64,000 nucleotides of DNA from Caldanaerobius polysaccharolyticus DSM 13641 (GTDB lineage Bacteria > Bacillota > Thermoanaerobacteria > Thermoanaerobacterales > Caldanaerobiaceae). Each line of letters starts with the position of its first letter. The stretch's first letter is position 1. The DNA is taken from assembly GCF_000427425.1 (NCBI RefSeq), contig NZ_KE386494.1:4857-68856 (forward strand), read 5' to 3'. The notes beneath the pieces are model-generated. The model was not told the origin of the DNA. It saw nothing but the letters and a program-made list of their open reading frames with translations, and ran no database searches. Below, one piece after another: positions 1-64,000 of this stretch. A program made the translations under genes and the position numbers.

Positions 1-1
1 G

Positions 2-361
2 GATATACACGATAGTGAGTTGTTTGATAATTTAAAAAGGGCAATAGAGTTATATGCGTCGTTGGGAATTAAGGTCCAGATAACAGAGCTAGATGTATCG
101 ATGTTCGCATTTAATGACGATAGACGCGATATAGTGGCGCCTACTAGAGAAATGCTTGACATCCAGGCTCGGGTCTATAAAAAGCTTTTTGAAATATTCA
201 GATCTTATAAAGATGTAATTACCTCGGTTACTTTTTGGGGAATTAGCGATAAACACACATGGAAGGATAACTTCCCAGTTAAAAACAGGAAAGATTGGCC
301 GTTGTTATTTGATGAAGAACAAAAGCCTAAACCCGCTTTTTTTAGTATGATAAACTTTTAA
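2..361 (+). CDS. GH10 endo-1,4-beta-xylanase, C-terminal part (runs in from the left)
   Basis: This is the last ~119 residues of a glycoside hydrolase family 10 xylanase, which cuts internal beta-1,4 bonds in xylan. The frame is open from the first bases of the window, so the 5' part lies outside. The segment KVQITELDVS carries the GH10 catalytic nucleophile Glu, and SVTFWGISDKHTW is the conserved late beta-strand with the substrate-binding Trp. The protein ends soon after the barrel (FSMINF), so this copy has no C-terminal binding module. It heads a run of xylan genes, most of which are fragments. Whether the upstream portion is intact cannot be judged here. Confidence 0.9.
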   Translation, partial: DIHDSELFDNLKRAIELYASLGIKVQITELDVSMFAFNDDRRDIVAPTREMLDIQARVYKKLFEIFRSYKDVITSVTFWGISDKHTWKDNFPVKNRKDWPLLFDEEQKPKPAFFSMINF

Positions 362-473
362 TATTGGATGATATATACTTCCCGGGTGTCCCAAGGTCTA
401 AAGCAAAGAACAGAGCTTGTCATAGAAAATCTCGAACTAAAACTAAATGGAAAACAAATTGGAGGTATTGTAC

Positions 474-642
474 ATGTTTTATGATTTGCCTTTAGAAGAG
501 CTTAAAAAGTATATGGGCAAAAATCCATGGTCCTCCGGATATAGATGAATACTGGGACAATGCCATAAAAGAAGCAAATGAAATTGACTTAAACGTTAGG
601 CTGGAAGAAATAGATTACCCTGTTGACACAATAGAAGCTTGA
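474..642 (+). pseudogene. acetyl xylan esterase (AXE1/CE7), N-terminal fragment with frameshift
   Basis: A good ribosome site (ggagg) precedes an ATG at 474. The first reading frame gives MFYDLPLEELKKYMGKNP, which matches the usual start of CE7 acetyl xylan esterase/cephalosporin C deacetylase. After about 18 codons the frame hits a stop. The match continues in another frame as PPDIDEYWDNAIKEA, the next conserved CE7 segment, until a TGA at 640. CE7 enzymes are about 320 residues; the alpha/beta-hydrolase core with its Ser-Asp-His triad is absent. So this is a remnant of an esterase that once removed acetyl groups from xylan alongside the xylanases. Confidence 0.75.
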
Positions 643-690
643 AAAACGGAGATATCGCGAGAAGTGAAAGATAATGGAGGAGGAGTGTCA

Positions 691-1146
691 ATGAAAAAGA
701 GAAAAATGTTGTCATTGCTGGTTAGTTTCATGTTGCTTATCACAGCCTTTATGCCGGTTAATAAGGTGGTGGCTGCAAAATTGCCAGATGCATCTGGTAA
801 TTTAAGCGTTAATCTGGTAGTTAACGGTGATTTTGAAAGCGGTAATATAGACGGTTGGACAAAACATGGCAATCCTACGTTGGAAATAACCAGTGAGCAA
901 GCGATAGGAAATTATAGTCTGAAGGTAACAGGAAGAACTCAAACGTATGAGGGGCCGGCGTATGATTTATTAGGCAAAATGGAAAACGGAAAGACTTATA
1001 ATATTACGCTCAAAGTAAGAGCTGTATCAGGGCAGATAGCGATGGGGCATCCTAATCCTCCAAAAATTACTGTGACTATGCGAAGAAAATACATACCCAA
1101 TACAGAGGGAGGGGAGAAGGAGAAATGGAAAGTTAAATATAGGTAA
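691..1146 (+). pseudogene. secreted xylanase N-terminus: signal peptide plus carbohydrate-binding module, truncated
   Basis: The start ATG at 691 follows ggaggagtg, so I place it downstream of the in-frame GTG-type start at 664. Residues 1-29 form a signal peptide (MKKRKMLSLL, hydrophobic core, then VVAAK). Residues ~45-130 look like a CBM22 or CBM4_9 module, as found ahead of GH10 domains (LVVNGDFESGNIDGW, then YEGPAYDLLGKMENGKTY). After about residue 128 the sequence degenerates into charged residues (GGEKEKWKVKYR) and stops. No catalytic domain follows, so the gene is cut off. Export of a short binding protein is possible, but a relic is more likely. Confidence 0.7.
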
Positions 1147-1974
1147 CTCATTCAGTATTTTATTACTGAATTGTTACAACTATATCTTACAAGGGAGTGA
1201 TAAGAGATACGTAAATCATAAAAACATGATAGCGTTGATATGGGAACAAAGGCATTTTAAACATATATAGGCAAAAAATAGAGAAAGAGTGAGAAAACGT
1301 GAGCAATATTCAGAAAAAAAAGAAAAACAGCAAATATTCGTTGAATTCGGTCAAATTTGGACTTTGAAAATGTTTTTATAAAGAGTTAGATTAATACTAG
1401 CAACTTATTAAAGTTTTTTTAAAAAGACATTTAAAACAAGAAGAAAGGAGGAAATTATTAATTAACAAAGCGTAACAAAGAATTAACTAATAAATGGTAT
1501 TTAAGCAATAAGTCGTTAGGAGGTGATTATTGATATATAAAAATATTTTGTAAAGTAATTTTGCACCGCCATACGTGTAATAAAATTAGATAAACTAAAA
1601 CCAATGATATTATACAAGCTAAGCAATACAATGTCAAACAATAATTTTATTCTAAGTTTTACTCTATTTCGATTGTAATATGAGTGTTTTACAGCCAATA
1701 TTCATATTTTTCGTACGAAACTTCGCAAATGAACGCGCCTCAATTTTAGTTAATTTAAATTAAAATTATATCAATAAAGGGATCAATAAAGGTAGGTAAA
1801 TGCAAAATGAAGCGAATATCAAAGTAAAAAAAACACCAATATTAGGAATTCAGTAACAAATAAAGCATTTACAAGAGACAAAATATGGAGGAAATCAGAG
1901 GTAAATTTAAAAAAGACAAAACTTAATAAACCTATCCAATTGCTAAAAAATGTTAGGCATGTTAAATCAATATA
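1147..1974. other. gene-free AT-rich stretch
   Basis: No reading frame of credible length or composition is visible on either strand. There is a perfect 8-bp inverted repeat (ATTCAGTA/TACTGAAT, 1150-1171) just after the truncated xylanase, without a T-run. Shine-Dalgarno-like strings near 1445 (aaaggagg) and 1519 (aggaggtg) lead into stops within a few codons. This is probably the eroded remainder of the xylanase gene region plus the outer part of the neighbouring insertion sequence. Confidence 0.6.
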
Positions 1975-3193
1975 TTAAGCTAAAAGTTGTTTTAAAGATA
2001 AAGGATGGTCCACAGCTCCGAGCTTAGCTGTAATAATTAACCCTATGTGTTGTGTTATACACGCGAGTAAAATGTCTGCTTTAATAGTTTCAGTGTTTCT
2101 AAGCTTAAAATTATTTACAGACATGGATTCTTTCAAGTTAGCGATAGTTTTTTCAATGACAGTCCGCTTTTTATAGAGCTTAAACCATTTTTTAGAATTG
2201 CGAGGAATAATGGTGTTGGTTCTATAATCGGTATCCAGGAAAGTATGAAAAATTCTACCGCATTTAGAAGATGTACAAGGATGATCACATTCCAGGATAT
2301 AGACAGTTTTACCATTTACCTTAGTTTTTCTAGCCTTAGGGCACAACCATTTGATTCTAGGAGCTCTACCTTAAAAAGATATTTATAATTATCAAAAGCA
2401 TCGAAAGCAGTATCACCTAAGAAGTATCTATAGGAAAAATGAGGGTGTAGATTGAAAAAACTATCAAGAACCGGTATTAAAGTTTTAGAATCATACAAAT
2501 CTTTAGATTCAGCGACGGAAGGAGCATTGTGAGCGTCAAGAGAATCATCATCGTAAAAGCGGATATGTTGGACAATGCCTAAGCCATTAGTAACGACAGC
2601 AGCTTTAATAGAATAGCAATAATGGCCGTTGATATAAGAGAATTTAGCATCAGGGTTAGAGGAAGCGGACTTAGGCATTTTACTACAGGCGTAGGAATGA
2701 GGATTAAAATCGGGGATAGATTTAGAAAGCTTTTTAGCATTGCGATATAGAGAATCGAAGAATTTAGGATTATTTTCCTTGACATAAGGTTCGAAGCCGG
2801 TAGTATCAACGACTAAGACATTAGAGAGGGTAGGACTGATAGCACGAGAAATAAGTTCAGTAATATTAACGAGATTATAGAAGAAAGATTCAAGGTCATG
2901 AAAGAAGAGAGATTTAAATCTAGAGAATTGAGAAATGGAAGGGACTCTGGAAAAACCGCAAAGTTCTCTCAATTCCTTAGAGAGATTAAGGATATGAACA
3001 AGCAACTGAGTAGTAGGGATAGAAAGGATTTTTTGAATAACAAGGGCAGAAAGCATGGATTCGAGGCTAAAATCCCTATGGCGACCGAGAGAAGAGTAGT
3101 AATGGTCGTAGAAAGAAGAAGGGATAAGTTCAGAGAAATTGATGAAAGAATCAAAAAGTTTATGGTTGCAATAAATTTATTTAAACCAGGCAA
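1975..3193 (-). pseudogene. DDE transposase of the IS4/IS5 type (YREK signature), frameshifted
   Basis: The main frame (3056-2316 on the minus strand) continues into a second frame (2346-1975), so there is a frameshift near 2320-2346. Homologous-looking sequence also runs upstream of the first Met (LIPSSFYDHYYSSLGRHRD) to a stop near 3177. An alternative frame from 3193 (PGLNKFIATIN) supplies a start if a T-run near 3153 has changed length. DDE residues are visible: VVDTTGF, FLGDTAFDAF, and the C-terminal Y-(2)-R-(3)-E-(6)-K signature reads YKKRTVIEKTIANLK exactly. Two frame breaks make it inactive unless it is expressed by frameshifting. Confidence 0.8.
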
Positions 3194-3217
3194 ATGAAGT
3201 ATTTTTCATTTGCCTGG
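3186..3217. repeat. perfect 12-bp palindromic hairpin at the transposase 5' end
   Basis: CCAGGCAAATGA, an 8-nt loop, then TCATTTGCCTGG. It sits just upstream of the transposase N-terminus, so it probably lies at or near the end of the element. A subterminal hairpin of this kind could block read-through transcription into the transposase. Confidence 0.7.
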
Positions 3218-3339
3218 AGGAAAGTGCTGTTTATACGTGTTGTGTACTTTTCTTTTTTATGAATTTTAAAATATTTATAAATCAAATAATAAATACTTAT
3301 TTTAGAGTAATTAATATAAGGGAAGGAAGGATTGATAAT

Positions 3340-4506
3340 GTGGCAAATTTTAGCGATTTATCAGCATTATTAGAGGGTTTTGTAACAAAAGGATTACCTG
3401 GTTGTGGGTGTGCTATAGCCAAAAATGGTGAAATTTTGTATGAAGGATATTTTGGTTATGCAGATTTAGAAAAAAGGAAACCTATAAATGAGGAGAGCGT
3501 TTTTCGCATTTTTTCTATGACTAAAGTGATAATTTGTACCGCTGCCATGATACTTTACGAAAGAGGTAAATTTTTATTAAGTGATCCAATATATGAATAT
3601 TTTCCAGAATATAAGGAAACGAAAGTTTTTGTTAAAGATTCAAAAGGGAATGTATATGTTGAAAAAGCAAAGAATACTATGTTAATTAAACATGCTTTTA
3701 CTATGGCAGTAGGTTTGCCATACCATTTTGGAGATTCCCCTACGGCAAATGAAATAAGAAAGGTGAAAGCAGAATTAAAAGAAAAATATGGGAAATATGA
3801 TATTGTAACAGAAGTGAGGGCAATGGGATCAGTACCAGTTGCATTTGAACCTGGAACTCGTTGGCTATATGGATATGGCCATGATATAATTGCTGCATTG
3901 ATACAAGAAATATCTGGAAAACCGGTAGGGAAATTTTTATACGAAGAAATATTTGGACCTTTGGGAATGGATAGCACAGGATATCGTTTTTATGGAGATA
4001 TTGAAGAAAGGATGGTTTGTTGTTATAGGAAAAATGAGAATGGAACATTAGAAAGAGTTCAAGGAATGTTAGACGAATTTCATCAACCAGATGCTATTTA
4101 TGAAGCTGGAGGAGCAGGTCTTTATTCTACGGTGAGAGATTATTTAAAATTTTCCCAAATGCTTGCTAATGGAGGATGTTATAAAGGACAGAGAATAATT
4201 GGTAGAAAGACTATCGATTTGATGAGAACTAATCAATTAAATGAACAACAACTAAAGGACTTTAATCATAATAATGTTTATTTGGCTGGATATGGATACG
4301 GTTTGGGAGTGAGGACTCTAATGAATCCAGCTGAAGGAAACTCAAATAGTTCTGTTGGAGAGTTTGGTTGGACAGGTGCCTTGGGTACTTATGTTTCGAT
4401 TGATCCAAGTGAAGGTTTTTCTCTAGTTTACATGCATCAGATGATTCCTAATATGGAAGAGTATCACCATTTGCGTGTGAGATCAGTTGCATATGGTTGT
4501 TTGTGA
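3340..4506 (+). CDS. serine hydrolase of the beta-lactamase/esterase VIII family
   Basis: This is a penicillin-recognising-fold hydrolase of 388 residues (PF00144). The catalytic S-x-x-K motif is SMTK in FRIFSMTKVI, and a Tyr motif (YGYGHD) fits the second catalytic element. A late WTGALGTY fits the KTG-like box (W-T-G here). I chose GTG 3340 because ggaagg lies 9 nt ahead; an upstream ATG at 3259 would add 27 residues unlike the family. There is no signal peptide, so it acts in the cytoplasm. In this setting an esterase on small acylated xylo-oligosaccharides is plausible, but peptide or lactone hydrolysis cannot be excluded. Confidence 0.8.
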   Translation: MANFSDLSALLEGFVTKGLPGCGCAIAKNGEILYEGYFGYADLEKRKPINEESVFRIFSMTKVIICTAAMILYERGKFLLSDPIYEYFPEYKETKVFVKDSKGNVYVEKAKNTMLIKHAFTMAVGLPYHFGDSPTANEIRKVKAELKEKYGKYDIVTEVRAMGSVPVAFEPGTRWLYGYGHDIIAALIQEISGKPVGKFLYEEIFGPLGMDSTGYRFYGDIEERMVCCYRKNENGTLERVQGMLDEFHQPDAIYEAGGAGLYSTVRDYLKFSQMLANGGCYKGQRIIGRKTIDLMRTNQLNEQQLKDFNHNNVYLAGYGYGLGVRTLMNPAEGNSNSSVGEFGWTGALGTYVSIDPSEGFSLVYMHQMIPNMEEYHHLRVRSVAYGCL

Positions 4507-4769
4507 TGAGGAAGGTAACAAGTAAAAGCCAGGAATAAAACAGTAATTTATCTATTGTTTAGAGGCACTGTTATGTGATCAATTGTCCATTCATTAAGGC
4601 ATAGATCTTGTATAGGATGAAGATGCATCCTCTAGCATTTTCCCCAAGGCGATATGAAGGAGTTTAAGGGCAAGACCCCAGAGAGGTATGATAGAGAATG
4701 TTGAGGGGATATAAATGATACACTATTGTTATTTGCGGTGCTACATTTATGAGAAGGAGGAAATGTTGA
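4507..4769. other. intergenic region ahead of the GH39 pair
   Basis: No gene is seen. The stretch ends in the ribosome site gaaggagg for the first GH39 gene. A short frame ending at about 4702 (KGKTPERYDREC) has the flavour of an AraC-type regulator C-terminus, but it is too short to call. Confidence 0.4.
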
Positions 4770-6287
4770 ATGGTAATAGAAGTAAAAGTACCTCAAAAGG
4801 GAAGTTTATTTAAAAATAATTCGAATGTTTGTGTAGGAAGTGGAAGAATGGGACTGGCTCTGCAAAAAGAGTATATGGATCATCTAAAAATTGTACAAGA
4901 AAAGATACATTTTCGTTATATCCGTTGTCATGGATTATTTTGTGACGATGTAGGTATATATAGGGAATATTCAAACGATAACCAAACTATTCCTTTTTAT
5001 AATTTTACCTATTTAGATCGGATAATTGATGGATTTTTAGAAAGTGGTATTAGACCTTTTCTAGAATTAGGATTTATGCCTGAAAAATTAAAGTCAGGTG
5101 ATAGAACGGTATTTTATTGGAAAGCAAACGTCACTCCACCTTCTTCTTACGAAAAATGGGCAAAATTAATAAGTGTAACTTTAAATCATTTAATTGAACG
5201 GTATGGTCGGGAAGAAGTTATTACCTGGCCTATTGAGGTATGGAATGAACCAAATATAGGATTTTGGGCTGGGACAATGGCGGAATATTTTAAATTATAT
5301 GAATATTCTGCTAAAGCAGTTAAAGAAGTGGATCAAAGAATTCAAGTAGGAGGTCCCGCAATTTGTGGTGTAAACACTGAATATTGGCTGAGATCATTTT
5401 TTGAACATTGTATTAAAAATAAGTTACCATTGGATTTTGTTACTCGCCATTGTTACACTGCAAATCGGCCAATAATGCAGCCATGTTCTGAATTTATTTA
5501 TCATACTCTAGAAGAACCAACAAATATGATTAGAGAGCTAAAAGAAACTCGAGAAATTATGTCTGATTATCCTGAGATTGCACATTTACCGCTACATATT
5601 ACGGAATTTAATAGTTCATATGTTCCACGATGCCCAGTGCATGACACAACTTTTAATGCTGCATATATTGCGCGTATACTTAGCGAAGCGGGAGAGTATG
5701 CAGATTCCTATTCATATTGGACATTTAGTGATGTTTTTGAGGAAATGGATGTACCACCATCTGTTTTTCATGGAGGTTTTGGTCTAATAGCATTGAACTC
5801 TATTAAAAAACCTACTTTTTATACATTTGAGTTTTTTTCAAAAGCTGGCAAAGAATTATTGTATCGTGATGAAAATATCATAGTTACTAAAGATAGTGAT
5901 AAGTATGTGATTATTGGCTGGCATTGGCATGATGTGCGTGAAAAATTACCTGCACAAGAAAAAAAATATCGCCTACTTTTGCCAAGTATTGCACCACAAG
6001 TCTTATTAATAAAACGAGAAGTTGGTGGTTCTCATGCCAATCCTTTGCAAACATGGAGTAATATGGGTAAACCACGTACTCTTAATAAAGGACAACGGGA
6101 AATTTTACGCGCTTCTGCTGAACCTTTACAAACTGACAAAAAATTGTATCAAAATAACGGAATATATGAAATAGAAGTATCTATTCCATGTAATCATCTA
6201 TGTATGCTTGAAATTATTCCAGTCAATGATATGACAAAGAATTATTTGGGATTTGATTTAAGAGAATTTTATGGTTTAGATTCATAA
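4770..6287 (+). CDS. xynB: GH39 beta-xylosidase, first of a tandem pair
   Basis: A retaining glycosidase of family 39, 505 residues, close to the ~500 typical for XynB of Thermoanaerobacterium. The acid/base Glu is residue 160 in VWNEPN. The nucleophile is Glu279 in ITEFNSS. Both nearly match the Glu160/Glu277 pair known for T. saccharolyticum XynB. The N-terminal barrel starts with HFRYIRCHGLF and the C-terminal beta-sandwich ends the protein. No signal peptide is present, so it releases xylose from imported xylo-oligosaccharides in the cytoplasm. A strong ribosome site (aggagg) precedes the ATG. It is followed after 42 nt by a paralogue, so the two are probably co-transcribed. Confidence 0.93.
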   Translation: MVIEVKVPQKGSLFKNNSNVCVGSGRMGLALQKEYMDHLKIVQEKIHFRYIRCHGLFCDDVGIYREYSNDNQTIPFYNFTYLDRIIDGFLESGIRPFLELGFMPEKLKSGDRTVFYWKANVTPPSSYEKWAKLISVTLNHLIERYGREEVITWPIEVWNEPNIGFWAGTMAEYFKLYEYSAKAVKEVDQRIQVGGPAICGVNTEYWLRSFFEHCIKNKLPLDFVTRHCYTANRPIMQPCSEFIYHTLEEPTNMIRELKETREIMSDYPEIAHLPLHITEFNSSYVPRCPVHDTTFNAAYIARILSEAGEYADSYSYWTFSDVFEEMDVPPSVFHGGFGLIALNSIKKPTFYTFEFFSKAGKELLYRDENIIVTKDSDKYVIIGWHWHDVREKLPAQEKKYRLLLPSIAPQVLLIKREVGGSHANPLQTWSNMGKPRTLNKGQREILRASAEPLQTDKKLYQNNGIYEIEVSIPCNHLCMLEIIPVNDMTKNYLGFDLREFYGLDS

Positions 6288-6329
6288 TATTTATTTGAGT
6301 CTGTAATTTGAAAGAAAGGATGATGAAAT

Positions 6330-7775
6330 ATGAAGGTAACTTTATTTGCTGATAAGAAACAGGGGAAGATAAATAAATACTGGACAAATTGTGTTGGAAG
6401 TTGTCATGCTGCTACGGCATTGAGAGAGGATTGGCGCAAGCAGTTAAAGAAATGCCGGGAAGAATTGGGTTTTGAGTATGTGCGTTTTCACGGTTTATTG
6501 AATGATGACATGAGTGTTTGTTTGAGAAAGAGTGATGGTTCTCTGGAGTATTCGTTCTTCAATATAGATTCCATATTTGATTTCTTATTGGATATTGGCA
6601 TGAAACCTTTTATTGAATTGAGCTTTATGCCAAGTGCGTTGGCTTCTGGCACCAAAACGGTATTTCATTATAAGGGAAACATTACCCCGCCAAAATCCTA
6701 TGACGAATGGGCAGATCTGATTGGTGCGCTGGCTGACCATCTGGTTAGGCGGTATGGTGTTGAGGAAGTAAGAGAATGGTTTTTTGAAGTGTGGAACGAG
6801 CCGAATCTAGATATGTTTTGGGCTGGAACGATGGAGGAATACTTCAGGCTTTATCAAAGCGCAGCTCGGGCAATAAAGAAAGTGGACAGTGAACTGAAAG
6901 TCGGGGGGCCGGCTACGGCAATTGATGCGTGGATACCGGAACTGAAGGAATTTTGCAGTAAGAACGGAGTCCCTCTTGATTTCATATCAACACACCATTA
7001 TCCTACCGATTTAGCGTTTGGTTTGGGGTCTGACATGGAGGAACGGATGGCTCGTGCAGGGCGCGGGGAATTGACTGTCAGGGCCAAAAAAGCGATAGAG
7101 GAAGCTTATCCGCTGCCGGTGTATTATACAGAATGGAACAATTCTCCCAGTCCACGTGACCCTTATCATGATATTCCTTATAATGCAGCGTTTATTGTAA
7201 AAACAATTATTGACAATATGGATTTGCCGTTGGGGTGTTATTCCTTTTGGACTTTTTCTGATATTTTTGAAGAGTGTGGCTTAAGTTCGGTTCCATTCCA
7301 TGGTGGTTTTGGTCTGCTGAATATTCATGGGATTCCCAAGCCTTCCTATCGAGCATTCCAGTTACTGTCGAAGCTAAAGGGCGATAGATTGGAAACAGTT
7401 ATTGATGAAGGAAGTCCCACGGTAGATTGCATTGCCTCTCGTAGCCAGGAAGGTATAACAATCCTGATATCCAATCATCAAGTTCCGTTGTCTCCGATAC
7501 AGGTAGAAACAATCAGTTTTACCATTAAAGGGATAAGGGGAGTACGGTTGGCCTTTGTTGAACGGATTGACGAAATGCACGCGAATCCGAGGAGAGTATG
7601 GATAGAGATGGGAAGTCCCACTTACCTTGACCAGGAACAGATTCAGAAACTAATGGAAGCGTCAGAGTTGATAAAGGAACCTGTTGGCTGGATTGCCGAT
7701 AATAACGGTATAACAATTGGTGTGGTTATTCAACCTCATTCTGTAGTGGCAATTTCGCTCCTACTTGAGGATTGA
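6330..7775 (+). CDS. GH39 beta-xylosidase-like, second of a tandem pair
   Basis: A second GH39 enzyme of 481 residues, clearly homologous to its upstream neighbour but divergent. The acid/base Glu is residue 157 (VWNEPN) and the nucleophile is Glu268 (YYTEWNNSP). The stretch FVRFHGLLNDD-like near residue 50 and the HGGFGLLN segment after the nucleophile match GH39 barrels. There is no signal peptide. Codon use is more GC-rich than in the first copy, suggesting that the two are not a recent duplication. It may act on a differently substituted xylo-oligosaccharide or another pentoside; substrate cannot be told from sequence. Confidence 0.9.
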   Translation: MKVTLFADKKQGKINKYWTNCVGSCHAATALREDWRKQLKKCREELGFEYVRFHGLLNDDMSVCLRKSDGSLEYSFFNIDSIFDFLLDIGMKPFIELSFMPSALASGTKTVFHYKGNITPPKSYDEWADLIGALADHLVRRYGVEEVREWFFEVWNEPNLDMFWAGTMEEYFRLYQSAARAIKKVDSELKVGGPATAIDAWIPELKEFCSKNGVPLDFISTHHYPTDLAFGLGSDMEERMARAGRGELTVRAKKAIEEAYPLPVYYTEWNNSPSPRDPYHDIPYNAAFIVKTIIDNMDLPLGCYSFWTFSDIFEECGLSSVPFHGGFGLLNIHGIPKPSYRAFQLLSKLKGDRLETVIDEGSPTVDCIASRSQEGITILISNHQVPLSPIQVETISFTIKGIRGVRLAFVERIDEMHANPRRVWIEMGSPTYLDQEQIQKLMEASELIKEPVGWIADNNGITIGVVIQPHSVVAISLLLED

Positions 7776-8037
7776 GTTACTTGAGCTGCATGTGTTTACG
7801 TTTTATAATAGGGCTGGCTGAAAAAAAGGGGTTCAAGAGTGTTTAGACCGCAGCAAGTGAAAACCTGCAACCGTTGTGATTGGGAAGGAAGAAGGAAGGG
7901 AGATTAAGTATGAAAGAAGGTTTAATCGGCTTTTCATATTTTTTAGAATGGTTGTAGCATATACAAATCATTTTATTATAATCATATTGCTACTTATAAG
8001 GCCAGCACTAGCGGCAATAGCCATTTTTACTTATCTG
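7776..8037. other. junction between the GH39 pair and an IS110 remnant, with a broken gene start
   Basis: A convincing ribosome site (gggaga) precedes an ATG at 7910, whose frame (MKEGLIGFSYFLEWL) closes after 15 codons at 7957. It reads like the start of a membrane protein cut off by the IS110 element to its right. Longer plus-strand frames here run antisense to the transposase and are not credible. Confidence 0.35.
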
Positions 8038-8779
8038 TCAAAGACGATATGCCCTGTTAGCAGCGGATTTAAGTGTTTTAGCAATTTCTTCAGGATTGCT
8101 CAATCTATTGTTGCCATGACTCAAGACAAAATCAACAAGTTCCTCCATAGGCATAACAGCGATCTCATCAGGAGTAAAAGAATCAAAAACAGAAGTAGAT
8201 GCTGAGCCAAAGACGTCGCTAAAAGGACAGTCTTCCTTGTATGAAGAGAACTTGAGATAAAGCAGGTTTAAAGCTCTGCTCTTTTCACTGGATATTCTGT
8301 ACCAAGTGGTATCTAAAGCGAGTAAGGCGCTGTAGGGCTGCATATTTAAAGTCAGGCATGGGAGTAGGGTTTACCCTACCGAATCTGACACAATCAGCAA
8401 TGACTCTGGCATCAAAATCGTCAGTTTTAGGCAAATGAGTGTAAGCCTTTTTAAAGCCACTGACGACAGATGAATTCATGACAAAGAATTTAGGGTTAAA
8501 AGGTGCCAGGTCAGAAGAAAAAGCCAGGTGAAGATGGAGGTGCCATGCATAATGAGAAGTAGCTTCCATGCCAATTTTGACACAGGAAGCATCAATAGCT
8601 TTAGCATGGGAGATCACCTCAGAGATGATAGAATCAGCACCTGGGGTATCATTAGAAACCGAAAAAGGCTTCTTAATGAGGTTATTGCCATCTTGATCAA
8701 TAAAGAAAACAGAATTAGATTGACTGCTGATGTCGATACCGACGAATAAAGTACTGGGCACGTAAATTCCTCCTTTCAC
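8038..8779 (-). pseudogene. IS110-family transposase, N-terminal two-thirds, frameshifted and truncated
   Basis: The DEDD recombinase core of the IS110 family is recognisable: FVGIDISSQSNSV with the first Asp, KIGMEATSHYAWHL with the Glu, and LPKTDDFDARVIAD with the paired Asp residues. The frame breaks near 8290 and resumes as SSEKSRALNLLYLKFSSYKE down to ANRAYRL, where it stops. The C-terminal Transposase_20 half with the catalytic serine is absent, and I cannot find it in the adjacent 100 bp in any frame. The start has a ribosome site (aaaggagg). The element is therefore dead. Confidence 0.85.
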
Positions 8780-9282
8780 AAAAAATTTGAGACCAGTACC
8801 AGGTTGATCCCTGACAGATTACCGAGAAACAGCCTCGCGGTATCAGAACTATGTCAATACCCATAGGATACACCGTATGGATGCTGAGATATACGGAAGA
8901 GTAAGACATGGACAGCAAGCGAGTTAGAACTAAACGAGTAATCCCAGGGGTGCAGTCTTTTTCGAGAAGTACCCTAAAGAAGGGTCTTCAGGGGAGATCC
9001 AGAGCGACCCTGAACCAAATCCTAGAGATAGTTTAACAGAGACAACCTGAAGAAGAAAGAGGGAATACGTGTAGTACAATACAAAATGCAGCAATCGAGC
9101 ATACATCGCAGTGAGGATTATATGTTTGGTCGATGTGTAGTCAAGCCTAAAATGAACTCACTGCGTTCGAGCTTGACAACCCATCTTCCCAAACATAGAT
9201 AGTAGCTATGCGATGTATGCATAGGTATCAAGTGGCACTTGATAGATTTAATCATGGTGAAATTTAATGAAATAATATTTAA
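8780..9282. other. non-coding flank of the IS110 element, possible bridge-RNA region
   Basis: About 500 bp upstream of the IS110 start holds no plausible gene. It contains many short inverted repeats, for example taccgag...ctcgcggta near 8820-8842 and an accct...agggt pair near 8974-8988, before the nested palindrome at 9099-9220. IS110-family elements encode a structured bridge RNA in the non-coding DNA before the transposase. Position and structure fit that here, but I cannot fold or align it. Confidence 0.4.
9099..9220. repeat. nested palindrome with alternative pairings
   Basis: Three nested inverted repeats: GCATACATCGCA (9099) with TGCGATGTATGC (9209), TATGTTTGG (9121) with CCAAACATA (9189), and GTCAAGC (9140) with GCTTGAC (9171). 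A competing pair exists, CGCAGTGAG (9107) with CTCACTGCG (9157), which overlaps the outer stem. The arms are exact, so the structure looks maintained rather than accidental. Confidence 0.75.
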
Positions 9283-10353
9283 ATATCAAGGTTCTTTATT
9301 AATCTTGTTAAAGGTCGACCTTTTTGGTTGATTACAAATCATATTATACGAGGGGAGGCAGAGAAAGTAAAAAACATTCTGCTTAGTCTTGGCAATATGA
9401 TTGAGAAGAAAGCAGAACAGGTTTCAGTTCTTGTTGGCCTTGCATGGTTAGAGGGTTTGTATCATCTTTATTTACAGCACGGATTAAAAAGTGAAGCTGA
9501 TAAACTATCAGTTAAAATTATAGGATTGGGGGAGAAGAGAACTTTTGAACTCAAGAAGATAGAAACGTCAATAGAGATTCCTAAAAAAGAGCTTGACGAG
9601 TTTCTTAATAAACTGACCGAAGGAGATATAGAAACGGTTTTAGGGAGAATTGCTCTATATTACATCTCCAGGAAAAATGATATTGTAAAACAATTAAAAG
9701 ACCTTTCTCAAAGTACTCCACTTTCTTTTCTTTTTGCTCGTAAAATACAGGACCATAGAGGGCGTGTGATTGCTAGTGTTGGTCCTTTGGAAGAAGATCT
9801 GGATGGAAATATAATATATCAGATCTCCCAAAACATGAGTTTTTCTGCTTTTTTCTTAAGGGATACAATAAAAATTTTAATAAATAAATTTAGTTTGAAT
9901 ACAGAATCTATCGTTAGCTATTTACTTGCATCTCCTATTTTTGAGAAGATAAGAAAAGACTTTCTTGTTAAGGGAATAAAAGCTTATTTAGCTGATGATT
10001 TCCTTGTTGCTTTGCATATTTTGATACCGCAAATTGAAGCTTCAATTAGAAATTTAGCAGAGAAGATAGGGACACCTATATTAAAACCATCTCGTTCAGG
10101 AGGATTTCATTATAAGAATTTAGATGATTTGTTGACTGATAAAAATATAATCAGTGTCCTGGGAGAAGATATGTGTCTTTATCTGAGAGTCTTGCTCTCT
10201 GATCCTCGGGGATGGAACTTACGAAATAATGTATGTCATGGTATAAGTCCTATAGAAACTTTTAATCAAATGGCTGCTGACAGAGTTTTTCATGTTTTAT
10301 TATGTTTGGCCTTAGTGAAAGAGGAGAAGGATAGGTGTTTAAATATACCATAG
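9283..10353 (+). pseudogene. DUF4209 protein lacking its N-terminus, with HEPN-like RNxxxH motif
   Basis: The frame is open from a stop at 9280 with no ATG. The first usable start is TTG 9328, with no ribosome site. The C-terminal third resembles DUF4209 and holds LRNNVCHGIS, an R-(4)-H motif like the HEPN ribonuclease signature. Family members are, as I recall, about 600 residues, so some 250 N-terminal residues seem lost, probably with arrival of the IS110 element just upstream. The next gene encodes a nuclease-like NERD protein. Function is unknown; a defence or stress role is only suggested by the HEPN-like motif and the company. Confidence 0.6.
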
Positions 10354-10422
10354 ACAAGGAAATATTGCAGTACATATAAACATTTAATCATGGCCAAAAG
10401 GAAAAAGTAGGGGGGAAGAAAA

Positions 10423-11346
10423 ATGTTAGCCCGTTTTGTAGAACAAGATAAGGAAATAAAAAGGCTTTTTTATCGGAAAATCAAAGAAAAAGAAGAAAGA
10501 GAAAAACAAAAACATTTAGACAAGATTAGTGAAGGTTTTCTGGGGTGGTTTTTGGAACCTATTGCAGATGTTGCATATACATGGAGACGCATTTCTGAAA
10601 AAGAACAGGGAAGTAGCGGAGAAAATTCGGTTGGTTGGGCATTACATTTATGGCTTCCAGGCGATGCAGTTATTGTAAATGACCTTGTTTTAGAGGTAGA
10701 ACCTGATGAGTTTATACAAGTCGATCACCTTGTGTTAAATACAAATGGAATTTTTGTATTGGAGACAAAATCATGGGATGGGGTTTTTTTAGGTACAAAA
10801 GATAAATGGCGTATGAAACAGGGGAATAAGTGGATTGAAGTTCAAAGCCCTACTAAACAAAATGAAAGGCATGTTAAGTTATTTAAAAAATGGTTAGAAG
10901 AAAATTTATCTAATTTATATGAGAAGGTTAAAGAACATATATATCCCATTGTTGTATTTAAGCGTGCAAAATGGATAAAAGCTAAAGATTGTAGCATGCC
11001 TGTTGTTATTGGAGGAATGGAGGCTGTTAGAGAGATTAGAAAAGTAAAAGGAGAAAATATATCTGAGCAGGATATTAATTTAATTATTGAAGCTGTAAAA
11101 AATGCTAAACCACTAGATCATGAAGAGTGGAGGAAAAAATATAGCGAAGAAAAGGAAAAAAATGAAGGGAAATACCAAGTCACGACAGGAAAAACTTCGA
11201 CTGGTAAAATGTATGTAAGAATTGTGGGAAAGAAAAAAGATGCAGAAAAAGTTGCAGAGGAGTATAGGAAGCAAAATTATACAATAAGTGAAATAAGGCA
11301 AGATAAGAAAGATAAAAGTGCATGGTTTTTTATTATTCTTGAGTAA
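10423..11346 (+). CDS. NERD-domain (nuclease-related) protein
   Basis: A 307-residue protein with ribosome site aggggg before the ATG. Residues ~90-190 form a NERD domain: FIQVDHLVLNTNGIFVLETKSW, where D of QVDH and E-T-K are the PD-(D/E)XK-like metal and catalytic residues. The N-terminus (~1-50) is a charged helix rich in Glu and Lys. The C-terminus carries a small basic region (AEKVAEEYRKQNY) that may bind nucleic acid. NERD proteins are thought to be nucleases or nuclease-derived and often occur in accessory islands. It lies 69 nt after the DUF4209 remnant, and the two may have been an operon. Confidence 0.8.
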   Translation: MLARFVEQDKEIKRLFYRKIKEKEEREKQKHLDKISEGFLGWFLEPIADVAYTWRRISEKEQGSSGENSVGWALHLWLPGDAVIVNDLVLEVEPDEFIQVDHLVLNTNGIFVLETKSWDGVFLGTKDKWRMKQGNKWIEVQSPTKQNERHVKLFKKWLEENLSNLYEKVKEHIYPIVVFKRAKWIKAKDCSMPVVIGGMEAVREIRKVKGENISEQDINLIIEAVKNAKPLDHEEWRKKYSEEKEKNEGKYQVTTGKTSTGKMYVRIVGKKKDAEKVAEEYRKQNYTISEIRQDKKDKSAWFFIILE

Positions 11347-11592
11347 TAAACGTTGCGATAGTAAGAAGGACCAATTCGCCTCAAAATATAGCCCGTTTCT
11401 TCCTAAAGAATTACAGGTTAAAATGCATGAGGCACATTATGTTGATATTGAAGGTGTACTCGATTTTTTAAATCGCTATTGTATTCGAGAAATCAGGCTA
11501 TAGAACAAAGTGAAAGTGGCCTTTATCAACAGCCTAGAATACATATCAAGCTGTAAAAGAGAGAAAATGAAAATAATAAAGGGAGTGGTAAA
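11347..11592. other. short spacer with an unassigned reading-frame scrap
   Basis: A frame open to 11503 gives KYSPFLPKELQVKMHEAHYV and then VDIEGVLDFLNRYCIREIRL. It has normal protein-like composition but no start of its own and no family I recognise. It may be the tail of a lost gene. An SD-like aaaggga at 11577-11583 belongs to the following HD gene. Confidence 0.3.
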
Positions 11593-12666
11593 TTTGGGGA
11601 AAAGCGATGGGAAATAAGGGATCCAATTTATGGCTTTATAGAAATAAATGAATGGGAGAGAGACATAATAAATCATCCTGTTTTTCAAAGATTGAGAAGG
11701 ATACGTCAGTTAGCGTTAACTGATATGGTGTATCCGGGTGCTGTACATACAAGATTTGAACATTCTTTGGGTGTTATGCATGTAGCTACAAAGATTTTTG
11801 ACAATATTGTTGATCAATGTAGGGAGATGCTGGATTCAGAATACGGATATAAAGAAGATGGTTTAAACAAAGTAAGGACAATCATAAGGTTGGCAGCTCT
11901 TTTACATGATGTAGGCCACCCGCCTTTTTCTCATGCTGGCGAGAGTATAATGCCATATAAAGATAATGGTAAGCTTTATAAACATGAGGATTATAGTAGT
12001 GAAATAGTTAAGACTGTGTTTAAAGAATTGATAGAAGACCACAAGTTTAATAACAATTACGGCCTAAAAGCAGAAGATGTTGCTGCTTTTATAGTTAAAG
12101 ATTATAAGGTTTTAAAACGGTACTTATTTTGGACAGACATAATAAGTGGTCAGGTAGATGCTGACAGAATTGATTATCTTTTAAGAGACTCTTATCATAT
12201 CGGTGTACGATATGGGGTATTTGATCTTGATAGATTGCTAAAAACGATTGTATTGATTAATACAGACGACATGCCAATTTTGAGTTTTAAAGAAGGTGGA
12301 CTACACGTAGCGGAATCTCTGATACTAGCCAGATATTATATGTTTACACAGGTTTATTTTCATCATACTAGAAGGGCGTATGATTATCATATTAAAAATG
12401 CTGTTAAAGAAATATTGGTGAGATCAGGATATAAGGATGGAAGGATGAAACGACCTGATGGTAAAGAAAATATATATGATTATTTAATGTGGGACGATTG
12501 GAAAGTCGGTAACCTGATAAAAGAAAATGCTGATATATATGATTGTGGTGCCATATTAAACAGAGACCATTATAGGTGTGTGTATCATACCAACGAAGTA
12601 CCTAATATAAGTGATTTAGAAAAGTTTCACGTTATTTGTGAAAAGATAAGGAATGAAATTGATAAC
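11593..12666 (+). pseudogene. HD-domain phosphohydrolase (YwfO-like), 5' part, split by ISLre2
   Basis: This is an HD-superfamily phosphohydrolase related to B. subtilis YwfO and dGTPase-like proteins. Motifs include DPIYGFIEINEWE, QRLRRIRQLA, HTRFEHSLGVMH and the metal site LLHDVGHPPFSH. The coding frame is open upstream to 11557 but has no start. A TTG at 11593 with aaaggga 9 nt ahead would be the start if one base were restored in the ggggaaaa run at 11595-11602, so an N-terminal frameshift is likely. At 12666 the gene is cut by an ISLre2 element. Its C-terminal 76 codons resume at 14441 in a frame that joins exactly. Both lesions make it non-functional. Confidence 0.85.
12657..12666. repeat. 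left target-site duplication of ISLre2 copy 1
   Basis: AATTGATAAC, repeated at 14431-14440. The 10 bp encode the shared I-D-N of the HD protein. Confidence 0.9.
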
Positions 12667-14430
12667 GGCAGTGTAAAATTTAAGTAGGTAATTTAAAAAG
12701 GAAAAAGGCACTCAAATGTAGAAAAAGACCTCACCGCAAAAAAAATAAAAATACAAAGGAGTGTGAGGTCTTATGTTAAATATTCGACACATAGTAGGTG
12801 CAGTCCTTCTTTTTTGTAACGGATTAATAAAAATAATCAGTGAAAGCAAAGATTTTTATGAACTCGAAAAAGGAGTATATGAACTTTGCCAAAAAGTTTG
12901 TAACCAGATTTTCGTATGGGCATTGGAGCAAATGGATACACGTTTGATGAATGAACGCGACCGTGAAACCTGGGAAGTAGTGGGATTCAGAAAAAAAGAT
13001 GCTATAAGCACTTTTGGCGAATTTACATATAGAAGACGCCTTTACAGAAACAAAAAGACAGGTGAGACCAGGTTTTTGCTGGATGATCTATTGGGCTGGC
13101 CAATACGGGCAAAAATAACTCCAAGGTTAAGAGAGATAGTCGTGAAACTGAGATGTCTTTCAGGCGCGTTGCCGAAACTTTAAGCCAACTATTCCCCAAT
13201 ATCAGTACAATGACGATCTGGAAGATCGTTAAGGATTTAGGAGAAACTTTAAAACAAGAAAGTGAAGAAAAGAGGACAGCAATATTTGAAAAAGGTAAAT
13301 TGCCTGAAGGGCAAAAAATTACATCAACCCTTTGTATCGAAAGCGATGGTGTAGTGATTCGACTGCAAAGAGCGGACAATAAGAGAGGAGAAATAAAACA
13401 CATTGTAGCTTATGAAGGTAAAGAAAAAATAGGTCACGAACGGAAAGTTTTAAAAAACAAAATTGTAGTGAGTGGGTTAGCGGATAGCCAGACCATGTGG
13501 GAAGAAACCTATGCAAAAGCCGGGAGCAAATGGGATTTAAATCGCGTAGAAAAAGTATACATAGGAGGAGATGGAGCCGATTGGCCAAAAGAGGGATTAG
13601 AATATTTTCCAAGAGCAGAGTATCGGCTGGACCCATATCACCTTAGCAAGCATCTAACAGAGGCCTTGTGGTATGACGAAGGAATTTTCAACAAAGTATG
13701 TGAAGCTCTTTACCAAAGCGACTTTGAGAAGACCCAAGAGACGCTAAAAGAAGAGATAAAGAAGACGAAAGGGAGTCGTAGAAAGAAGCTTGCTGCACTT
13801 TTAGATTATCTCACAGAGAATTGGGAAGGAATAGCTGCGTTAAGGGAGGAGGAACGGCTAGGAACCATCGAAGGGCAGATACAACACAACGTAGCGCGAC
13901 GGATGAAACGGTTGGGAGCCAGGTGGAGCACATCTGGTGGAGACAGGATAGCTCGGATATTAGCCGAGAGAGCCAATGGAGAGTTAGAGAAATATATTTT
14001 ACGTTGGCCAATGGAACAGAGAAAGCTCAAAGAGATGGCGCAAATAAGGTCGGATGAGAGAAAAGGAGTTGAAGACATAGAGGAATGGCTTAGCGTATCT
14101 CTGCCTGCATTAAAAGGACCCTGTGCCAGTCGACCATGGGTAAAGTATGTATTAAAAGAATTAAGCCATGTAAGTGTTGCGGCGATCATTTAAAGATAGT
14201 TTGTACTGAGATTTGAGGGGAAGAGAGGAATGTAATAGGTTGAGAGAGATACCGGTCCAAGGTATCAGAGTTTTTTGAAGAGGACGACCGGTATGAGGAG
14301 CTATTGTTGTTTGTGTGTAATCAACAAATTACCAAATATGGAATGATATTTATATTTTCAACAAAAAGGTTTATGAAAAGCGGTGAGGTAGAGTTATTAG
14401 AAAATTTACCTACAAACTCTTGACACAAAC
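12667..14430 (+). mobile_element. ISLre2-family insertion sequence, copy 1 (complete, 1,764 bp)
   Basis: The ends are fixed by a 10-bp direct duplication of AATTGATAAC on both sides. Terminal inverted repeats of 25 bp (12667-12691 and 14406-14430) share GTGT and GTAGGTAA, 16 of 25 positions by my count. It holds one UPF0236-type transposase gene, here frameshifted. The element sits inside the HD gene in the same orientation. A second copy lies at 19709-21475 in direct orientation. Confidence 0.93.
12773..14216 (+). pseudogene. ISLre2 transposase (UPF0236), copy 1, frameshifted
   Basis: The protein starts MLNIRHIVGAVLLF with ribosome site aaaggagtgtgagg. It is a UPF0236/ISLre2 transposase of roughly 475 residues when intact. 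Comparison with copy 2 shows a 7-bp deletion at 13152/13153 between two GAG triplets, which shifts the frame after KITPRLREIVVKL. It also shows a 1-bp loss near 14170 that changes the last codons. The second half reads on from SFRRVAETLSQLFPN. Conserved residues such as ESDGVVIRLQR and YIGGDGADWPKEGLEYFP lie in the middle. It cannot make a full transposase. Confidence 0.9.
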
Positions 14431-14440
14431 AATTGATAAC
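14431..14440. repeat. right target-site duplication of ISLre2 copy 1
   Basis: Second copy of AATTGATAAC, next to the right terminal inverted repeat. Confidence 0.9.
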
Positions 14441-14668
14441 AGTTTTATTGACGAACCAGAGAGATCATTCTATAATTTAGATAATGATGACATAAGAATA
14501 TTAAAAGAATATGAAAGTGGTAAAAAAGAAATCATACCTTTGTCTGAATTATCTAATGTAGTAAAAAATATCAAAACGGTAAAACAAAAGCGCATATATG
14601 TTAGATCTAGTGATAGAGATAAAGCGATAGGTATTTTGCGGCGGGAGGGTTTTATTGATGGAAAATAA
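14431..14668 (+). pseudogene. HD-domain phosphohydrolase (YwfO-like), 3' part
   Basis: This fragment starts in the right-hand copy of the target duplication and reads IDNSFIDEPERSFYNL to the stop at 14668. It ends in a basic segment (KQKRIYVRSSDRDKAIGIL). Joining 12666 to 14441 keeps the frame, so this is the missing C-terminus of the HD protein rather than an independent gene. A frame that begins inside the insertion sequence (TTG 14420) could express it only by chance. Confidence 0.85.
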
Positions 14669-15212
14669 TGAATTTGTAAGATACGCTTCTATTGTGCATA
14701 TAATTAGAGAAATGAATAAATCGGGGTACATATTAGGTAAAACAGCATTAGTTAAGTTGGTGTATCTGTTACAGGAAAGATATAATGTACCTATGGGCTA
14801 TGATTTCAGTTTATATACTTATGGCCCTTTTGCGAAAGAGATATTAGATGATCTAGATTATTTATCATTTTTGGATGCTGCAAAAGTTATGTGGAATAAC
14901 GGTGGATATAATATATTACCAGGTAAAGAATTAGTGATGGAGGATATAAGTGAAAAAGCAAAATCGTTTATTGATAAGTATGGAGCTACTATAAGTAATA
15001 TAGTAAAAGAGTTTGGAAAATTACATGCAAAATCCCTGGAGTTAATCACAACTATACATTACGTTGTAAATGATTATAAAGAAAATAATATTAAGTTCAC
15101 AAAAGAGGATATATCAAAGTTAATACATGAAATCAAACCATATTTTAGTCAACAGGATATTTTAAATAAAATTAATGAGCTGGAAACAGAGAAGTTGATT
15201 ACGCTAGATTAG
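14658..15212 (+). CDS. YwgA-like protein (SocA/DUF4065-type fold), partner of the HD gene
   Basis: A 184-residue protein. The ATG at 14658 has ggaggg 9 nt ahead and overlaps the HD gene stop, so the two were translationally coupled. KTALVKLVYLLQERYNVPMG followed by YTYGPFAKEILDDLDYL matches YwgA and the Panacea/SocA-type domain (K-L-x-Y-L-L then Y-G-P). In Bacillus, ywgA lies next to ywfO, which encodes the HD protein, and the same order here supports both calls. The gene itself looks intact although its partner is broken and its native promoter is now separated by 1.8 kb. Function is unknown; SocA-like proteins act as antitoxins or adaptors. Confidence 0.65.
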   Translation: MENNEFVRYASIVHIIREMNKSGYILGKTALVKLVYLLQERYNVPMGYDFSLYTYGPFAKEILDDLDYLSFLDAAKVMWNNGGYNILPGKELVMEDISEKAKSFIDKYGATISNIVKEFGKLHAKSLELITTIHYVVNDYKENNIKFTKEDISKLIHEIKPYFSQQDILNKINELETEKLITLD

Positions 15213-15588
15213 AAAGCATTGTTTACCATTATATTTAGAAGGCTATTATGACTGTGCATCATCACTTAGTTATGAAGACATTGGCGTTTTTTTTTTAGGG
15301 AATAGTCTGAAAGAGAGAGTAAATGTAACATTACCTATAAGCCTTTATGTCAATAAACAGATATAATTAGCGAGAGTTGCTGAATTGGCAAATTAAATTA
15401 TTAATTAAATAATACCATGGGGCAAAAAATTTGGATGATTTGGTATTACAAATGCTATTCCAATTATAGGTTTGTCTTTTTAAAAATCAACGGACGATTA
15501 TTTTAAAGACAAATTCCGTAAAGATGACAGCGATATCATCAAGAATAGAAGAATATTGATTACAAAACCATATTAAACAAGAGGTGAT
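15213..15588. other. gene-poor spacer with a protein-like scrap
   Basis: A short frame from about 15229 to 15366 reads EGYYDCASSLSYEDIGVFFL and then NSLKERVNVTLPISLYV. It looks like former coding sequence but has no start and no family I recognise. A run of nine T at 15287 lies inside it. Nothing else is seen before the ribosome site at 15580. Confidence 0.35.
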
Positions 15589-16053
15589 ATGGTGAAATTT
15601 TTTGATATAATAACTAATGAGGAATTACTTGGGTATATCACTTCCAGAATAAACAAGGATCACAAAGAGGAGATGGGATATATAGATATTAAAAATAAGT
15701 TAAGAAAAGAATATGAGAATATGGAAAAAGAAAAAATCGAAGAAGAATATGAAAAATATAATTTAAATAGAATTGCCTTAGAATCTATGAATGTAGAAAA
15801 TATTGCAATTGCTTGTATTTCAGCACTTGCTGTATTAATTTCCTTGCTTTCGTTGGTATATTCTATAAAAATTAATACAACTATTTTTATAATCGTTATT
15901 TCATTAGGTGTATTCTTTTACGTTATTATGGTACAATACAGAATAAAGAAAAAAGCTAAAGTTATGGCTTATTATAGCATCGTAATAGAAGTATTGGAGG
16001 AAATAAGAGAGCAAAAGAAAATGAATGATAAAAAGTTTGAACAATTAAGTTAA
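15589..16053 (+). CDS. small membrane protein with two transmembrane helices
   Basis: A 154-residue protein with ribosome site agaggtgat. Residues 1-62 are charged and helical (EEMGYIDIKNKLRKEYENME), probably cytoplasmic. Two hydrophobic segments follow at about 65-88 (IACISALAVLISLLSLVYSI) and 92-113, then a basic cytoplasmic tail ending in EIREQKKMNDKKFEQLS. I do not recognise the family. A charged head joined to two helices is a shape common among effectors in accessory islands, but there is no direct evidence of that role here. Confidence 0.55.
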   Translation: MVKFFDIITNEELLGYITSRINKDHKEEMGYIDIKNKLRKEYENMEKEKIEEEYEKYNLNRIALESMNVENIAIACISALAVLISLLSLVYSIKINTTIFIIVISLGVFFYVIMVQYRIKKKAKVMAYYSIVIEVLEEIREQKKMNDKKFEQLS

Positions 16054-16237
16054 TAAAATTTGTTTTAAACTCCTGTTTTACCATGTCTATAATGATGCTC
16101 TCTGGGACCATACAGAATATCTATAAAGTCTGTGTTTAACCGTTACGTATTCCAAGTTATACTATATGGCCTCATCATAAAAACCAATACTTAACAGTTT
16201 AATAGAGGTAAGTGTGCATTATCATCAACACAGATTA

Positions 16238-16246
16238 TGGTATAAT
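16238..16246 (+). promoter_or_regulatory. extended -10 promoter
   Basis: TGGTATAAT lies 30 nt upstream of the ATG at 16276. It has the TGn extension, with no clear -35 box. It probably drives the PD-(D/E)XK gene. Confidence 0.5.
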
Positions 16247-16275
16247 AAGATCAAAGAGAATTGAAGGAGATTATT

Positions 16276-17277
16276 ATGGATGAGATAACCAATGATTGGC
16301 ATAGTGATTTTTATGCAGCTATCAGAGAGATTTTTAAAAATGAAAAAGATAAAATTGATATAATACAAGAACAGTACCTATCAAAAGAACCACTGCGGAT
16401 AGATGTGATAATAGTCAAGAAGAATGACGACTATGGTATTGACAAACAAATAGCGAGGATCTTTAAAAAGTATAACATCATAGAATATAAATCACCAGAA
16501 GATTATGTATCAATAGACGATTATTTTAAAGGTTTGGGTTATGCATATATTTACAAGTCCACGATGAATGATTATGAGAAAGCCAATAAAAAAGTTAATG
16601 ACATAAAAATAGAAGAAGTGACATTAAATTTTGTAAGTAATTCCTATCCACGAAAATTAACTAAATTTTTGAAAGAATACGGCAGAAATATAGAAAAAGC
16701 TGATGATGGTATATATTATGTAAAAGGCGAATGGATATCAATACAGTTAGTGGTATTAAAAGAGCTGAAGAATGTAAAAGAGAATTATCCTGTAATATTA
16801 TTAAGCGAGAACATATATTTTGGAGAAGCATTCGAAGAATTGCTAAAAAGCATAAATGACGTAAAAGATAAGGATGAGAAGATAAGGTTATTGGAAGCGG
16901 CTTTTAGGGTAAATATGAAGAAAGCTGTGGAGGTGTATAAAATGTACAGCGATAGAGTTAATGAAGAGACCCAGGAGTATATAATAAAGACATTAAAAGA
17001 GGCCAATCTCAAAATATATACAGAAGAAGAATTAAAAGAAAGAGAAAAAAAAGGCATTGAAAAAGGTATTGAAAAAGGTATTGAAAAAGGTATTGAAAAA
17101 GGTATTGAGAAGGGCATAGGCAAAACCTTAATAAGGCTTTTAACAAGAAAGTTTGGTGACATTTCCTCGGATTACAAAAAGAAGATAGAGAATGCCAATG
17201 AATATACCTTAACGGAAATAGTTGATCACATATTTGAGATTAATAAGATAGAAGATTTGGATGAGTATTTGAAGTAA
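16276..17277 (+). CDS. Rpn-like PD-(D/E)XK nuclease-fold protein with GIEK repeats
   Basis: A 333-residue protein started at ATG 16276 (ribosome site gaaggag; the in-frame TTG at 16261 has none). The nuclease core is RIDVIIVKK near residue 38 and IIEYKSPEDY near 73, giving the Asp and E-x-K of a PD-(D/E)XK site. This matches the large family of Rpn/transposase-like proteins, which act in recombination or defence. Residues ~255-285 are six near-perfect GIEK repeats encoded by a 12-bp tandem array, a hallmark of this family. A helical tail follows. It is probably a DNA nuclease, but the target is unknown. Confidence 0.75.
   Translation: MDEITNDWHSDFYAAIREIFKNEKDKIDIIQEQYLSKEPLRIDVIIVKKNDDYGIDKQIARIFKKYNIIEYKSPEDYVSIDDYFKGLGYAYIYKSTMNDYEKANKKVNDIKIEEVTLNFVSNSYPRKLTKFLKEYGRNIEKADDGIYYVKGEWISIQLVVLKELKNVKENYPVILLSENIYFGEAFEELLKSINDVKDKDEKIRLLEAAFRVNMKKAVEVYKMYSDRVNEETQEYIIKTLKEANLKIYTEEELKEREKKGIEKGIEKGIEKGIEKGIEKGIGKTLIRLLTRKFGDISSDYKKKIENANEYTLTEIVDHIFEINKIEDLDEYLK
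17053..17124 (+). repeat. 12-bp coding tandem repeat, six units
   Basis: Units of ggtattgaaaaa starting at 17053, 17065, 17077, 17089, 17101 and 17113. The middle three are identical and the outer ones degenerate. Unit gain or loss keeps the frame. Confidence 0.9.
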
Positions 17278-17283
17278 TATGTA

Positions 17284-17315
17284 TTCCACCTTAATTTTAT
17301 GGTGGTTATTTTTTG
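17284..17315 (+). terminator. probable rho-independent terminator
   Basis: CCACC (17286) pairs with GGTGG (17301) across a 10-nt loop and is followed by ttattttttg. It is placed right after the PD-(D/E)XK gene. The stem is short. Confidence 0.5.
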
Positions 17316-17356
17316 TATGAAAAAAATATGCTAAAGCTGTAATAGGGAGGACTTTT

Positions 17357-18496
17357 ATGTATTGCAAGAATTGTGGCTATAAATTAGAAGATAGTCTTCG
17401 CTTTTGTCCTCATTGTGGAACTGCATTGGACAAGATATCTTCAGAAAGCAAAACCGCTGGTAATAAATACTGGCTTATCCCTTTTAGTTTTGCCATAATG
17501 ATTGCCGTATCATTAACCGTTTATCTTTTTTACGAAATAAGGATCAACAGAGAAGTGGAAGCAATGCGAACAAGAGCAGAAGACCTGGCTTTGCAAGGAA
17601 ATTTCGATATTGCCTTAGATCTTGTCAACCAGGGGTTGGCCCTGCGCCCTAATCACAAGGTGCTACAGCAGGACCTGGCTTTGATAAACTTGGGTAAAAA
17701 TATAAAGGCAAAATTAGAGGATGCGGGGAAGTACGCTGACGCAAAAAAATTTGATATGGCTTTAAACTCCATTTCCACAGTTGAGCAAGATCTTGCTAAT
17801 GGGCGTGGAGCGTACTTTGACATGCTGCGCAACCTCAGCGAAAAGTACAAAACACAGGTTGAACTAAAGCAGATTTACGATATCGCTAAAAGCAAGAACA
17901 CCATTGACGATCTGGCTACTCTGTTATCGAGATTATCTTCTTTAAACAGCCCTGAAGCGAAAAATATCGATAAATTGATACGCCAGAAAATCGCCGATAT
18001 TGCCTATTCAAAAGCCAGTGAGATGTTAAAAAACAAGCAGTACAACGACGCGTTGAACGTAATAGAAAAAGCCATGCAATATGACAGCTCCAATGCCAAA
18101 CTTGTTTCATTTAAAAAAACCATAATAGACCAGAAAACCGCTTTTGAAAATGCGGAAGCCAGGAGGATGGAACAGGCCATGATTGCAGCGGCAAAAGAAG
18201 AAGCTATGAACAGGACCAATGCAGTTAGCGTATTAAATATCCAAACTTACACCGACGATTACGGGGATTTTGTGATAGAAGGAGAAGTCAAAAACATAGC
18301 CACAAAACCTATATACGAAGTGGAGATTTTATATAACATATATGATGCTGACGGAAATGCCATCGAGGACGGAAGTACATATGTATACCCAATTTATTTG
18401 CTGCCTACGCAGAAGGGAAGTTTTTCTAATGTGCACTATGGGATTTCAAACGCTGATCATATAAAAATAACTCAGATAAACTGGTATCTTGATTAA
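17357..18496 (+). CDS. zinc-ribbon, single-helix membrane protein with helical repeats and FxLYD domain
   Basis: A 379-residue protein with ribosome site gggagg. Residues 1-26 are a zinc ribbon (YCKNCGY...FCPHCGTAL, two CxxC knuckles). Residues ~36-57 are a membrane helix (WLIPFSFAIMIAVSLTVYLF). An alpha-helical TPR-like region (~60-280) follows, with ALDLVNQGLALRPNH and ALNVIEKAMQYDSSN repeats. The end (~290-379) is an FxLYD-type beta-sandwich (FVIEGEVKNIATKPIYEVEI). The C-terminal parts should lie outside the cell. The stop overlaps the start region of the protease gene, so the two form an operon. Role unknown, perhaps a surface sensor or partner for the protease. Confidence 0.75.
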   Translation: MYCKNCGYKLEDSLRFCPHCGTALDKISSESKTAGNKYWLIPFSFAIMIAVSLTVYLFYEIRINREVEAMRTRAEDLALQGNFDIALDLVNQGLALRPNHKVLQQDLALINLGKNIKAKLEDAGKYADAKKFDMALNSISTVEQDLANGRGAYFDMLRNLSEKYKTQVELKQIYDIAKSKNTIDDLATLLSRLSSLNSPEAKNIDKLIRQKIADIAYSKASEMLKNKQYNDALNVIEKAMQYDSSNAKLVSFKKTIIDQKTAFENAEARRMEQAMIAAAKEEAMNRTNAVSVLNIQTYTDDYGDFVIEGEVKNIATKPIYEVEILYNIYDADGNAIEDGSTYVYPIYLLPTQKGSFSNVHYGISNADHIKITQINWYLD

Positions 18497-18512
18497 AAAG
18501 GAGTCAGTGAGA

Positions 18513-19697
18513 ATGGGACAGGCTGCAAGAGATTCTGAAAAATCTTTGTTTGTTTCCTTAGTTGTTACGATTTTGATAATAGCGGCTGGACTTATTGTTT
18601 TTTATTTTTTAAGCAAGGAAATGCATCAACAAGTAATCACAGGCACCTCTAAATTGGGCTCTTTGAATACCTTGAAAAATTCGCAAACGGAAAATGCAAA
18701 TAAAACAGCTGATATCAAATCTATCATATCGGATAATCAAAAAAAGGTTATGTACATTGAAGTCAATCGTGGGAGTAATGTGGTTACAGGCTCTGGTTTT
18801 TTATATGACACCAGCGGCGATATCATAACCAACGCCCATGTGGTGGAAGGTGCTTCCACGGTAAAAGTAAAGACCTATGATGGCCAGGTATATAACGGCA
18901 CGGTTATAGGCAGGAGCAAAGACGTAGATGTAGCGTTGATAAGGGTACCTGAGCTTGCCGGCAAAACTCCCGTGAAAATATCATCGAGAAAAGGTGAAAT
19001 CGGCGATCCTGTCATCGCCATGGGAAGTCCTTTGGGGTTACAGAATACAGCTACTACGGGGATAATAAGTGGCGTCAACAGGGATTTTACTATACCACCC
19101 TACGAGTACAAAGGGGTATATCAGATATCAGCTCCCATATCGCCTGGCAGTAGCGGAGGCCCATTATTGGATCAGAATACAGGAGAGGTTTTAGGTGTAA
19201 ATTCTGCCGGTACTGTTGAAGGGGTGATAGGCTTCTCCATACCTATAAATCAGGTGTTGCCTCTCGTGGAGAACTGGTCGAAAAACCCATCAAAGCCTCA
19301 AAATGACCAATATGCCGATTATACTGCAGATCAACAGGAGGATAATCAGGATAGTCAGCCTATTAGAGAAAAGGCTGAAGCTTTGGTTCAGTCTTTTTAT
19401 CAGTTCATTGATGAGCAGGATTATGTTACTGCGTATTCCCTTTTGGGTAGCGATTGGCAAAATAGTACATCATATCAAGCTTTTAGGACTGGCTATCTTA
19501 GAACAGAATCCGTTAGAATTTTAAACATTGTATCCCATGACAAGGACAGTAATCACGCAGAAGTTACGGTAATAATAGAAGCCCTGGAACTTACAGACCA
19601 AAATACCGAGCGGATAAGTCAGTATATGTGTACTTATATTGTAGGTTATGAAAACGACAAATTAAAAATCTTAAGTGGTACAGCCCGTAAGATTTAA
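18513..19697 (+). CDS. membrane-anchored trypsin-like (S1C/HtrA-type) serine protease without PDZ
   Basis: A 394-residue protein. I start it at ATG 18513, 9 nt after aaggag, rather than the TTG at 18489. A membrane helix (~14-35) anchors it. The protease domain carries the full triad: ITNAHVV (His), DVALIRV (Asp) and SPGSSGGPL (Ser). HtrA proteins normally have one or two PDZ domains after the protease. Here the C-terminus (~285-394) instead looks like an NTF2-like/DUF4878 fold (ALVQSFYQFIDEQDYVTAYS). It probably acts outside the membrane in quality control or signalling, together with the zinc-ribbon protein just upstream. ISLre2 copy 2 begins 11 bp after the stop. Confidence 0.85.
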   Translation: MGQAARDSEKSLFVSLVVTILIIAAGLIVFYFLSKEMHQQVITGTSKLGSLNTLKNSQTENANKTADIKSIISDNQKKVMYIEVNRGSNVVTGSGFLYDTSGDIITNAHVVEGASTVKVKTYDGQVYNGTVIGRSKDVDVALIRVPELAGKTPVKISSRKGEIGDPVIAMGSPLGLQNTATTGIISGVNRDFTIPPYEYKGVYQISAPISPGSSGGPLLDQNTGEVLGVNSAGTVEGVIGFSIPINQVLPLVENWSKNPSKPQNDQYADYTADQQEDNQDSQPIREKAEALVQSFYQFIDEQDYVTAYSLLGSDWQNSTSYQAFRTGYLRTESVRILNIVSHDKDSNHAEVTVIIEALELTDQNTERISQYMCTYIVGYENDKLKILSGTARKI

Positions 19698-19708
19698 GAA
19701 TCTCTTAT

Positions 19709-21475
19709 ATCACTGTAGAATTTAAGCAGGTAATTTAAAAAGGAAAAGACATTAGAATGTAGAAAAAAGACCTCACCGCATAAAAAAACCAATAACACAT
19801 AAAGGAGTGTGAGGTCTTATGTTAAATATTCGACACGTAGTGGGTGCAGTCCTTCTTTTTTATAACGGATTAATAAAAATAATCAATGAAAGCAAGGATT
19901 TTTACGAACTCGAAAAAGGAGTATATGGACTCTGCCAAAAAGTTTGTAACCAGATTTTCGTATGGGTCCTGGAACAAATGGACGCACGCTTGATGAACCA
20001 ACGCGATCTTGAAACCTGGGAAGTAATAGGGTTTAGAAAAAAAGATGCCATAAGCAGCTTTGGCGAATTTACATATAGAAGACGCCTTTACAGAAACAAA
20101 AAGACAGGTGAGACCAGGTTTTTGTTGGATGATCTATTGGGCTGGCCAATACGAGCAAAAATAACTCCAAGGTTAAGAGAGATAGCCGTGAAACTGAGTA
20201 CCGAGATATCCTTCAGGCGTGTTGCCGAAACTTTAAGCCAACTATTCCCCAATATCAGTACAGTGACAATCTGGAAAGTCGTTAAGGATTTGGGAGAAAC
20301 TTTAAAACAAGATAATGAAGAAAAGAGAGCAGCAATATTTGAAAAGGGTAAATTACCTGAAGGACAAGAAATTACATCAACCCTTTGCATCGAAAGCGAC
20401 GGCGTAGTGATTCGTCTGCAAAGAGCGGACAATAAGAGAGGAGAAATCAAACATCTGGTAGCCTATGAAAGCAAAGAAAAAATCGGTCATGAACGGCATG
20501 CCTTGGTGTGGTGAGTGGGCTAGCTGATAGCCAGGTCATGTGGGAAGAAACATACGCAAAAGTCGGGAGCAAATGGGACCTAAACCGAGTAGAAAAAGTA
20601 TACATAGGAGGAGATGGAGCCGATTGGCCAAAAGAGGGATTAGAATATTTCCCTGGAGCTGAGTACAAGCTGGACCCATATCACCTTAGCAAGCATCTAA
20701 CAGAGGCGTTATGGTATGACGAAGAAACTTTCAACAAAGTATGTGAAGCTATTTGCCTAGGCGACCTTCAAAAGACCCAAGAGACGCTAAAAGAAGAGAT
20801 AAGGAAAACTAAAGGGAATCGAAGGAAGAAAGTCACTACCCTTTTAGATTATCTTACAGAGAACTGGGAAGGAATAGCTGCGTTAAGGGAGGGGGAACGA
20901 CTAGGAGCCATCGAAGGACAGATACAGCACAATGTAGCGCGGAGGATGAAACGACTGGGAGCCAGGTGGAGTATATCCAGTGGAGACAGGATAGCTCGAA
21001 TACTGGCGGAGAAAGCCAATGGAGAGTTAGAGAAGTATATTTTGCGTTGGCCTATGGAACAGAGAAAGTTCAAAGAGATGGTGCAGACAAAGTCGGACGA
21101 GAGGGAAGAAGTTGAAGACATAGAGGAATGGCTTAGGGTATCACTACCAGCATTAAAAGGGCCCTTTGCCAGTCGACCATGGGTAAAATATGTATTAAAA
21201 GAATTAAGCCATGTTAAGCGTTGCAGCGATCATTTAAAGATAGTTTGTACAGAAATTTCAGGGTAAGAAAAGGAAGTAAGAGGTTGAGAGAGATACCGAT
21301 CCAGGGTATCAGAGCTTTTTAAAAGAGGACGATCGGTATGAGGAGCTATTGTTTTTTGTGTGTAATCAACAAATTACCAAATATGGAATGATATTTATAT
21401 TTTCAACAACAAGGCTTATGAAAAGCGGTGAGGTAAAGTTATTAGAAAATTTACCTACAAACTCTTGACACAAAC
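19709..21475 (+). mobile_element. ISLre2-family insertion sequence, copy 2
   Basis: Aligned end to end with copy 1, this element runs from about 19709 to 21475. The right end is the same (cttgacacaaac); the outermost left bases differ (atcactg against ggcagtg). The 10 bp on either side (aatctcttat and tttccttttc) do not match, so there is no target duplication. The right side cuts into an oxidase gene. A flanking deletion or recombination after insertion would explain this. Confidence 0.88.
19819..21266 (+). pseudogene. ISLre2 transposase (UPF0236), copy 2, frameshifted
   Basis: This copy keeps the residues lost in copy 1 (REIAVKLSTEISFRRVAETL) but carries its own lesion. At 20497-20510, 14 unrelated bases replace 24 bases present in copy 1 (13444-13467), a net loss of 10 that shifts the frame. 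After it the protein resumes as VSGLADSQVMWEETYAK and reaches a C-terminus VLKELSHVKRCSDHLKIVC that is longer than in copy 1. The two copies were thus inactivated independently. A functional transposase could be reconstructed from the pair on paper, but neither is active alone. Confidence 0.9.
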
Positions 21476-22310
21476 TTTCCTTTTCTCCACCGTTGAGGAC
21501 ATGCCACCTCACAGGATCTCCGCGATACGCTCTTGGAATGGGAGTTGCAGGGTCTCCGAAAACCCAGGAATCGTGATGAATTTCTTCACCTATGCAGTCC
21601 GGGCATACTTCCCCGTCCATGATCAATTTCATCCTGTTTCGCATCGGTTCAGAGCGGTAGTTAATGGAATGAGTGGCGCTTGGAGCTCCGGTCTCCGGGT
21701 TAACTGGCGTTTCTCCAAAGCGGTTTTTGACCGGAGACTCGTCATGAAATATGGTTACAAATTCCCGGTAATCGGGCAAGTAAGGGTTATGGATATCAGC
21801 AAAAACCCCGCTTTTCAAAGGCTGACCCGTTTGAGGATCCGTCCAGGTGCTGCCGGGTGGTTCCACGACAATGGCTCCGAACAACCCGTGTACATTGCTG
21901 CCCCTTTCCGAACTCAAGGGGTTCCCAAGATCGTTGAAGAGAAATGCCCCCTGGATATTTGCCTCCCATCGGTAAACCTTGGTTTCACCCGGAGCGGCTA
22001 CCGTATTCGGGTTATCCCCTACAAAAGCCCCGTCAGAATCTAGTACCGAATAGGATAAACCTTTTACATTAATCGATGCGGGGAAATCGAGTTTATTCGT
22101 GAAGTGAATTTCTACGGTATCACCCTGGTTGACCCTTATTACCAAAGGCTGAACCAAATCCACGGGTTTGCCGGGATTTTCTTCAACCAACCGGCGCACC
22201 AGTTGTTCATTTTCGGCCAGAACGTACATAAGGCCATTTTGATCAAAATCACCGAATTTATTAAATACAATTGGAATCTGAATGGCAGCCACATCAAACC
22301 GTCTCAGCAT
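21476..22310 (-). pseudogene. multicopper oxidase (MnxG-like), N-terminal part, truncated by ISLre2
   Basis: ATG at 22310 with ribosome site gaggggg. The ~275 residues form cupredoxin-like domains: HGLFGAIVVEPPGSTW, EFVTIFHDESPVKN and HSINYRSEPMRNR. The HSINYRSEP block is, in my recollection, typical of large MnxG-type manganese oxidases of about 1,200 residues. The usual first-domain copper ligands are altered (NVKGL for the HIHGL type; FLFNDL for FFHDH), again as expected for the ligand-free outer domains of such proteins. The frame runs into the insertion sequence at 21475, so all catalytic copper domains are lost. The base composition is visibly more GC-rich than its neighbours. Confidence 0.7.
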
Positions 22311-22322
22311 GAAATTCCCCCT

Positions 22323-22538
22323 CTATGAAAAGGTTTCTGGTATTTCTCCGGGTTGTTTTTCAGCATAGATTGCGGCAATATCCCAGTACTGTATGCAGAA
22401 TACCTTACCTTTCAATTCTACCTCAGAGACATTAACCAATTTTTCCACCATAAAAAACGGGAATTGCTCCATCATAACAAGGGCTCTGTTTCCGACTCTG
22501 CCTTTAAGCTTTCTTTCAAGTGTCTTATTATATGTCAT
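22323..22538 (-). CDS. small protein beside the oxidase, possibly MnxF-like
   Basis: A 71-residue protein with an excellent ribosome site (aaggagg). It ends 12 nt before the oxidase start, so it is co-transcribed. It begins MTYNKTLERKLKGRVGNRAL and has a beta-rich middle (VSEVELKGKVFCIQYW). I do not recognise the family by sequence. In Bacillus manganese oxidase operons two small proteins, MnxE and MnxF, are encoded directly upstream of MnxG and form a complex with it. Order and size fit that arrangement, though this one is shorter than MnxF. Confidence 0.5.
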   Translation of the reverse strand: MTYNKTLERKLKGRVGNRALVMMEQFPFFMVEKLVNVSEVELKGKVFCIQYWDIAAIYAEKQPGEIPETFS

Positions 22539-22553
22539 TTATCTCAGCCTCCT

Positions 22554-22901
22554 TTAGTAAAGCGGAAATCGCGTTTCTCTGTCAAAAGGCAAGAATGTCA
22601 CTACCTGCACCAACGGTATTATCAATGGTGTCGGAAATATAAATTCCGGTGCATTGGACATTTTGATGTTAACATCTCGAACTTCCACATACTGATTTGA
22701 CACTTCAGATACCGTTGCACATATAACCGGCCTGAATACCTGTCCCAGGATATTCAATTGCCGGGGCTTCAATATTAATAAAACCGTCTTATTTTTATAT
22801 TTTTCGATTTCATTGGCGGTATAGGATCTGTCCAGAGAATCTGTTGTAAATATAGGGTAGGGTATCGATTTGTATATCTCCTTCGAAACTCCTTTAGGCA
22901 C
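22554..22901 (-). CDS. small beta-rich protein beside the oxidase, possibly MnxE-like
   Basis: A 115-residue protein, first gene of the three-gene minus-strand operon. Two GTG starts are possible. I prefer the one ending at 22901 because AAGGAGA (22917-22911) is 9 nt ahead; the GTG at 22910 directly abuts it. The middle (KTVLLILKPRQLNILGQVFR, then CATVSEVSNQYVEVRDV) alternates like a small beta-barrel. No family is recognised with certainty. Its place upstream of another small gene and an MnxG-like oxidase suggests an MnxE-like subunit, which is inference from gene order only. Confidence 0.5.
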   Translation of the reverse strand: MPKGVSKEIYKSIPYPIFTTDSLDRSYTANEIEKYKNKTVLLILKPRQLNILGQVFRPVICATVSEVSNQYVEVRDVNIKMSNAPEFIFPTPLIIPLVQVVTFLPFDRETRFPLY

Positions 22902-23406
22902 CTTCGCCACTCTCCTTTTAAATATCTTAGTTTTACGTTGGTATCTAATACAATTGTGTTAAAGCTACTCTAAAATTGTACCAAATAGTGGTGAAAAAAT
23001 AGGCCACTTTAATCGAGAATTCCTGTATGATTACGTTGTCCAAGCATCATCGTACAGGAGGAAAGGAATTGATCAAGATGCACAGTTAGAATTATCAGAA
23101 AAATGAAAATGTATTTTATGGAAGCTAAGTAGATACTGACAAAGGGAGGCTCAGATTAAAGTTCCTTAATCTATATTTTTGATAATGGTTTTAATTTATT
23201 TTCTGTGTTCACATTTGAAGATTATTACAATTTTTTTGATGATTTTTGTTGCAGTATATACACTTTTAGTTAAGAATATTGGCAACAAAAATAAATTTGA
23301 AGGCTTAAACAAAAGTATATTGATGTCTATACCGTAAAACGAACTAGGAAGGAATTTCGCGGTTTGTGTAGAAATAATGTAAAAAGCGTTAGGTGTACTA
23401 CTCGGC
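22902..23406. other. gene-poor stretch with hairpins and a tiny hydrophobic frame
   Basis: Two inverted repeats are seen: CCTGTATGAT with ATCATCGTACAGG (about 23021-23057), and AGATTAA with TTAATCT (23153-23172) followed by atattttt, terminator-like. A frame from ATG 23185 to 23337 gives 50 hydrophobic residues (MVLIYFLCSHLKIITIFLMI...) but no good ribosome site. The region looks like debris of membrane-protein or insertion-sequence genes. Confidence 0.4.
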
Positions 23407-23601
23407 TTGCGAAGGTTCAGATTAATGCTGACAGTTACAATAGCAATTGCGTCGGTGTACTCGATAGTAATGGTATGCAGGAAAGTATTAGGTGCGATAC
23501 AGGGACCTATTTTGGGAAAAAAGGTAAACCAAGAATTGCTTGATAAAATATATGGACCATTTTTTCAGATTTTTGTATTTGTTATGGCAATATCAATATA
23601 A
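23407..23601 (+). CDS. short hydrophobic frame, unassigned
   Basis: A 64-residue frame starting TTG, with two hydrophobic segments (LMLTVTIAIASVYSIVMVC and FFQIFVFVMAISI) around a soluble loop. It has no convincing ribosome site and no recognised family. It is followed by another scrap near 23685-23735 with a CPKC motif (TCPKCRNAVYGIGAHAAKA). Both could be remains of broken genes. Confidence 0.25.
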   Translation: MRRFRLMLTVTIAIASVYSIVMVCRKVLGAIQGPILGKKVNQELLDKIYGPFFQIFVFVMAISI

Positions 23602-23792
23602 ATGCTAGAATAAAAATGAGCCAAACAAAATACCAGTGACGAATACAAATATGAAAGAGGAGCAACATTAAACATACATGTCCGAAGTGTCGAAATGCCG
23701 TATATGGAATTGGTGCCCACGCTGCAAAAGCGTAAAGAAGGAATTTTATAATCTGTATAGAAGTAATATAGATAGAGGGAAGGTGATAGTAA

Positions 23793-25787
23793 ATGTATAA
23801 GAAGCTTTTCGAACCTATTAAAATAGGTAAAGTTGAGCTTAAAAACCGCATTGTTATGGCGCCAATGGGAAATCTCGGCTATTCAGACACTGATGGATGT
23901 TTTAACAAAAAAGCTTTTGATTACTTCATTGAAAGAGCAAAAGGCGGGGTAGGTTTAATAATCACAGGTGTTTCAAAAGTTGAAAACGAAATAGAAAAAT
24001 TTATTCCAGGTACAGCACCAACCCCTGCAATAAACCCCGGCAGGTTTATTCAAATAGCAGGTGAGCTTACTGAAAGAGTTCATGCTTATAATACAAAAAT
24101 CTTTTTACAACTAGGAGTGGGATTTGGAAGGGTTGCAGCACCGTCACTTTTGCTTACCCACCCTATTGCACCATCGCCAGTCCCGAACTATTGGAAACCA
24201 GATATAATATGTAGGGAGCTTACGGAAAAAGAAATAGAAACGATAATCCAAAAGACAGCGGAGGCGGCGTTTATTGCAAAAGAGGCGGGATTTGATGGCG
24301 TTGAAATTCACGCTGTTCACGAAGGGTATTTGCTTGATCAGTTTGCAATTGCACTTTTCAACAAGCGCAAAGACAGATTTGGCGGTGATTTACGAGGGCG
24401 GTTGACGTTTGCAACCGAAATAGTAAGAGCAATAAAAAAACTGGTTGGACAAGACTATCCAGTGTCCGTCAGATTTAGTGTAAAGAGCTTTATAAAAGGC
24501 CTCAACCAAGGCGGGCTTGCTGATGAGGTATTTGAGGAAAAAGGAAGAGATGTTGACGAGGGGCTTAAAGCGGCAAAGATATTAGAAGAAGCGGGGTATG
24601 ATGCATTAGATGTGGACAATGGATCATATGATGCATGGTATTGGGCACATCCACCTATGTATCAAAGCAATGGTCTAAACATTCCATATGCCAAAAGGTT
24701 AAAGGAAGTTGTAAAAATTCCAATAATGCTAGCTGGAAAATTGGATGTTGTTGAATATGCCGCAAAGGTTGTAAACGATGATATAAGCGATATGGTAGCA
24801 ATAGGAAGAGGTTTGCTTACCGACCCGTATTGGCCTAAAAAAGTATTGAAAGGCGACATTGAAGACATAAGGCCGTGCATTGGCTGTCAGGTTGGTTGCA
24901 TCGGTAGGATCATTCAACCAAGACCGCTTTGTTGTGCGGTAAATCCCACTGTTGGCAGAGAAAAAGAATATGAGATAAAGCCTGCTGATATAAAAAAGCG
25001 TGTTATGGTTGTCGGCGGTGGAGTTGCGGGAATGGAAGCGGCAAGGGTGCTCGCACTACGTGGACATGATGTTGAGCTTTATGAGAAAAGCGAAAGACTT
25101 GGTGGGCATCTTATCGAAGGTTCGGTTCCGGACTTCAAAAAAGACGATGCAAGGCTTCTGAGTTGGTATAAGTATCAAATAAAAAAGCACAATATAAAGA
25201 CTTATTTAAATACCGAAGTTACAAGAGAGCTCATAGATTGCAAAAAACCGGATGCAATAATTATCGCAACAGGATCTGAACCTATAGTTCCAAATGTTAA
25301 AGGAATTGATAGCAGTAATGTTGTGCTAGCGACAGAACTTTTAGGTGGGGTAAAAGAAGTAAAAGACAGGATATTGGTTGTTGGCGGCGGGCTTGTTGGT
25401 TGTGAGCTTGCGCTATGGCTTGCAAAACAGGGCAAGAAAGTTACGCTGATAGAGATGCAAAACGATTTAATGGTAAGCGGTGCACCTGTTGCGCACGCCA
25501 ACAGAATTATGTTAATAGACCTTCTAAAGTTTTACAAGGTTGAAATCCTGGTGAATACAAAGCTTGTTGAAGTTAAGAACAATGAAGCCATAGTTGAAAC
25601 AATGGGCGAGAGAAAAGGCATATCTGCTGATACGATAGCTCTAGCAGTTGGGTATAAGTCAGACAAAAGGTTGTATGAAGCGGTTTCCAAGGATTATCCA
25701 GATGTTTATCTCATCGGTGACTCCCGGGAACCTCAAAACATAATGTATGCTATTTGGGATGCCTATGAGGTTGCACATGAGATATAA
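23793..25787 (+). CDS. Old Yellow Enzyme-type NADH:flavin oxidoreductase with Fe-S and FAD/NAD domains
   Basis: A 664-residue enzyme of the 2,4-dienoyl-CoA reductase/trimethylamine dehydrogenase type. Residues 1-~350 are the FMN TIM barrel (FEPIKIGKVELKNRIVMAPM at the start; GVEIHAVHEGYLLDQF with the active-site His). A 4Fe-4S site follows (RPCIGCQVGCIG...CC near 360-385). The C-terminal half holds two Rossmann motifs, VMVVGGGVAGMEAA and ILVVGGGLVGCEL, for FAD and NAD(P). Such enzymes reduce enoates or related alkenes with NAD(P)H. It stands alone between spacers, with ribosome site ggaagg. The physiological substrate cannot be read from sequence. Confidence 0.88.
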   Translation: MYKKLFEPIKIGKVELKNRIVMAPMGNLGYSDTDGCFNKKAFDYFIERAKGGVGLIITGVSKVENEIEKFIPGTAPTPAINPGRFIQIAGELTERVHAYNTKIFLQLGVGFGRVAAPSLLLTHPIAPSPVPNYWKPDIICRELTEKEIETIIQKTAEAAFIAKEAGFDGVEIHAVHEGYLLDQFAIALFNKRKDRFGGDLRGRLTFATEIVRAIKKLVGQDYPVSVRFSVKSFIKGLNQGGLADEVFEEKGRDVDEGLKAAKILEEAGYDALDVDNGSYDAWYWAHPPMYQSNGLNIPYAKRLKEVVKIPIMLAGKLDVVEYAAKVVNDDISDMVAIGRGLLTDPYWPKKVLKGDIEDIRPCIGCQVGCIGRIIQPRPLCCAVNPTVGREKEYEIKPADIKKRVMVVGGGVAGMEAARVLALRGHDVELYEKSERLGGHLIEGSVPDFKKDDARLLSWYKYQIKKHNIKTYLNTEVTRELIDCKKPDAIIIATGSEPIVPNVKGIDSSNVVLATELLGGVKEVKDRILVVGGGLVGCELALWLAKQGKKVTLIEMQNDLMVSGAPVAHANRIMLIDLLKFYKVEILVNTKLVEVKNNEAIVETMGERKGISADTIALAVGYKSDKRLYEAVSKDYPDVYLIGDSREPQNIMYAIWDAYEVAHEI

Positions 25788-25810
25788 GAGCTAATAAAAT
25801 CGCCCTTTTG

Positions 25811-25842
25811 GGGATAGGTATTTATAAAGCCTATCCCTATTT
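25811..25842 (+). terminator. probable terminator after the flavin oxidoreductase
   Basis: GGGATAGG (25811) pairs with CCTATCCC (25830) across an 11-nt loop and is followed by tatttg. A good stem with a weak T-run. Confidence 0.6.
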
Positions 25843-26063
25843 GTGTATGTACGTCATGAGTGTGATCTAAGTGGAAAATGTTTACAGTGTTTTAAGGAGT
25901 TATTTTGTTACTTTTTTAAGTTATTATTTGAGAACTAAATTTCAGTTTAAAAAATATAAAAATTGTCCAAATACATCATAAATCTTTTGTCATATAATAC
26001 TATTAGACATAGAAAAATAACAACGATTTACAAAAACATCCTCAAGATAAGGAGGATTTATAA

Positions 26064-27941
26064 ATGATAGAACAGGTAGATGTGAATGTAAATGCAGACA
26101 AGGTAGTAAGAGAATTTAGACATTTTTACAGAGCATTTGGGTACGCTAATGTTGATTATACCTACACTCAGCCGTCGCGTAAAATGTACGAATATTTAAC
26201 TTCTTATAACAATCACTGTTTATACATGCGAATGCACAATATTCTGACATCTCACGGTAGAGGGGATTATTATCTTGTAAACGAGGGATTAGATTACGGC
26301 GGTATTGATGGATCTATAGTACATATTGACCAGGATGGCAACATACAATTTGAATGGGATAAAGTTGACAGGGTTTATGATATATTAGTAAAATATGGAA
26401 TAAAGCCAATAGTAGAAACAGTGTATATACCATTGCCTTTAAGAAAAAGCAAAGAATTACACTATTTGCCGAAGGATTTTAAAGTATGGCACAAATTGAT
26501 AAGAGAATTTGTATTACACGTTCAGCAGCGTTATGGCAGAGAAGAAATAGAAACGTGGTATTTTGAAATATGGAACGAGCCTGATAATCATAAGATATGG
26601 CTTGAAAATTTAGAATCTTTCTTTGCCCTATATGATTATATGGAAGATGCTGTTCATTCGGTAAATGATAGAATAAAAGTTGGCGGACCTGCTACCAAAC
26701 AATCTGAAGCAAGTTTTGTATTGTTTCAGAAATTTTTGGAACACTGTACTCACGGGGTGAATTACGCCACAGGGCGGTATGGGAGCCGTATAGATTTCGT
26801 CTCGGTGCATTGCAAAGGTGGACGGCCTGAACTATATAGCCCCTCGATAGAATATATGTTTGGCGCATTAAAACGCTATATAGAGATATTAAAGCAATAT
26901 CCAGAACTAAAAGGAATCGAATTTTTAAATGATGAGTCAGACGAATCCTGGAAAGGCAATATGGGTATACAGGAGGAAAGTTGGTTTAACTTCCGCAACA
27001 CCCATTATTTCCCGGGTTTTGTCTGCAAAATGGTTAATACTTATTGTGACGTTGTGGAGGATCAGTATGAGATAAACCTGACAGTGGCTGATAGCGATAA
27101 TTGTCACTTGCAGTGGGAAAAGTTTTTATTCAGCGGTAACCGTTCACAGCTAACTCCATTAGTAAGGTATGGCTCAACTGATTTGTTAAAAAAACCTATT
27201 TTCAATGCTTATGTTTTGTTGAGCCATTTAGGAGATAAAAGATTAAATGTATCATCGGGCAATGATTGTTTTGGCAGAAAGTTTGGAGCGCTGCCAACGA
27301 TGCGCAATGATATCTTATCTATTATGGTTTGGAATTTTGAAGATGGCATTACCGATGAGGTTAATGATAGATTAATTAAGCTGAAAATCACTGGAATACC
27401 TTTTAGAGGGAAATATAGACAAATCCACTATCGGATTGATAAAGATCATAGCAATTCATATAACACCTGGGTGGCTTTGGGTAAACCAGGACATCCAACT
27501 GTAGAACAGATTAAACAATTGCGCCGCAGGGAAGGCCTGGAACTTTATGAACCGATAAAAGAAATTGAGATGAAAAGCGAGATAGAATTTGAATTGGCTA
27601 TGCCTATGCATTCGATTTCTCTTATAAAGCTTGTACCTTATAATCAGCATGCACCAGCTGTGCCGACGAACATAAAAGCTATTGTGGAAAGAGGATTTAA
27701 TGGTAACAAACAAGTATTTCTCAAATGGAAGCCCAATGAAGAAACTGACTTTGTTTATTATAAGATATGGAGGAGAAAAGAGGGAGAACAAGAGTATAAA
27801 TTATTAAACGATTATTTTTTAACGACATCAATTTATATTGATATGGATGTTGAGAATAGCACTTATTACTATAAGATTCAAAGCGTAAATGCATCGGGGC
27901 AAGAAAGCCTGTTATCTGATGATATTATTGTAACAACATGA
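26064..27941 (+). CDS. divergent GH39 glycosidase with C-terminal FN3 domain
   Basis: A 625-residue protein, ~120 longer than the other two GH39 enzymes here, with ribosome site aaggagg. The acid/base motif is IWNEPD with Glu172. At the place of the nucleophile the usual TE(W/F) is replaced by FLNDESDES; Glu291 is the best candidate. The beta-sandwich ends near residue 525. The last ~95 residues form a fibronectin type III domain (PTNIKAIVERGFNGNKQV, then YYYKIQSVNASGQESLLSDD). No signal peptide is found. It is grouped with an alcohol dehydrogenase fragment and a GH31 gene, so it probably served in oligosaccharide breakdown. The substrate may differ from xylobiose. Confidence 0.85.
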   Translation: MIEQVDVNVNADKVVREFRHFYRAFGYANVDYTYTQPSRKMYEYLTSYNNHCLYMRMHNILTSHGRGDYYLVNEGLDYGGIDGSIVHIDQDGNIQFEWDKVDRVYDILVKYGIKPIVETVYIPLPLRKSKELHYLPKDFKVWHKLIREFVLHVQQRYGREEIETWYFEIWNEPDNHKIWLENLESFFALYDYMEDAVHSVNDRIKVGGPATKQSEASFVLFQKFLEHCTHGVNYATGRYGSRIDFVSVHCKGGRPELYSPSIEYMFGALKRYIEILKQYPELKGIEFLNDESDESWKGNMGIQEESWFNFRNTHYFPGFVCKMVNTYCDVVEDQYEINLTVADSDNCHLQWEKFLFSGNRSQLTPLVRYGSTDLLKKPIFNAYVLLSHLGDKRLNVSSGNDCFGRKFGALPTMRNDILSIMVWNFEDGITDEVNDRLIKLKITGIPFRGKYRQIHYRIDKDHSNSYNTWVALGKPGHPTVEQIKQLRRREGLELYEPIKEIEMKSEIEFELAMPMHSISLIKLVPYNQHAPAVPTNIKAIVERGFNGNKQVFLKWKPNEETDFVYYKIWRRKEGEQEYKLLNDYFLTTSIYIDMDVENSTYYYKIQSVNASGQESLLSDDIIVTT

Positions 27942-27953
27942 CGAAAAGGGGGG

Positions 27954-28590
27954 ATGTTTAAAATGGTAGAGAGAATGGTACAGCCACCTCTGGAACTTAT
28001 ATCGGATTATGAAGATGGTCAAATGGTAGCGGTTTTGGAATCACCATATAAAATAAGGGTGCGTAAAGCTCGTATACCAGAACCAGGCGATGGCGAGGTG
28101 AGAGTCAAAATAAAATGGGTTGGGATATGTGGCAGCGATATAGAAGCTTATCGCGGAACTAGAGCACCAGAATTTTTATCTCTTCCAGCGCGATTGGGTC
28201 ATGAAGTTGCTGGGATGATAGACAAAGTAGGCCAGAATGTTGTTGGCTTAAAAGAAGGAGATAAAGTAGTTTTAAGATATGTATGGGGAGCTTTTGCACA
28301 ATACATAGTATGCAAGCCTTTTTCAGTGATGAAAATTCCCGATAACATACCTTTGAAAGAAACGTCTTTAATAGAGATATTACCTGGTGTTTTGCATGCC
28401 GCAGAGCTTGCTAACATTGATCCTAGTAAAAATGTCCTTATCATGGGACAGGGAGTAAGTGGTCTTATATTGACTCAAGTTATAAAGTTATTTTCTCCAA
28501 GGAATCTAGTAGTTACTGATCTTTTTGAAGAAAAACTTCGCTTATCACGAAAATATGGTGCTACCCATACATATATCATTCCAACACCTG
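27954..28590 (+). pseudogene. zinc-dependent alcohol dehydrogenase (MDR), N-terminal ~210 residues, cut by deletion
   Basis: The catalytic domain of a medium-chain dehydrogenase is clear: GICGSDIEAYRG (zinc Cys), RLGHEVAG (His and Glu), then the Rossmann start VLIMGQGVSGLILTQ and LVVTDLFEEKL. At about residue 210 (KYGATHTYII) the similarity ends and the frame runs out through 37 residues that are the wrong frame of a GH31 gene, stopping at 28700. The NAD-binding half and the end of the gene are missing. An internal deletion near 28580-28590 explains it. The ATG at 27954 or 27963 follows agggggg. Confidence 0.85.
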
Positions 28591-30438
28591 ATACCCCTAC
28601 TGTGCCTGCCATTGGACAAGGACGAAAAAATATATGGGCTGGGGCTCCAGTTCATGAGGATAAATCACCGCGGGAAAACCAGGTATTTGCGTGTGAATAG
28701 TGATCCAAGGCAGGATACGGGCGAATCCCATGTTCCTGTACCTTTTTACGTCTCCAGCCGCGGTTACGGCGTGCTTGTCAATACTTCGAGGATTGTCACT
28801 ATTTACTGCGGTTCTTGTGTTCGCAGGAATCATAAATCAGTTTCAGTGACTAGAGACCGCAATACAGATCCTATGTGGCAGGCGACACCGGAGTCAGATT
28901 CTGTAGAAATAGTGATTCCAACTACAGGGGTTGAATTATTTGTCTTTGCTGGGAAGAGTATGTTAGATGTCGTTAAACGATATAATTTGTTTTGCGGTGG
29001 CGGCGCCTTGCCGCCAAGGTGGGGATTGGGCTTCTGGCATCGAGTTCCCTCTTATTATGATGCTAAGCAGGTTATACAAGAGGCCATGGAATATAGGAAA
29101 AGAGAATTTCCGTGTGATGTAATAGGATTAGAACCAGGATGGCATAGCAGCAGTTACCCTGCTACATACGAGTGGTCAAAGGAGCGTTTCCCTAAACCTG
29201 AAAAGTTTGTCGAAACTATGGATAAAGAAGGTTTCAAGATCAACCTTTGGGAACGCCCTTATGTTTCTCCGCATTCCAAAATATATAGCGCGTTGGAGCG
29301 TTTGTCTGGATCTCATAGCGTATGGGGCGGTTTGGTTCCAGATTATTCGTTGCGGGAAGTTAGAGAAATTGTAAAAGAACAGCACAGAAAAGAGCATGTG
29401 GATATAGGTGTATCAGGTTATAAAATCGATGAATGCGATGGTAGTGAACTTACCAATCATTCGTGGATGTTTCCTGCTCATGCAATTTTTCCATCGGGGC
29501 ATGATGGAGAACAGATGCGTCAGGTATATGGCTTAATGCTCCAGCAGACGATGCTGGAAATGTTTCGAGAGAGAGACCGCCGCACGTATGGCCTGGTAAG
29601 GGCATCGATGGCGGGAGCGTCTTCTATGCCATATGTTCTTTATTCTGATCTCTATGACCATAGGCAATTTGTGCGCGCACTGTGCAATGCTAGCTTTTGC
29701 GGGCTACTTTGGACGCCAGAGGTTCGCGGTGCTAAAAGCGCTGAAGAGTGGGTAAGGCGTATGCAGGTTGTCTGTTTCTCGCCTTTGGCTATGTTAAATG
29801 CATGGGCTGACGGAACTAAACCGTGGTCATATCCCGAAGTGGAGCACATTATACGAAAGTATATCAATTTGAGGATGAGACTTATGCCTTATTTTTATTC
29901 GGCTTTTGCGCGCTATTATTTTGATGGAACTCCGCCTTTTAGAGCGATGCAGTTAGAACTAAAATGTGATCTTAATAAATGGGATGTTGATGGTCTGGAT
30001 GATCAGTATATGGCGGGAGATTCGCTGCTGGTAGCTCCTCTTTTTGCGGGAGAAACACACCGCGATGTTTTCCTGCCCCAAGGAGTTTGGTACGATTTTG
30101 AAACTGGTGAACGCTTTGAAGGAGGTAAGACCATTCGCGTGAGTGCCGGTCTGGATAAAATTCCTCTTTTTGTGAGGGATGGTGGCATAATACCGATGAT
30201 GCCTGCTTTGCCTCATGCGCCCCGGAGGGGAGAAAAAGTTCCGCTGGAAATTCGCCACTACGGTACAGCACCAGGAAGTTTTAATTTGTTTGATGATGAT
30301 GGAGAGACATTTGCTTACGAAAGAGGACGCTATCGGTTAATAACCCTCAAAGTTACAGTTGACAAGAATGGAAATCGCCATGGAGATGTTCAGGGCTTGG
30401 AAGGCACTTGGGAATCCTCTTATAGCGATTTTGTATAG
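28555..30438 (+). pseudogene. GH31 glycosidase (alpha-xylosidase/alpha-glucosidase type) without its N-terminus
   Basis: GH31-like sequence begins near 28590 with PLDKDEKIYGLGLQF, a motif that normally follows 100-200 residues of N-terminal sandwich domain. Upstream the frame reads out of frame through the dehydrogenase, and the first ATG (28555) has no ribosome site. The catalytic barrel appears whole: ALPPRWGLGFWH, the nucleophile in SGYKIDECDGSE, and SDLYDHRQF with the likely acid/base Asp. The C-terminal sheets end in FDDDGETFAYERG. It has probably lost function through the same deletion that cut the dehydrogenase. It once likely removed alpha-xylosyl or alpha-glucosyl groups. Confidence 0.8.
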
Positions 30439-30541
30439 ATTTTTGTAAAATAATATAATATTCATTTTTGCAAGAAAGAAGGATTGTAGCTGTTATGTGT
30501 TGAATAATAATATAAGTCATTGCAGGCAGAGGGGGGATTAA

Positions 30542-31066
30542 ATGAAAGAAAAGATTACATTTATCAAAGGTGATATAGTGGATCAAGAGGTCGACGCTAT
30601 CGTCAACGCTGCTAATTCAGCATTGGCTGGAGGTGGTGGCGTTGACGGCGCGATTCACAGGGCAGGTGGCCCTAGTATTGACGAAGAATGCAGAATTATA
30701 AGGGAGCAACGAGGAGGGTGTCCCACAGGCCATGCAGTGATAACAGGTGGTGGAAATTTAAAAGCAAAGTACGTAATCCATGCTGTGGGTCCCATATGGA
30801 AAGGTGGCAATTTCAATGAAGATAATCTTTTGGCAAGTGCGTACTTAGAAAGCCTTAAATTAGCTGATGAATACAACATAAAGACAATAGTCTTTCCATC
30901 AATAAGCACGGGGGCTTATGGTTTCCCTATAGAAAGAGCTGCGCGAATTGCTCTCAGAACAGTATTAGATTACCTTGTAAGTAGTAATATACAAGAAGTC
31001 AGATTTGTGCTCTTCAGTGATAGAGATTATGATGTATATATAAAGACATATAATAAACAATATTGA
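30542..31066 (+). CDS. macro-domain protein (YmdB-like ADP-ribose deacylase/hydrolase)
   Basis: A 174-residue single macro domain. The start [21 protein letters not shown] and [14 protein letters not shown] are the ADP-ribose-binding loops, with the conserved Asn and Asp. [19 protein letters not shown] is the second signature. Members remove acetyl groups from O-acetyl-ADP-ribose or strip ADP-ribose from targets. It has ribosome site gagggggg and stands alone. It is a few genes upstream of the Ku/LigD-Wadjet block, but the Fe-alcohol dehydrogenase and a hairpin lie between. Confidence 0.93.
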
Positions 31067-31144
31067 TTTTTTTTATTCCCAATGTCATAATTTTAGTTAA
31101 AGATGGATTAACTATAGAGTTAATTTACGGATGGAGGGGTTAAA

Positions 31145-32326
31145 ATGAAAGGCAACTTTAATTATTATATGCCCACAGAAATCGTATTTGGTCCCGGCAG
31201 ATTAAAAGAACTATCCAGGCTTCCTCTTCCTGGTAAAAAAGCGCTAATTGTCATAGGTAAAGGGAATTCTATGAAAAAATATGGGTATCTGGATAGGGTC
31301 ATAAGTTACCTCAAAGAAAATGGAGTTGAATCAGTAGTATTTGACAAGATTTTGCCTAATCCCATTGCCGATCATGTAGGAGAGGGAGCAAAAGTAGCAA
31401 GAGAAAATGGATGCGATTTTGTAGTGGGATTAGGAGGCGGCAGTAGCATTGATTCGTCCAAAGCTATTGCTGTCATGGCAAAAAACCCCGGTGATTATTG
31501 GGATTATGTTTCCGGCGGTAGCGGTAAGGGAAAGAAGGTGGAAAATGGTGCGTTACCTATTGTGGCCATTCCTACTACGGCTGGTACTGGCACAGAAGCC
31601 GATCCCTGGGCTGTTATAACCAAAGTGGATACTAATGAAAAGATCGGTTTTGGCTGTAAGTACACATTTCCTACCCTTTCTATAGTGGATCCGGAATTAA
31701 TGGTTACGAATTCTCCTGAATTTACGGCATATCAGGGAATGGATGCCTTTTTCCACGCTGTAGAAGGGTACCTTGCTGTGGTAAATCAGCCCGCCAGCGA
31801 TGTTCACGCTTTGCAATCTGTCAAATTAATAACAGAATATCTGCCTAAAGCTGTAGCGCAGGGGAATGATATTGAGGCACGAACCGCTATGGCGTGGGCG
31901 AGCACTTCCGCCGGTATAGTTGAGTCTTTATCATCGTGTATGTCTCATCACTCAATGGAGCACGCGGTGAGCGCCTATCATCCTGAAGTGCCTCACGGCG
32001 CGGGGCTTATAATGCTTTCAGTGTCGTATTTCAGCTTCATGGCGTCTAAAGCTCCCGAGAGGTTTATAGACCTGGCAGAGGCAATGGGAGAAGAGATACA
32101 CGGTAATACAAAAGAAGAGCAGGCTCAATGCTTTATAAAAGGCCTTAAAAAACTTATTAAGAATATAGGAATGCAGGATTTAAAACTTTCCAATTTTGGC
32201 GTAAAAAAAGAAGAGGCCGAAACATTGGCGAAAAACGCCATGGATACCATGGGAGGGTTGTTTGAAGTAGATCCTTATAGGTTGTCTTTAGAGGAAGTTG
32301 TTACAATTTATGAGGGGTGCTTTTAA
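31145..32326 (+). CDS. iron-containing alcohol dehydrogenase (butanol-dehydrogenase type)
   Basis: A 393-residue group III dehydrogenase, ribosome site ggagggg. NAD(P) binding is shown by GGGSSIDSSKAIA and PTTAGTGTEADPWAVI. The metal site is formed by GMDAFFHAVEGYL (Asp and His), SHHSMEHAVSAY and HPEVPHGAG (His). Such enzymes interconvert aldehydes and alcohols with NAD(P)H and in this kind of fermenter often serve ethanol or butanol production. It is monocistronic by position: a hairpin lies right after it and the next gene is Ku. Confidence 0.92.
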   Translation: MKGNFNYYMPTEIVFGPGRLKELSRLPLPGKKALIVIGKGNSMKKYGYLDRVISYLKENGVESVVFDKILPNPIADHVGEGAKVARENGCDFVVGLGGGSSIDSSKAIAVMAKNPGDYWDYVSGGSGKGKKVENGALPIVAIPTTAGTGTEADPWAVITKVDTNEKIGFGCKYTFPTLSIVDPELMVTNSPEFTAYQGMDAFFHAVEGYLAVVNQPASDVHALQSVKLITEYLPKAVAQGNDIEARTAMAWASTSAGIVESLSSCMSHHSMEHAVSAYHPEVPHGAGLIMLSVSYFSFMASKAPERFIDLAEAMGEEIHGNTKEEQAQCFIKGLKKLIKNIGMQDLKLSNFGVKKEEAETLAKNAMDTMGGLFEVDPYRLSLEEVVTIYEGCF

Positions 32327-32348
32327 ACAGCGGTATATTTATGGTGGA

Positions 32349-32383
32349 GAATAGCTGTTGGCAGGATGTGTCAACAGCTATTC
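32349..32383 (+). terminator. strong hairpin between the Fe-alcohol dehydrogenase and Ku
   Basis: GAATAGCTGTTG and CAACAGCTATTC form a perfect 12-bp stem with an 11-nt loop. The T-run is poor (ttgagg), so termination may be partial. It separates the fermentative gene from the repair/defence block. Confidence 0.6.
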
Positions 32384-32432
32384 TTGAGGATATACGTCTT
32401 TTTACAGGGAATAATATTAATGAGGTGATTTT

Positions 32433-33254
32433 ATGCGTTCCCTGTGGAAAGGCGCTATAAGCTTTGGCCTCGTAAGCATTCCGATTAAATTGTACGCTGC
32501 AACCGAAGACCATACCACCCATTTCAGGCAGCTGCACAAGGATTGTAATTCACCTATTAAGTACGAAAAAGTATGTCCGGTTTGCAATAGGCCTGTTAAT
32601 GATGACGAGATTGTACGCGGCTATGAGTACGAACCAGGAAAATTTGTTATATTAAGTGACGAAGATCTGGAGCGGATTCCTTCAGAAACAGTTAAAACCA
32701 TTGATATACTGGACTTTACCGATATAAAACAGATTGATCCTATTTATTTTGATAAGACGTATTATATCGCGCCGGAAGACATTGGTACAAAGCCTTATGT
32801 GCTGTTAAGAGATTCTATGAAGAAAACCAATACGGTAGCGATTGCTAAAGTTACTATAAGGTCCAGACAAAATTTAGCGTGTATAAGGGTATATGATGAC
32901 AACTACATGGTAATGGAAACGATGTATTTCCCCGATGAAATACGCAAAACTGAGCAGCTTCCTCCACTACGGCAAGTGTCTCTCCATGAAAACGAAATAA
33001 AGATGTCAGAACAATTGGTAAATACACTGACAGCAAAATTCAATCCTGAAAAGTACGAAAATACCTACAGAAAGGCCCTATTTGACCTTATAGAATCAAA
33101 AATACAGGGGCATGAAGTAGAAGTACCTGAGAAAGCCCCTGCTCCAGATAACGTACTGGATTTAGTCACGGCTCTTAAAGCTAGCATTGAAGCAGCAAAA
33201 AAGGCGGACAATCCAGCGGAAAAAACAAGAGGGAGAAAGAAAAAAGGAGCATAG
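32433..33254 (+). CDS. ku: Ku protein, NHEJ DNA-end binding
   Basis: A 273-residue bacterial Ku homodimer subunit. The start MRSLWKGAISFGLVSIPIKL is the family signature and HKDCNSPIKYEKVCPVC holds the usual Cys/His residues. The ring-forming core covers ~1-245; the tail ends in a short Lys/Arg-rich stretch (KTRGRKKKGA), as in Ku proteins that recruit LigD. It binds double-strand ends and passes them to the ligase, whose start lies 4 nt after the Ku stop. Ribosome site gaggtg. The short basic tail suggests a plain recruiting role without extra DNA-binding extensions. Confidence 0.96.
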   Translation: MRSLWKGAISFGLVSIPIKLYAATEDHTTHFRQLHKDCNSPIKYEKVCPVCNRPVNDDEIVRGYEYEPGKFVILSDEDLERIPSETVKTIDILDFTDIKQIDPIYFDKTYYIAPEDIGTKPYVLLRDSMKKTNTVAIAKVTIRSRQNLACIRVYDDNYMVMETMYFPDEIRKTEQLPPLRQVSLHENEIKMSEQLVNTLTAKFNPEKYENTYRKALFDLIESKIQGHEVEVPEKAPAPDNVLDLVTALKASIEAAKKADNPAEKTRGRKKKGA

Positions 33255-33258
33255 TTTC

Positions 33259-34164
33259 ATGTCTATGATGGACCAAAAAATAGCGCCAATGCTGGCTTTC
33301 TCCGGTGAACCTTTTGATGATCCTGGTTGGATTTTTGAAATTAAATGGGATGGTTCCAGGACTATTGCTTTTATATCCGACAAAGTGAGGCTTCAGGATA
33401 GAAGGCTTGTAGATATAACATATCAATTTCCTGAAATGGATGACCTAAGGAAGTGCCTTAAAGCCAAAGAAGTTATATTGGATGGTGAACTGATTGTTTT
33501 AAAAAATAACAAACCTCACTACAGGAGTATCATGTCCAGAAAGCACACCCAAAGCGCTTTAAAAATCGATTTATTGAGCAAAACAATGCCGGCTGTTTTT
33601 GTTACGTGGGATATATTGTATTTGGATGGGAAATCCCTGGTTGATTTGTCTCTGTTAAATCGCAAAGAAATACTGTATTCTGCCGTAAAGCCAAATGATC
33701 ATTTAATAATAGCAGATTTTATATTCGAACGTGGAAAAATGCTCTATGAAGAAACAGGTAAAAAAGGATTAGAAGGAGTCATGGCTAAAAAAGCCGATTC
33801 TAAATATTATATCGGCAAAAGAAGTAGATTATGGCTGAAATTAAAGCATTTTATCACCATAAATGCCGTAATCATGGGGTATAGAACTGACAAAATCGCA
33901 CTGATACTAGGGCTGTATGATGAAAACGGCAATTTGATACCTATAGGCGATTGCGAGTCGGGGTTGTCCCAAAGGGAATTATCTGCTTTTATGCACGTAG
34001 CTGAAGATATAAAGACTTACAGCGAGAAGAACATACAATGGATAAAACCTCTTTTAGTCTGTCAAGTGAGGTTTATGGAGTGGTCGGAGAATATGAAGAT
34101 GAGGGCGCCTGCGTTTGTAGGATTTCGATACGAAGTGAAGACTGACCAGTGCAGATTTACGTAA
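33259..34164 (+). CDS. ligD: ATP-dependent DNA ligase, LigD ligase domain only
   Basis: A 301-residue ATP-dependent ligase of the LigD type. The adenylated Lys29 lies in EIKWDGSR. Other nucleotidyltransferase motifs are seen: VILDGELIV (motif III), VTWDILYLDG, GLEGVMAKK (motif IV) and WLKLKHF (motif V). The OB fold covers ~205-301. LigD often also has primase-polymerase and phosphoesterase domains; both are absent, so polymerase functions would need other genes. I use ATG 33259 after aaaggag; frames further upstream overlap Ku and are not needed. With Ku it makes a minimal end-joining pair. Confidence 0.95.
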   Translation: MSMMDQKIAPMLAFSGEPFDDPGWIFEIKWDGSRTIAFISDKVRLQDRRLVDITYQFPEMDDLRKCLKAKEVILDGELIVLKNNKPHYRSIMSRKHTQSALKIDLLSKTMPAVFVTWDILYLDGKSLVDLSLLNRKEILYSAVKPNDHLIIADFIFERGKMLYEETGKKGLEGVMAKKADSKYYIGKRSRLWLKLKHFITINAVIMGYRTDKIALILGLYDENGNLIPIGDCESGLSQRELSAFMHVAEDIKTYSEKNIQWIKPLLVCQVRFMEWSENMKMRAPAFVGFRYEVKTDQCRFT

Positions 34165-34246
34165 AAATCAACGAGTACAATTGCATATAGGGTGGCTTTA
34201 CCAAGGTTATAAAGAGAGATTTGCGAATGATAAAGGAGTATCTTAT

Positions 34247-35791
34247 ATGGGTAAATTGGATATAGGGATTTTAAAACCTTTGGATGAGGCCCGATACCTT
34301 ACTGCAGAAAACGCCTCAAGGTATCGGCTTATCATGAGGTATTTTTACGAACAGTATCAAAAGTTTAAATACTGGATGTACAAAGAGGATATTTATCAGT
34401 ATGTCGTGCAATTTGAAATGTTTAAAGACTATACTATGGAGCGATGCGAACAGGATTTAAAAACCCTTACTGAGTGGAAAAACCTTATAGCAACTCAGGA
34501 TACCAGCAAAGCTGCTACATTGGAGGAGTTTAAAAACAAGAAATTCAGGTATCAGTTGAGCCCATATTCCATTGAGATAGAGAGGATGACTATAAGGCTT
34601 GAAGATATTACGGGATATGGCGGGTCTCTGGAGCCTTCGCTTTTTGAGAGGATATATAAAAATCTCTTAAAAGTGGTGGACATGTCAAAGGAAGATGATT
34701 TGCAGGCTGTAAACAGATGGTGGGAGGATCTCAACGGGGACTTTGAAAATATATACCACAACGCTACCGATTACATCGCAAGCCTTCAAAGTTCTAGAGC
34801 CGATGAGCTCATGAGAACGGAGGCTTTTATTGTGTACAAGGATAAGCTCATTGAATACCTCAGGGATTTTATAAAGGACCTTCAGAGATTTTCCCTGGCC
34901 ATTGAAAGTTTTTTAAGAAAGGTAGATATAAATGCTGTAAATGCGGCCTTGGATAAGGTGTGTAAATATCAGAAAAGCATACCCAGGCTGGAACAGGAGC
35001 TGAGCGAGAGCAGTATCATACAAAACGTAACAGATAGGTGGAATAATATCTCCCTCTGGTTTACAGGTCGAAATGGCGAGGATAGCGAGGCATACAGGCT
35101 TTTAAATATTTCCAGTGAAATTATACGAAGGATAACCATGTATGCCTCAAGAATAGCAGAAAATCGCATGCGCATGATAAGCCGTAAAAACGAATACTTG
35201 AAACTCTCCCGTATTTTCGCTAATATGGAGGATGTTAAAGAAGCCCATAAACTGTCGGCAGGTGTCTTTGGAGTCTTTAATACAAGGCATATTTGGGGCG
35301 ACCTGGAGCGAAAAACGGATAGCGTAAATTCCAGTGTATGGCAGGAGCCACCTTTTACTGTAATCGTAAAACCTAAGACTAGAAATTATCATTATTTTTC
35401 TAAAACAAACGGTATTATTGACAGAAGCCAAAGCAAAGCTCAAGCCCAGCTGGAGTACCTTAAGAGCAAAAAATACGAAATGGAGATAATCTCTAATTAC
35501 ATATCGGGAAACAGGATATGCTTTAAAAAACTACCTGTAATACAGCCTTTTGTGCGGACCACTTTGCTCCAGTGGATAAGTAGGGCTATGGGCAGTACCC
35601 GACTTACGGGCAAGACTGAAGACGGCAGGATATACAAGGTGATTTTCCCTGAAAACGGCGAAAGAACTATTCTAAGGTGCACCGATGGAAATCTGGATAT
35701 GCCTGCTATAGAAATAGAATTTGAAGATAAGGGTGATGACGTTGGAAGAACTGGAAATCCTGCTGGAAAACTTCTGGGTTACCAGAAGTGA
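34247..35791 (+). CDS. jetA: Wadjet JetA (TIGR02677/DUF2397 kleisin-like subunit)
   Basis: A 514-residue protein, ribosome site aaaggag, 82 nt after LigD. The start LDEARYLTAENASRYRLIMR is typical of TIGR02677 (DUF2397), the JetA of one Wadjet subtype. The protein is mostly helical, with a winged-helix-like head (YEQYQKFKYWMYKEDIYQYV) and long coils at ~150-380, as expected for a kleisin that bridges the SMC heads. The start of jetB overlaps its last 56 nt, so translation is coupled. It works with JetB and JetC as a DNA-loop-extruding SMC complex. Confidence 0.9.
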   Translation: MGKLDIGILKPLDEARYLTAENASRYRLIMRYFYEQYQKFKYWMYKEDIYQYVVQFEMFKDYTMERCEQDLKTLTEWKNLIATQDTSKAATLEEFKNKKFRYQLSPYSIEIERMTIRLEDITGYGGSLEPSLFERIYKNLLKVVDMSKEDDLQAVNRWWEDLNGDFENIYHNATDYIASLQSSRADELMRTEAFIVYKDKLIEYLRDFIKDLQRFSLAIESFLRKVDINAVNAALDKVCKYQKSIPRLEQELSESSIIQNVTDRWNNISLWFTGRNGEDSEAYRLLNISSEIIRRITMYASRIAENRMRMISRKNEYLKLSRIFANMEDVKEAHKLSAGVFGVFNTRHIWGDLERKTDSVNSSVWQEPPFTVIVKPKTRNYHYFSKTNGIIDRSQSKAQAQLEYLKSKKYEMEIISNYISGNRICFKKLPVIQPFVRTTLLQWISRAMGSTRLTGKTEDGRIYKVIFPENGERTILRCTDGNLDMPAIEIEFEDKGDDVGRTGNPAGKLLGYQK

Positions 35792-36869
35792 CAGAGAGAC
35801 CTTTAACAGGATAAGAGATAAGGAACCTGTTTTAAGGCCGTTTGTAGAAGAAAAGCTAGGCTACAAGCTTATTATCAATCCTTATGTGATAAAACTGGAA
35901 AAAGTGCCTGGTGAGGCTGAAGAATGGATGGGTATACAAGATTTTCAATCTCTTATGGATTACAGTTTCTTTTGCCTTTTATTAGCATTTTTGGAAGATA
36001 AAGCGCCGGAAGATCAGTTCGTCCTGTCTAATATTACGGAATACATTGAGGTACAGTACAATGGGCCGGGAAAAGTAGATTGGACGCTATTTCAACACAG
36101 GAAATCACTGGTGAGGGTTCTTAACTTCGCCGTGAAAGTGAACTTGATACTGGTGAACGATGGTAATCAAGAGCGTTTTTCTGAAAATAGGGATATAGAG
36201 GTTTTATATGAAAACACCGGTTTATCCAGGTATTTCATGAGGGTACTGGATAAAGAAATTGATGAAAACGTGAATATTGAAGGGCTTTTAGAGGAGAAGA
36301 GGGAAAATGCCAGGAGGCACAGGGCATATCGCAAACTTCTTCTTTCACCAGCCGTATACAGCGGCGGCCCTGATGACGATACATTTAATTATATAAAAAA
36401 TTATCGCAACACTATTGAAAAAGATTTTGAGGAGTTCTTGGATGCTCGCTTACATGTTTATAAAAGTTCGGCCTTTCTTATATACAAAGATAATAAATAT
36501 ACCAAGGCCTATTTCCCCGATAAAAACAGCAATATTTCTGACATTATATTACAAATATGTTTCATTATAAGGGAAAAAATCGAAAAAGAACAGCTTAAGC
36601 TGACCAATGACGATAAGATTGTTATCACAGAGGCTGAGTTTTATAATATTATTGAAAACTGCAAGAAGCGATTCAGCCACGGCTGGTACAAATCGTACAG
36701 GGAAAAAAGTATCCAGTTGCTTATAAATGAAATAATGGATGAGATGAGATGGTGGAAGATGATCGCATACGATGAGAAACTTCATTCCGTCACCATTTTA
36801 CCCATGGCTGCAAGGTTTATAGGCAAATATCCAGCAGATTTTGATAAAGGAGAATATGCCGATGAGTGA
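35736..36869 (+). CDS. jetB: Wadjet JetB (TIGR02678/DUF2398 KITE-like subunit)
   Basis: A 377-residue protein starting at ATG 35736 (GTG 35733 is an alternative). The pattern FWVTRSDRETFNRIRDKEPVL, then GYKLIINPYVIKLEK matches TIGR02678 (DUF2398), which supplies the winged-helix KITE-like subunit of the complex. The middle is helical and hydrophobic (FFCLLLAFLEDKAP). Its stop lies in ATGAGTGA, overlapping the start of jetC by 8 nt, so the complex is made in linked amounts. Confidence 0.9.
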   Translation: MTLEELEILLENFWVTRSDRETFNRIRDKEPVLRPFVEEKLGYKLIINPYVIKLEKVPGEAEEWMGIQDFQSLMDYSFFCLLLAFLEDKAPEDQFVLSNITEYIEVQYNGPGKVDWTLFQHRKSLVRVLNFAVKVNLILVNDGNQERFSENRDIEVLYENTGLSRYFMRVLDKEIDENVNIEGLLEEKRENARRHRAYRKLLLSPAVYSGGPDDDTFNYIKNYRNTIEKDFEEFLDARLHVYKSSAFLIYKDNKYTKAYFPDKNSNISDIILQICFIIREKIEKEQLKLTNDDKIVITEAEFYNIIENCKKRFSHGWYKSYREKSIQLLINEIMDEMRWWKMIAYDEKLHSVTILPMAARFIGKYPADFDKGEYADE

Positions 36870-39800
36870 TAGGTGGATTGTAAATAGGATAGGCCTTATA
36901 AATTTCTGGTATTACGATGATGAAGTATTCGAGTTCGCGGGGGGTAGGTTGCTTTTAAGAGGTTCCAATGGTTCAGGTAAGTCTGTTACCATGCAGAGCT
37001 TTATACCCCTTATTCTGGATGCTAACAAAAGCCCTGAGAGACTGGATCCTTTTGGCTCTAGGGCAAGGAAACTGGAGGATTATCTTTTAGGCGAGGAAGA
37101 TATAAACGGCATTGACGAAAGAACAGGTTATCTTTATATGGAGCTTAAAAGGGAGTACTCAGATAATTACATAACTTTTGGCATTGGACTTAAAGCTCAC
37201 AGACATCAGAGCATGGATTTTTGGGGATTTATAGTATTGGATGGTAGAAGGATAGGTAAAGATCTTTTTCTGTACAAGTTGGAGGTCGGAGAAGAGGGAA
37301 ATAGAGTAAAGGTGCCTTTGACTAAAAAAGAGTTAAAAAATGCCATAGGTGATGGGGGTAAGGTGCTTGAAAGCCAGAGGGAGTACATGGAGACAATAAA
37401 TAAGTACGTCTTTGGCTTTGAAACCATCGATGATTATGATGAACTTATAAAGCTCTTGATACAGATAAGGAGTCCTAAACTCTCCAAAGATTTTAGGCCT
37501 ACGGTGATATACGATATCTTGAAAGCATCTCTACCTTCTCTATCCGATGACGATTTGAGGCCGCTATCGGAGACCATAGAAAATATGGACCAGATAAAAA
37601 TGCGCTTGGACGAGCTCCATAAGGATATGGCTGCGATGAAAAAACTAAAGGACGAATACGATAACTACAATAAATTCATCTTGTACGACAAAGCTAAAGA
37701 ATTGTTAAAAGCCCATAATGAGCTTTTATTGGCTCAAAAGGATTATGATAAGCTGTCAAAAGATATCGACGAATATAAAGCTAGAATAGATGATATCGGT
37801 GAAAAAATATTGTCGATGGAAAGAGAGATGAGTGCCCTCAAGGAGAAGGAAAGGCAGCTTAGGAATAATGACGTTTTTAAAACCCAGCAAGAATTGATAG
37901 AAGAGCAAAATCGTTATGACCAGTATAATAGAGAAAAGTCATCAAAAGAAGAAAATCTCAAGCAAAAACAGTCAAAGTACATGGATGTAAAAAAGAAGAT
38001 AGACAGAACCCGGGATGAAATGTATTGTGCCGATAAAGAAGTCCAGGATATTCTCGACCTTATGTCTTTTATGGCTGAAGAAATTGACTTTCTAGAACAC
38101 CGGATCTCTCAGGATGAACTGAAAAAAAACTACGGAAGGGAATTTGATTTTAATTTCTGGAGGTCGCAGTTTAAAAAACATAAAGAAAAGATCAAAAAGG
38201 CCCTTGATGCATTAAAGGAAGAACAGGATGCCAGTAAAAAATACGACGAGAGTCTAAGGGAAGAGGAAAGACTTAGAAAGCAGAAAGATGAGAGAGAGCG
38301 GGAAGTAGAAAGGTGCGAGAGACTTTTTGATGAAGAAAAAAGTAAGTTTGTAGAAAAAGTGTACGGCTGGTCACAAGAAAATTCGGAGCTTAAACTTTCC
38401 CGTGATCAACTAGAAGACATAGGCCGACAGGTGTTGGCGTACGGCGAAAAGGCGGGATTTGATGGCGTTATGGTTTGTGTGCGCAGGGCATACGATGAAT
38501 GCAGAAGCGCTTTGCATAGAGAAAAACTGGTTCTGGAAAATTTCCGCAATTTAAAGCAAGAAGAATTAAATACCCTGGAACAGGAGCTAAAAAGCTGGAA
38601 AGACAAACAGGATCCAGAGCCCGAAAGAGATCCTCAGGTTCAGAACAACCGAAAAAGGCTGACGGATGCCAAAATTCCTTTTGTGCCTTTATACAGATGT
38701 ATTGAATTTAAAGAGGACGTAGACGAAGAAACCAGGGGGAATATTGAAGCGGCTATGGAAGACATGGGCCTGCTGGATGCGCTAATCATTCCATCTCGAT
38801 ATATGGCCGATGCTATGAAGATGGATAAAGAAATGGCTGACAGGTACATTGTCCCAGGAGCTTTTAGTATGCAGCTTAATGTATTTCAATACTTTGATGT
38901 AGTAGATCCTGGTGAAGGCGTTTCAACAGAGGACATATCTGATGCTTTGAGCAATATACTTGTATACCAGTCGGAAAATTCTACTTATATTAATCAGGAC
39001 GGAAGTTACGGCATAGGGATTATAAGAGGCAAATCCAGAGGTAACGTCAGGTCAAAGTATATTGGATATGGGGCAAGAAAGCGCTTCAGGGAAGAGATGA
39101 TAAATAGCCTCAAACAAAAGATTGAGATAGTAAACGCTGAGATTAAATCCTACAATGAGTCTATCAAATCTATAGATTACAGAATAGAGCGTTTAGACCA
39201 GGAGTATTCGCGTTTTCCAGCAAAAGATGATCTGGACGTAGCATATGACTACCTTAAAACTGCCCTGGCCGAATTAAAATTTATAGAACAGAAGCTAAAC
39301 CAGCAATCGATAGAGGTGAAGAAACTATTTGAGGATTTACAGCAAAAAAGAACAGTGGTCAGGGAAACTACCAGTGGCATAGAAATACATCGCGATGTAG
39401 AAAGCTTTGAGCTTGCTTACAACAGGTCTGAAGAATATGATGCAGAGTTGGTAAAATTAGAAATAAATTACAATAGATATTTATCTTATGCCGCAAGCCT
39501 GGAAGTTCTGGAACAGCAAAAAGGCGAGCTAGAATACGATATTGACAACCTGAAATACGAGATCGATGTTCTGTCAACGCGGTCTCGAAGCTCCGAAAAG
39601 AAAATGCAAGCGTTAATGGAAGCTATTGACAAGCTAGGGTTAAAGGAAATTGAGCAGGAATTGAATTCGTGCCTCAGAAGATTAGAAGAGATACCTGAGG
39701 AGATAAAAAGTCTTTCGATAAATATAGCAAAACTGGAGGAGAGATCGGAATCCAATCGGAGAGAGCTCCAGCGGTTAAGCGAGGATATTACGGTAAAGCA

Positions 39801-41007
39801 AATGGTATACCAAATTGTAGAAAAGGGATTTAAAGATGAGTTAAACCTGGGATTTGTTTATCAGGAGGACAGTGATGATGTGTTAAAATTAGGTAAAAAG
39901 ATTGTATTAGAGTATAAGGCTCTTTTTGATAAGCCGGGTATTGATAAGGAGAAGATGACGTCGAGGTTGCAAAACGCCTTTTACGAAAGCCTCAATGAGC
40001 TGGTGGATTACGGTTTGTCCATGGGTTATATCTTTGATGAAGAGAAACATGATGGCAGTGGATCAGAGATATATGATGTGATAAAGCAAAAGCTCAGGAG
40101 ATATCAAATAACGGCCAGTTTAAGCGGTAAAACAGTATCTCTGTATGTATTGTATCAGAGCATACAGGACGATATAAATGTTAACGAAAACCTGTTAAAA
40201 GAAACCGACAGACACCTTTTTGAGGAGATTATCATGCATAATGTAGGAAGGAAAATCAGAGGTAAGATCTTTAAAGCAGAGGAATGGGTTAAAAAGATGA
40301 ATAAGCTTATGTCAGAGCGGGATACCTCCAGTGGACTCAGGTTTTACCTTGAATGGAGACCGATAGCTGCTGATAACGAACAGGAAATGGACACAAGGGA
40401 ATTGGTGGATGTTTTGAAGTCTGATGTGGACATGCTCAAACCTGATGTTTTTAATAAGGTAGTAAATCACTTCAGATCCAAGGTAGAGGCTGCCAGGCGA
40501 ATACAGGAAGGAGGTAGTGCCGAAACCTTCCATAAAATAATAAAAGAGGTGCTGGATTATAGGGATTGGTTTGAATTTGTGTTGTATTACAGAAAAGAAG
40601 GAGAAAGCCGAAAAGTCTTGACAAACAACGCCTTTGATAGGCTGAGCGGTGGAGAGAAAGCTATGGCCATGTACATTCCACTATTTTCCGCTGTATATTC
40701 TCGGTATGAATCGGCGTCAAAAAATGCTCTTAAGATTATATCCCTTGATGAAGCTTTTGCTGGTGTCGACGATAACAATATAAGGGATATGTTTAAATTA
40801 ATAGAGGATCTGGGATTTAACTTCATTATAAATTCTCAAGTACTATGGGGTGATTACGACACCGTTCCAGAGCTGTCTATATGCGAGCTGGTAAGACCGA
40901 AAAATGCGAATTATGTCACAGTCATAAGGTACAGGTGGGATGGCAATGTGAGACATCTTATCACTGACGCTGAAGGAGAAGCGGCGATAGGGTGGGTTGG
41001 TGCCTGA
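36862..41007 (+). CDS. jetC: Wadjet JetC (TIGR02680 SMC-like ATPase)
   Basis: A 1,381-residue SMC-type ATPase. Walker A is GSNGSGKS at residues 34-41, after a start (WIVNRIGLINFWYYDDEVFE) typical of TIGR02680. Long coiled coils flank a hinge near 600-730. The signature LSGGEKAMAMYIP is near 1260 and Walker B IISLDEAFAGVDD near 1292, so the ATPase site is complete. I chose ATG 36862 since aaggag is 9 nt ahead; ATG 36856 is too close. In Wadjet it extrudes DNA loops and measures plasmid size for JetD. No frameshift is seen over more than 4 kb, so selection has kept it. Confidence 0.94.
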   Translation: MSDRWIVNRIGLINFWYYDDEVFEFAGGRLLLRGSNGSGKSVTMQSFIPLILDANKSPERLDPFGSRARKLEDYLLGEEDINGIDERTGYLYMELKREYSDNYITFGIGLKAHRHQSMDFWGFIVLDGRRIGKDLFLYKLEVGEEGNRVKVPLTKKELKNAIGDGGKVLESQREYMETINKYVFGFETIDDYDELIKLLIQIRSPKLSKDFRPTVIYDILKASLPSLSDDDLRPLSETIENMDQIKMRLDELHKDMAAMKKLKDEYDNYNKFILYDKAKELLKAHNELLLAQKDYDKLSKDIDEYKARIDDIGEKILSMEREMSALKEKERQLRNNDVFKTQQELIEEQNRYDQYNREKSSKEENLKQKQSKYMDVKKKIDRTRDEMYCADKEVQDILDLMSFMAEEIDFLEHRISQDELKKNYGREFDFNFWRSQFKKHKEKIKKALDALKEEQDASKKYDESLREEERLRKQKDEREREVERCERLFDEEKSKFVEKVYGWSQENSELKLSRDQLEDIGRQVLAYGEKAGFDGVMVCVRRAYDECRSALHREKLVLENFRNLKQEELNTLEQELKSWKDKQDPEPERDPQVQNNRKRLTDAKIPFVPLYRCIEFKEDVDEETRGNIEAAMEDMGLLDALIIPSRYMADAMKMDKEMADRYIVPGAFSMQLNVFQYFDVVDPGEGVSTEDISDALSNILVYQSENSTYINQDGSYGIGIIRGKSRGNVRSKYIGYGARKRFREEMINSLKQKIEIVNAEIKSYNESIKSIDYRIERLDQEYSRFPAKDDLDVAYDYLKTALAELKFIEQKLNQQSIEVKKLFEDLQQKRTVVRETTSGIEIHRDVESFELAYNRSEEYDAELVKLEINYNRYLSYAASLEVLEQQKGELEYDIDNLKYEIDVLSTRSRSSEKKMQALMEAIDKLGLKEIEQELNSCLRRLEEIPEEIKSLSINIAKLEERSESNRRELQRLSEDITVKQMVYQIVEKGFKDELNLGFVYQEDSDDVLKLGKKIVLEYKALFDKPGIDKEKMTSRLQNAFYESLNELVDYGLSMGYIFDEEKHDGSGSEIYDVIKQKLRRYQITASLSGKTVSLYVLYQSIQDDINVNENLLKETDRHLFEEIIMHNVGRKIRGKIFKAEEWVKKMNKLMSERDTSSGLRFYLEWRPIAADNEQEMDTRELVDVLKSDVDMLKPDVFNKVVNHFRSKVEAARRIQEGGSAETFHKIIKEVLDYRDWFEFVLYYRKEGESRKVLTNNAFDRLSGGEKAMAMYIPLFSAVYSRYESASKNALKIISLDEAFAGVDDNNIRDMFKLIEDLGFNFIINSQVLWGDYDTVPELSICELVRPKNANYVTVIRYRWDGNVRHLITDAEGEAAIGWVGA

Positions 41008-41008
41008 A

Positions 41009-42292
41009 ATGACTGAAGAGGATCTGGCGTTTTTTAAGTCCCGCAGGGGTTACTATAGGATTTTTAAAGGTATAAGGGACAAATATAAAAGCCTTGGAAG
41101 AATTGGAGGAATTGTTAAGCTTGTAAACCTGACCGATGATGAAAGAGAGGTGCTGTCAAATCATTTTAAAAGAGATTACAGCAGGAGCAAATCGGCATCT
41201 ATCGATGTAAGTGCTTTTGAACAATCATTAAAGCATACCCGTTTTGAGGGTTACTCATTGCTGGAAATTCTGGAAGCGTATTTTGGAGAGAAGATAACGA
41301 GTAAAAAGGAAGATTTAGATAACTACCAAACCGAAAAGGAAAAATTCTTCAAGGAACTCTACTTGACTTTTGAAGGCCGCGAAAGCGCAAAATGGATTCA
41401 ATCTATATGCGAAGGTAAAGCCGTAGGCGTGCGAGCCATAAATAGGAGATACGATAGAGATAAAGATGCCCTTAAAAAGGATATAGCATTGGTGTGCAAT
41501 GCCATTGATAGCCTGCCCGTATATAGTGGGGAGAAGATGAGGTTTTCTGTTTTTGCCTCCCGTATAACCAGGAATCCCCACGGCTTTGATATAGGCACTG
41601 AATGTGGCAATATGTTTAAATGGGCCTTGTGTACTGTTATGGGTACCGGTGAGGTAAAGGGGCCAGAGGAAATAGCGGAGCTGTATTACAGGGCAGGTAT
41701 ATTGATAGATGAAGTGTCTAATTACGTGACCCTTTCAGGCCTTATTGCCTACAAAAAAGGTGTACCTGATGCGGTTTTTGAAGCAGCCTATCATAGCAGC
41801 CAGGTACTTCAAGTACCTCTTTTGCAGCTCAGCAAGATCGACGATGTAAGAAGCCCTGTAAACAAGGTTTATGTAGTGGAAAATCCAGAAGTATTTGCTG
41901 AGCTTTTAGATACATGCCAGAAACGTGAAAATCGTATTCCACCTCTTGTATGTACTTTTGGCCAACCAAAACTTTCTTCGCTTGTATTGCTGGATATGCT
42001 GTACAAAAACAAGACGAAGATATACTACTCGGGCGATTTTGACCCTGAGGGATTGTCTATCGCCGATAGGCTTTATAAAAGGTATCAAGGATATCTTTAC
42101 CTTTGGAGGTATAGCGTCGACGATTATGAAAAAGCTTTATCTGATGAGATGATAAACGCAAAGAGGTTAAGCCTTTTGAAGGGCATTAAAGCAGAAGAAC
42201 TCAAAATTGTAGCAAAAAAAATGGCTATAATCAAAAAAGCCGGATATCAGGAATTGCTAATTCAAGAATTGATTTCCGATCTCCTTGAGTAA
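41009..42292 (+). CDS. jetD: Wadjet JetD (TIGR02679/DUF2399 Toprim-like nuclease)
   Basis: A 427-residue protein, ATG one base after the jetC stop; GTG 41000 is an alternative. The C-terminal DUF2399 region is Toprim-like: Glu in VYVVENPEVFAEL near 290 and the DxD in IYYSGDFDPEGLSI near 340 can bind metal. JetD is the endonuclease that cuts plasmid DNA once JetABC has finished extruding it. The N-terminal half (~1-200) looks like the TIGR02679 helical arm domain. All catalytic acids expected of the family are present, so the system looks functional. Confidence 0.92.
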   Translation: MTEEDLAFFKSRRGYYRIFKGIRDKYKSLGRIGGIVKLVNLTDDEREVLSNHFKRDYSRSKSASIDVSAFEQSLKHTRFEGYSLLEILEAYFGEKITSKKEDLDNYQTEKEKFFKELYLTFEGRESAKWIQSICEGKAVGVRAINRRYDRDKDALKKDIALVCNAIDSLPVYSGEKMRFSVFASRITRNPHGFDIGTECGNMFKWALCTVMGTGEVKGPEEIAELYYRAGILIDEVSNYVTLSGLIAYKKGVPDAVFEAAYHSSQVLQVPLLQLSKIDDVRSPVNKVYVVENPEVFAELLDTCQKRENRIPPLVCTFGQPKLSSLVLLDMLYKNKTKIYYSGDFDPEGLSIADRLYKRYQGYLYLWRYSVDDYEKALSDEMINAKRLSLLKGIKAEELKIVAKKMAIIKKAGYQELLIQELISDLLE

Positions 42293-42350
42293 AAAGTATA
42301 ACATTTTTTACCCCGCTTAAAATATAATTGTGATAGAAAGGCGGGATAAT

Positions 42351-43409
42351 TTGAATAAAAAAGGTCTTTCTGTGTTTTCTATAGCGGCAACCTATATAGG
42401 GACGGTGGTGGGAGCAGGGTTTGCTTCAGGGCAGGAAGTTCTTCAGTTTTTTGGCTACCACGGGACAAAAGGTTTTATAGGTTTATCTGTTGCTACCTTT
42501 ATGTTTATAGTTTATGGCTATATCGTTATGGCCTTGGGCCATAGTCTCAACGCCACCTCTCATCAAAAGGTGATAATGAAAGCAGGAGGGCCTGTACTTG
42601 GGAAAATCGTAGATTATATCGTAATATTCTTTTTATTTGGTGCCCTGACGGCTATGATCGCTGGTTCCGGAGCTATATTTAAAGAACAATTTGGACTTTC
42701 TGTTACCATAGGATCCACAACTATGACAATCTTGTCTGTTATCACTGTTCTGATGGGAATTGCGGGGGTTATTTCTGCTATATCCTTTGTGGTACCTCTC
42801 TTGTTAATAGGGGTGTTTGCGGTAAGCTCCCTGGCTATCTTTTGTGCACCCAGTATCTCTGTATTGTCCCGTGGATATATGCCTGTAAAAGCTGCAGTGT
42901 CTAACTTTTTTTTATCGGGAGTCATATACGCATCGTACAATTTGGTCATGTCGGTGCCCATACTGGCGCCGTTGGGGCAACAGGTGCGTATTAAAGAGAG
43001 ATTAAAGTGGGGAGCATTATATGGGGGTATAGGTCTGGGCGCGGGTGCATCCCTTATACTCGTCGCCTTGCTTTTAAATATGCCTTATGCGTCCCGATTT
43101 CAAATACCGATGATATACATTGCCGGAAGGTTTTCTAATGTGTTAAAGTTGGCGTATAGCTTTATACTCATAGCCGAAATATACACCACTGCTGTAAGCA
43201 ATCTTTATGGCTTTGCTGCTAGACTAAGTGCTGCACAAAGTCGCTGGTATAAAGCTGTCACTATTGTGACAGGTATTGCAGCTTTTATAGCCAGCAGATT
43301 TGGTTTCTCTAACTTGGTGCATTACTTGTATCCTCTTGCAGGATATGCGGGTATTGTAATGCTGGCGGGTCTTACATACGGGATTTTACGAGGTAGAAAA
43401 ATACTATAA
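42351..43409 (+). CDS. YkvI-family membrane transporter
   Basis: A 352-residue integral membrane protein with about ten hydrophobic helices. The start FSIAATYIGTVVGAGFASGQ is the hallmark of the YkvI family, a branch of the amino acid/polyamine transporter superfamily; the GAGFASGQE turn breaks helix 1 as in LeuT-like folds. I start it at TTG 42351, which follows aaaggcggg. A TATAAT at 42323-42328 gives a likely promoter within the gap, so it is separate from Wadjet. Substrate is unknown. Confidence 0.8.
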   Translation: MNKKGLSVFSIAATYIGTVVGAGFASGQEVLQFFGYHGTKGFIGLSVATFMFIVYGYIVMALGHSLNATSHQKVIMKAGGPVLGKIVDYIVIFFLFGALTAMIAGSGAIFKEQFGLSVTIGSTTMTILSVITVLMGIAGVISAISFVVPLLLIGVFAVSSLAIFCAPSISVLSRGYMPVKAAVSNFFLSGVIYASYNLVMSVPILAPLGQQVRIKERLKWGALYGGIGLGAGASLILVALLLNMPYASRFQIPMIYIAGRFSNVLKLAYSFILIAEIYTTAVSNLYGFAARLSAAQSRWYKAVTIVTGIAAFIASRFGFSNLVHYLYPLAGYAGIVMLAGLTYGILRGRKIL

Positions 43410-43482
43410 TGGCCTCCAATATGCTGTCAAATATGCTATAATAATATGGAAGACGTTAAAAAAATAAACGGAGGCAGGAATA

Positions 43483-44835
43483 ATGAGTGGATTAAAACTG
43501 GATTACAGTAAGGTCATGCCTTACGTAGAAGAACGAGAAATAAGTTACATGTCTGAAATGGTCAAGACCGCCCATAGGATGGTACATAACAGGTCGGGGG
43601 CGGGGTCGGATTTTCTCGGTTGGGTTGACCTACCTAAAAACTACGACAAAGCCGAATTTGAAAGAATCAAGAAAGCTGCAAGGAAGATCGCTTCTGATTC
43701 TGACGTTTTTATCGTCATAGGCATTGGAGGTTCATACTTAGGGGCAAGAGCTGCCATAGAGATGTTATCTCATTCTTTTTACAATCAGTTGCCTTCAGAC
43801 AGGCGTAAAACACCTTTAATTTATTTTGCCGGAAACAGCATAAGTTCCACGTATATTTCTGATCTAATAGATGTAGTAAAGGACAGAGATATTTCTATAA
43901 ACGTGATATCCAAATCGGGTACGACCACCGAACCAGCTATAGCGTTCAGGGTATTTCGAGATTTGTTAGAAAAAAAATACGGTAAGAAAGGCGCTAAGGA
44001 GCGCATATATGTTACAACGGACAGAGAAAAAGGCCTTTTGAAGAAATTAGCTGACGAAGAAGGCTATGAAACCTTTGTAATACCCGACGATGTGGGAGGA
44101 AGATACTCAGTATTGACGGCAGTAGGGCTTTTACCCATAGCTGTAGCTGGCATAGATGTGGATGAGATGATGAAAGGAGCTTATGATGCTCTGGTTAAAT
44201 ATTCCTGCGAGGATTTATCTTCCAATGATAGCTACGTGTACGCGGCTATAAGGAACATATTGTACCGCAAGGGAAAGACGATTGAAATAATGGTCAATTA
44301 CGAGCCTAGATTACATTATTTTTCCGAATGGTGGAAACAGTTATTTGGCGAAAGCGAAGGGAAAGACCACAAGTCTATTTACCCTGCATCGGTGGACTTT
44401 ACCACAGACCTTCATTCTATGGGCCAGTACATACAGGAAGGTATGAGGCAAATTTTTGAGACGGTCATAAACGTGGAAAAGCCTTTAAGAGACATAACTA
44501 TCTTGGAAGATCCTGATAATATAGATGGCCTAAATTTCCTGGCGGGTAAAACGATAGACTATGTGAACAAGAGTGCTTTTATGGGAACCCTCATAGCCCA
44601 TAATGATGGAGGAGTTCCTAATGTGGTCTTAAATGTCCCGGAAATCTCCCCTTACTACTTTGGACAGATGGTTTATTTCTTTGAAAAAGCCTGTTCCATA
44701 AGCGGATATTTAATGGGAGTAAATCCTTTTGATCAGCCAGGGGTAGAAGCGTATAAGAAAAATATGTTTGCCCTTCTGGGCAAGCCTGGTTATGAGAGCG
44801 AAAGAGAGAAACTGTTAAAGAAAATAGACCAATGA
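43483..44835 (+). CDS. pgi: glucose-6-phosphate isomerase
   Basis: A 450-residue phosphoglucose isomerase, which links glucose-6-P and fructose-6-P in glycolysis. [20 protein letters not shown] is the phosphate-binding start, [15 protein letters not shown] the SIS-type loop, and [13 protein letters not shown] the C-terminal PGI signature. Length is typical of the short Firmicute form. Ribosome site cggaggc. The next gene, manA, begins 13 nt after its stop, so the hexose-phosphate isomerases are one operon. Confidence 0.97.
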
Positions 44836-44848
44836 AAGGAGAATGCAA

Positions 44849-45901
44849 TTGCTGTATCCACTCAGGTTTTTTCCCATATACGTGGAAAGGGTATGGGGAG
44901 GAGATAATTTAAAAAGGCTGTTTGGAAGGGAATTTCAAGGTAACAGAATAGGGGAAAGCTGGGAAGTAGCGTGCCACCCCCATGGTACCAGTGTAGTTTG
45001 CAATGGCCCTCTTAAAGGAAAGAGCCTTAAAGACATAATAGATACGTACGGCAGGAGGCTACTGGGCGATAAGCTAACGCAGCGTGATATAGACAGGTTC
45101 CCTCTGCTTGTAAAGCTCCTGGATGCTAACGATGTATTGTCGGTACAGGTTCATCCTGATGACAGTTACGCCATGAAAAACGAAAATGGCGAATTGGGCA
45201 AGTGTGAGATGTGGTACGTTATATCGGCAAAACCTGGCTCTAAGATAGTTTACGGCCTGAAAAAAGGTGTGACTAAAGATATATTTAAAGATGCTCTTGA
45301 AAAGGGTACGTTGGAAAATTGTCTTAATTTTGTAGAGGTCTCTCCTGGAGACGTCTTTGACGTACCGGCAGGAATGGTACATGCATTAGGTGCCGGAGTT
45401 GTAGTGGCAGAGATACAGCAGAATTCTGATACTGTGTATAGGGTTTACGATTGGAACAGGGTTGGCCTTGATGGTAAGCCAAGAGAACTGCACATTAATA
45501 AGGCATTAGACGTTATAGATTTTGACGGAAAGTATAAAGCGGAGAAAACCAAGGGGTTGGCAGTGGGGAATAAGGTGTATTTCGTAGCAAATAGGTATTT
45601 TGCCGTAGAACTCATAAAAATAAATGGGCGTTACGATGACAGGGCTGACGGCAGCAAGTTTGCTATTTACACAGTAGTATCAGGAAGTGGAAAAATAGTT
45701 TACGATGGCGGAGAGTTAGAACTTAAATCGGGAGATTCGGTGCTGATACCGGCTTGTTTAGGCAAATACAGTATCGCTGGTACCTCTGTAGATGTGTTAA
45801 AATCCTATGTACCTGACTTAAATGAGGAAATTGTGAACCCCCTTAAATTTGCAGGATACGATGACGATCAAATTCGCAGTGTCGTTAAAATTTTATCATA
45901 G
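44849..45901 (+). CDS. manA: mannose-6-phosphate isomerase, class I
   Basis: A 350-residue zinc cupin enzyme that interconverts mannose-6-P and fructose-6-P. Metal ligands are seen in SVQVHPDDSYA (Gln and His), GKCEMWYVI (Glu) and PAGMVHALGAGVVVAEIQQ (His); the active-site Arg is in DTVYRVYDW. I prefer TTG 44849, 8 nt after aaaggag, over ATG 44843, which would touch the ribosome site. It sits in an operon with pgi and ends at a terminator. It may feed mannan or mannose use or GDP-mannose synthesis. Confidence 0.95.
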   Translation: MLYPLRFFPIYVERVWGGDNLKRLFGREFQGNRIGESWEVACHPHGTSVVCNGPLKGKSLKDIIDTYGRRLLGDKLTQRDIDRFPLLVKLLDANDVLSVQVHPDDSYAMKNENGELGKCEMWYVISAKPGSKIVYGLKKGVTKDIFKDALEKGTLENCLNFVEVSPGDVFDVPAGMVHALGAGVVVAEIQQNSDTVYRVYDWNRVGLDGKPRELHINKALDVIDFDGKYKAEKTKGLAVGNKVYFVANRYFAVELIKINGRYDDRADGSKFAIYTVVSGSGKIVYDGGELELKSGDSVLIPACLGKYSIAGTSVDVLKSYVPDLNEEIVNPLKFAGYDDDQIRSVVKILS

Positions 45902-45931
45902 CTTGATAAAAATCTATATTTTGTATAGAAT

Positions 45932-45973
45932 GGTGGTGTATACAATATTTGATACACCGCCATTTTTATTTTT
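45932..45973 (+). terminator. rho-independent terminator after manA
   Basis: GGTGGTGTAT pairs with ATACACCGCC (one G-U) across a 10-nt loop, followed by atttttattttt. Confidence 0.85.
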
Positions 45974-45994
45974 ATAAAAAGGGGGAAATGAACG

Positions 45995-47563
45995 ATGTCG
46001 TTCAGCAAGCCTAACCGTAGTTTAGCGACAAAGACGCGGTTGCGTACGCCGGATAGCTGCTCGCCTTTTAGCGGCATGTGTTCTGTATGTCTATTAGGAT
46101 GCCCTGGCACGTGTGAAATAGGACAATCTGCTTTGAAGGGAAGAGAAGTCCTTTATCCTCAACCTTTTGGCAGTATAACGGCTGGCGCTGAGAAAGATTA
46201 TCCTATAGATTATTCCCATTTCAACATCATGGGCACGACTACAGGTGCTTACGGCATAGATGCTGATTCTGATAAGGCTATATTTCCCGCGGTAAATGTA
46301 GAGACAGAAATAGGGGCTGGCAGCGATAAGATAAAGTTAAAAGTTCCTATTATTTTCCCAGGACAAGGTTCTACTTTTGTGGCTAAAGACAACTGGGAAG
46401 GCTTTGCAGGAGGAGCTGCCCTGGTAGGCACTGTGGTTACAGTGGGTGAAAACGTATGTGCGATGGATCCCAATAGTGTAATAGAAAATGGAAGGGTTGT
46501 GGAATCGCCTGACTTGAGAAAGCGGGTGGAGGATTTTAGGCGCTATTACAATGGTTACGGAACTATAGCGGTGCAAGCTAATGTAGAAGATACAAAACTG
46601 GGAGTCCAAGAATACGCTATAGAGAAATTGGGAGTAGAAGCTGTAGAGATAAAGTGGGGACAGGGTGCAAAAGATATAGGGGGAGAAGTAAAATTACCTA
46701 CACTTGAAAGGGCATTGCAGCTTAAAAAGAGAGGCTACATAGTGTTGCCCGATCCGGAAGATCCGGAAGTACAGGATGCTTTTAACAAAGGGTTGTTTAA
46801 GGAATTTGAAAGGCACTCAAGGCTAGGGATGGTAGATGAGGAGAGTTTTCACAACAGGGTTGAACAGTTGAGAAAAGCAGGAGCTAAATATATTTTCCTA
46901 AAAACCGGTGCATATAGGCCCGCAGATCTCGCCAGAGCTGTCAAATACGCTTCTGACAACAAGATCGACCTTCTCACTGTAGATGGTGCCGGTGGCGGTA
47001 CGGGAATGAGTCCATGGAGGATGATGAATGAATGGGGTATACCTACTGTATACATCGAATCGCTCCTTTACGATTACCTTTCAAGGCTTGCTGCGAAAGG
47101 CGCCTATATACCCACGGTAGCTATAGCCGGAGGCTTTACCCTTGAAGATCATGTATTTAAAGCTTTAGCACTGGGAGCACCTTATGTAAAACTAGTGGGG
47201 TTTGGGCGTTCTCCTATGACTGCTGCTATGGTCGGGAGGACCAATGCAGATCTGTATCGACAAGGGAAGTTGAACACGAAGGCCAACAGCGTAGAGGAGC
47301 TTTTTGCGGGTTCTATAAAACTGATAGAACAGTATGGAAAAGAAGAAGTTTCCAAAATGCCACCTGGTGCTATTGCAGTGTACACTTATATCGATAGGGT
47401 GGTAGCAGGTTTACAGCAGTTGATGGCAGGGGCTAGAAAGTTTTCATTAAAATATATTACCAGGGATGATATAGCTGCTCTTACACCAGAAGCTGCCCGC
47501 ATTTCTGGTATAAAGTATATAATGGATGTAGATAAAGAAGTGGTAGATGATATTCTTAAATAA
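45995..47563 (+). CDS. FMN-binding glutamate synthase-family protein (GltB domain 2-like)
   Basis: A 522-residue stand-alone version of the glutamate synthase alpha/beta barrel. LLTVDGAGGGTGMSPWRMM and VAIAGGFTLEDHVFKALALG are the FMN-binding segments, and KWGQGAKDIGGEVKLP fits the synthase site. A Cys cluster near the N-terminus (MCSVCLLGCPGTCEIG) could hold an Fe-S centre. The glutaminase domain is missing. The protein probably transfers electrons or amine groups with a partner not nearby. It has ribosome site aggggg and terminators on both sides. Confidence 0.85.
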   Translation: MSFSKPNRSLATKTRLRTPDSCSPFSGMCSVCLLGCPGTCEIGQSALKGREVLYPQPFGSITAGAEKDYPIDYSHFNIMGTTTGAYGIDADSDKAIFPAVNVETEIGAGSDKIKLKVPIIFPGQGSTFVAKDNWEGFAGGAALVGTVVTVGENVCAMDPNSVIENGRVVESPDLRKRVEDFRRYYNGYGTIAVQANVEDTKLGVQEYAIEKLGVEAVEIKWGQGAKDIGGEVKLPTLERALQLKKRGYIVLPDPEDPEVQDAFNKGLFKEFERHSRLGMVDEESFHNRVEQLRKAGAKYIFLKTGAYRPADLARAVKYASDNKIDLLTVDGAGGGTGMSPWRMMNEWGIPTVYIESLLYDYLSRLAAKGAYIPTVAIAGGFTLEDHVFKALALGAPYVKLVGFGRSPMTAAMVGRTNADLYRQGKLNTKANSVEELFAGSIKLIEQYGKEEVSKMPPGAIAVYTYIDRVVAGLQQLMAGARKFSLKYITRDDIAALTPEAARISGIKYIMDVDKEVVDDILK

Positions 47564-47565
47564 AA

Positions 47566-47603
47566 ATAGAATAAAAGGGCAGTTTTTTGCCCTTTTATTC
47601 TAT
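47566..47603. terminator. strong palindromic terminator
   Basis: ATAGAATAAAAGGGC and GCCCTTTTATTCTAT form a perfect 15-bp stem around an 8-nt T-rich loop. Confidence 0.9.
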
Positions 47604-47658
47604 TTGGTTTTATATTATAATCATAAATGACACGTTTAATTGTAGAAGGGATAAGAAA

Positions 47659-48198
47659 ATGGTCGAGAAAAAAAGCGATAGCAACCTGATGAAGGAAGTA
47701 TTAAGCTGGGTATGGACTATACTGCTGGCTTTTTTGATTGCTTTGTTTATACGCACATATGTATTTGAATTGGTAGACGTTCCTACAGGATCCATGCTTA
47801 ATACCATTCAGCTAGATGATAAGCTGGTGGTAATAAAATTCATATACAGGTTTGAGCCCATAAAAAGGGGGGATATTGTGGTATTTAAATACCCCGACAA
47901 TCCCTCTGTAAACTACGTCAAAAGAGTGATAGGCGTGGGCGGAGATATTATAGATATCAAAGAGGGCAAATTGTATATAAACGGTGTGCTACAACATGAA
48001 CCTTACATAAAGGAACCTATGGTAGGGAATTTTGGCCCGTATAAAGTGCCTAAAGATCATTTTTTCATGATGGGGGATAACAGAAACGATTCATCGGATA
48101 GCAGGTATTGGGCTCATAAGTATGTGAGTAAAGATGCGATTTTAGGGAAAGTAGTTTTCAGGATATTTCCCTTAAGCAGACTAGGATCTATTAAGTGA
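47659..48198 (+). CDS. lepB: signal peptidase I
   Basis: A 179-residue type I signal peptidase, which removes signal peptides on the outer face of the membrane. One N-terminal anchor (VWTILLAFLIALFIRTYVF), then the catalytic Ser in VPTGSMLNTI and Lys in NYVKRVIGVGGD; MMGDNRNDSSDSRYW is box E. The start ATG 47659 has gaaggg ahead. It overlaps or touches the phosphoesterase gene downstream, so they are likely co-transcribed. Confidence 0.96.
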   Translation: MVEKKSDSNLMKEVLSWVWTILLAFLIALFIRTYVFELVDVPTGSMLNTIQLDDKLVVIKFIYRFEPIKRGDIVVFKYPDNPSVNYVKRVIGVGGDIIDIKEGKLYINGVLQHEPYIKEPMVGNFGPYKVPKDHFFMMGDNRNDSSDSRYWAHKYVSKDAILGKVVFRIFPLSRLGSIK

Positions 48199-48212
48199 GA
48201 GGTAGCAAGAGA

Positions 48213-48716
48213 ATGGCAGATATTTGGTTTATTTCGGATTTGCATTTCGGGCACGGCGATATTATAAAATATGAGGACAGACCTTTTAAGGACGTTTTAG
48301 AGATGGATGAGGCTTTAGTGGATAACTGGAATAGCGTTGTTAGTAAGGAAGACGAGGTATTTGTGTTAGGGGATTTTTCCTTTTACGATGAAGAAAAGAC
48401 TGCCGAAATAGTCCACAAGTTAAACGGCTATAAGTTTTTAATAATGGGAAATCATGATTTATCAAGAGGTAGAGATTGGTTTTTGGAGGTGGGATTTAAT
48501 GAAGTTAGCCGGTATCCCATAATCTATCATAATTTCTATATCTTATCCCATGAACCCCTTTACATAAACAGGAATATGCCTTATATTAATGTGCACGGAC
48601 ATATACACAGCCAAAAATACGAGAGCAATCAGTATTTTAATGTCTGTGTGGAGAGGACAAATTACAAGCCTGTAAATTTCATAAGTATTCTCAAAGCGTA
48701 TAACTTAGTCAGTTAA
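48213..48716 (+). CDS. calcineurin-like metallophosphoesterase
   Basis: A 167-residue phosphoesterase. Two-metal motifs are in order: ISDLHFGHGD (Asp, His), VLGDFSFYDEEK (Asp), IMGNHDLSRG (Asn, His) and NVHGHIHSQ (His). Short members of this type act on nucleotides or phosphodiesters. I start it at ATG 48213 after gagaggt. Its substrate is not evident; location after lepB has no clear functional meaning. Confidence 0.88.
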   Translation: MADIWFISDLHFGHGDIIKYEDRPFKDVLEMDEALVDNWNSVVSKEDEVFVLGDFSFYDEEKTAEIVHKLNGYKFLIMGNHDLSRGRDWFLEVGFNEVSRYPIIYHNFYILSHEPLYINRNMPYINVHGHIHSQKYESNQYFNVCVERTNYKPVNFISILKAYNLVS

Positions 48717-48833
48717 TAAAAGCTACAGCGTTGGTATTCTTTGTAAAGAAACCAAACACTGAAAGCTATAACATTTTTTAGATTCAATCAAAAAGACTTG
48801 TATCCGTAAAGGAACGAGATCGGAGGGATTAAA

Positions 48834-49297
48834 ATGAAAAATACCAATATTAAGAGATTTTTTAACACGAAGCAGATAACTGTTACAGGGATGCTTTCTG
48901 CTATAACAATCGTGTTAGGTGTAACGGGTTTGGGTTTTATACCTATACCTCCATTTCTCCTGTCTCATTTATATTTATAAACCCGATAATTGCCGTTTTT
49001 CCTAGAATACTAATAGGCATTACCTCTTATTACGGCTACAAAATGTTGAAAGTTAAATCTGAGCCCCTTAGAATTTCCATAGCAACCGCAATAGGTTCTT
49101 TCACGAATTCCATAGGGGTTCTAGGATTGGTTGATATCGTATATTTAAAAGCTTATGCCAATGCCTTACATATAAGTTATAGAGCTGCTGAAATTAGCCT
49201 GTTGCTGATCTTAGCTAGAAGTTTTGTATCTGCATTTGTCGCCATATTAGTCTCTGTACCTGTGATATTAGCTGTAAGGCGCAGCCAGAAAAATTAA
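48834..49297 (+). pseudogene. ECF transporter S component, frameshifted
   Basis: The ribosome site ggaggg leads to ATG 48834. The first frame (VTGMLSAITIVLGVTGLGFI, then PIPP) stops at 48980 soon after. The sequence continues in the next frame as SPVSFIFINPIIAVFPRILI, then SYYGYKMLKVKSEP to a stop at 49297. Joined, they make a ~150-residue hydrophobic vitamin-binding S component with the usual six-helix pattern. A single-base change in the run near 48950-48955 would account for it. Sequencing error must be kept in mind. The substrate (a vitamin or metal) cannot be assigned, and no riboswitch was recognised upstream. Confidence 0.75.
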
Positions 49298-49320
49298 ACC
49301 GTTATAAAACAGATTGACGA

Positions 49321-49376
49321 CAACCCCCACTTTTTATGCACGTGAAAAGTGGGGGTTGCTATTCCTTTTTTAAACC
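49321..49376. terminator. bidirectional terminator between convergent genes
   Basis: CAACCCCCACTTTT pairs with AAAAGTGGGGGTTG, 14 bp, with T-runs on each strand. It lies between the ECF gene and the minus-strand tautomerase. Confidence 0.9.
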
Positions 49377-49564
49377 GTATGTAATTCTGAGAGCTGCACG
49401 CCGCCTACGCCGATATTTTCTGCCTCATTTTCCTTTATGATGACAGTGAAAGCCTGCTTGGGAATGTTCAAGATCTCTGAGGCCGTACTTGTAAGATCTG
49501 AGATGAGTTTGGCTTTCTTTTCCTTTGATAAATTGCTTGGTCCTTCAATAGTAATGACGGGCAT
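49370..49564 (-). CDS. 4-oxalocrotonate tautomerase-family protein
   Basis: A 64-residue tautomerase subunit. After Met removal the catalytic residue is Pro1 (MPVITIEGPSNLSKEKK). Length and the VIIKENEAENIGVGG segment fit the family, which forms hexamers and shifts double bonds in oxo acids. The ribosome site aaaggagg is good. It is monocistronic on the minus strand. Its metabolic substrate in this organism is unknown. Confidence 0.9.
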   Translation of the reverse strand: MPVITIEGPSNLSKEKKAKLISDLTSTASEILNIPKQAFTVIIKENEAENIGVGGVQLSELHTV

Positions 49565-49699
49565 TTTTTTACCTCCTTTATTTTTTGTCTTCTGTAATTA
49601 TAGGATATCTCAGCCTATAAGTCAATTTAGGTACAATGAGATATATTTATTATTAAGTTTTATTATCAATTGATAAAGATTAATGATTTGCTATGAATG

Positions 49700-49728
49700 T
49701 TGCACAACACGAATAAATAGCGTATAAT
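49700..49728 (+). promoter_or_regulatory. sigma-A promoter for the CDF transporter
   Basis: TTGCAC and TATAAT with a 17-nt spacer, 41 nt ahead of the ATG at 49769. This is the best consensus promoter in the window. Confidence 0.8.
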
Positions 49729-49768
49729 ATAGTGTAAATTTTATTTTTAATTGAAAAGAGGTAGAATT

Positions 49769-50635
49769 ATGGAAAACTTTAATAAAATAAAAAAGGTGCT
49801 CCTTATAATCCTTTTTTTGAATATCGGGGTGGCGTTAGCCAAATTGTTGTATGGTTTTTACGTTAACAGTGCTAGCATAATGGCTGATGGGTACCATTCT
49901 CTGTCCGATAGCAGTGGAAATATCATTGGTTTGATTGGCATATATATTGCTTCAAAACCTGGCGATGCCGAACACCCATATGGCCACAAAAAGTTTGAGA
50001 CTTATGCGTCTATATTTATATCCGTAATGTTGTTTCTAGTAAGCTATGATATATTGAAAAATGCTTTGTTCAGATTTTTTCACCCAACGACGCCTAGAAT
50101 TGACTTGACTAGTTTTATCATAATGATGGTTACACTAGGCATAAACGTGTTTGTATTTAAATACGAATATAGCGCAGGAAAAAAACTGAACAGCGATATT
50201 TTAGTATCCGATTCCCTCCATACAAGCAGCGATATATACGTTTCGCTGTCAGTGCTTTTCACATTGCTGGGTTTAAAGGTGGGGCTCCCCGTTTATATAG
50301 ATCCTGCAATATCCATTGTCATATCGGTATTTATAATAAAAGCAGGGGTTGAAGTGATAAAACACAGTTCCGCTGTTTTATGCGATAGAGTGGTGTTAAA
50401 GGAAGACGAGGTGAGAAATGCCATAAAAGATCTTTCTGAAATAAGGTCATGTCATAAGATAAGGAGCCACGGAAGAGAGGACGATATACACGTAGACCTT
50501 CACGTCATGATAAACCCTGATATGCATGTAGAAGAGGCTCACAAATTGGACCACATCATAAAGCAGCGCATAAAAGAAAGGATAAAAGGAGTAAGTGAAG
50601 TAATAGTCCACATGGAACCAGATACAAAAAAGTAA
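49769..50635 (+). CDS. cation diffusion facilitator (CDF) metal exporter
   Basis: A 288-residue cation/proton antiporter. Six membrane helices; metal site residues are in IMADGYHSLSDSSGN and SDSLHTSSDIYVS, the paired Asp/His motifs of helices 2 and 5. The C-terminal cytoplasmic domain (DDIHVDLHVMINPDMHVEEA) is the ferredoxin-like dimer fold. It likely exports Zn, Mn, Fe or related divalent ions. ATG 49769 follows aagaggt. A strong promoter lies upstream. Confidence 0.93.
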   Translation: MENFNKIKKVLLIILFLNIGVALAKLLYGFYVNSASIMADGYHSLSDSSGNIIGLIGIYIASKPGDAEHPYGHKKFETYASIFISVMLFLVSYDILKNALFRFFHPTTPRIDLTSFIIMMVTLGINVFVFKYEYSAGKKLNSDILVSDSLHTSSDIYVSLSVLFTLLGLKVGLPVYIDPAISIVISVFIIKAGVEVIKHSSAVLCDRVVLKEDEVRNAIKDLSEIRSCHKIRSHGREDDIHVDLHVMINPDMHVEEAHKLDHIIKQRIKERIKGVSEVIVHMEPDTKK

Positions 50636-50713
50636 AATATTTTTGTCGCTATTGTTAAAAAACATTTCACAATATGATATAATTATTTTAGTATTTTAGG
50701 GAGAGGTTAAGGT

Positions 50714-50965
50714 ATGAAGGGGAAAAGATACAGCATATGGAGGTTAATCGTCGTTGTTATCCTGGGAGCTATTGTAGGTAGTTACCTGGCGGAATACTTT
50801 AGTATATGGTACAAACCCCTGGCGTATTACAAAAGCATTGGGATGGCTTCCCCTACGGTTGTTGATCTTAATATTCTAAAGCTTTCATTTCAAATCGCCG
50901 TAAAAGCCAATATTGGCACGGTAGTGGGGGCGATTGTAGCTTTGTACGTAAACTACAGGATATAA
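50714..50965 (+). CDS. DUF4321 membrane protein
   Basis: An 83-residue protein with an N-terminal membrane helix (LIVVVILGAIVGSYLAEYF) and a second near the end (VKANIGTVVGAIVALYVNY). It matches DUF4321, a conserved partner of maf and radC in clostridia. The ribosome site gggagagg is good and maf follows after 9 nt. Role is unknown but probably linked to the envelope/division operon. Confidence 0.85.
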   Translation: MKGKRYSIWRLIVVVILGAIVGSYLAEYFSIWYKPLAYYKSIGMASPTVVDLNILKLSFQIAVKANIGTVVGAIVALYVNYRI

Positions 50966-50974
50966 GGTGATTGT

Positions 50975-51556
50975 ATGGCGAAATTAGTTCTGGCATCTCA
51001 ATCTCCCAGACGAAGGAATTTGCTGGCAGGGTTAGGAGTAGATTTTGAGGTTATAGCTAGCGATGTTGATGAAAGTTTAGACACTCAAGATCCCGTGGAA
51101 CTTGTAATAGGGTTGAGCCAGCGAAAGGCTATGGATGTAGCTCGAAGGTTAAAGAGTGAGGCAGTAGTAATAGGTGCCGATACTGTCGTTTACTTAGATG
51201 GGATAATACTGGGGAAACCTGAGGACGAAAATGATGCTTTTTACAAGCTCAAATTGATCCAGGGCAAAAAGCATCAAGTTTATACGGGCATATGCGTAGT
51301 GCAGGTGCCTTCCTATAAAATTGTTTCCGACTACGCTGTTACAGATGTGTGGATAAGGCCTATGGACGATGAGAGAATAAAAAAGTATATAAAGACAGGG
51401 GAAGTTTTGGACAAGGCGGGTGCCTATGCTATACAGGGTAAAGGCAGCCTTATTGTAGAAAAGATTCGAGGCTGTTATTACAACGTGGTGGGACTTCCTT
51501 TAGGTAAGTTAAATGAAATGCTCAATGAGTTCGGAGTGGATTTGATGGCTATCTAA
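50975..51556 (+). CDS. maf: Maf-family nucleotide pyrophosphatase
   Basis: A 193-residue enzyme that hydrolyses dTTP/UTP or modified nucleotides. The start LASQSPRRRNLLAGLG is the family signature, and GADTVVYLDGIILGKP holds the catalytic Asp. It stands between DUF4321 and radC, the classic order ahead of mreB in Firmicutes, where Maf has been tied to septum control. Confidence 0.95.
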   Translation: MAKLVLASQSPRRRNLLAGLGVDFEVIASDVDESLDTQDPVELVIGLSQRKAMDVARRLKSEAVVIGADTVVYLDGIILGKPEDENDAFYKLKLIQGKKHQVYTGICVVQVPSYKIVSDYAVTDVWIRPMDDERIKKYIKTGEVLDKAGAYAIQGKGSLIVEKIRGCYYNVVGLPLGKLNEMLNEFGVDLMAI

Positions 51557-51578
51557 AAAATGTGCAAGGGGGATGCGA

Positions 51579-52271
51579 GTGGACACGTACAATATAGCTA
51601 TAAAGGATCTGCCTTGCGACGAAAGGCCCAGGGAGAGGATGTTGAGATACGGTCCCGAAGTATTGTCAAATGCTGAATTACTGGCTATAATTATAAGGAC
51701 GGGTACAAAAAATGAGTCAGCGATAAAGCTAGCAGAAAGGATTTTAAACCGCGCTGGGGAAGAGGGCTTGAAATTTCTTTTAGATTCTTCCTTAGAAGAG
51801 CTATCTAAAATAAGAGGAGTGGGATTGGCTAAAGCAGCTGAATTAAAAGCGGCTATTGAATTAGGAATTCGCGTACAGATGTCCGTTAGAAAAACCCAGA
51901 GCATAACAAAACCTCAGGATATCGCAGATTTGCTAATGGTAGAAATGAGATATCTTAAAAAAGAAGTATTTAAGATCGTCCTGCTAAACGTAAAGAATCA
52001 GGTATTGGGGATTGAAAATATATCAGTGGGAAACCTAAACTCGTCGATAGTACATCCAAGGGAGATTTTTAATGCAGCTATAAGGAAATACGCTGCTGCC
52101 ATTATATTGGCGCATAATCATCCTAGCGGAGATCCTACACCAAGCGTTGAGGATGTAGGCGTCACCAGAAGATTAATAGAAGGTGGAAAAATTTTAGGCA
52201 TTGATGTATTAGACCATATTATAATAGGCGATGGAGTTTATATCAGCATGAAACAAAAAAACTTTATTTGA
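51579..52271 (+). CDS. radC: RadC-family JAB-domain protein
   Basis: A 230-residue protein with an N-terminal helix-hairpin-helix ([19 protein letters not shown]) and a C-terminal JAB/MPN metal site ([18 protein letters not shown]-x-H...D). Despite its name a repair role is uncertain; JAB metalloprotease activity is possible. I take GTG 51579, 6 nt after aaggggg, as the start. It is followed by mreB after 25 nt. Confidence 0.95.
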
Positions 52272-52296
52272 GCTAAAAGGAAGGGGTTGTATTTAT

Positions 52297-53325
52297 TTGG
52301 CAAACAGTTATTTTTCACGAGATATAGGGATTGATTTAGGTACAGCGAATACGCTGGCTTACGTAAGAGGCAAGGGAATTGTGGTAAGTGAGCCTTCTGT
52401 TGTCGCTATTAAAATAGATACTAAACAGGTACTGGCAGTAGGTGCTGAAGCAAAGAAGATGGTTGGCAGAACCCCTGGTAGTATCGTCGCTATAAGGCCT
52501 ATGAAAGATGGTGTTATAGCTGATTTTGACGTAACCCAGAGTATGCTCAAATATTTTATAGGGAAGGCCATGCAAGGTAAAACATCTTTTAGAAAACCCA
52601 GGGTAGTGGTTGGTATACCTTCCGGGGTAACAGAAGTGGAAAAGCGAGCTGTGGAAGAGGCGACGATACAAGCTGGTGCTAAGGAAGTTCACTTGGTAGA
52701 GGAGCCTATGGCTGCGGCTATAGGAGCGGGTTTGCCTGTAGAAGAGCCTACTGGCAGCATGGTTGTGGACATCGGTGGTGGTACCACAGACGTGGCCGTT
52801 ATATCGCTAGGAGGTATTGTCACCAGCAAGAACCTGAGGATAGGCGGCGATGAGTTAGATGAAGCCATCATCAATTACATTAAAAAAGAGTACAATCTAA
52901 TGATAGGTGAACGGACAGCAGAAGATGTCAAAATTCAGATAGGATCTGCCTATCCTAAGGCAAAGGAAGAAACGATGGAGATAAGAGGAAGGGATCTGGT
53001 TACTGGGCTGCCTAAAACGCTCAAAATATCGTCTACAGAAATACTGGAAGCCTTAAAGGAACCTGTGACCAGCATAGTTGACGCTATAAAGATGACGCTG
53101 GAGAAGACGCCACCGGAGTTAGCCGCTGACATAATGGACAGAGGCATTATGCTCACAGGAGGCGGGGCTTTGCTGGACGGACTGGACAAGCTCGTAAGGC
53201 AAGAGACTGGCATGCCTGTACAGATTGCCGAGAGTCCTCTGGATTGTGTTGCTTTAGGAACAGGCAAGATACTGGAAGAGATAGAATTATACAGAAGAGT
53301 ATTAGCTACGCCGAATAGAGCGTAA
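52297..53325 (+). CDS. mreB: rod-shape actin MreB
   Basis: A 342-residue actin homologue that organises cell-wall synthesis under the membrane. Phosphate-binding motifs are [27 protein letters not shown] and [14 protein letters not shown]. It starts at TTG 52297 behind ggaagggg. It leads mreC and mreD in one operon. Confidence 0.98.
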
Positions 53326-53339
53326 AGAGGGGTGTTAAC

Positions 53340-54179
53340 GTGCCCCGTTTTTTAAAGTACAGAAAAGCAATTTTTTTGACAATAGTTATTTTAATGCTTG
53401 TGATACTGTCAGCAAAGACCTACAATGCTCCTTATGTAAATAAAGTGGGTAATTACATCTCTTTTATTGTTAGACCAACCCAAAGGGTTCTGTATGCGGT
53501 AAGCCAGTACGTAAATGACGTATTCGCATCTATAGCCGAGATAGGCTCTTTGAAGAAAGAAAATATTGCCTTGAAAAACGAGGTACTAAAGCTTCGCAAG
53601 GAAAATCTAAGGTTAGCTGAATTGACCATTGAAAACAAGCAACTTAAGGATATGCTTAATTTCAAAAAGCAAAACCCAGACATCAAGCTTGTTGGAGCCA
53701 ATATCGTGGCGATAAACTCGCTGGACACCTTTGATTCATTAATCATCGATGTAGGCAAAAGCGATGGGGTAAAGCCGGGTATGGCGGTTATCACCAGTGA
53801 AGGACTGGTAGGTAAAGTAACGCAAGTTGCTGATAAATGGTGTAAGGTACTTACGATCCTAGATCAGACCAGCGCTGTGAGCGCCATTGACGTGCGAACG
53901 CGGGATAACGGCATAATTCACGGCAATGAAGAAAACAACGGTATGTTAACAATGGAATACATTCCTGTAGATTCACAAATGAAAGCTGGCGACGATATTG
54001 TTACTTCCGGGTTAGGTGGTGTCTTTCCTAAGGGTCTTTACGTAGGGAAGGTTCAAAACGTGACCAAAAGTACAGGAAGCCTCATGAAAATTGCCAAAGT
54101 AAAGCCAGCTGCGGATTTTAAAAGGTTGGAATATGTATACGTCGTTTTATCAAATTCCCTTAATATAAATTTCAAATAG
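53340..54179 (+). CDS. mreC: cell shape protein MreC
   Basis: A 279-residue protein with one N-terminal membrane helix (AIFLTIVILMLVILSA), a coiled coil at ~65-105 (KKENIALKNEVLKLRKENL) and an external beta-barrel domain (GLVGKVTQVADKWCKVLTI). GTG start at 53340 with gaggggtg ahead. It links MreB inside to PBP2 outside. Confidence 0.96.
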   Translation: MPRFLKYRKAIFLTIVILMLVILSAKTYNAPYVNKVGNYISFIVRPTQRVLYAVSQYVNDVFASIAEIGSLKKENIALKNEVLKLRKENLRLAELTIENKQLKDMLNFKKQNPDIKLVGANIVAINSLDTFDSLIIDVGKSDGVKPGMAVITSEGLVGKVTQVADKWCKVLTILDQTSAVSAIDVRTRDNGIIHGNEENNGMLTMEYIPVDSQMKAGDDIVTSGLGGVFPKGLYVGKVQNVTKSTGSLMKIAKVKPAADFKRLEYVYVVLSNSLNINFK

Positions 54180-54197
54180 AAAGGGAATTGACACGAA

Positions 54198-54701
54198 ATG
54201 AGAAATGTATTAATTGCTCTGCTTTTTATTTTGGCATTTGTAATTCAAAGTACCCTTTTTAGATTTATAGGAATTTACGGCATAAAACCCGATTTAATGC
54301 TCATATTGGTGATATCTTTTGCTTTATTGGATGGCGGTATAGAAGGCGCCATCCTTGGATTGTTTGCGGGATTTTTGCAGGACGTTTTTTTTAGCCCTGG
54401 CATAGGGATGACGATGATACCTTATTTTATATCAGGATTGTTTGCGGGTTATTACAACAACCACGTATTTAGAGAAAAGACATTAACAGCTTTTGTTTTT
54501 ACGCTTTTGTACTCGTTGTTATTTAACCTTACTATGACACTTGAGATCCTTATTGTAAAACACAGTATCTCTGTTATTGCCAGCATTCAAAATATCTTGA
54601 TAAGCACTTTATTTAATTGCGCAATAACGCTGTTTTTGTACAGGTATATCGTCCGGCTAAGCCATGCGAGGTTGATGAAAAAAAATAGAATTTTAAGGTG
54701 A
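54198..54701 (+). CDS. mreD: rod-shape membrane protein MreD
   Basis: A 167-residue protein of five to six membrane helices (NVLIALLFILAFVIQSTLF; then PDLMLILVISFALLDG). Size and order after mreC identify it. Its stop overlaps the ribosome site of mrdA, so expression is coupled. Confidence 0.94.
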   Translation: MRNVLIALLFILAFVIQSTLFRFIGIYGIKPDLMLILVISFALLDGGIEGAILGLFAGFLQDVFFSPGIGMTMIPYFISGLFAGYYNNHVFREKTLTAFVFTLLYSLLFNLTMTLEILIVKHSISVIASIQNILISTLFNCAITLFLYRYIVRLSHARLMKKNRILR

Positions 54702-54706
54702 TATCT

Positions 54707-56920
54707 GTGGAAGAGAAAAAAGTAAGAAACAGGTTTAACGTAATAATTACTATAATAGTTATTGTGTTCTTGGTGTTGTCTATACAGCTGGTAAACCTTC
54801 AGATTATCAACGGCAGCACCTATAAGCAATGGGCCGATCAAATGAAAATAAGGGATATACCTATTCCGGCACCTAGAGGGGATATTTTAGATAGAAATGG
54901 CACTGTTATAGCCAATAACAGGCCGGCGTATACCGTGGAGCTAGTTAGAACGAATATAAAAGATGAAGATTTAAATCGCGTTATTCTGAAGCTGATGAAG
55001 ATCTTGATTGCCAACAACCAGGAGTACGTGGATAATTTCCCTATAAAAGTCAACCCGATAAGGTACGATTTTACCTATGGCGATGCCAATGTAAGCAAAA
55101 GCGTTCTCTTACAAAGGGAGAAAACGTGGAAAGCTGAACATAAATTACCTGTAAATATAAACGCAAAAGATGCCTTTGAAAAGTTAAGAAAGGACAATAA
55201 AATAGACAGAAATTTAAGTGATGAAGACGCCAGAAGTATTTTAGTGGTAAGAGAAGAAATGGCCAAACAGGGCTATATGTCCTATAACCCTGTGAAAATA
55301 GCCTCTGATATAGATACAAAGACACTGGCTCAGATATCTGAAAGATATGATCAACTGCCGGGAATTGTTATATCTATTGAGCCCATACGTCAATACCCCT
55401 ATAAAAATACAGGTTCCAACTTTATAGGCTATATGTCTAGGTTGCAGCCCGAGGATATAAAGAACATAGACTCACGGTACTCATTGAACGACCTCATAGG
55501 CAGAGACGGAATTGAGAAACTTATGGAAAAGAGCTTAAAAGGCACCAATGGAGCACAACAGGTGGAAGTAGACGCTTTGGGTAGGATGATCAAAGTGCTG
55601 GGAGAAAAACCTCCGAAGCCGGGCAACAAAGTTTACTTGACCATAGACATGAAATTACAACAAGAAGCCGAGCAAGCCCTTAAAGATACTATGTACAAAA
55701 TACAAAATGGAATAGGCTATCAGAAGTTTCCGGCTAACATCGGCGCGGCAGTCGCCGTGGACGTGAATACAGGTGATATCCTGGCTATGGCCTCCATTCC
55801 CAACTTTGATCCCAATATGTTTGCCAAAGGTACTCCTCTGACAAAACAAGAAAGCGAGTACATGTGGCCCAACGTGACCAGTACGATGACGCCTCAACCC
55901 AGTTACGATTATGCCCGCCTTGGAACGGCTCCTCCTGGCTCCACTTTTAAGATGATTGTGGCTACAGGGGCATTGATGGACAATGTCATAACCCGAACAA
56001 ATCAGGTGTATTGTTCTGGCGTATACACGTATCCTGGCAGCGGAAACCCAAAATGCTGGGCTCCTCATGGGTGGACTGATGTAGTAGAGGCGCTGAAAGT
56101 ATCCTGTGACGTCTTTTTCTACGACACTGGGAGAAGACTGGCCATAGATAACATTGATAAATGGGCAAAAGACTTTGGTCTGGGGCAGGCAACAGGTATA
56201 GAGCTGCCTGAAAGCAAAGGCCAGATAGCAGGCCCTTCTCAGTACAAGCGGGATGTTATCCTCTACAGGGTAAACTACTATCTTAACCGAAAGATTATAA
56301 ATCAAAAGCAATACGATGTGATTTCGCAGATGATACTGAATGGAGAGAATAGGGATGACGTGATTTTTAAAAAGTTAAAGGACGCAGGCATTCCCGATAA
56401 TTTGCAATACAAATTCTGGCAGGCTATAAAGGACTCTGAGTGGAGGTTGGGACAGACGTTAAGCGCCTCTATAGGTCAGGAGTCGACTACTGTGACACCA
56501 TTACAGATGGCCAACTATATAGCTACCTTGGTAAACGGAGGAAACAGATATAGATTGCACCTCATAGATAAAGTAGAAACCTACGATGGAAAGCTCATTT
56601 CAAAGACAAAACCTGAAATAATAGAAAAATTAAACTTAAAATCCAATGTAGTGGATGTAATAAAACAGGGCATGTCAGGGGCAACAGAACAGGGCGGAAC
56701 GGCTTCGGCTGCTTTTGTGGACGCGCCTTACAAAGTGGGAGGAAAGACAGGTACAGCAGAGACAGTGGGATACGCTAATTACGCATGGTTTGTAGGTTTT
56801 GCTCCTTTTGACAAACCACGCATTGCTGTTGCTGTGGTTATATATCAGGGAGGACATGGGAGTTATGCGGCAACGGTGGCTAGAGCGATAATGGACCAGT
56901 ACCTGGGATACAGCAAATAG
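54707..56920 (+). CDS. mrdA: penicillin-binding protein 2 (elongation transpeptidase)
   Basis: A 737-residue class B PBP: an N-terminal anchor (VIITIIVIVFLVLSIQLVN), a pedestal domain and a transpeptidase. The SxxK motif is in APPGSTFKMIVA, SxN in KVSCDVFFYD (here S-C-D), and KTGT in VGGKTGTAETV. I choose GTG 54707 after aaggtgat; GTG 54698 overlaps that site. It partners with RodA, encoded after minCDE, for side-wall growth. Confidence 0.95.
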   Translation: MEEKKVRNRFNVIITIIVIVFLVLSIQLVNLQIINGSTYKQWADQMKIRDIPIPAPRGDILDRNGTVIANNRPAYTVELVRTNIKDEDLNRVILKLMKILIANNQEYVDNFPIKVNPIRYDFTYGDANVSKSVLLQREKTWKAEHKLPVNINAKDAFEKLRKDNKIDRNLSDEDARSILVVREEMAKQGYMSYNPVKIASDIDTKTLAQISERYDQLPGIVISIEPIRQYPYKNTGSNFIGYMSRLQPEDIKNIDSRYSLNDLIGRDGIEKLMEKSLKGTNGAQQVEVDALGRMIKVLGEKPPKPGNKVYLTIDMKLQQEAEQALKDTMYKIQNGIGYQKFPANIGAAVAVDVNTGDILAMASIPNFDPNMFAKGTPLTKQESEYMWPNVTSTMTPQPSYDYARLGTAPPGSTFKMIVATGALMDNVITRTNQVYCSGVYTYPGSGNPKCWAPHGWTDVVEALKVSCDVFFYDTGRRLAIDNIDKWAKDFGLGQATGIELPESKGQIAGPSQYKRDVILYRVNYYLNRKIINQKQYDVISQMILNGENRDDVIFKKLKDAGIPDNLQYKFWQAIKDSEWRLGQTLSASIGQESTTVTPLQMANYIATLVNGGNRYRLHLIDKVETYDGKLISKTKPEIIEKLNLKSNVVDVIKQGMSGATEQGGTASAAFVDAPYKVGGKTGTAETVGYANYAWFVGFAPFDKPRIAVAVVIYQGGHGSYAATVARAIMDQYLGYSK

Positions 56921-57000
56921 ACATATTTTAATCGATGAAAGAAGGATTTAATCGAATTTTGAAGAATTATTTATATAAACTGTTCATCTGGAGGCTGTAT

Positions 57001-57591
57001 ATGAAAAATATTGTAGAAATAAAAGGGACAAAAGAGGGCCTTACAGTAATCCTGGATAAAAACGAGGATTTTGAAGTCATAAAAGCCAGTTTGGACAGCA
57101 GATTTTCATCCCACAGGTATTTTTTTAATACCCCAAATACCCACATCACTTTTAAAGGCCGCAAGCTCAATTGCGAACAATATAACCAGTTAAAAGAATT
57201 AGTAGAGAGTTATGGGTTTAAAACGAGCAATGAGAACCACGAAAAAAGGCAGCGTGATGAGCTGACAGAGGGTATGGTGAAAATCGTAAAAGGAACCGTG
57301 AGATCGGGTCAGAAGGTAGAATATGCCGGAAATGTAGTGATACTAGGCGATGTAAACCCGGGGGGAGAAGTTATCGCATCAGGAAATATAATCGTTATGG
57401 GAATAGTAAGGGGTCTCGTACACGCTGGCAGTGATGGAAACAGAGGTGCCATCGTAGTGGGATTCAGGTTGCAGCCTATTCAGATAAGGATAGCTGATGT
57501 GATGTCTAGGGCTCCTGACGATGCCGAAAGGCCATTGTACCCCGAGTACGCTTATGTAAAAGACGATCGTATATTTATTGAAAAATTGTAG
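57001..57591 (+). CDS. minC: septum-site inhibitor MinC
   Basis: A 196-residue MinC. The N-terminal domain (~1-95) precedes a C-terminal right-handed beta-helix (VKIVKGTVRSGQKVEYAGNV, then LGDVNPGGEVIASGNI) that binds MinD and FtsZ. ATG 57001 with ggagg 7 nt ahead is preferred; an in-frame start at 56935 has no site and adds unusual residues. It heads minCDE. Confidence 0.95.
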   Translation: MKNIVEIKGTKEGLTVILDKNEDFEVIKASLDSRFSSHRYFFNTPNTHITFKGRKLNCEQYNQLKELVESYGFKTSNENHEKRQRDELTEGMVKIVKGTVRSGQKVEYAGNVVILGDVNPGGEVIASGNIIVMGIVRGLVHAGSDGNRGAIVVGFRLQPIQIRIADVMSRAPDDAERPLYPEYAYVKDDRIFIEKL

Positions 57592-57601
57592 GAGGTATAA
57601 G

Positions 57602-58402
57602 ATGGGTGAGGTTATTGTCATAACATCAGGAAAAGGCGGTGTGGGCAAGACCACGGCGACGGCTAATATAGGCACTGGTCTGGCATTAAGTGGTAAAAGA
57701 GTTGCATTGGTGGATACTGATATCGGTTTAAGGAATCTGGACGTGGTTATGGGGCTTGAAAACAGGATAGTTTACGATATCGTGGACGTAGTGGAGGGTA
57801 CATGCAAGCTCAAACAAGCACTCATAAAGGATAAGAGATTTGATGGTTTATATCTCTTGCCAGCGGCTCAGACCAAGGACAAAACCGCTGTAAACCCTGA
57901 TCAAATGAGAAGGTTAACGGGAGAACTTAGATCCGAGTTCGACTACGTTTTGATAGATTGCCCCGCTGGTATAGAGCAGGGTTTTAAAAACGCTATAGCT
58001 GGTGCGGATAGGGCTATTGTGGTTACTACACCTGAGGTATCAGCTATAAGGGATGCTGACAGAATAATAGGGTTATTGTTAGCATCGGAGATAAATGACA
58101 TTAAGCTCATAATAAACAGGATAAAAATGGATATGGTAAAACGGGGAGACATGATGTCCATTGACGATATGGTAGAGATACTGGCGGTAGACCTTATAGG
58201 TGTGGTACCCGACGATGAAAAAATCGTGGTGTCTACCAACAAAGGTGAGCCTATCATCACCGATGAAAGATCGCTGGCATCTCAGGCTTTCAAGAATATA
58301 ACCAGAAGGATTATGGGAGAAAACGTGCCATTGTTAAATCTAGAAGGCGATAGCAATTTTATAGATAAATTAAAGCGGATATTTGGCATCGCTTCGAGGT
58401 AG
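57602..58402 (+). CDS. minD: septum-site ATPase MinD
   Basis: A 266-residue ParA-type ATPase. The deviant Walker A is GKGGVGKTT; VDTDIGLRNLDVVMGLENR and LIDCPAGIEQGF follow. The C-terminal amphipathic helix (SNFIDKLKRIFGI) binds the membrane. Ribosome site taggaggt. It recruits MinC and is controlled by MinE, the next gene. Confidence 0.98.
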   Translation: MGEVIVITSGKGGVGKTTATANIGTGLALSGKRVALVDTDIGLRNLDVVMGLENRIVYDIVDVVEGTCKLKQALIKDKRFDGLYLLPAAQTKDKTAVNPDQMRRLTGELRSEFDYVLIDCPAGIEQGFKNAIAGADRAIVVTTPEVSAIRDADRIIGLLLASEINDIKLIINRIKMDMVKRGDMMSIDDMVEILAVDLIGVVPDDEKIVVSTNKGEPIITDERSLASQAFKNITRRIMGENVPLLNLEGDSNFIDKLKRIFGIASR

Positions 58403-58413
58403 GGGGGATATGA

Positions 58414-58671
58414 GTGTTTAATAGAAATCGCAGTAAGGATGTGGCAAAGGAGCGACTTAAAAACATATTGATAAACGATAGAGTGAATACGTCAATGGAA
58501 ATCCTTGACGTGATTAAAGAGGGTATCATCGACGTTATATCCAATTATATGGAAGCCGATAACAATAGCGTGAACATAAAGGTCACCAACTTAAACAACG
58601 GAAGCTCAGTGACGCCTACTTTAGTCGCTAATATTCCCATAAAAAGTGTTAAGCACCTGACTTCAAGGTAA
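58414..58671 (+). CDS. minE: topological specificity factor MinE
   Basis: An 85-residue protein with GTG start at 58414. The order after minD, the N-terminal MinD-binding helix (SKDVAKERLKNILINDR) and the C-terminal dimer fold identify it. Presence of MinE implies oscillation instead of the DivIVA-only system of Bacillus. Confidence 0.93.
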   Translation: MFNRNRSKDVAKERLKNILINDRVNTSMEILDVIKEGIIDVISNYMEADNNSVNIKVTNLNNGSSVTPTLVANIPIKSVKHLTSR

Positions 58672-58704
58672 AATACCATCAGATACATGGTGGTATTTTC
58701 TTTT
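58672..58704 (+). terminator. terminator after minE
   Basis: AATACCATC pairs with GGTGGTATT (one G-U) across an 8-nt loop and is followed by ttcttttg. Confidence 0.75.
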
Positions 58705-58710
58705 GTAATG

Positions 58711-58719
58711 TGCTATAAT
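58711..58719 (+). promoter_or_regulatory. extended -10 promoter for rodA
   Basis: TGCTATAAT, just after the minE terminator and 24 nt ahead of the rodA start. No clear -35. It suggests a separate rodA transcript. Confidence 0.5.
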
Positions 58720-58742
58720 TTTTTACAAAGGTGGGAATAGTC

Positions 58743-59843
58743 TTGGATAAAAGGTTGGTAAAAAACATCGATTTCGTGTTAATTGCAGCAGTCATCATGA
58801 TATCGGCGTTGGGAATTGTGGCAATAAGCAGTGCTACCCATGTTGCCAATGGAGGTAGCGCAAAAAGTGTGCTTTTACAATCTGTATGGCTTTTATTCTC
58901 CATAGCAGCAGCTTTTTTAATAATGAAAATCGACTACAACTTATTGGGAAACTACTATAAAGTGATTTACGCAGGAAGCATAGTACTTTTGCTGTTGACA
59001 TTGCTGATAGGCTCATCAGCCAATGGCGCTAAAAGCTGGGTGAGGATTGGGGGCGTAAGTTTTCAATTTAGCGAGATAGCCAAGGTAGCTATTATTTTAT
59101 CATTGGGAAAACTGCTGGACATTAAGAAGGATAAAATAAATAACATTTACGAGTTGCTTAAAATATTGGCATTTGTAGGCATTCCGGTTTTGTTGATTTT
59201 GAAACAAAACGATACAGGGACAGCTTTGGTTTTTATCGCAATACTGTTGGGCATGATATTCATAGCTGGTATTAACATATGGTATATAATAGCTTTTTTT
59301 GCTTTCGGAATAATAAGTGGACCTGTCATATTTAAATATTTCTTGCAGGATTACCAGAAAAAAAGGATACTTACATTTCTTAACCCCAATTTAGATAAAA
59401 TGGGAGCAGGTTATCATGTATTTCAATCAAAAATAGCAATAGGTTCAGGCCAAATAACGGGTTTTGGGTTGTACAAAGGTTCACAAGTTCAATTTAACTT
59501 TCTTCCTGAAGCCAGTACAGATTTTATTTTTTCAGTAGTGGGTCAGGAATTGGGATTTGTGGGTTCCATAACGGTATTGCTGTTGTATTTTATAATGTTG
59601 TTTAGATTAGTGCAGATAGCTATGATATCAAAAGATAAATACGGTTCTTTAGTGGTGACGGGTATTATTTCTATGTTCTTGTTCCATATATTAGAAAATA
59701 TAGGTATGACAATAGGGATTATGCCTGTGACAGGTATACCATTGCCTTTTATGAGTTATGGCGGCAGCTCTCTTTTTGCCAATTTTGTCGCTATAGGACT
59801 TGCATTAAATGTAGGCATGAGAAGACAAAAAATAAAATTCTAG
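58743..59843 (+). CDS. rodA: SEDS glycosyltransferase RodA
   Basis: A 366-residue polytopic membrane protein with about ten helices, which polymerises glycan strands with PBP2. [20 protein letters not shown] holds the extracellular loop with conserved residues, and [18 protein letters not shown] is the SEDS signature. I take TTG 58743, 7 nt after aaggtggg. mgsA starts 10 nt after the stop. Confidence 0.95.
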
Positions 59844-59853
59844 GGGTGATATC

Positions 59854-60264
59854 GTGAATATAGCACTGATTGCCCATGACCAAAAAAAAGAACAGATGGT
59901 GGAATTTACTATCGCCTATAAGAAAATTTTAGAGAAACACACTCTTTTCGCTACTGGCACCACCGGCTCCCTGATACAGGAAGCTACAGGACTTAAAGTT
60001 CACAGGTTTAAGTCGGGTCCAATAGGAGGAGATCAACAGATCGGCGCCATGGTAGCTGATGAAAAAATGGACCTGGTCATATTCATAAGGGACCCGTTAA
60101 CCGCTCAGCCTCACGAACCGGATATAACAGCTTTATTGAGGGTGTGCGATGTCCACAATGTTCCCCTTGCCACCAATATAGCTACCGCTGAAGTCCTGAT
60201 AAAAGGCCTGGAACGAGGCGATTTTGACTGGAGATCCGTTGTGAACCCTGATTTGAGAGGTTAA
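59854..60264 (+). CDS. mgsA: methylglyoxal synthase
   Basis: A 136-residue enzyme that turns dihydroxyacetone phosphate into methylglyoxal and phosphate, a bypass when sugar phosphates pile up. [14 protein letters not shown] binds phosphate; [15 protein letters not shown] holds catalytic Asp and His. GTG start after aggggtga. Thermophilic sugar fermenters commonly have it near rodA. Confidence 0.96.
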
Positions 60265-60278
60265 AGGTTTGAGTAATA

Positions 60279-60343
60279 AAATGTGCCCTTAGAAAATATA
60301 TCTATTTAGAGATATTAGATGTCTAACAAAAGGGGGCACATTT
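60279..60343 (+). promoter_or_regulatory. hairpin that hides the ribosome site of the M23 peptidase gene
   Basis: AAATGTGCCC (60279-60288) is a perfect partner of GGGCACATTT (60334-60343), which is part of the Shine-Dalgarno and abuts the ATG at 60344. An inner hairpin (ATATCT with AGATAT) would stabilise the 45-nt loop. Translation should need melting of the 10-bp stem. No T-run follows, so it is not a plain terminator. Confidence 0.65.
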
Positions 60344-60994
60344 ATGTATAAAAGGTGGGGTAAGAAAAACGATGGCAACCTAATCAACGTGTTGTTTTAC
60401 CAGCTCACTGTTTGCATATTTATATTGAGCTTTGTTCTTGTAATGAATAGCATTAACACAGTTACCAGCAGAAAGGTTATAGATACAGTAAAATACTGGT
60501 TAACATCTAACTATGATTTTTTAAAAGCCTACGAGGACCTTAAACAAAACGCCCCTGTTTTAAGACAAAAATTCATGAGTACTTTTGAGCAAATAGAAAA
60601 AATGTCAGCACCGGTAAAAGGAACCATAACGTCCAGATATGGTATGAGGATAAACCCTATTACTAAAAAAAGTGAAAACCATACTGGAATTGACATATCT
60701 GCAACTCAGGGCAGCGATGTTTACGCCGCTTGGAGTGGCACCGTTAAATCTGTGAAAGAAGATGCTAATTACGGGACGTACGTGGTGATAGATCATGGCA
60801 ATGGGTATAGTACACTTTACGCCCATTTAAAGGCCGTTTCTGTGAAAACCGGAGAAAACGTGAAAAGAGGCGATATTATAGGGAAAGTAGGCAACTCAGG
60901 AGAGAGCACAGCACCTCACTTGCACTTTGAAGTGCTAAAAGGTGGAAACCCAGTGGATCCATTGAATTTACTTAGTCCGGATATGATCAAGTAA
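60344..60994 (+). CDS. M23 (LytM-type) metalloendopeptidase, membrane-anchored
   Basis: A 216-residue protein. One N-terminal helix (LTVCIFILSFVLVMNSI) anchors it outside the cell. The peptidase domain has HTGIDISATQGSDVYAAWSG (zinc His and Asp) and TAPHLHFEVLKGG (His-x-His). It likely cuts cross-bridges in peptidoglycan or, like SpoIIQ, works in development. Its ribosome site is in a hairpin. Confidence 0.92.
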   Translation: MYKRWGKKNDGNLINVLFYQLTVCIFILSFVLVMNSINTVTSRKVIDTVKYWLTSNYDFLKAYEDLKQNAPVLRQKFMSTFEQIEKMSAPVKGTITSRYGMRINPITKKSENHTGIDISATQGSDVYAAWSGTVKSVKEDANYGTYVVIDHGNGYSTLYAHLKAVSVKTGENVKRGDIIGKVGNSGESTAPHLHFEVLKGGNPVDPLNLLSPDMIK

Positions 60995-61007
60995 TTCTGA
61001 GGAGCAT

Positions 61008-61039
61008 CTGGTTTTGTTACACAGACCAGTTATTTTTTT
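61008..61039 (+). terminator. probable terminator after the M23 gene
   Basis: CTGGT pairs with ACCAG across a 12-nt loop, followed by ttattttttt. Short stem but a good T-run. Confidence 0.6.
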
Positions 61040-61110
61040 GCGATAATTAACCTTACATAGAGTAAATTGCCCGCTGAGAAACATAATAATAAACAAGAGG
61101 AGTGAAACCG

Positions 61111-62955
61111 ATGAGAAATGACGTAGAAAAATACCTATTAAGCGTGGAAAAACCAGCGCGGTACATAGGAAATGAAATCAACAGCGTGCATAAAGATCCT
61201 TCCTCAGTAGAAGTGAGGTTTGCCTTTGCATTTCCAGATGTTTACGATATAGGCATGTCCCATCTTGGAATGAAAATACTGTACCACATGCTCAATGACA
61301 TAGATGACGTGTATTGCGAAAGGGTATTCGCCCCGTGGGTGGACATGGAGGCGGTGATGAGAAGAGAAGGTATCCCGCTTTTTGCTCTGGAAAGCGGTGA
61401 CGATATCTCAGCGTTTGACTTTGTGGGATTTACACTTCAATATGAACTGAGCTATACCAATGTAATCAATATGCTGGATCTGGCGGGTATACCTATTATC
61501 TCGTCTGAAAGACAGGAAAAAGACCCTTTCGTGATAGCAGGAGGCCCGTGTGTGTACAATCCTGAACCCATGGCTGACGTATTTGATTTTTTCGTAATCG
61601 GCGAAGCAGAACAATCGCTATTAGAAATTATTCAATGCTACAAAGAATGGAAAAAGGCAAAAAAAAGCCGAAAAGCCTTTTTAGAAAGCGTCAGCCGCAT
61701 TAAAGGCGTTTACGTGCCTTCTTTGTACGATGTGATCTATAACGCTGATGGTACAGTGGACAAATTTGTGCCCAAAGGACCTTATCCTGTCCCTGTGGAC
61801 AAGAGGATAATAAAAGATCTGGATCGTGTGTATTTCCCAAGTAAGATGATTGTTCCTTACACCGAAGTAGTGCATGACAGAATTATGCTGGAGATATTCA
61901 GAGGTTGTACCCACGGTTGTCGCTTTTGCCAGGCAGGTATGATATACAGGCCCATAAGGGAAAGGAGCGTAAATAAGCTTATAGAACTTGCCGATAAGCT
62001 GGTTGCCAGTACCGGCTATGATGATATATCCTTGGTGTCGCTGAGTTCTTGCGATTATACCGACATACAGCTTCTCATTTTAAAATTAATTGAAAGATAT
62101 AAAGAAAAAGGCGTAGGAGTATCGCTCCCCTCAATAAGAATTGACGCGTTTTCCGTAGGTTTACTGGAGCAGATTGAAAAGGTGCGAAAAACAGGCCTCA
62201 CCTTTGCGCCAGAGGCTGGCACTCAAAGATTGAGGGACGTAATAAATAAAGGAGTCACAGAGCAAAACCTTATGGATTCCGCTAGGGCAGCCTTTGAACA
62301 CGGATGGTCTACTATAAAACTCTACTTCATGATTGGCCTGCCTACCGAAACCTACGAGGATATAAAGGGAATTGCCGATTTGGCATATAAACTGGTAGAC
62401 CTGTACAAGGATATAAAAGGTTCCAAAAAAGGGCTTAAGATCACGGTGAGCACCTCATCTTTTGTGCCTAAGCCTTTTACGCCTTTTCAATGGGAACCCC
62501 AAGATACTATGGAACAGCTTAAAGACAAACAGGATTATTTAAAGAGCCTGCTTAAAGATAGAGCTATATCTTATAGCTGGCATGATAACAGAATGAGCTT
62601 TTTAGAGGCTGTTATATCCCGAGGAGATAGAAAGGTATGCAAAGCCATTATAAGGGCATGGAAAAACGGCTGTAAATTCGATGGCTGGAACGAGTTTTTA
62701 AACTTTGATGGTTGGCTTAAAGCCTTTGAAGCAGAAGGCGTAGATCCTGGATTTTATGCTTACAGAAGGCGCACGTACGAGGAGTTATTTCCATGGGATA
62801 TCATTAACCCAGGAGTGAATAAGGACTATCTTATAAGAGAGCATAAGAAAGCCCAAAAAGGTATAACTACTGTGGACTGCAGGATGTACTGCTTAAATTG
62901 CGGTATAAAAAAACTAGAGGAGGGACTGTGCGTTGAAAATGCGCTTGAAATTTGA
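61111..62955 (+). CDS. TIGR03960-family B12-binding-like radical SAM protein
   Basis: A 614-residue radical SAM protein. The N-terminal half (~1-230) has a B12-binding-like fold (FAFAFPDVYDIGMSHLGMKI). The Fe-S triad is in FRGCTHGCRFCQAG, C-x3-C-x2-C. Downstream sections (GLTFAPEAGTQRLRDVINKG) fit MiaB-like enzymes. It starts at ATG 61111 after gaggagtga. It overlaps the TIGR03936 gene by 23 nt; the two form a conserved pair in clostridia. Substrate is not known. Confidence 0.92.
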   Translation: MRNDVEKYLLSVEKPARYIGNEINSVHKDPSSVEVRFAFAFPDVYDIGMSHLGMKILYHMLNDIDDVYCERVFAPWVDMEAVMRREGIPLFALESGDDISAFDFVGFTLQYELSYTNVINMLDLAGIPIISSERQEKDPFVIAGGPCVYNPEPMADVFDFFVIGEAEQSLLEIIQCYKEWKKAKKSRKAFLESVSRIKGVYVPSLYDVIYNADGTVDKFVPKGPYPVPVDKRIIKDLDRVYFPSKMIVPYTEVVHDRIMLEIFRGCTHGCRFCQAGMIYRPIRERSVNKLIELADKLVASTGYDDISLVSLSSCDYTDIQLLILKLIERYKEKGVGVSLPSIRIDAFSVGLLEQIEKVRKTGLTFAPEAGTQRLRDVINKGVTEQNLMDSARAAFEHGWSTIKLYFMIGLPTETYEDIKGIADLAYKLVDLYKDIKGSKKGLKITVSTSSFVPKPFTPFQWEPQDTMEQLKDKQDYLKSLLKDRAISYSWHDNRMSFLEAVISRGDRKVCKAIIRAWKNGCKFDGWNEFLNFDGWLKAFEAEGVDPGFYAYRRRTYEELFPWDIINPGVNKDYLIREHKKAQKGITTVDCRMYCLNCGIKKLEEGLCVENALEI

Positions 62956-63592
62956 AAAAAAAGGCGATATGAGGTACATATCCCATCTGGACCTCATGAG
63001 AACCCTCTCCAGAGCTGTCAGAAGAGCTCAGCTGCCAATCGCTTACTCTCAAGGATACAACCCTCAGCCTAAGATAAGCATAGCCCTTCCTCTCTCACTG
63101 GGGTACACCAGTGATGGCGAATACATGGACATGGAGTTCTCGCATGATATATCGACACAGGACGTTATAAACAGATTGAACAACCAACTCCCTTGTGGCT
63201 TAAAGATCAAGCAGTGCATGGAGGTCGGCGAAAGTAAAACTTCCCTTATGGCTTTGATAAGATACGCTCTATACGGTGTCACATTTAAGGACGTAGATTT
63301 AGGGTTGTTGAACAACGCCGTGGAAGATATAGTAAGAAGCGACCACGTTATGGCGGAAAAAAAGACGAAATCAGGCATCAAACCAGTGGATATAAAAGGA
63401 GATATTATAAAGCTATATACAAAAGATTGTACTCTCTTTATGCTGGTATCAGCAGGCTCAAAGCGCAATTTAAAACCAGATCTGGTTTTAGATGCACTGG
63501 AAGACCGCTACAATGGCATAAAGTCAAAAGTCGTAAACGTGCACAGGTACGAGATGTATGGCGAAAATATGAAGACACCTATGGAGGCATAA
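62933..63592 (+). CDS. TIGR03936 (DUF2344) radical SAM-linked protein
   Basis: A 219-residue partner of the upstream radical SAM protein. RYISHLDLMRTLSRAVRRAQ and AYSQGYNPQPKISIALPLSL are the DUF2344 signature. TTG 62933 is 9 nt behind aggagg; ATG 62939 is an alternative. In many genomes rng/rne follows; here the next gene is ftsK. Its molecular role is unknown. Confidence 0.92.
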   Translation: MKMRLKFEKKGDMRYISHLDLMRTLSRAVRRAQLPIAYSQGYNPQPKISIALPLSLGYTSDGEYMDMEFSHDISTQDVINRLNNQLPCGLKIKQCMEVGESKTSLMALIRYALYGVTFKDVDLGLLNNAVEDIVRSDHVMAEKKTKSGIKPVDIKGDIIKLYTKDCTLFMLVSAGSKRNLKPDLVLDALEDRYNGIKSKVVNVHRYEMYGENMKTPMEA

Positions 63593-63652
63593 GTTGGCTT
63601 AAAAGAAGGATTTCGTGTAAAAACATAGAATATGTAATTAGAGGTGGAAGGG

Positions 63653-64000
63653 ATGAAACCCAGCAAGAAAAAGGTTCAGAAAAGGCTAAATAACGAAGTA
63701 AAAGGATTGTTATTTTTGTGCTTGTCGCTGCTGTCATTTATAAGCCTTTACACGCGCTCTGCAGGGGTTTTAGGCGTTTTTATAAAGACATTGCTTTCGG
63801 GCCTTTTAGGAAAAGGAGCTGTAATCGTACCTGCTTTTATATTGCTGTATTCCTTTAATACTTTTACATCATATAGGTTTATGCCTAAGATAAGATTTAT
63901 AGCGCTTTTTCTGATAGCTTTCATAGTTGATATGCTGCTTCACATGTCTTCGTACAGTGACGTGCACCATGGTTATGGTTACTACATAAAGTACGCTTTT
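63653..64000 (+). CDS. ftsK: DNA translocase FtsK/SpoIIIE, N-terminal part (runs out to the right)
   Basis: The first 116 residues of a membrane protein, ATG 63653 with gaggtgg ahead. A basic start (MKPSKKKVQKRLNNEVKG) and three to four hydrophobic helices (LLFLCLSLLSFISLYTRSAG, then VIVPAFILLYSFNTF) fit the 4-TM domain of FtsK/SpoIIIE, including the SAG turn after helix 1. The motor is beyond the window, so the call is not fully proved. Confidence 0.75.
   Translation, partial: MKPSKKKVQKRLNNEVKGLLFLCLSLLSFISLYTRSAGVLGVFIKTLLSGLLGKGAVIVPAFILLYSFNTFTSYRFMPKIRFIALFLIAFIVDMLLHMSSYSDVHHGYGYYIKYAF

Follow-up and report, generated by a model that had tools for sequence, protein, structure and literature searches.

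A ku-ligD pair beside a type II Wadjet operon in Caldanaerobius polysaccharolyticus: very probably two independent systems juxtaposed in one lineage

Wadjet extrudes small DNA circles, which JetD cuts, while Ku binds DNA ends and LigD seals them. A locus that encodes all of these proteins in a row raises the question of whether plasmid cutting and non-homologous end joining (NHEJ) belong to one machine. Such a locus was found in the 64,000-nucleotide stretch analysed here (the window), where six genes lie head to tail on the + strand at 32433-42292. The first-pass annotation offered three readings: protection of the host from stray JetD cuts, a shared anti-plasmid module, and chance co-location. 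The data favoured the last of these. The locus very probably consists of two ordinary, independent systems that were juxtaposed in one lineage and do not form a joint machine. An accidental juxtaposition is the most likely explanation because the pairing is absent in related genomes and its two halves differ in recent history. In the literature, PMC10586767 names both Wadjet and NHEJ, but the latter for Rad50 in eukaryotes, and PMC11680222 covers Wadjet and mentions LigD in a separate island, as a gene related to integration.

Gene content of the two systems

Family profiles bore out the initial naming of the genes as ku, a ligase-only ligD and a complete jetABCD (Table 1). The sequence likewise confirmed the 4-nt gap between the ku stop and the ligD ATG, the 82-nt gap between the ligD stop and the jetA ATG, and the overlaps of jetA with jetB, jetB with jetC and jetC with jetD.

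Table 1 Features of the ku-ligD-jetABCD locus, in window coordinates
Feature	Position	Strand	Description
Conserved ku leader, likely promoter region	32377..32432	+	~50 nt nearly identical to the congener G014; start of the ku-ligD block
ku	32433..33254	+	273 aa; TIGR02772 324.5 bits (cut-off 150); PF02735 197 bits
Ligase-only LigD-type ATP-dependent DNA ligase (ligD)	33259..34164	+	301 aa; PF01068, PF04679; TIGR02779 224.8 bits; KWDG motif
Junction of the ku-ligD and jet blocks	34168..34234	+	67 nt matching neither G014 locus (BLASTN block ends)
jetA (type II Wadjet)	34247..35791	+	PDLC00540 688 bits; TIGR02677 369 bits
jetB (type II Wadjet)	35721..36869	+	PDLC00542 463 bits; TIGR02678 213 bits
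jetC, SMC-like ATPase (type II Wadjet)	36856..41007	+	PDLC00551 1640 bits; TIGR02680 895 bits
jetD, Toprim-type nuclease (type II Wadjet)	40997..42292	+	PDLC00556 513 bits; TIGR02679 240 bits
Transporter-like ORF, pgi, manA	42330..45901	+	right-hand neighbours of jetABCD, same order in G014:C10

A Ku core domain and an NHEJ-type ATP-dependent ligase are encoded side by side, the combination by which NHEJ was recognised. The TIGR02779 score of the ligase lies about 3 bits below the curated cut-off of 227.75, and both Pfam ligase domains exceeded theirs. The profile search found neither a Pol nor a PE domain in the ligase, so that it differs from a three-domain LigD, and no match to the LigD-type Pol domain (TIGR02778) was detected anywhere in the genome, which holds a single copy of Ku. 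The pair is the usual minimal two-gene form of bacterial NHEJ, consisting of Ku and a LigD ligase without Pol and PE, and its neighbourhoods vary between genomes. Relatives in the class that carry Ku show the same order of ku and a ligase-only ligD, and the window pair differs from theirs in genomic location only. Repeated gain, loss and horizontal transfer have been reported for NHEJ in bacteria (PMC7719229). A candidate forespore (SigF/SigG-like) promoter ahead of ku was also considered and rejected, as a loose match in the congener was not common to most other relatives.

The four Jet proteins scored best with the PADLOC profiles JetA2, JetB2, JetC2 and JetD2, and all were above the cut-offs of TIGR02677, TIGR02678, TIGR02680 and TIGR02679, respectively. 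JetC carries the motifs GSNGSGKS, LSGGEK and LDEAFAGVD, which vary little or not at all across an alignment of 11 members, and the acidic motif GDFDPEG of JetD is intact. With four jet genes in one operon and both the ATPase and the Toprim-type motifs in place, jetABCD is, as judged from sequence, a type II Wadjet operon that appears complete and is of a kind widespread in the class; its expected activity is extrusion and cleavage of closed-circular plasmids. JetA2 is present once in the source genome. The subunits, their usual order and the ATPase and nuclease motifs are the same as in type II Wadjet (JetA2B2C2D2); nothing intrinsic to the window system differs, and its upstream neighbour alone is unusual. 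The Wadjet system of Clostridium cellulovorans (PMC12287153) is likewise a native clostridial jetABCD, for which restriction of conjugative plasmid transfer was shown. Unlike in the window neighbourhood, NHEJ genes are not mentioned as part of that system in the passages considered. The two halves of the locus are to be regarded as a new member of type II Wadjet and a new member of minimal NHEJ, and no system is claimed for the two together.

Comparison with the congener

The family is represented by two genomes, the source genome (G000) and its sole congener (G014). In the congener, the order jetABCD-transporter-pgi-manA was kept on contig C10, and collinearity between this contig and the window begins at 34235 and extends nearly to the window's right end. 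BLASTN identity was 75% over jetA-jetC, 72% onward to pgi and 73-76% beyond. Synteny broke to the left of jetA, where the congener encodes a peptidase of family M20 and a glycoside hydrolase of family 4, neither of which matched in the window. The ku-ligD pair of the congener is located on a separate contig (C5), flanked by pyruvate:ferredoxin oxidoreductase (PFOR) and GH130 genes. By BLASTN, the homologous block in the window (32377-34167), which starts 56 nt ahead of ku and ends 3 nt past ligD, was 90% identical to this locus, and the two Ku proteins were 95% identical.

Identity at fourfold-degenerate sites showed the same contrast, with 79% for ku and 72% for ligD against 46%, 36%, 38% and 41% for jetA, jetB, jetC and jetD, respectively, and 25%, 39% and 36% for the transporter gene, pgi and manA. 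Protein conservation alone does not raise the fourfold value, as the pgi products were 89% identical and yet their gene stayed in the low group. The DNA identity of ku-ligD compared with the 73-76% of the jet side, together with the fourfold contrast, therefore indicates a ku-ligD cassette with its own recent history, and the common ancestor of the pair appears to be younger than that of its neighbours. The shared evolutionary history that a joint system calls for was not observed, given the identity contrast and the separate loci in the congener.

In the simplest account, jetABCD would have stayed in front of transporter-pgi-manA, where it is also found in the congener, and the block of ~1.8 kb carrying ku-ligD would have come to sit 5' of jetA through a recent transfer or translocation. 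At the breakpoint where it settled, the former upstream sequence of jetA would have been lost or exchanged. We infer the move itself from the comparison, and its direction is not certain, since two family genomes alone leave G000, G014 or both as the recipient.

Other features were noted towards the left end of the window. Transposase-like ORFs or pieces of them were recognised by eye at 2316-3056, 8285-8779, 13153-14193 and 19819-21266, and these may explain the rearranged neighbourhood. An old-yellow-enzyme-like oxidoreductase gene at 23793-25787, in the non-collinear left half, showed 90% DNA identity to G014:C33, far above that of the collinear regions, and is another candidate for recent transfer.

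Recurrence of the pairing

A lack of enrichment of ku or ligD beside Wadjet II in other genomes had been set at the outset, along with separate transcripts, as the result that would speak against a link, and no enrichment was found in the surveyed genomes. The survey covered a single phylum and a set of plasmid records. Within the class, JetA2 was detected in 31/37 genomes and Ku in 20/37, and the two were adjacent in the source genome only. Across the phylum, an evenly drawn sample of 348 genomes contained JetA2 in 58 cases and Ku in 201 (the Ku positions of nine genomes coming from a repeat search); 36 of the sampled genomes from outside the class held both, in no case side by side. A profile search of up to 10 kb on the flanks of Wadjet II loci in other genomes recovered Ku or LigD in 0/127 cases. 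Of these, 47 were JetA loci from the surveyed genomes and 80 were JetC loci from named genomes; some shared contigs, and some had flanks cut short at contig ends, as in L075 and L093, where nothing was visible upstream of jetA. The same Ku and LigD profiles recovered 6/6 Ku loci used as positive controls. A JetC relative was present in 17 plasmid records, and the two regions of these that were inspected had no Ku nearby; the viral contigs searched did not encode any JetC relative. The recurrent adjacency expected of a joint NHEJ-Wadjet system was thus not observed, as the surveyed genomes contained no second case.

Where both systems were present in closed genomes (15 genomes), they were 223-1388 kb apart, a distribution that fits uniform placement (KS p=0.27). 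Roughly 0.04 adjacencies would be expected by chance among about 54 genomes with both systems and about 3000 genes each, an inferred figure which is not a test, since the window was chosen because the pairing was present. Outside the class, Ku was more frequent in JetA2-bearing genomes of the phylum sample (36/46, 78%) than in the others (160/289, 55%), a difference (Fisher p=0.0035) that takes no account of phylogeny or genome size and has no bearing on adjacency. This excess is a weak sign of co-occurrence. A single rearrangement can yield a tempting joint defence-repair module, and one congener comparison together with a neighbour survey is enough to tell such a module from chance.

Transcription and alternative readings

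Independent systems may still share a transcript. Co-transcription is plausible, as all six genes point the same way, the gaps are short, and a consensus scan of the + strand found nothing terminator-like between ligD and jetA. A weak scan of the same interval also found no sigma-70-like site on the + strand, and an AAAGGAG site precedes the jetA ATG. Read-through from ku-ligD into jetA is therefore a plausible suggestion of these scans. One possibility, which we hold tentatively and which is compatible with an accidental juxtaposition, is that the promoter of jetA was replaced, so that jetABCD is read from the ku-ligD promoter; the proteins would not work jointly, and Wadjet would follow the regulation of NHEJ. 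In favour of this, the congener has a candidate extended -10 element, TGTGTTATAAT, upstream of jetA, and this element has no counterpart in the window because homology to the upstream region of the congener starts at 34235, at the ribosome-binding site. No TATAAT was present within 260 nt upstream of the window jetA. However, the promoter scan is weak: TATAAA is present, and the missing TATAAT says little, as an exact match was found in only 38/117 jetA loci. A stronger proposal, that ku-ligD was captured at the promoter of jetA so as to form a genuine operon of six genes, and that co-production of Wadjet and NHEJ is useful, for example against JetD cuts in the chromosome, is very improbable. 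If true, Wadjet would be made together with NHEJ in the source lineage, and the coupling would be useful to the cell.

The two functional readings of the first-pass annotation fared poorly, since within the survey the pairing was unique to the source genome and the recent history of ku-ligD differs from that of jetABCD. That Ku-LigD repairs stray JetD cuts in the chromosome, coupled to them through the operon, is very improbable. It draws on the adjacency in the window and on the modest co-occurrence of Ku and JetA2 in the phylum sample, but one genus of the class has eleven genomes with JetA2 and none with Ku, and the phylum sample adds ten from outside the class that carry JetA2 and lack Ku. 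Because such genomes exist, Wadjet II can generally do without host protection by NHEJ, though such protection is possible. Current models, as given in PMC12287153, moreover place cleavage after a circle has been fully extruded and describe it as rare on chromosomes. It is scarcely credible that Ku and LigD act jointly on the plasmid ends made by JetD. Only adjacency and gene order speak for this, whereas rejoining of the ends would undo the defence, and the Ku, LigD and Jet proteins are family-typical in length, with full-length matches and no extra docking domain seen. An accidental juxtaposition thus remains the preferred reading.

Some other Wadjet loci showed features of their own. A plasmid of Alicyclobacillus dauci (L189, 9204-21543) carries a type II Wadjet operon and, after it, a toxin gene of the PemK/MazF family and a cas12b annotated in two pieces. 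One genome (G026) retains Ku and holds a jetA remnant of 37 positions, with a stop, at C1:1762339. The closed genome G019 carries two equal-scoring copies of JetA2, located 43 kb apart at C1:1600429 and 1643423.
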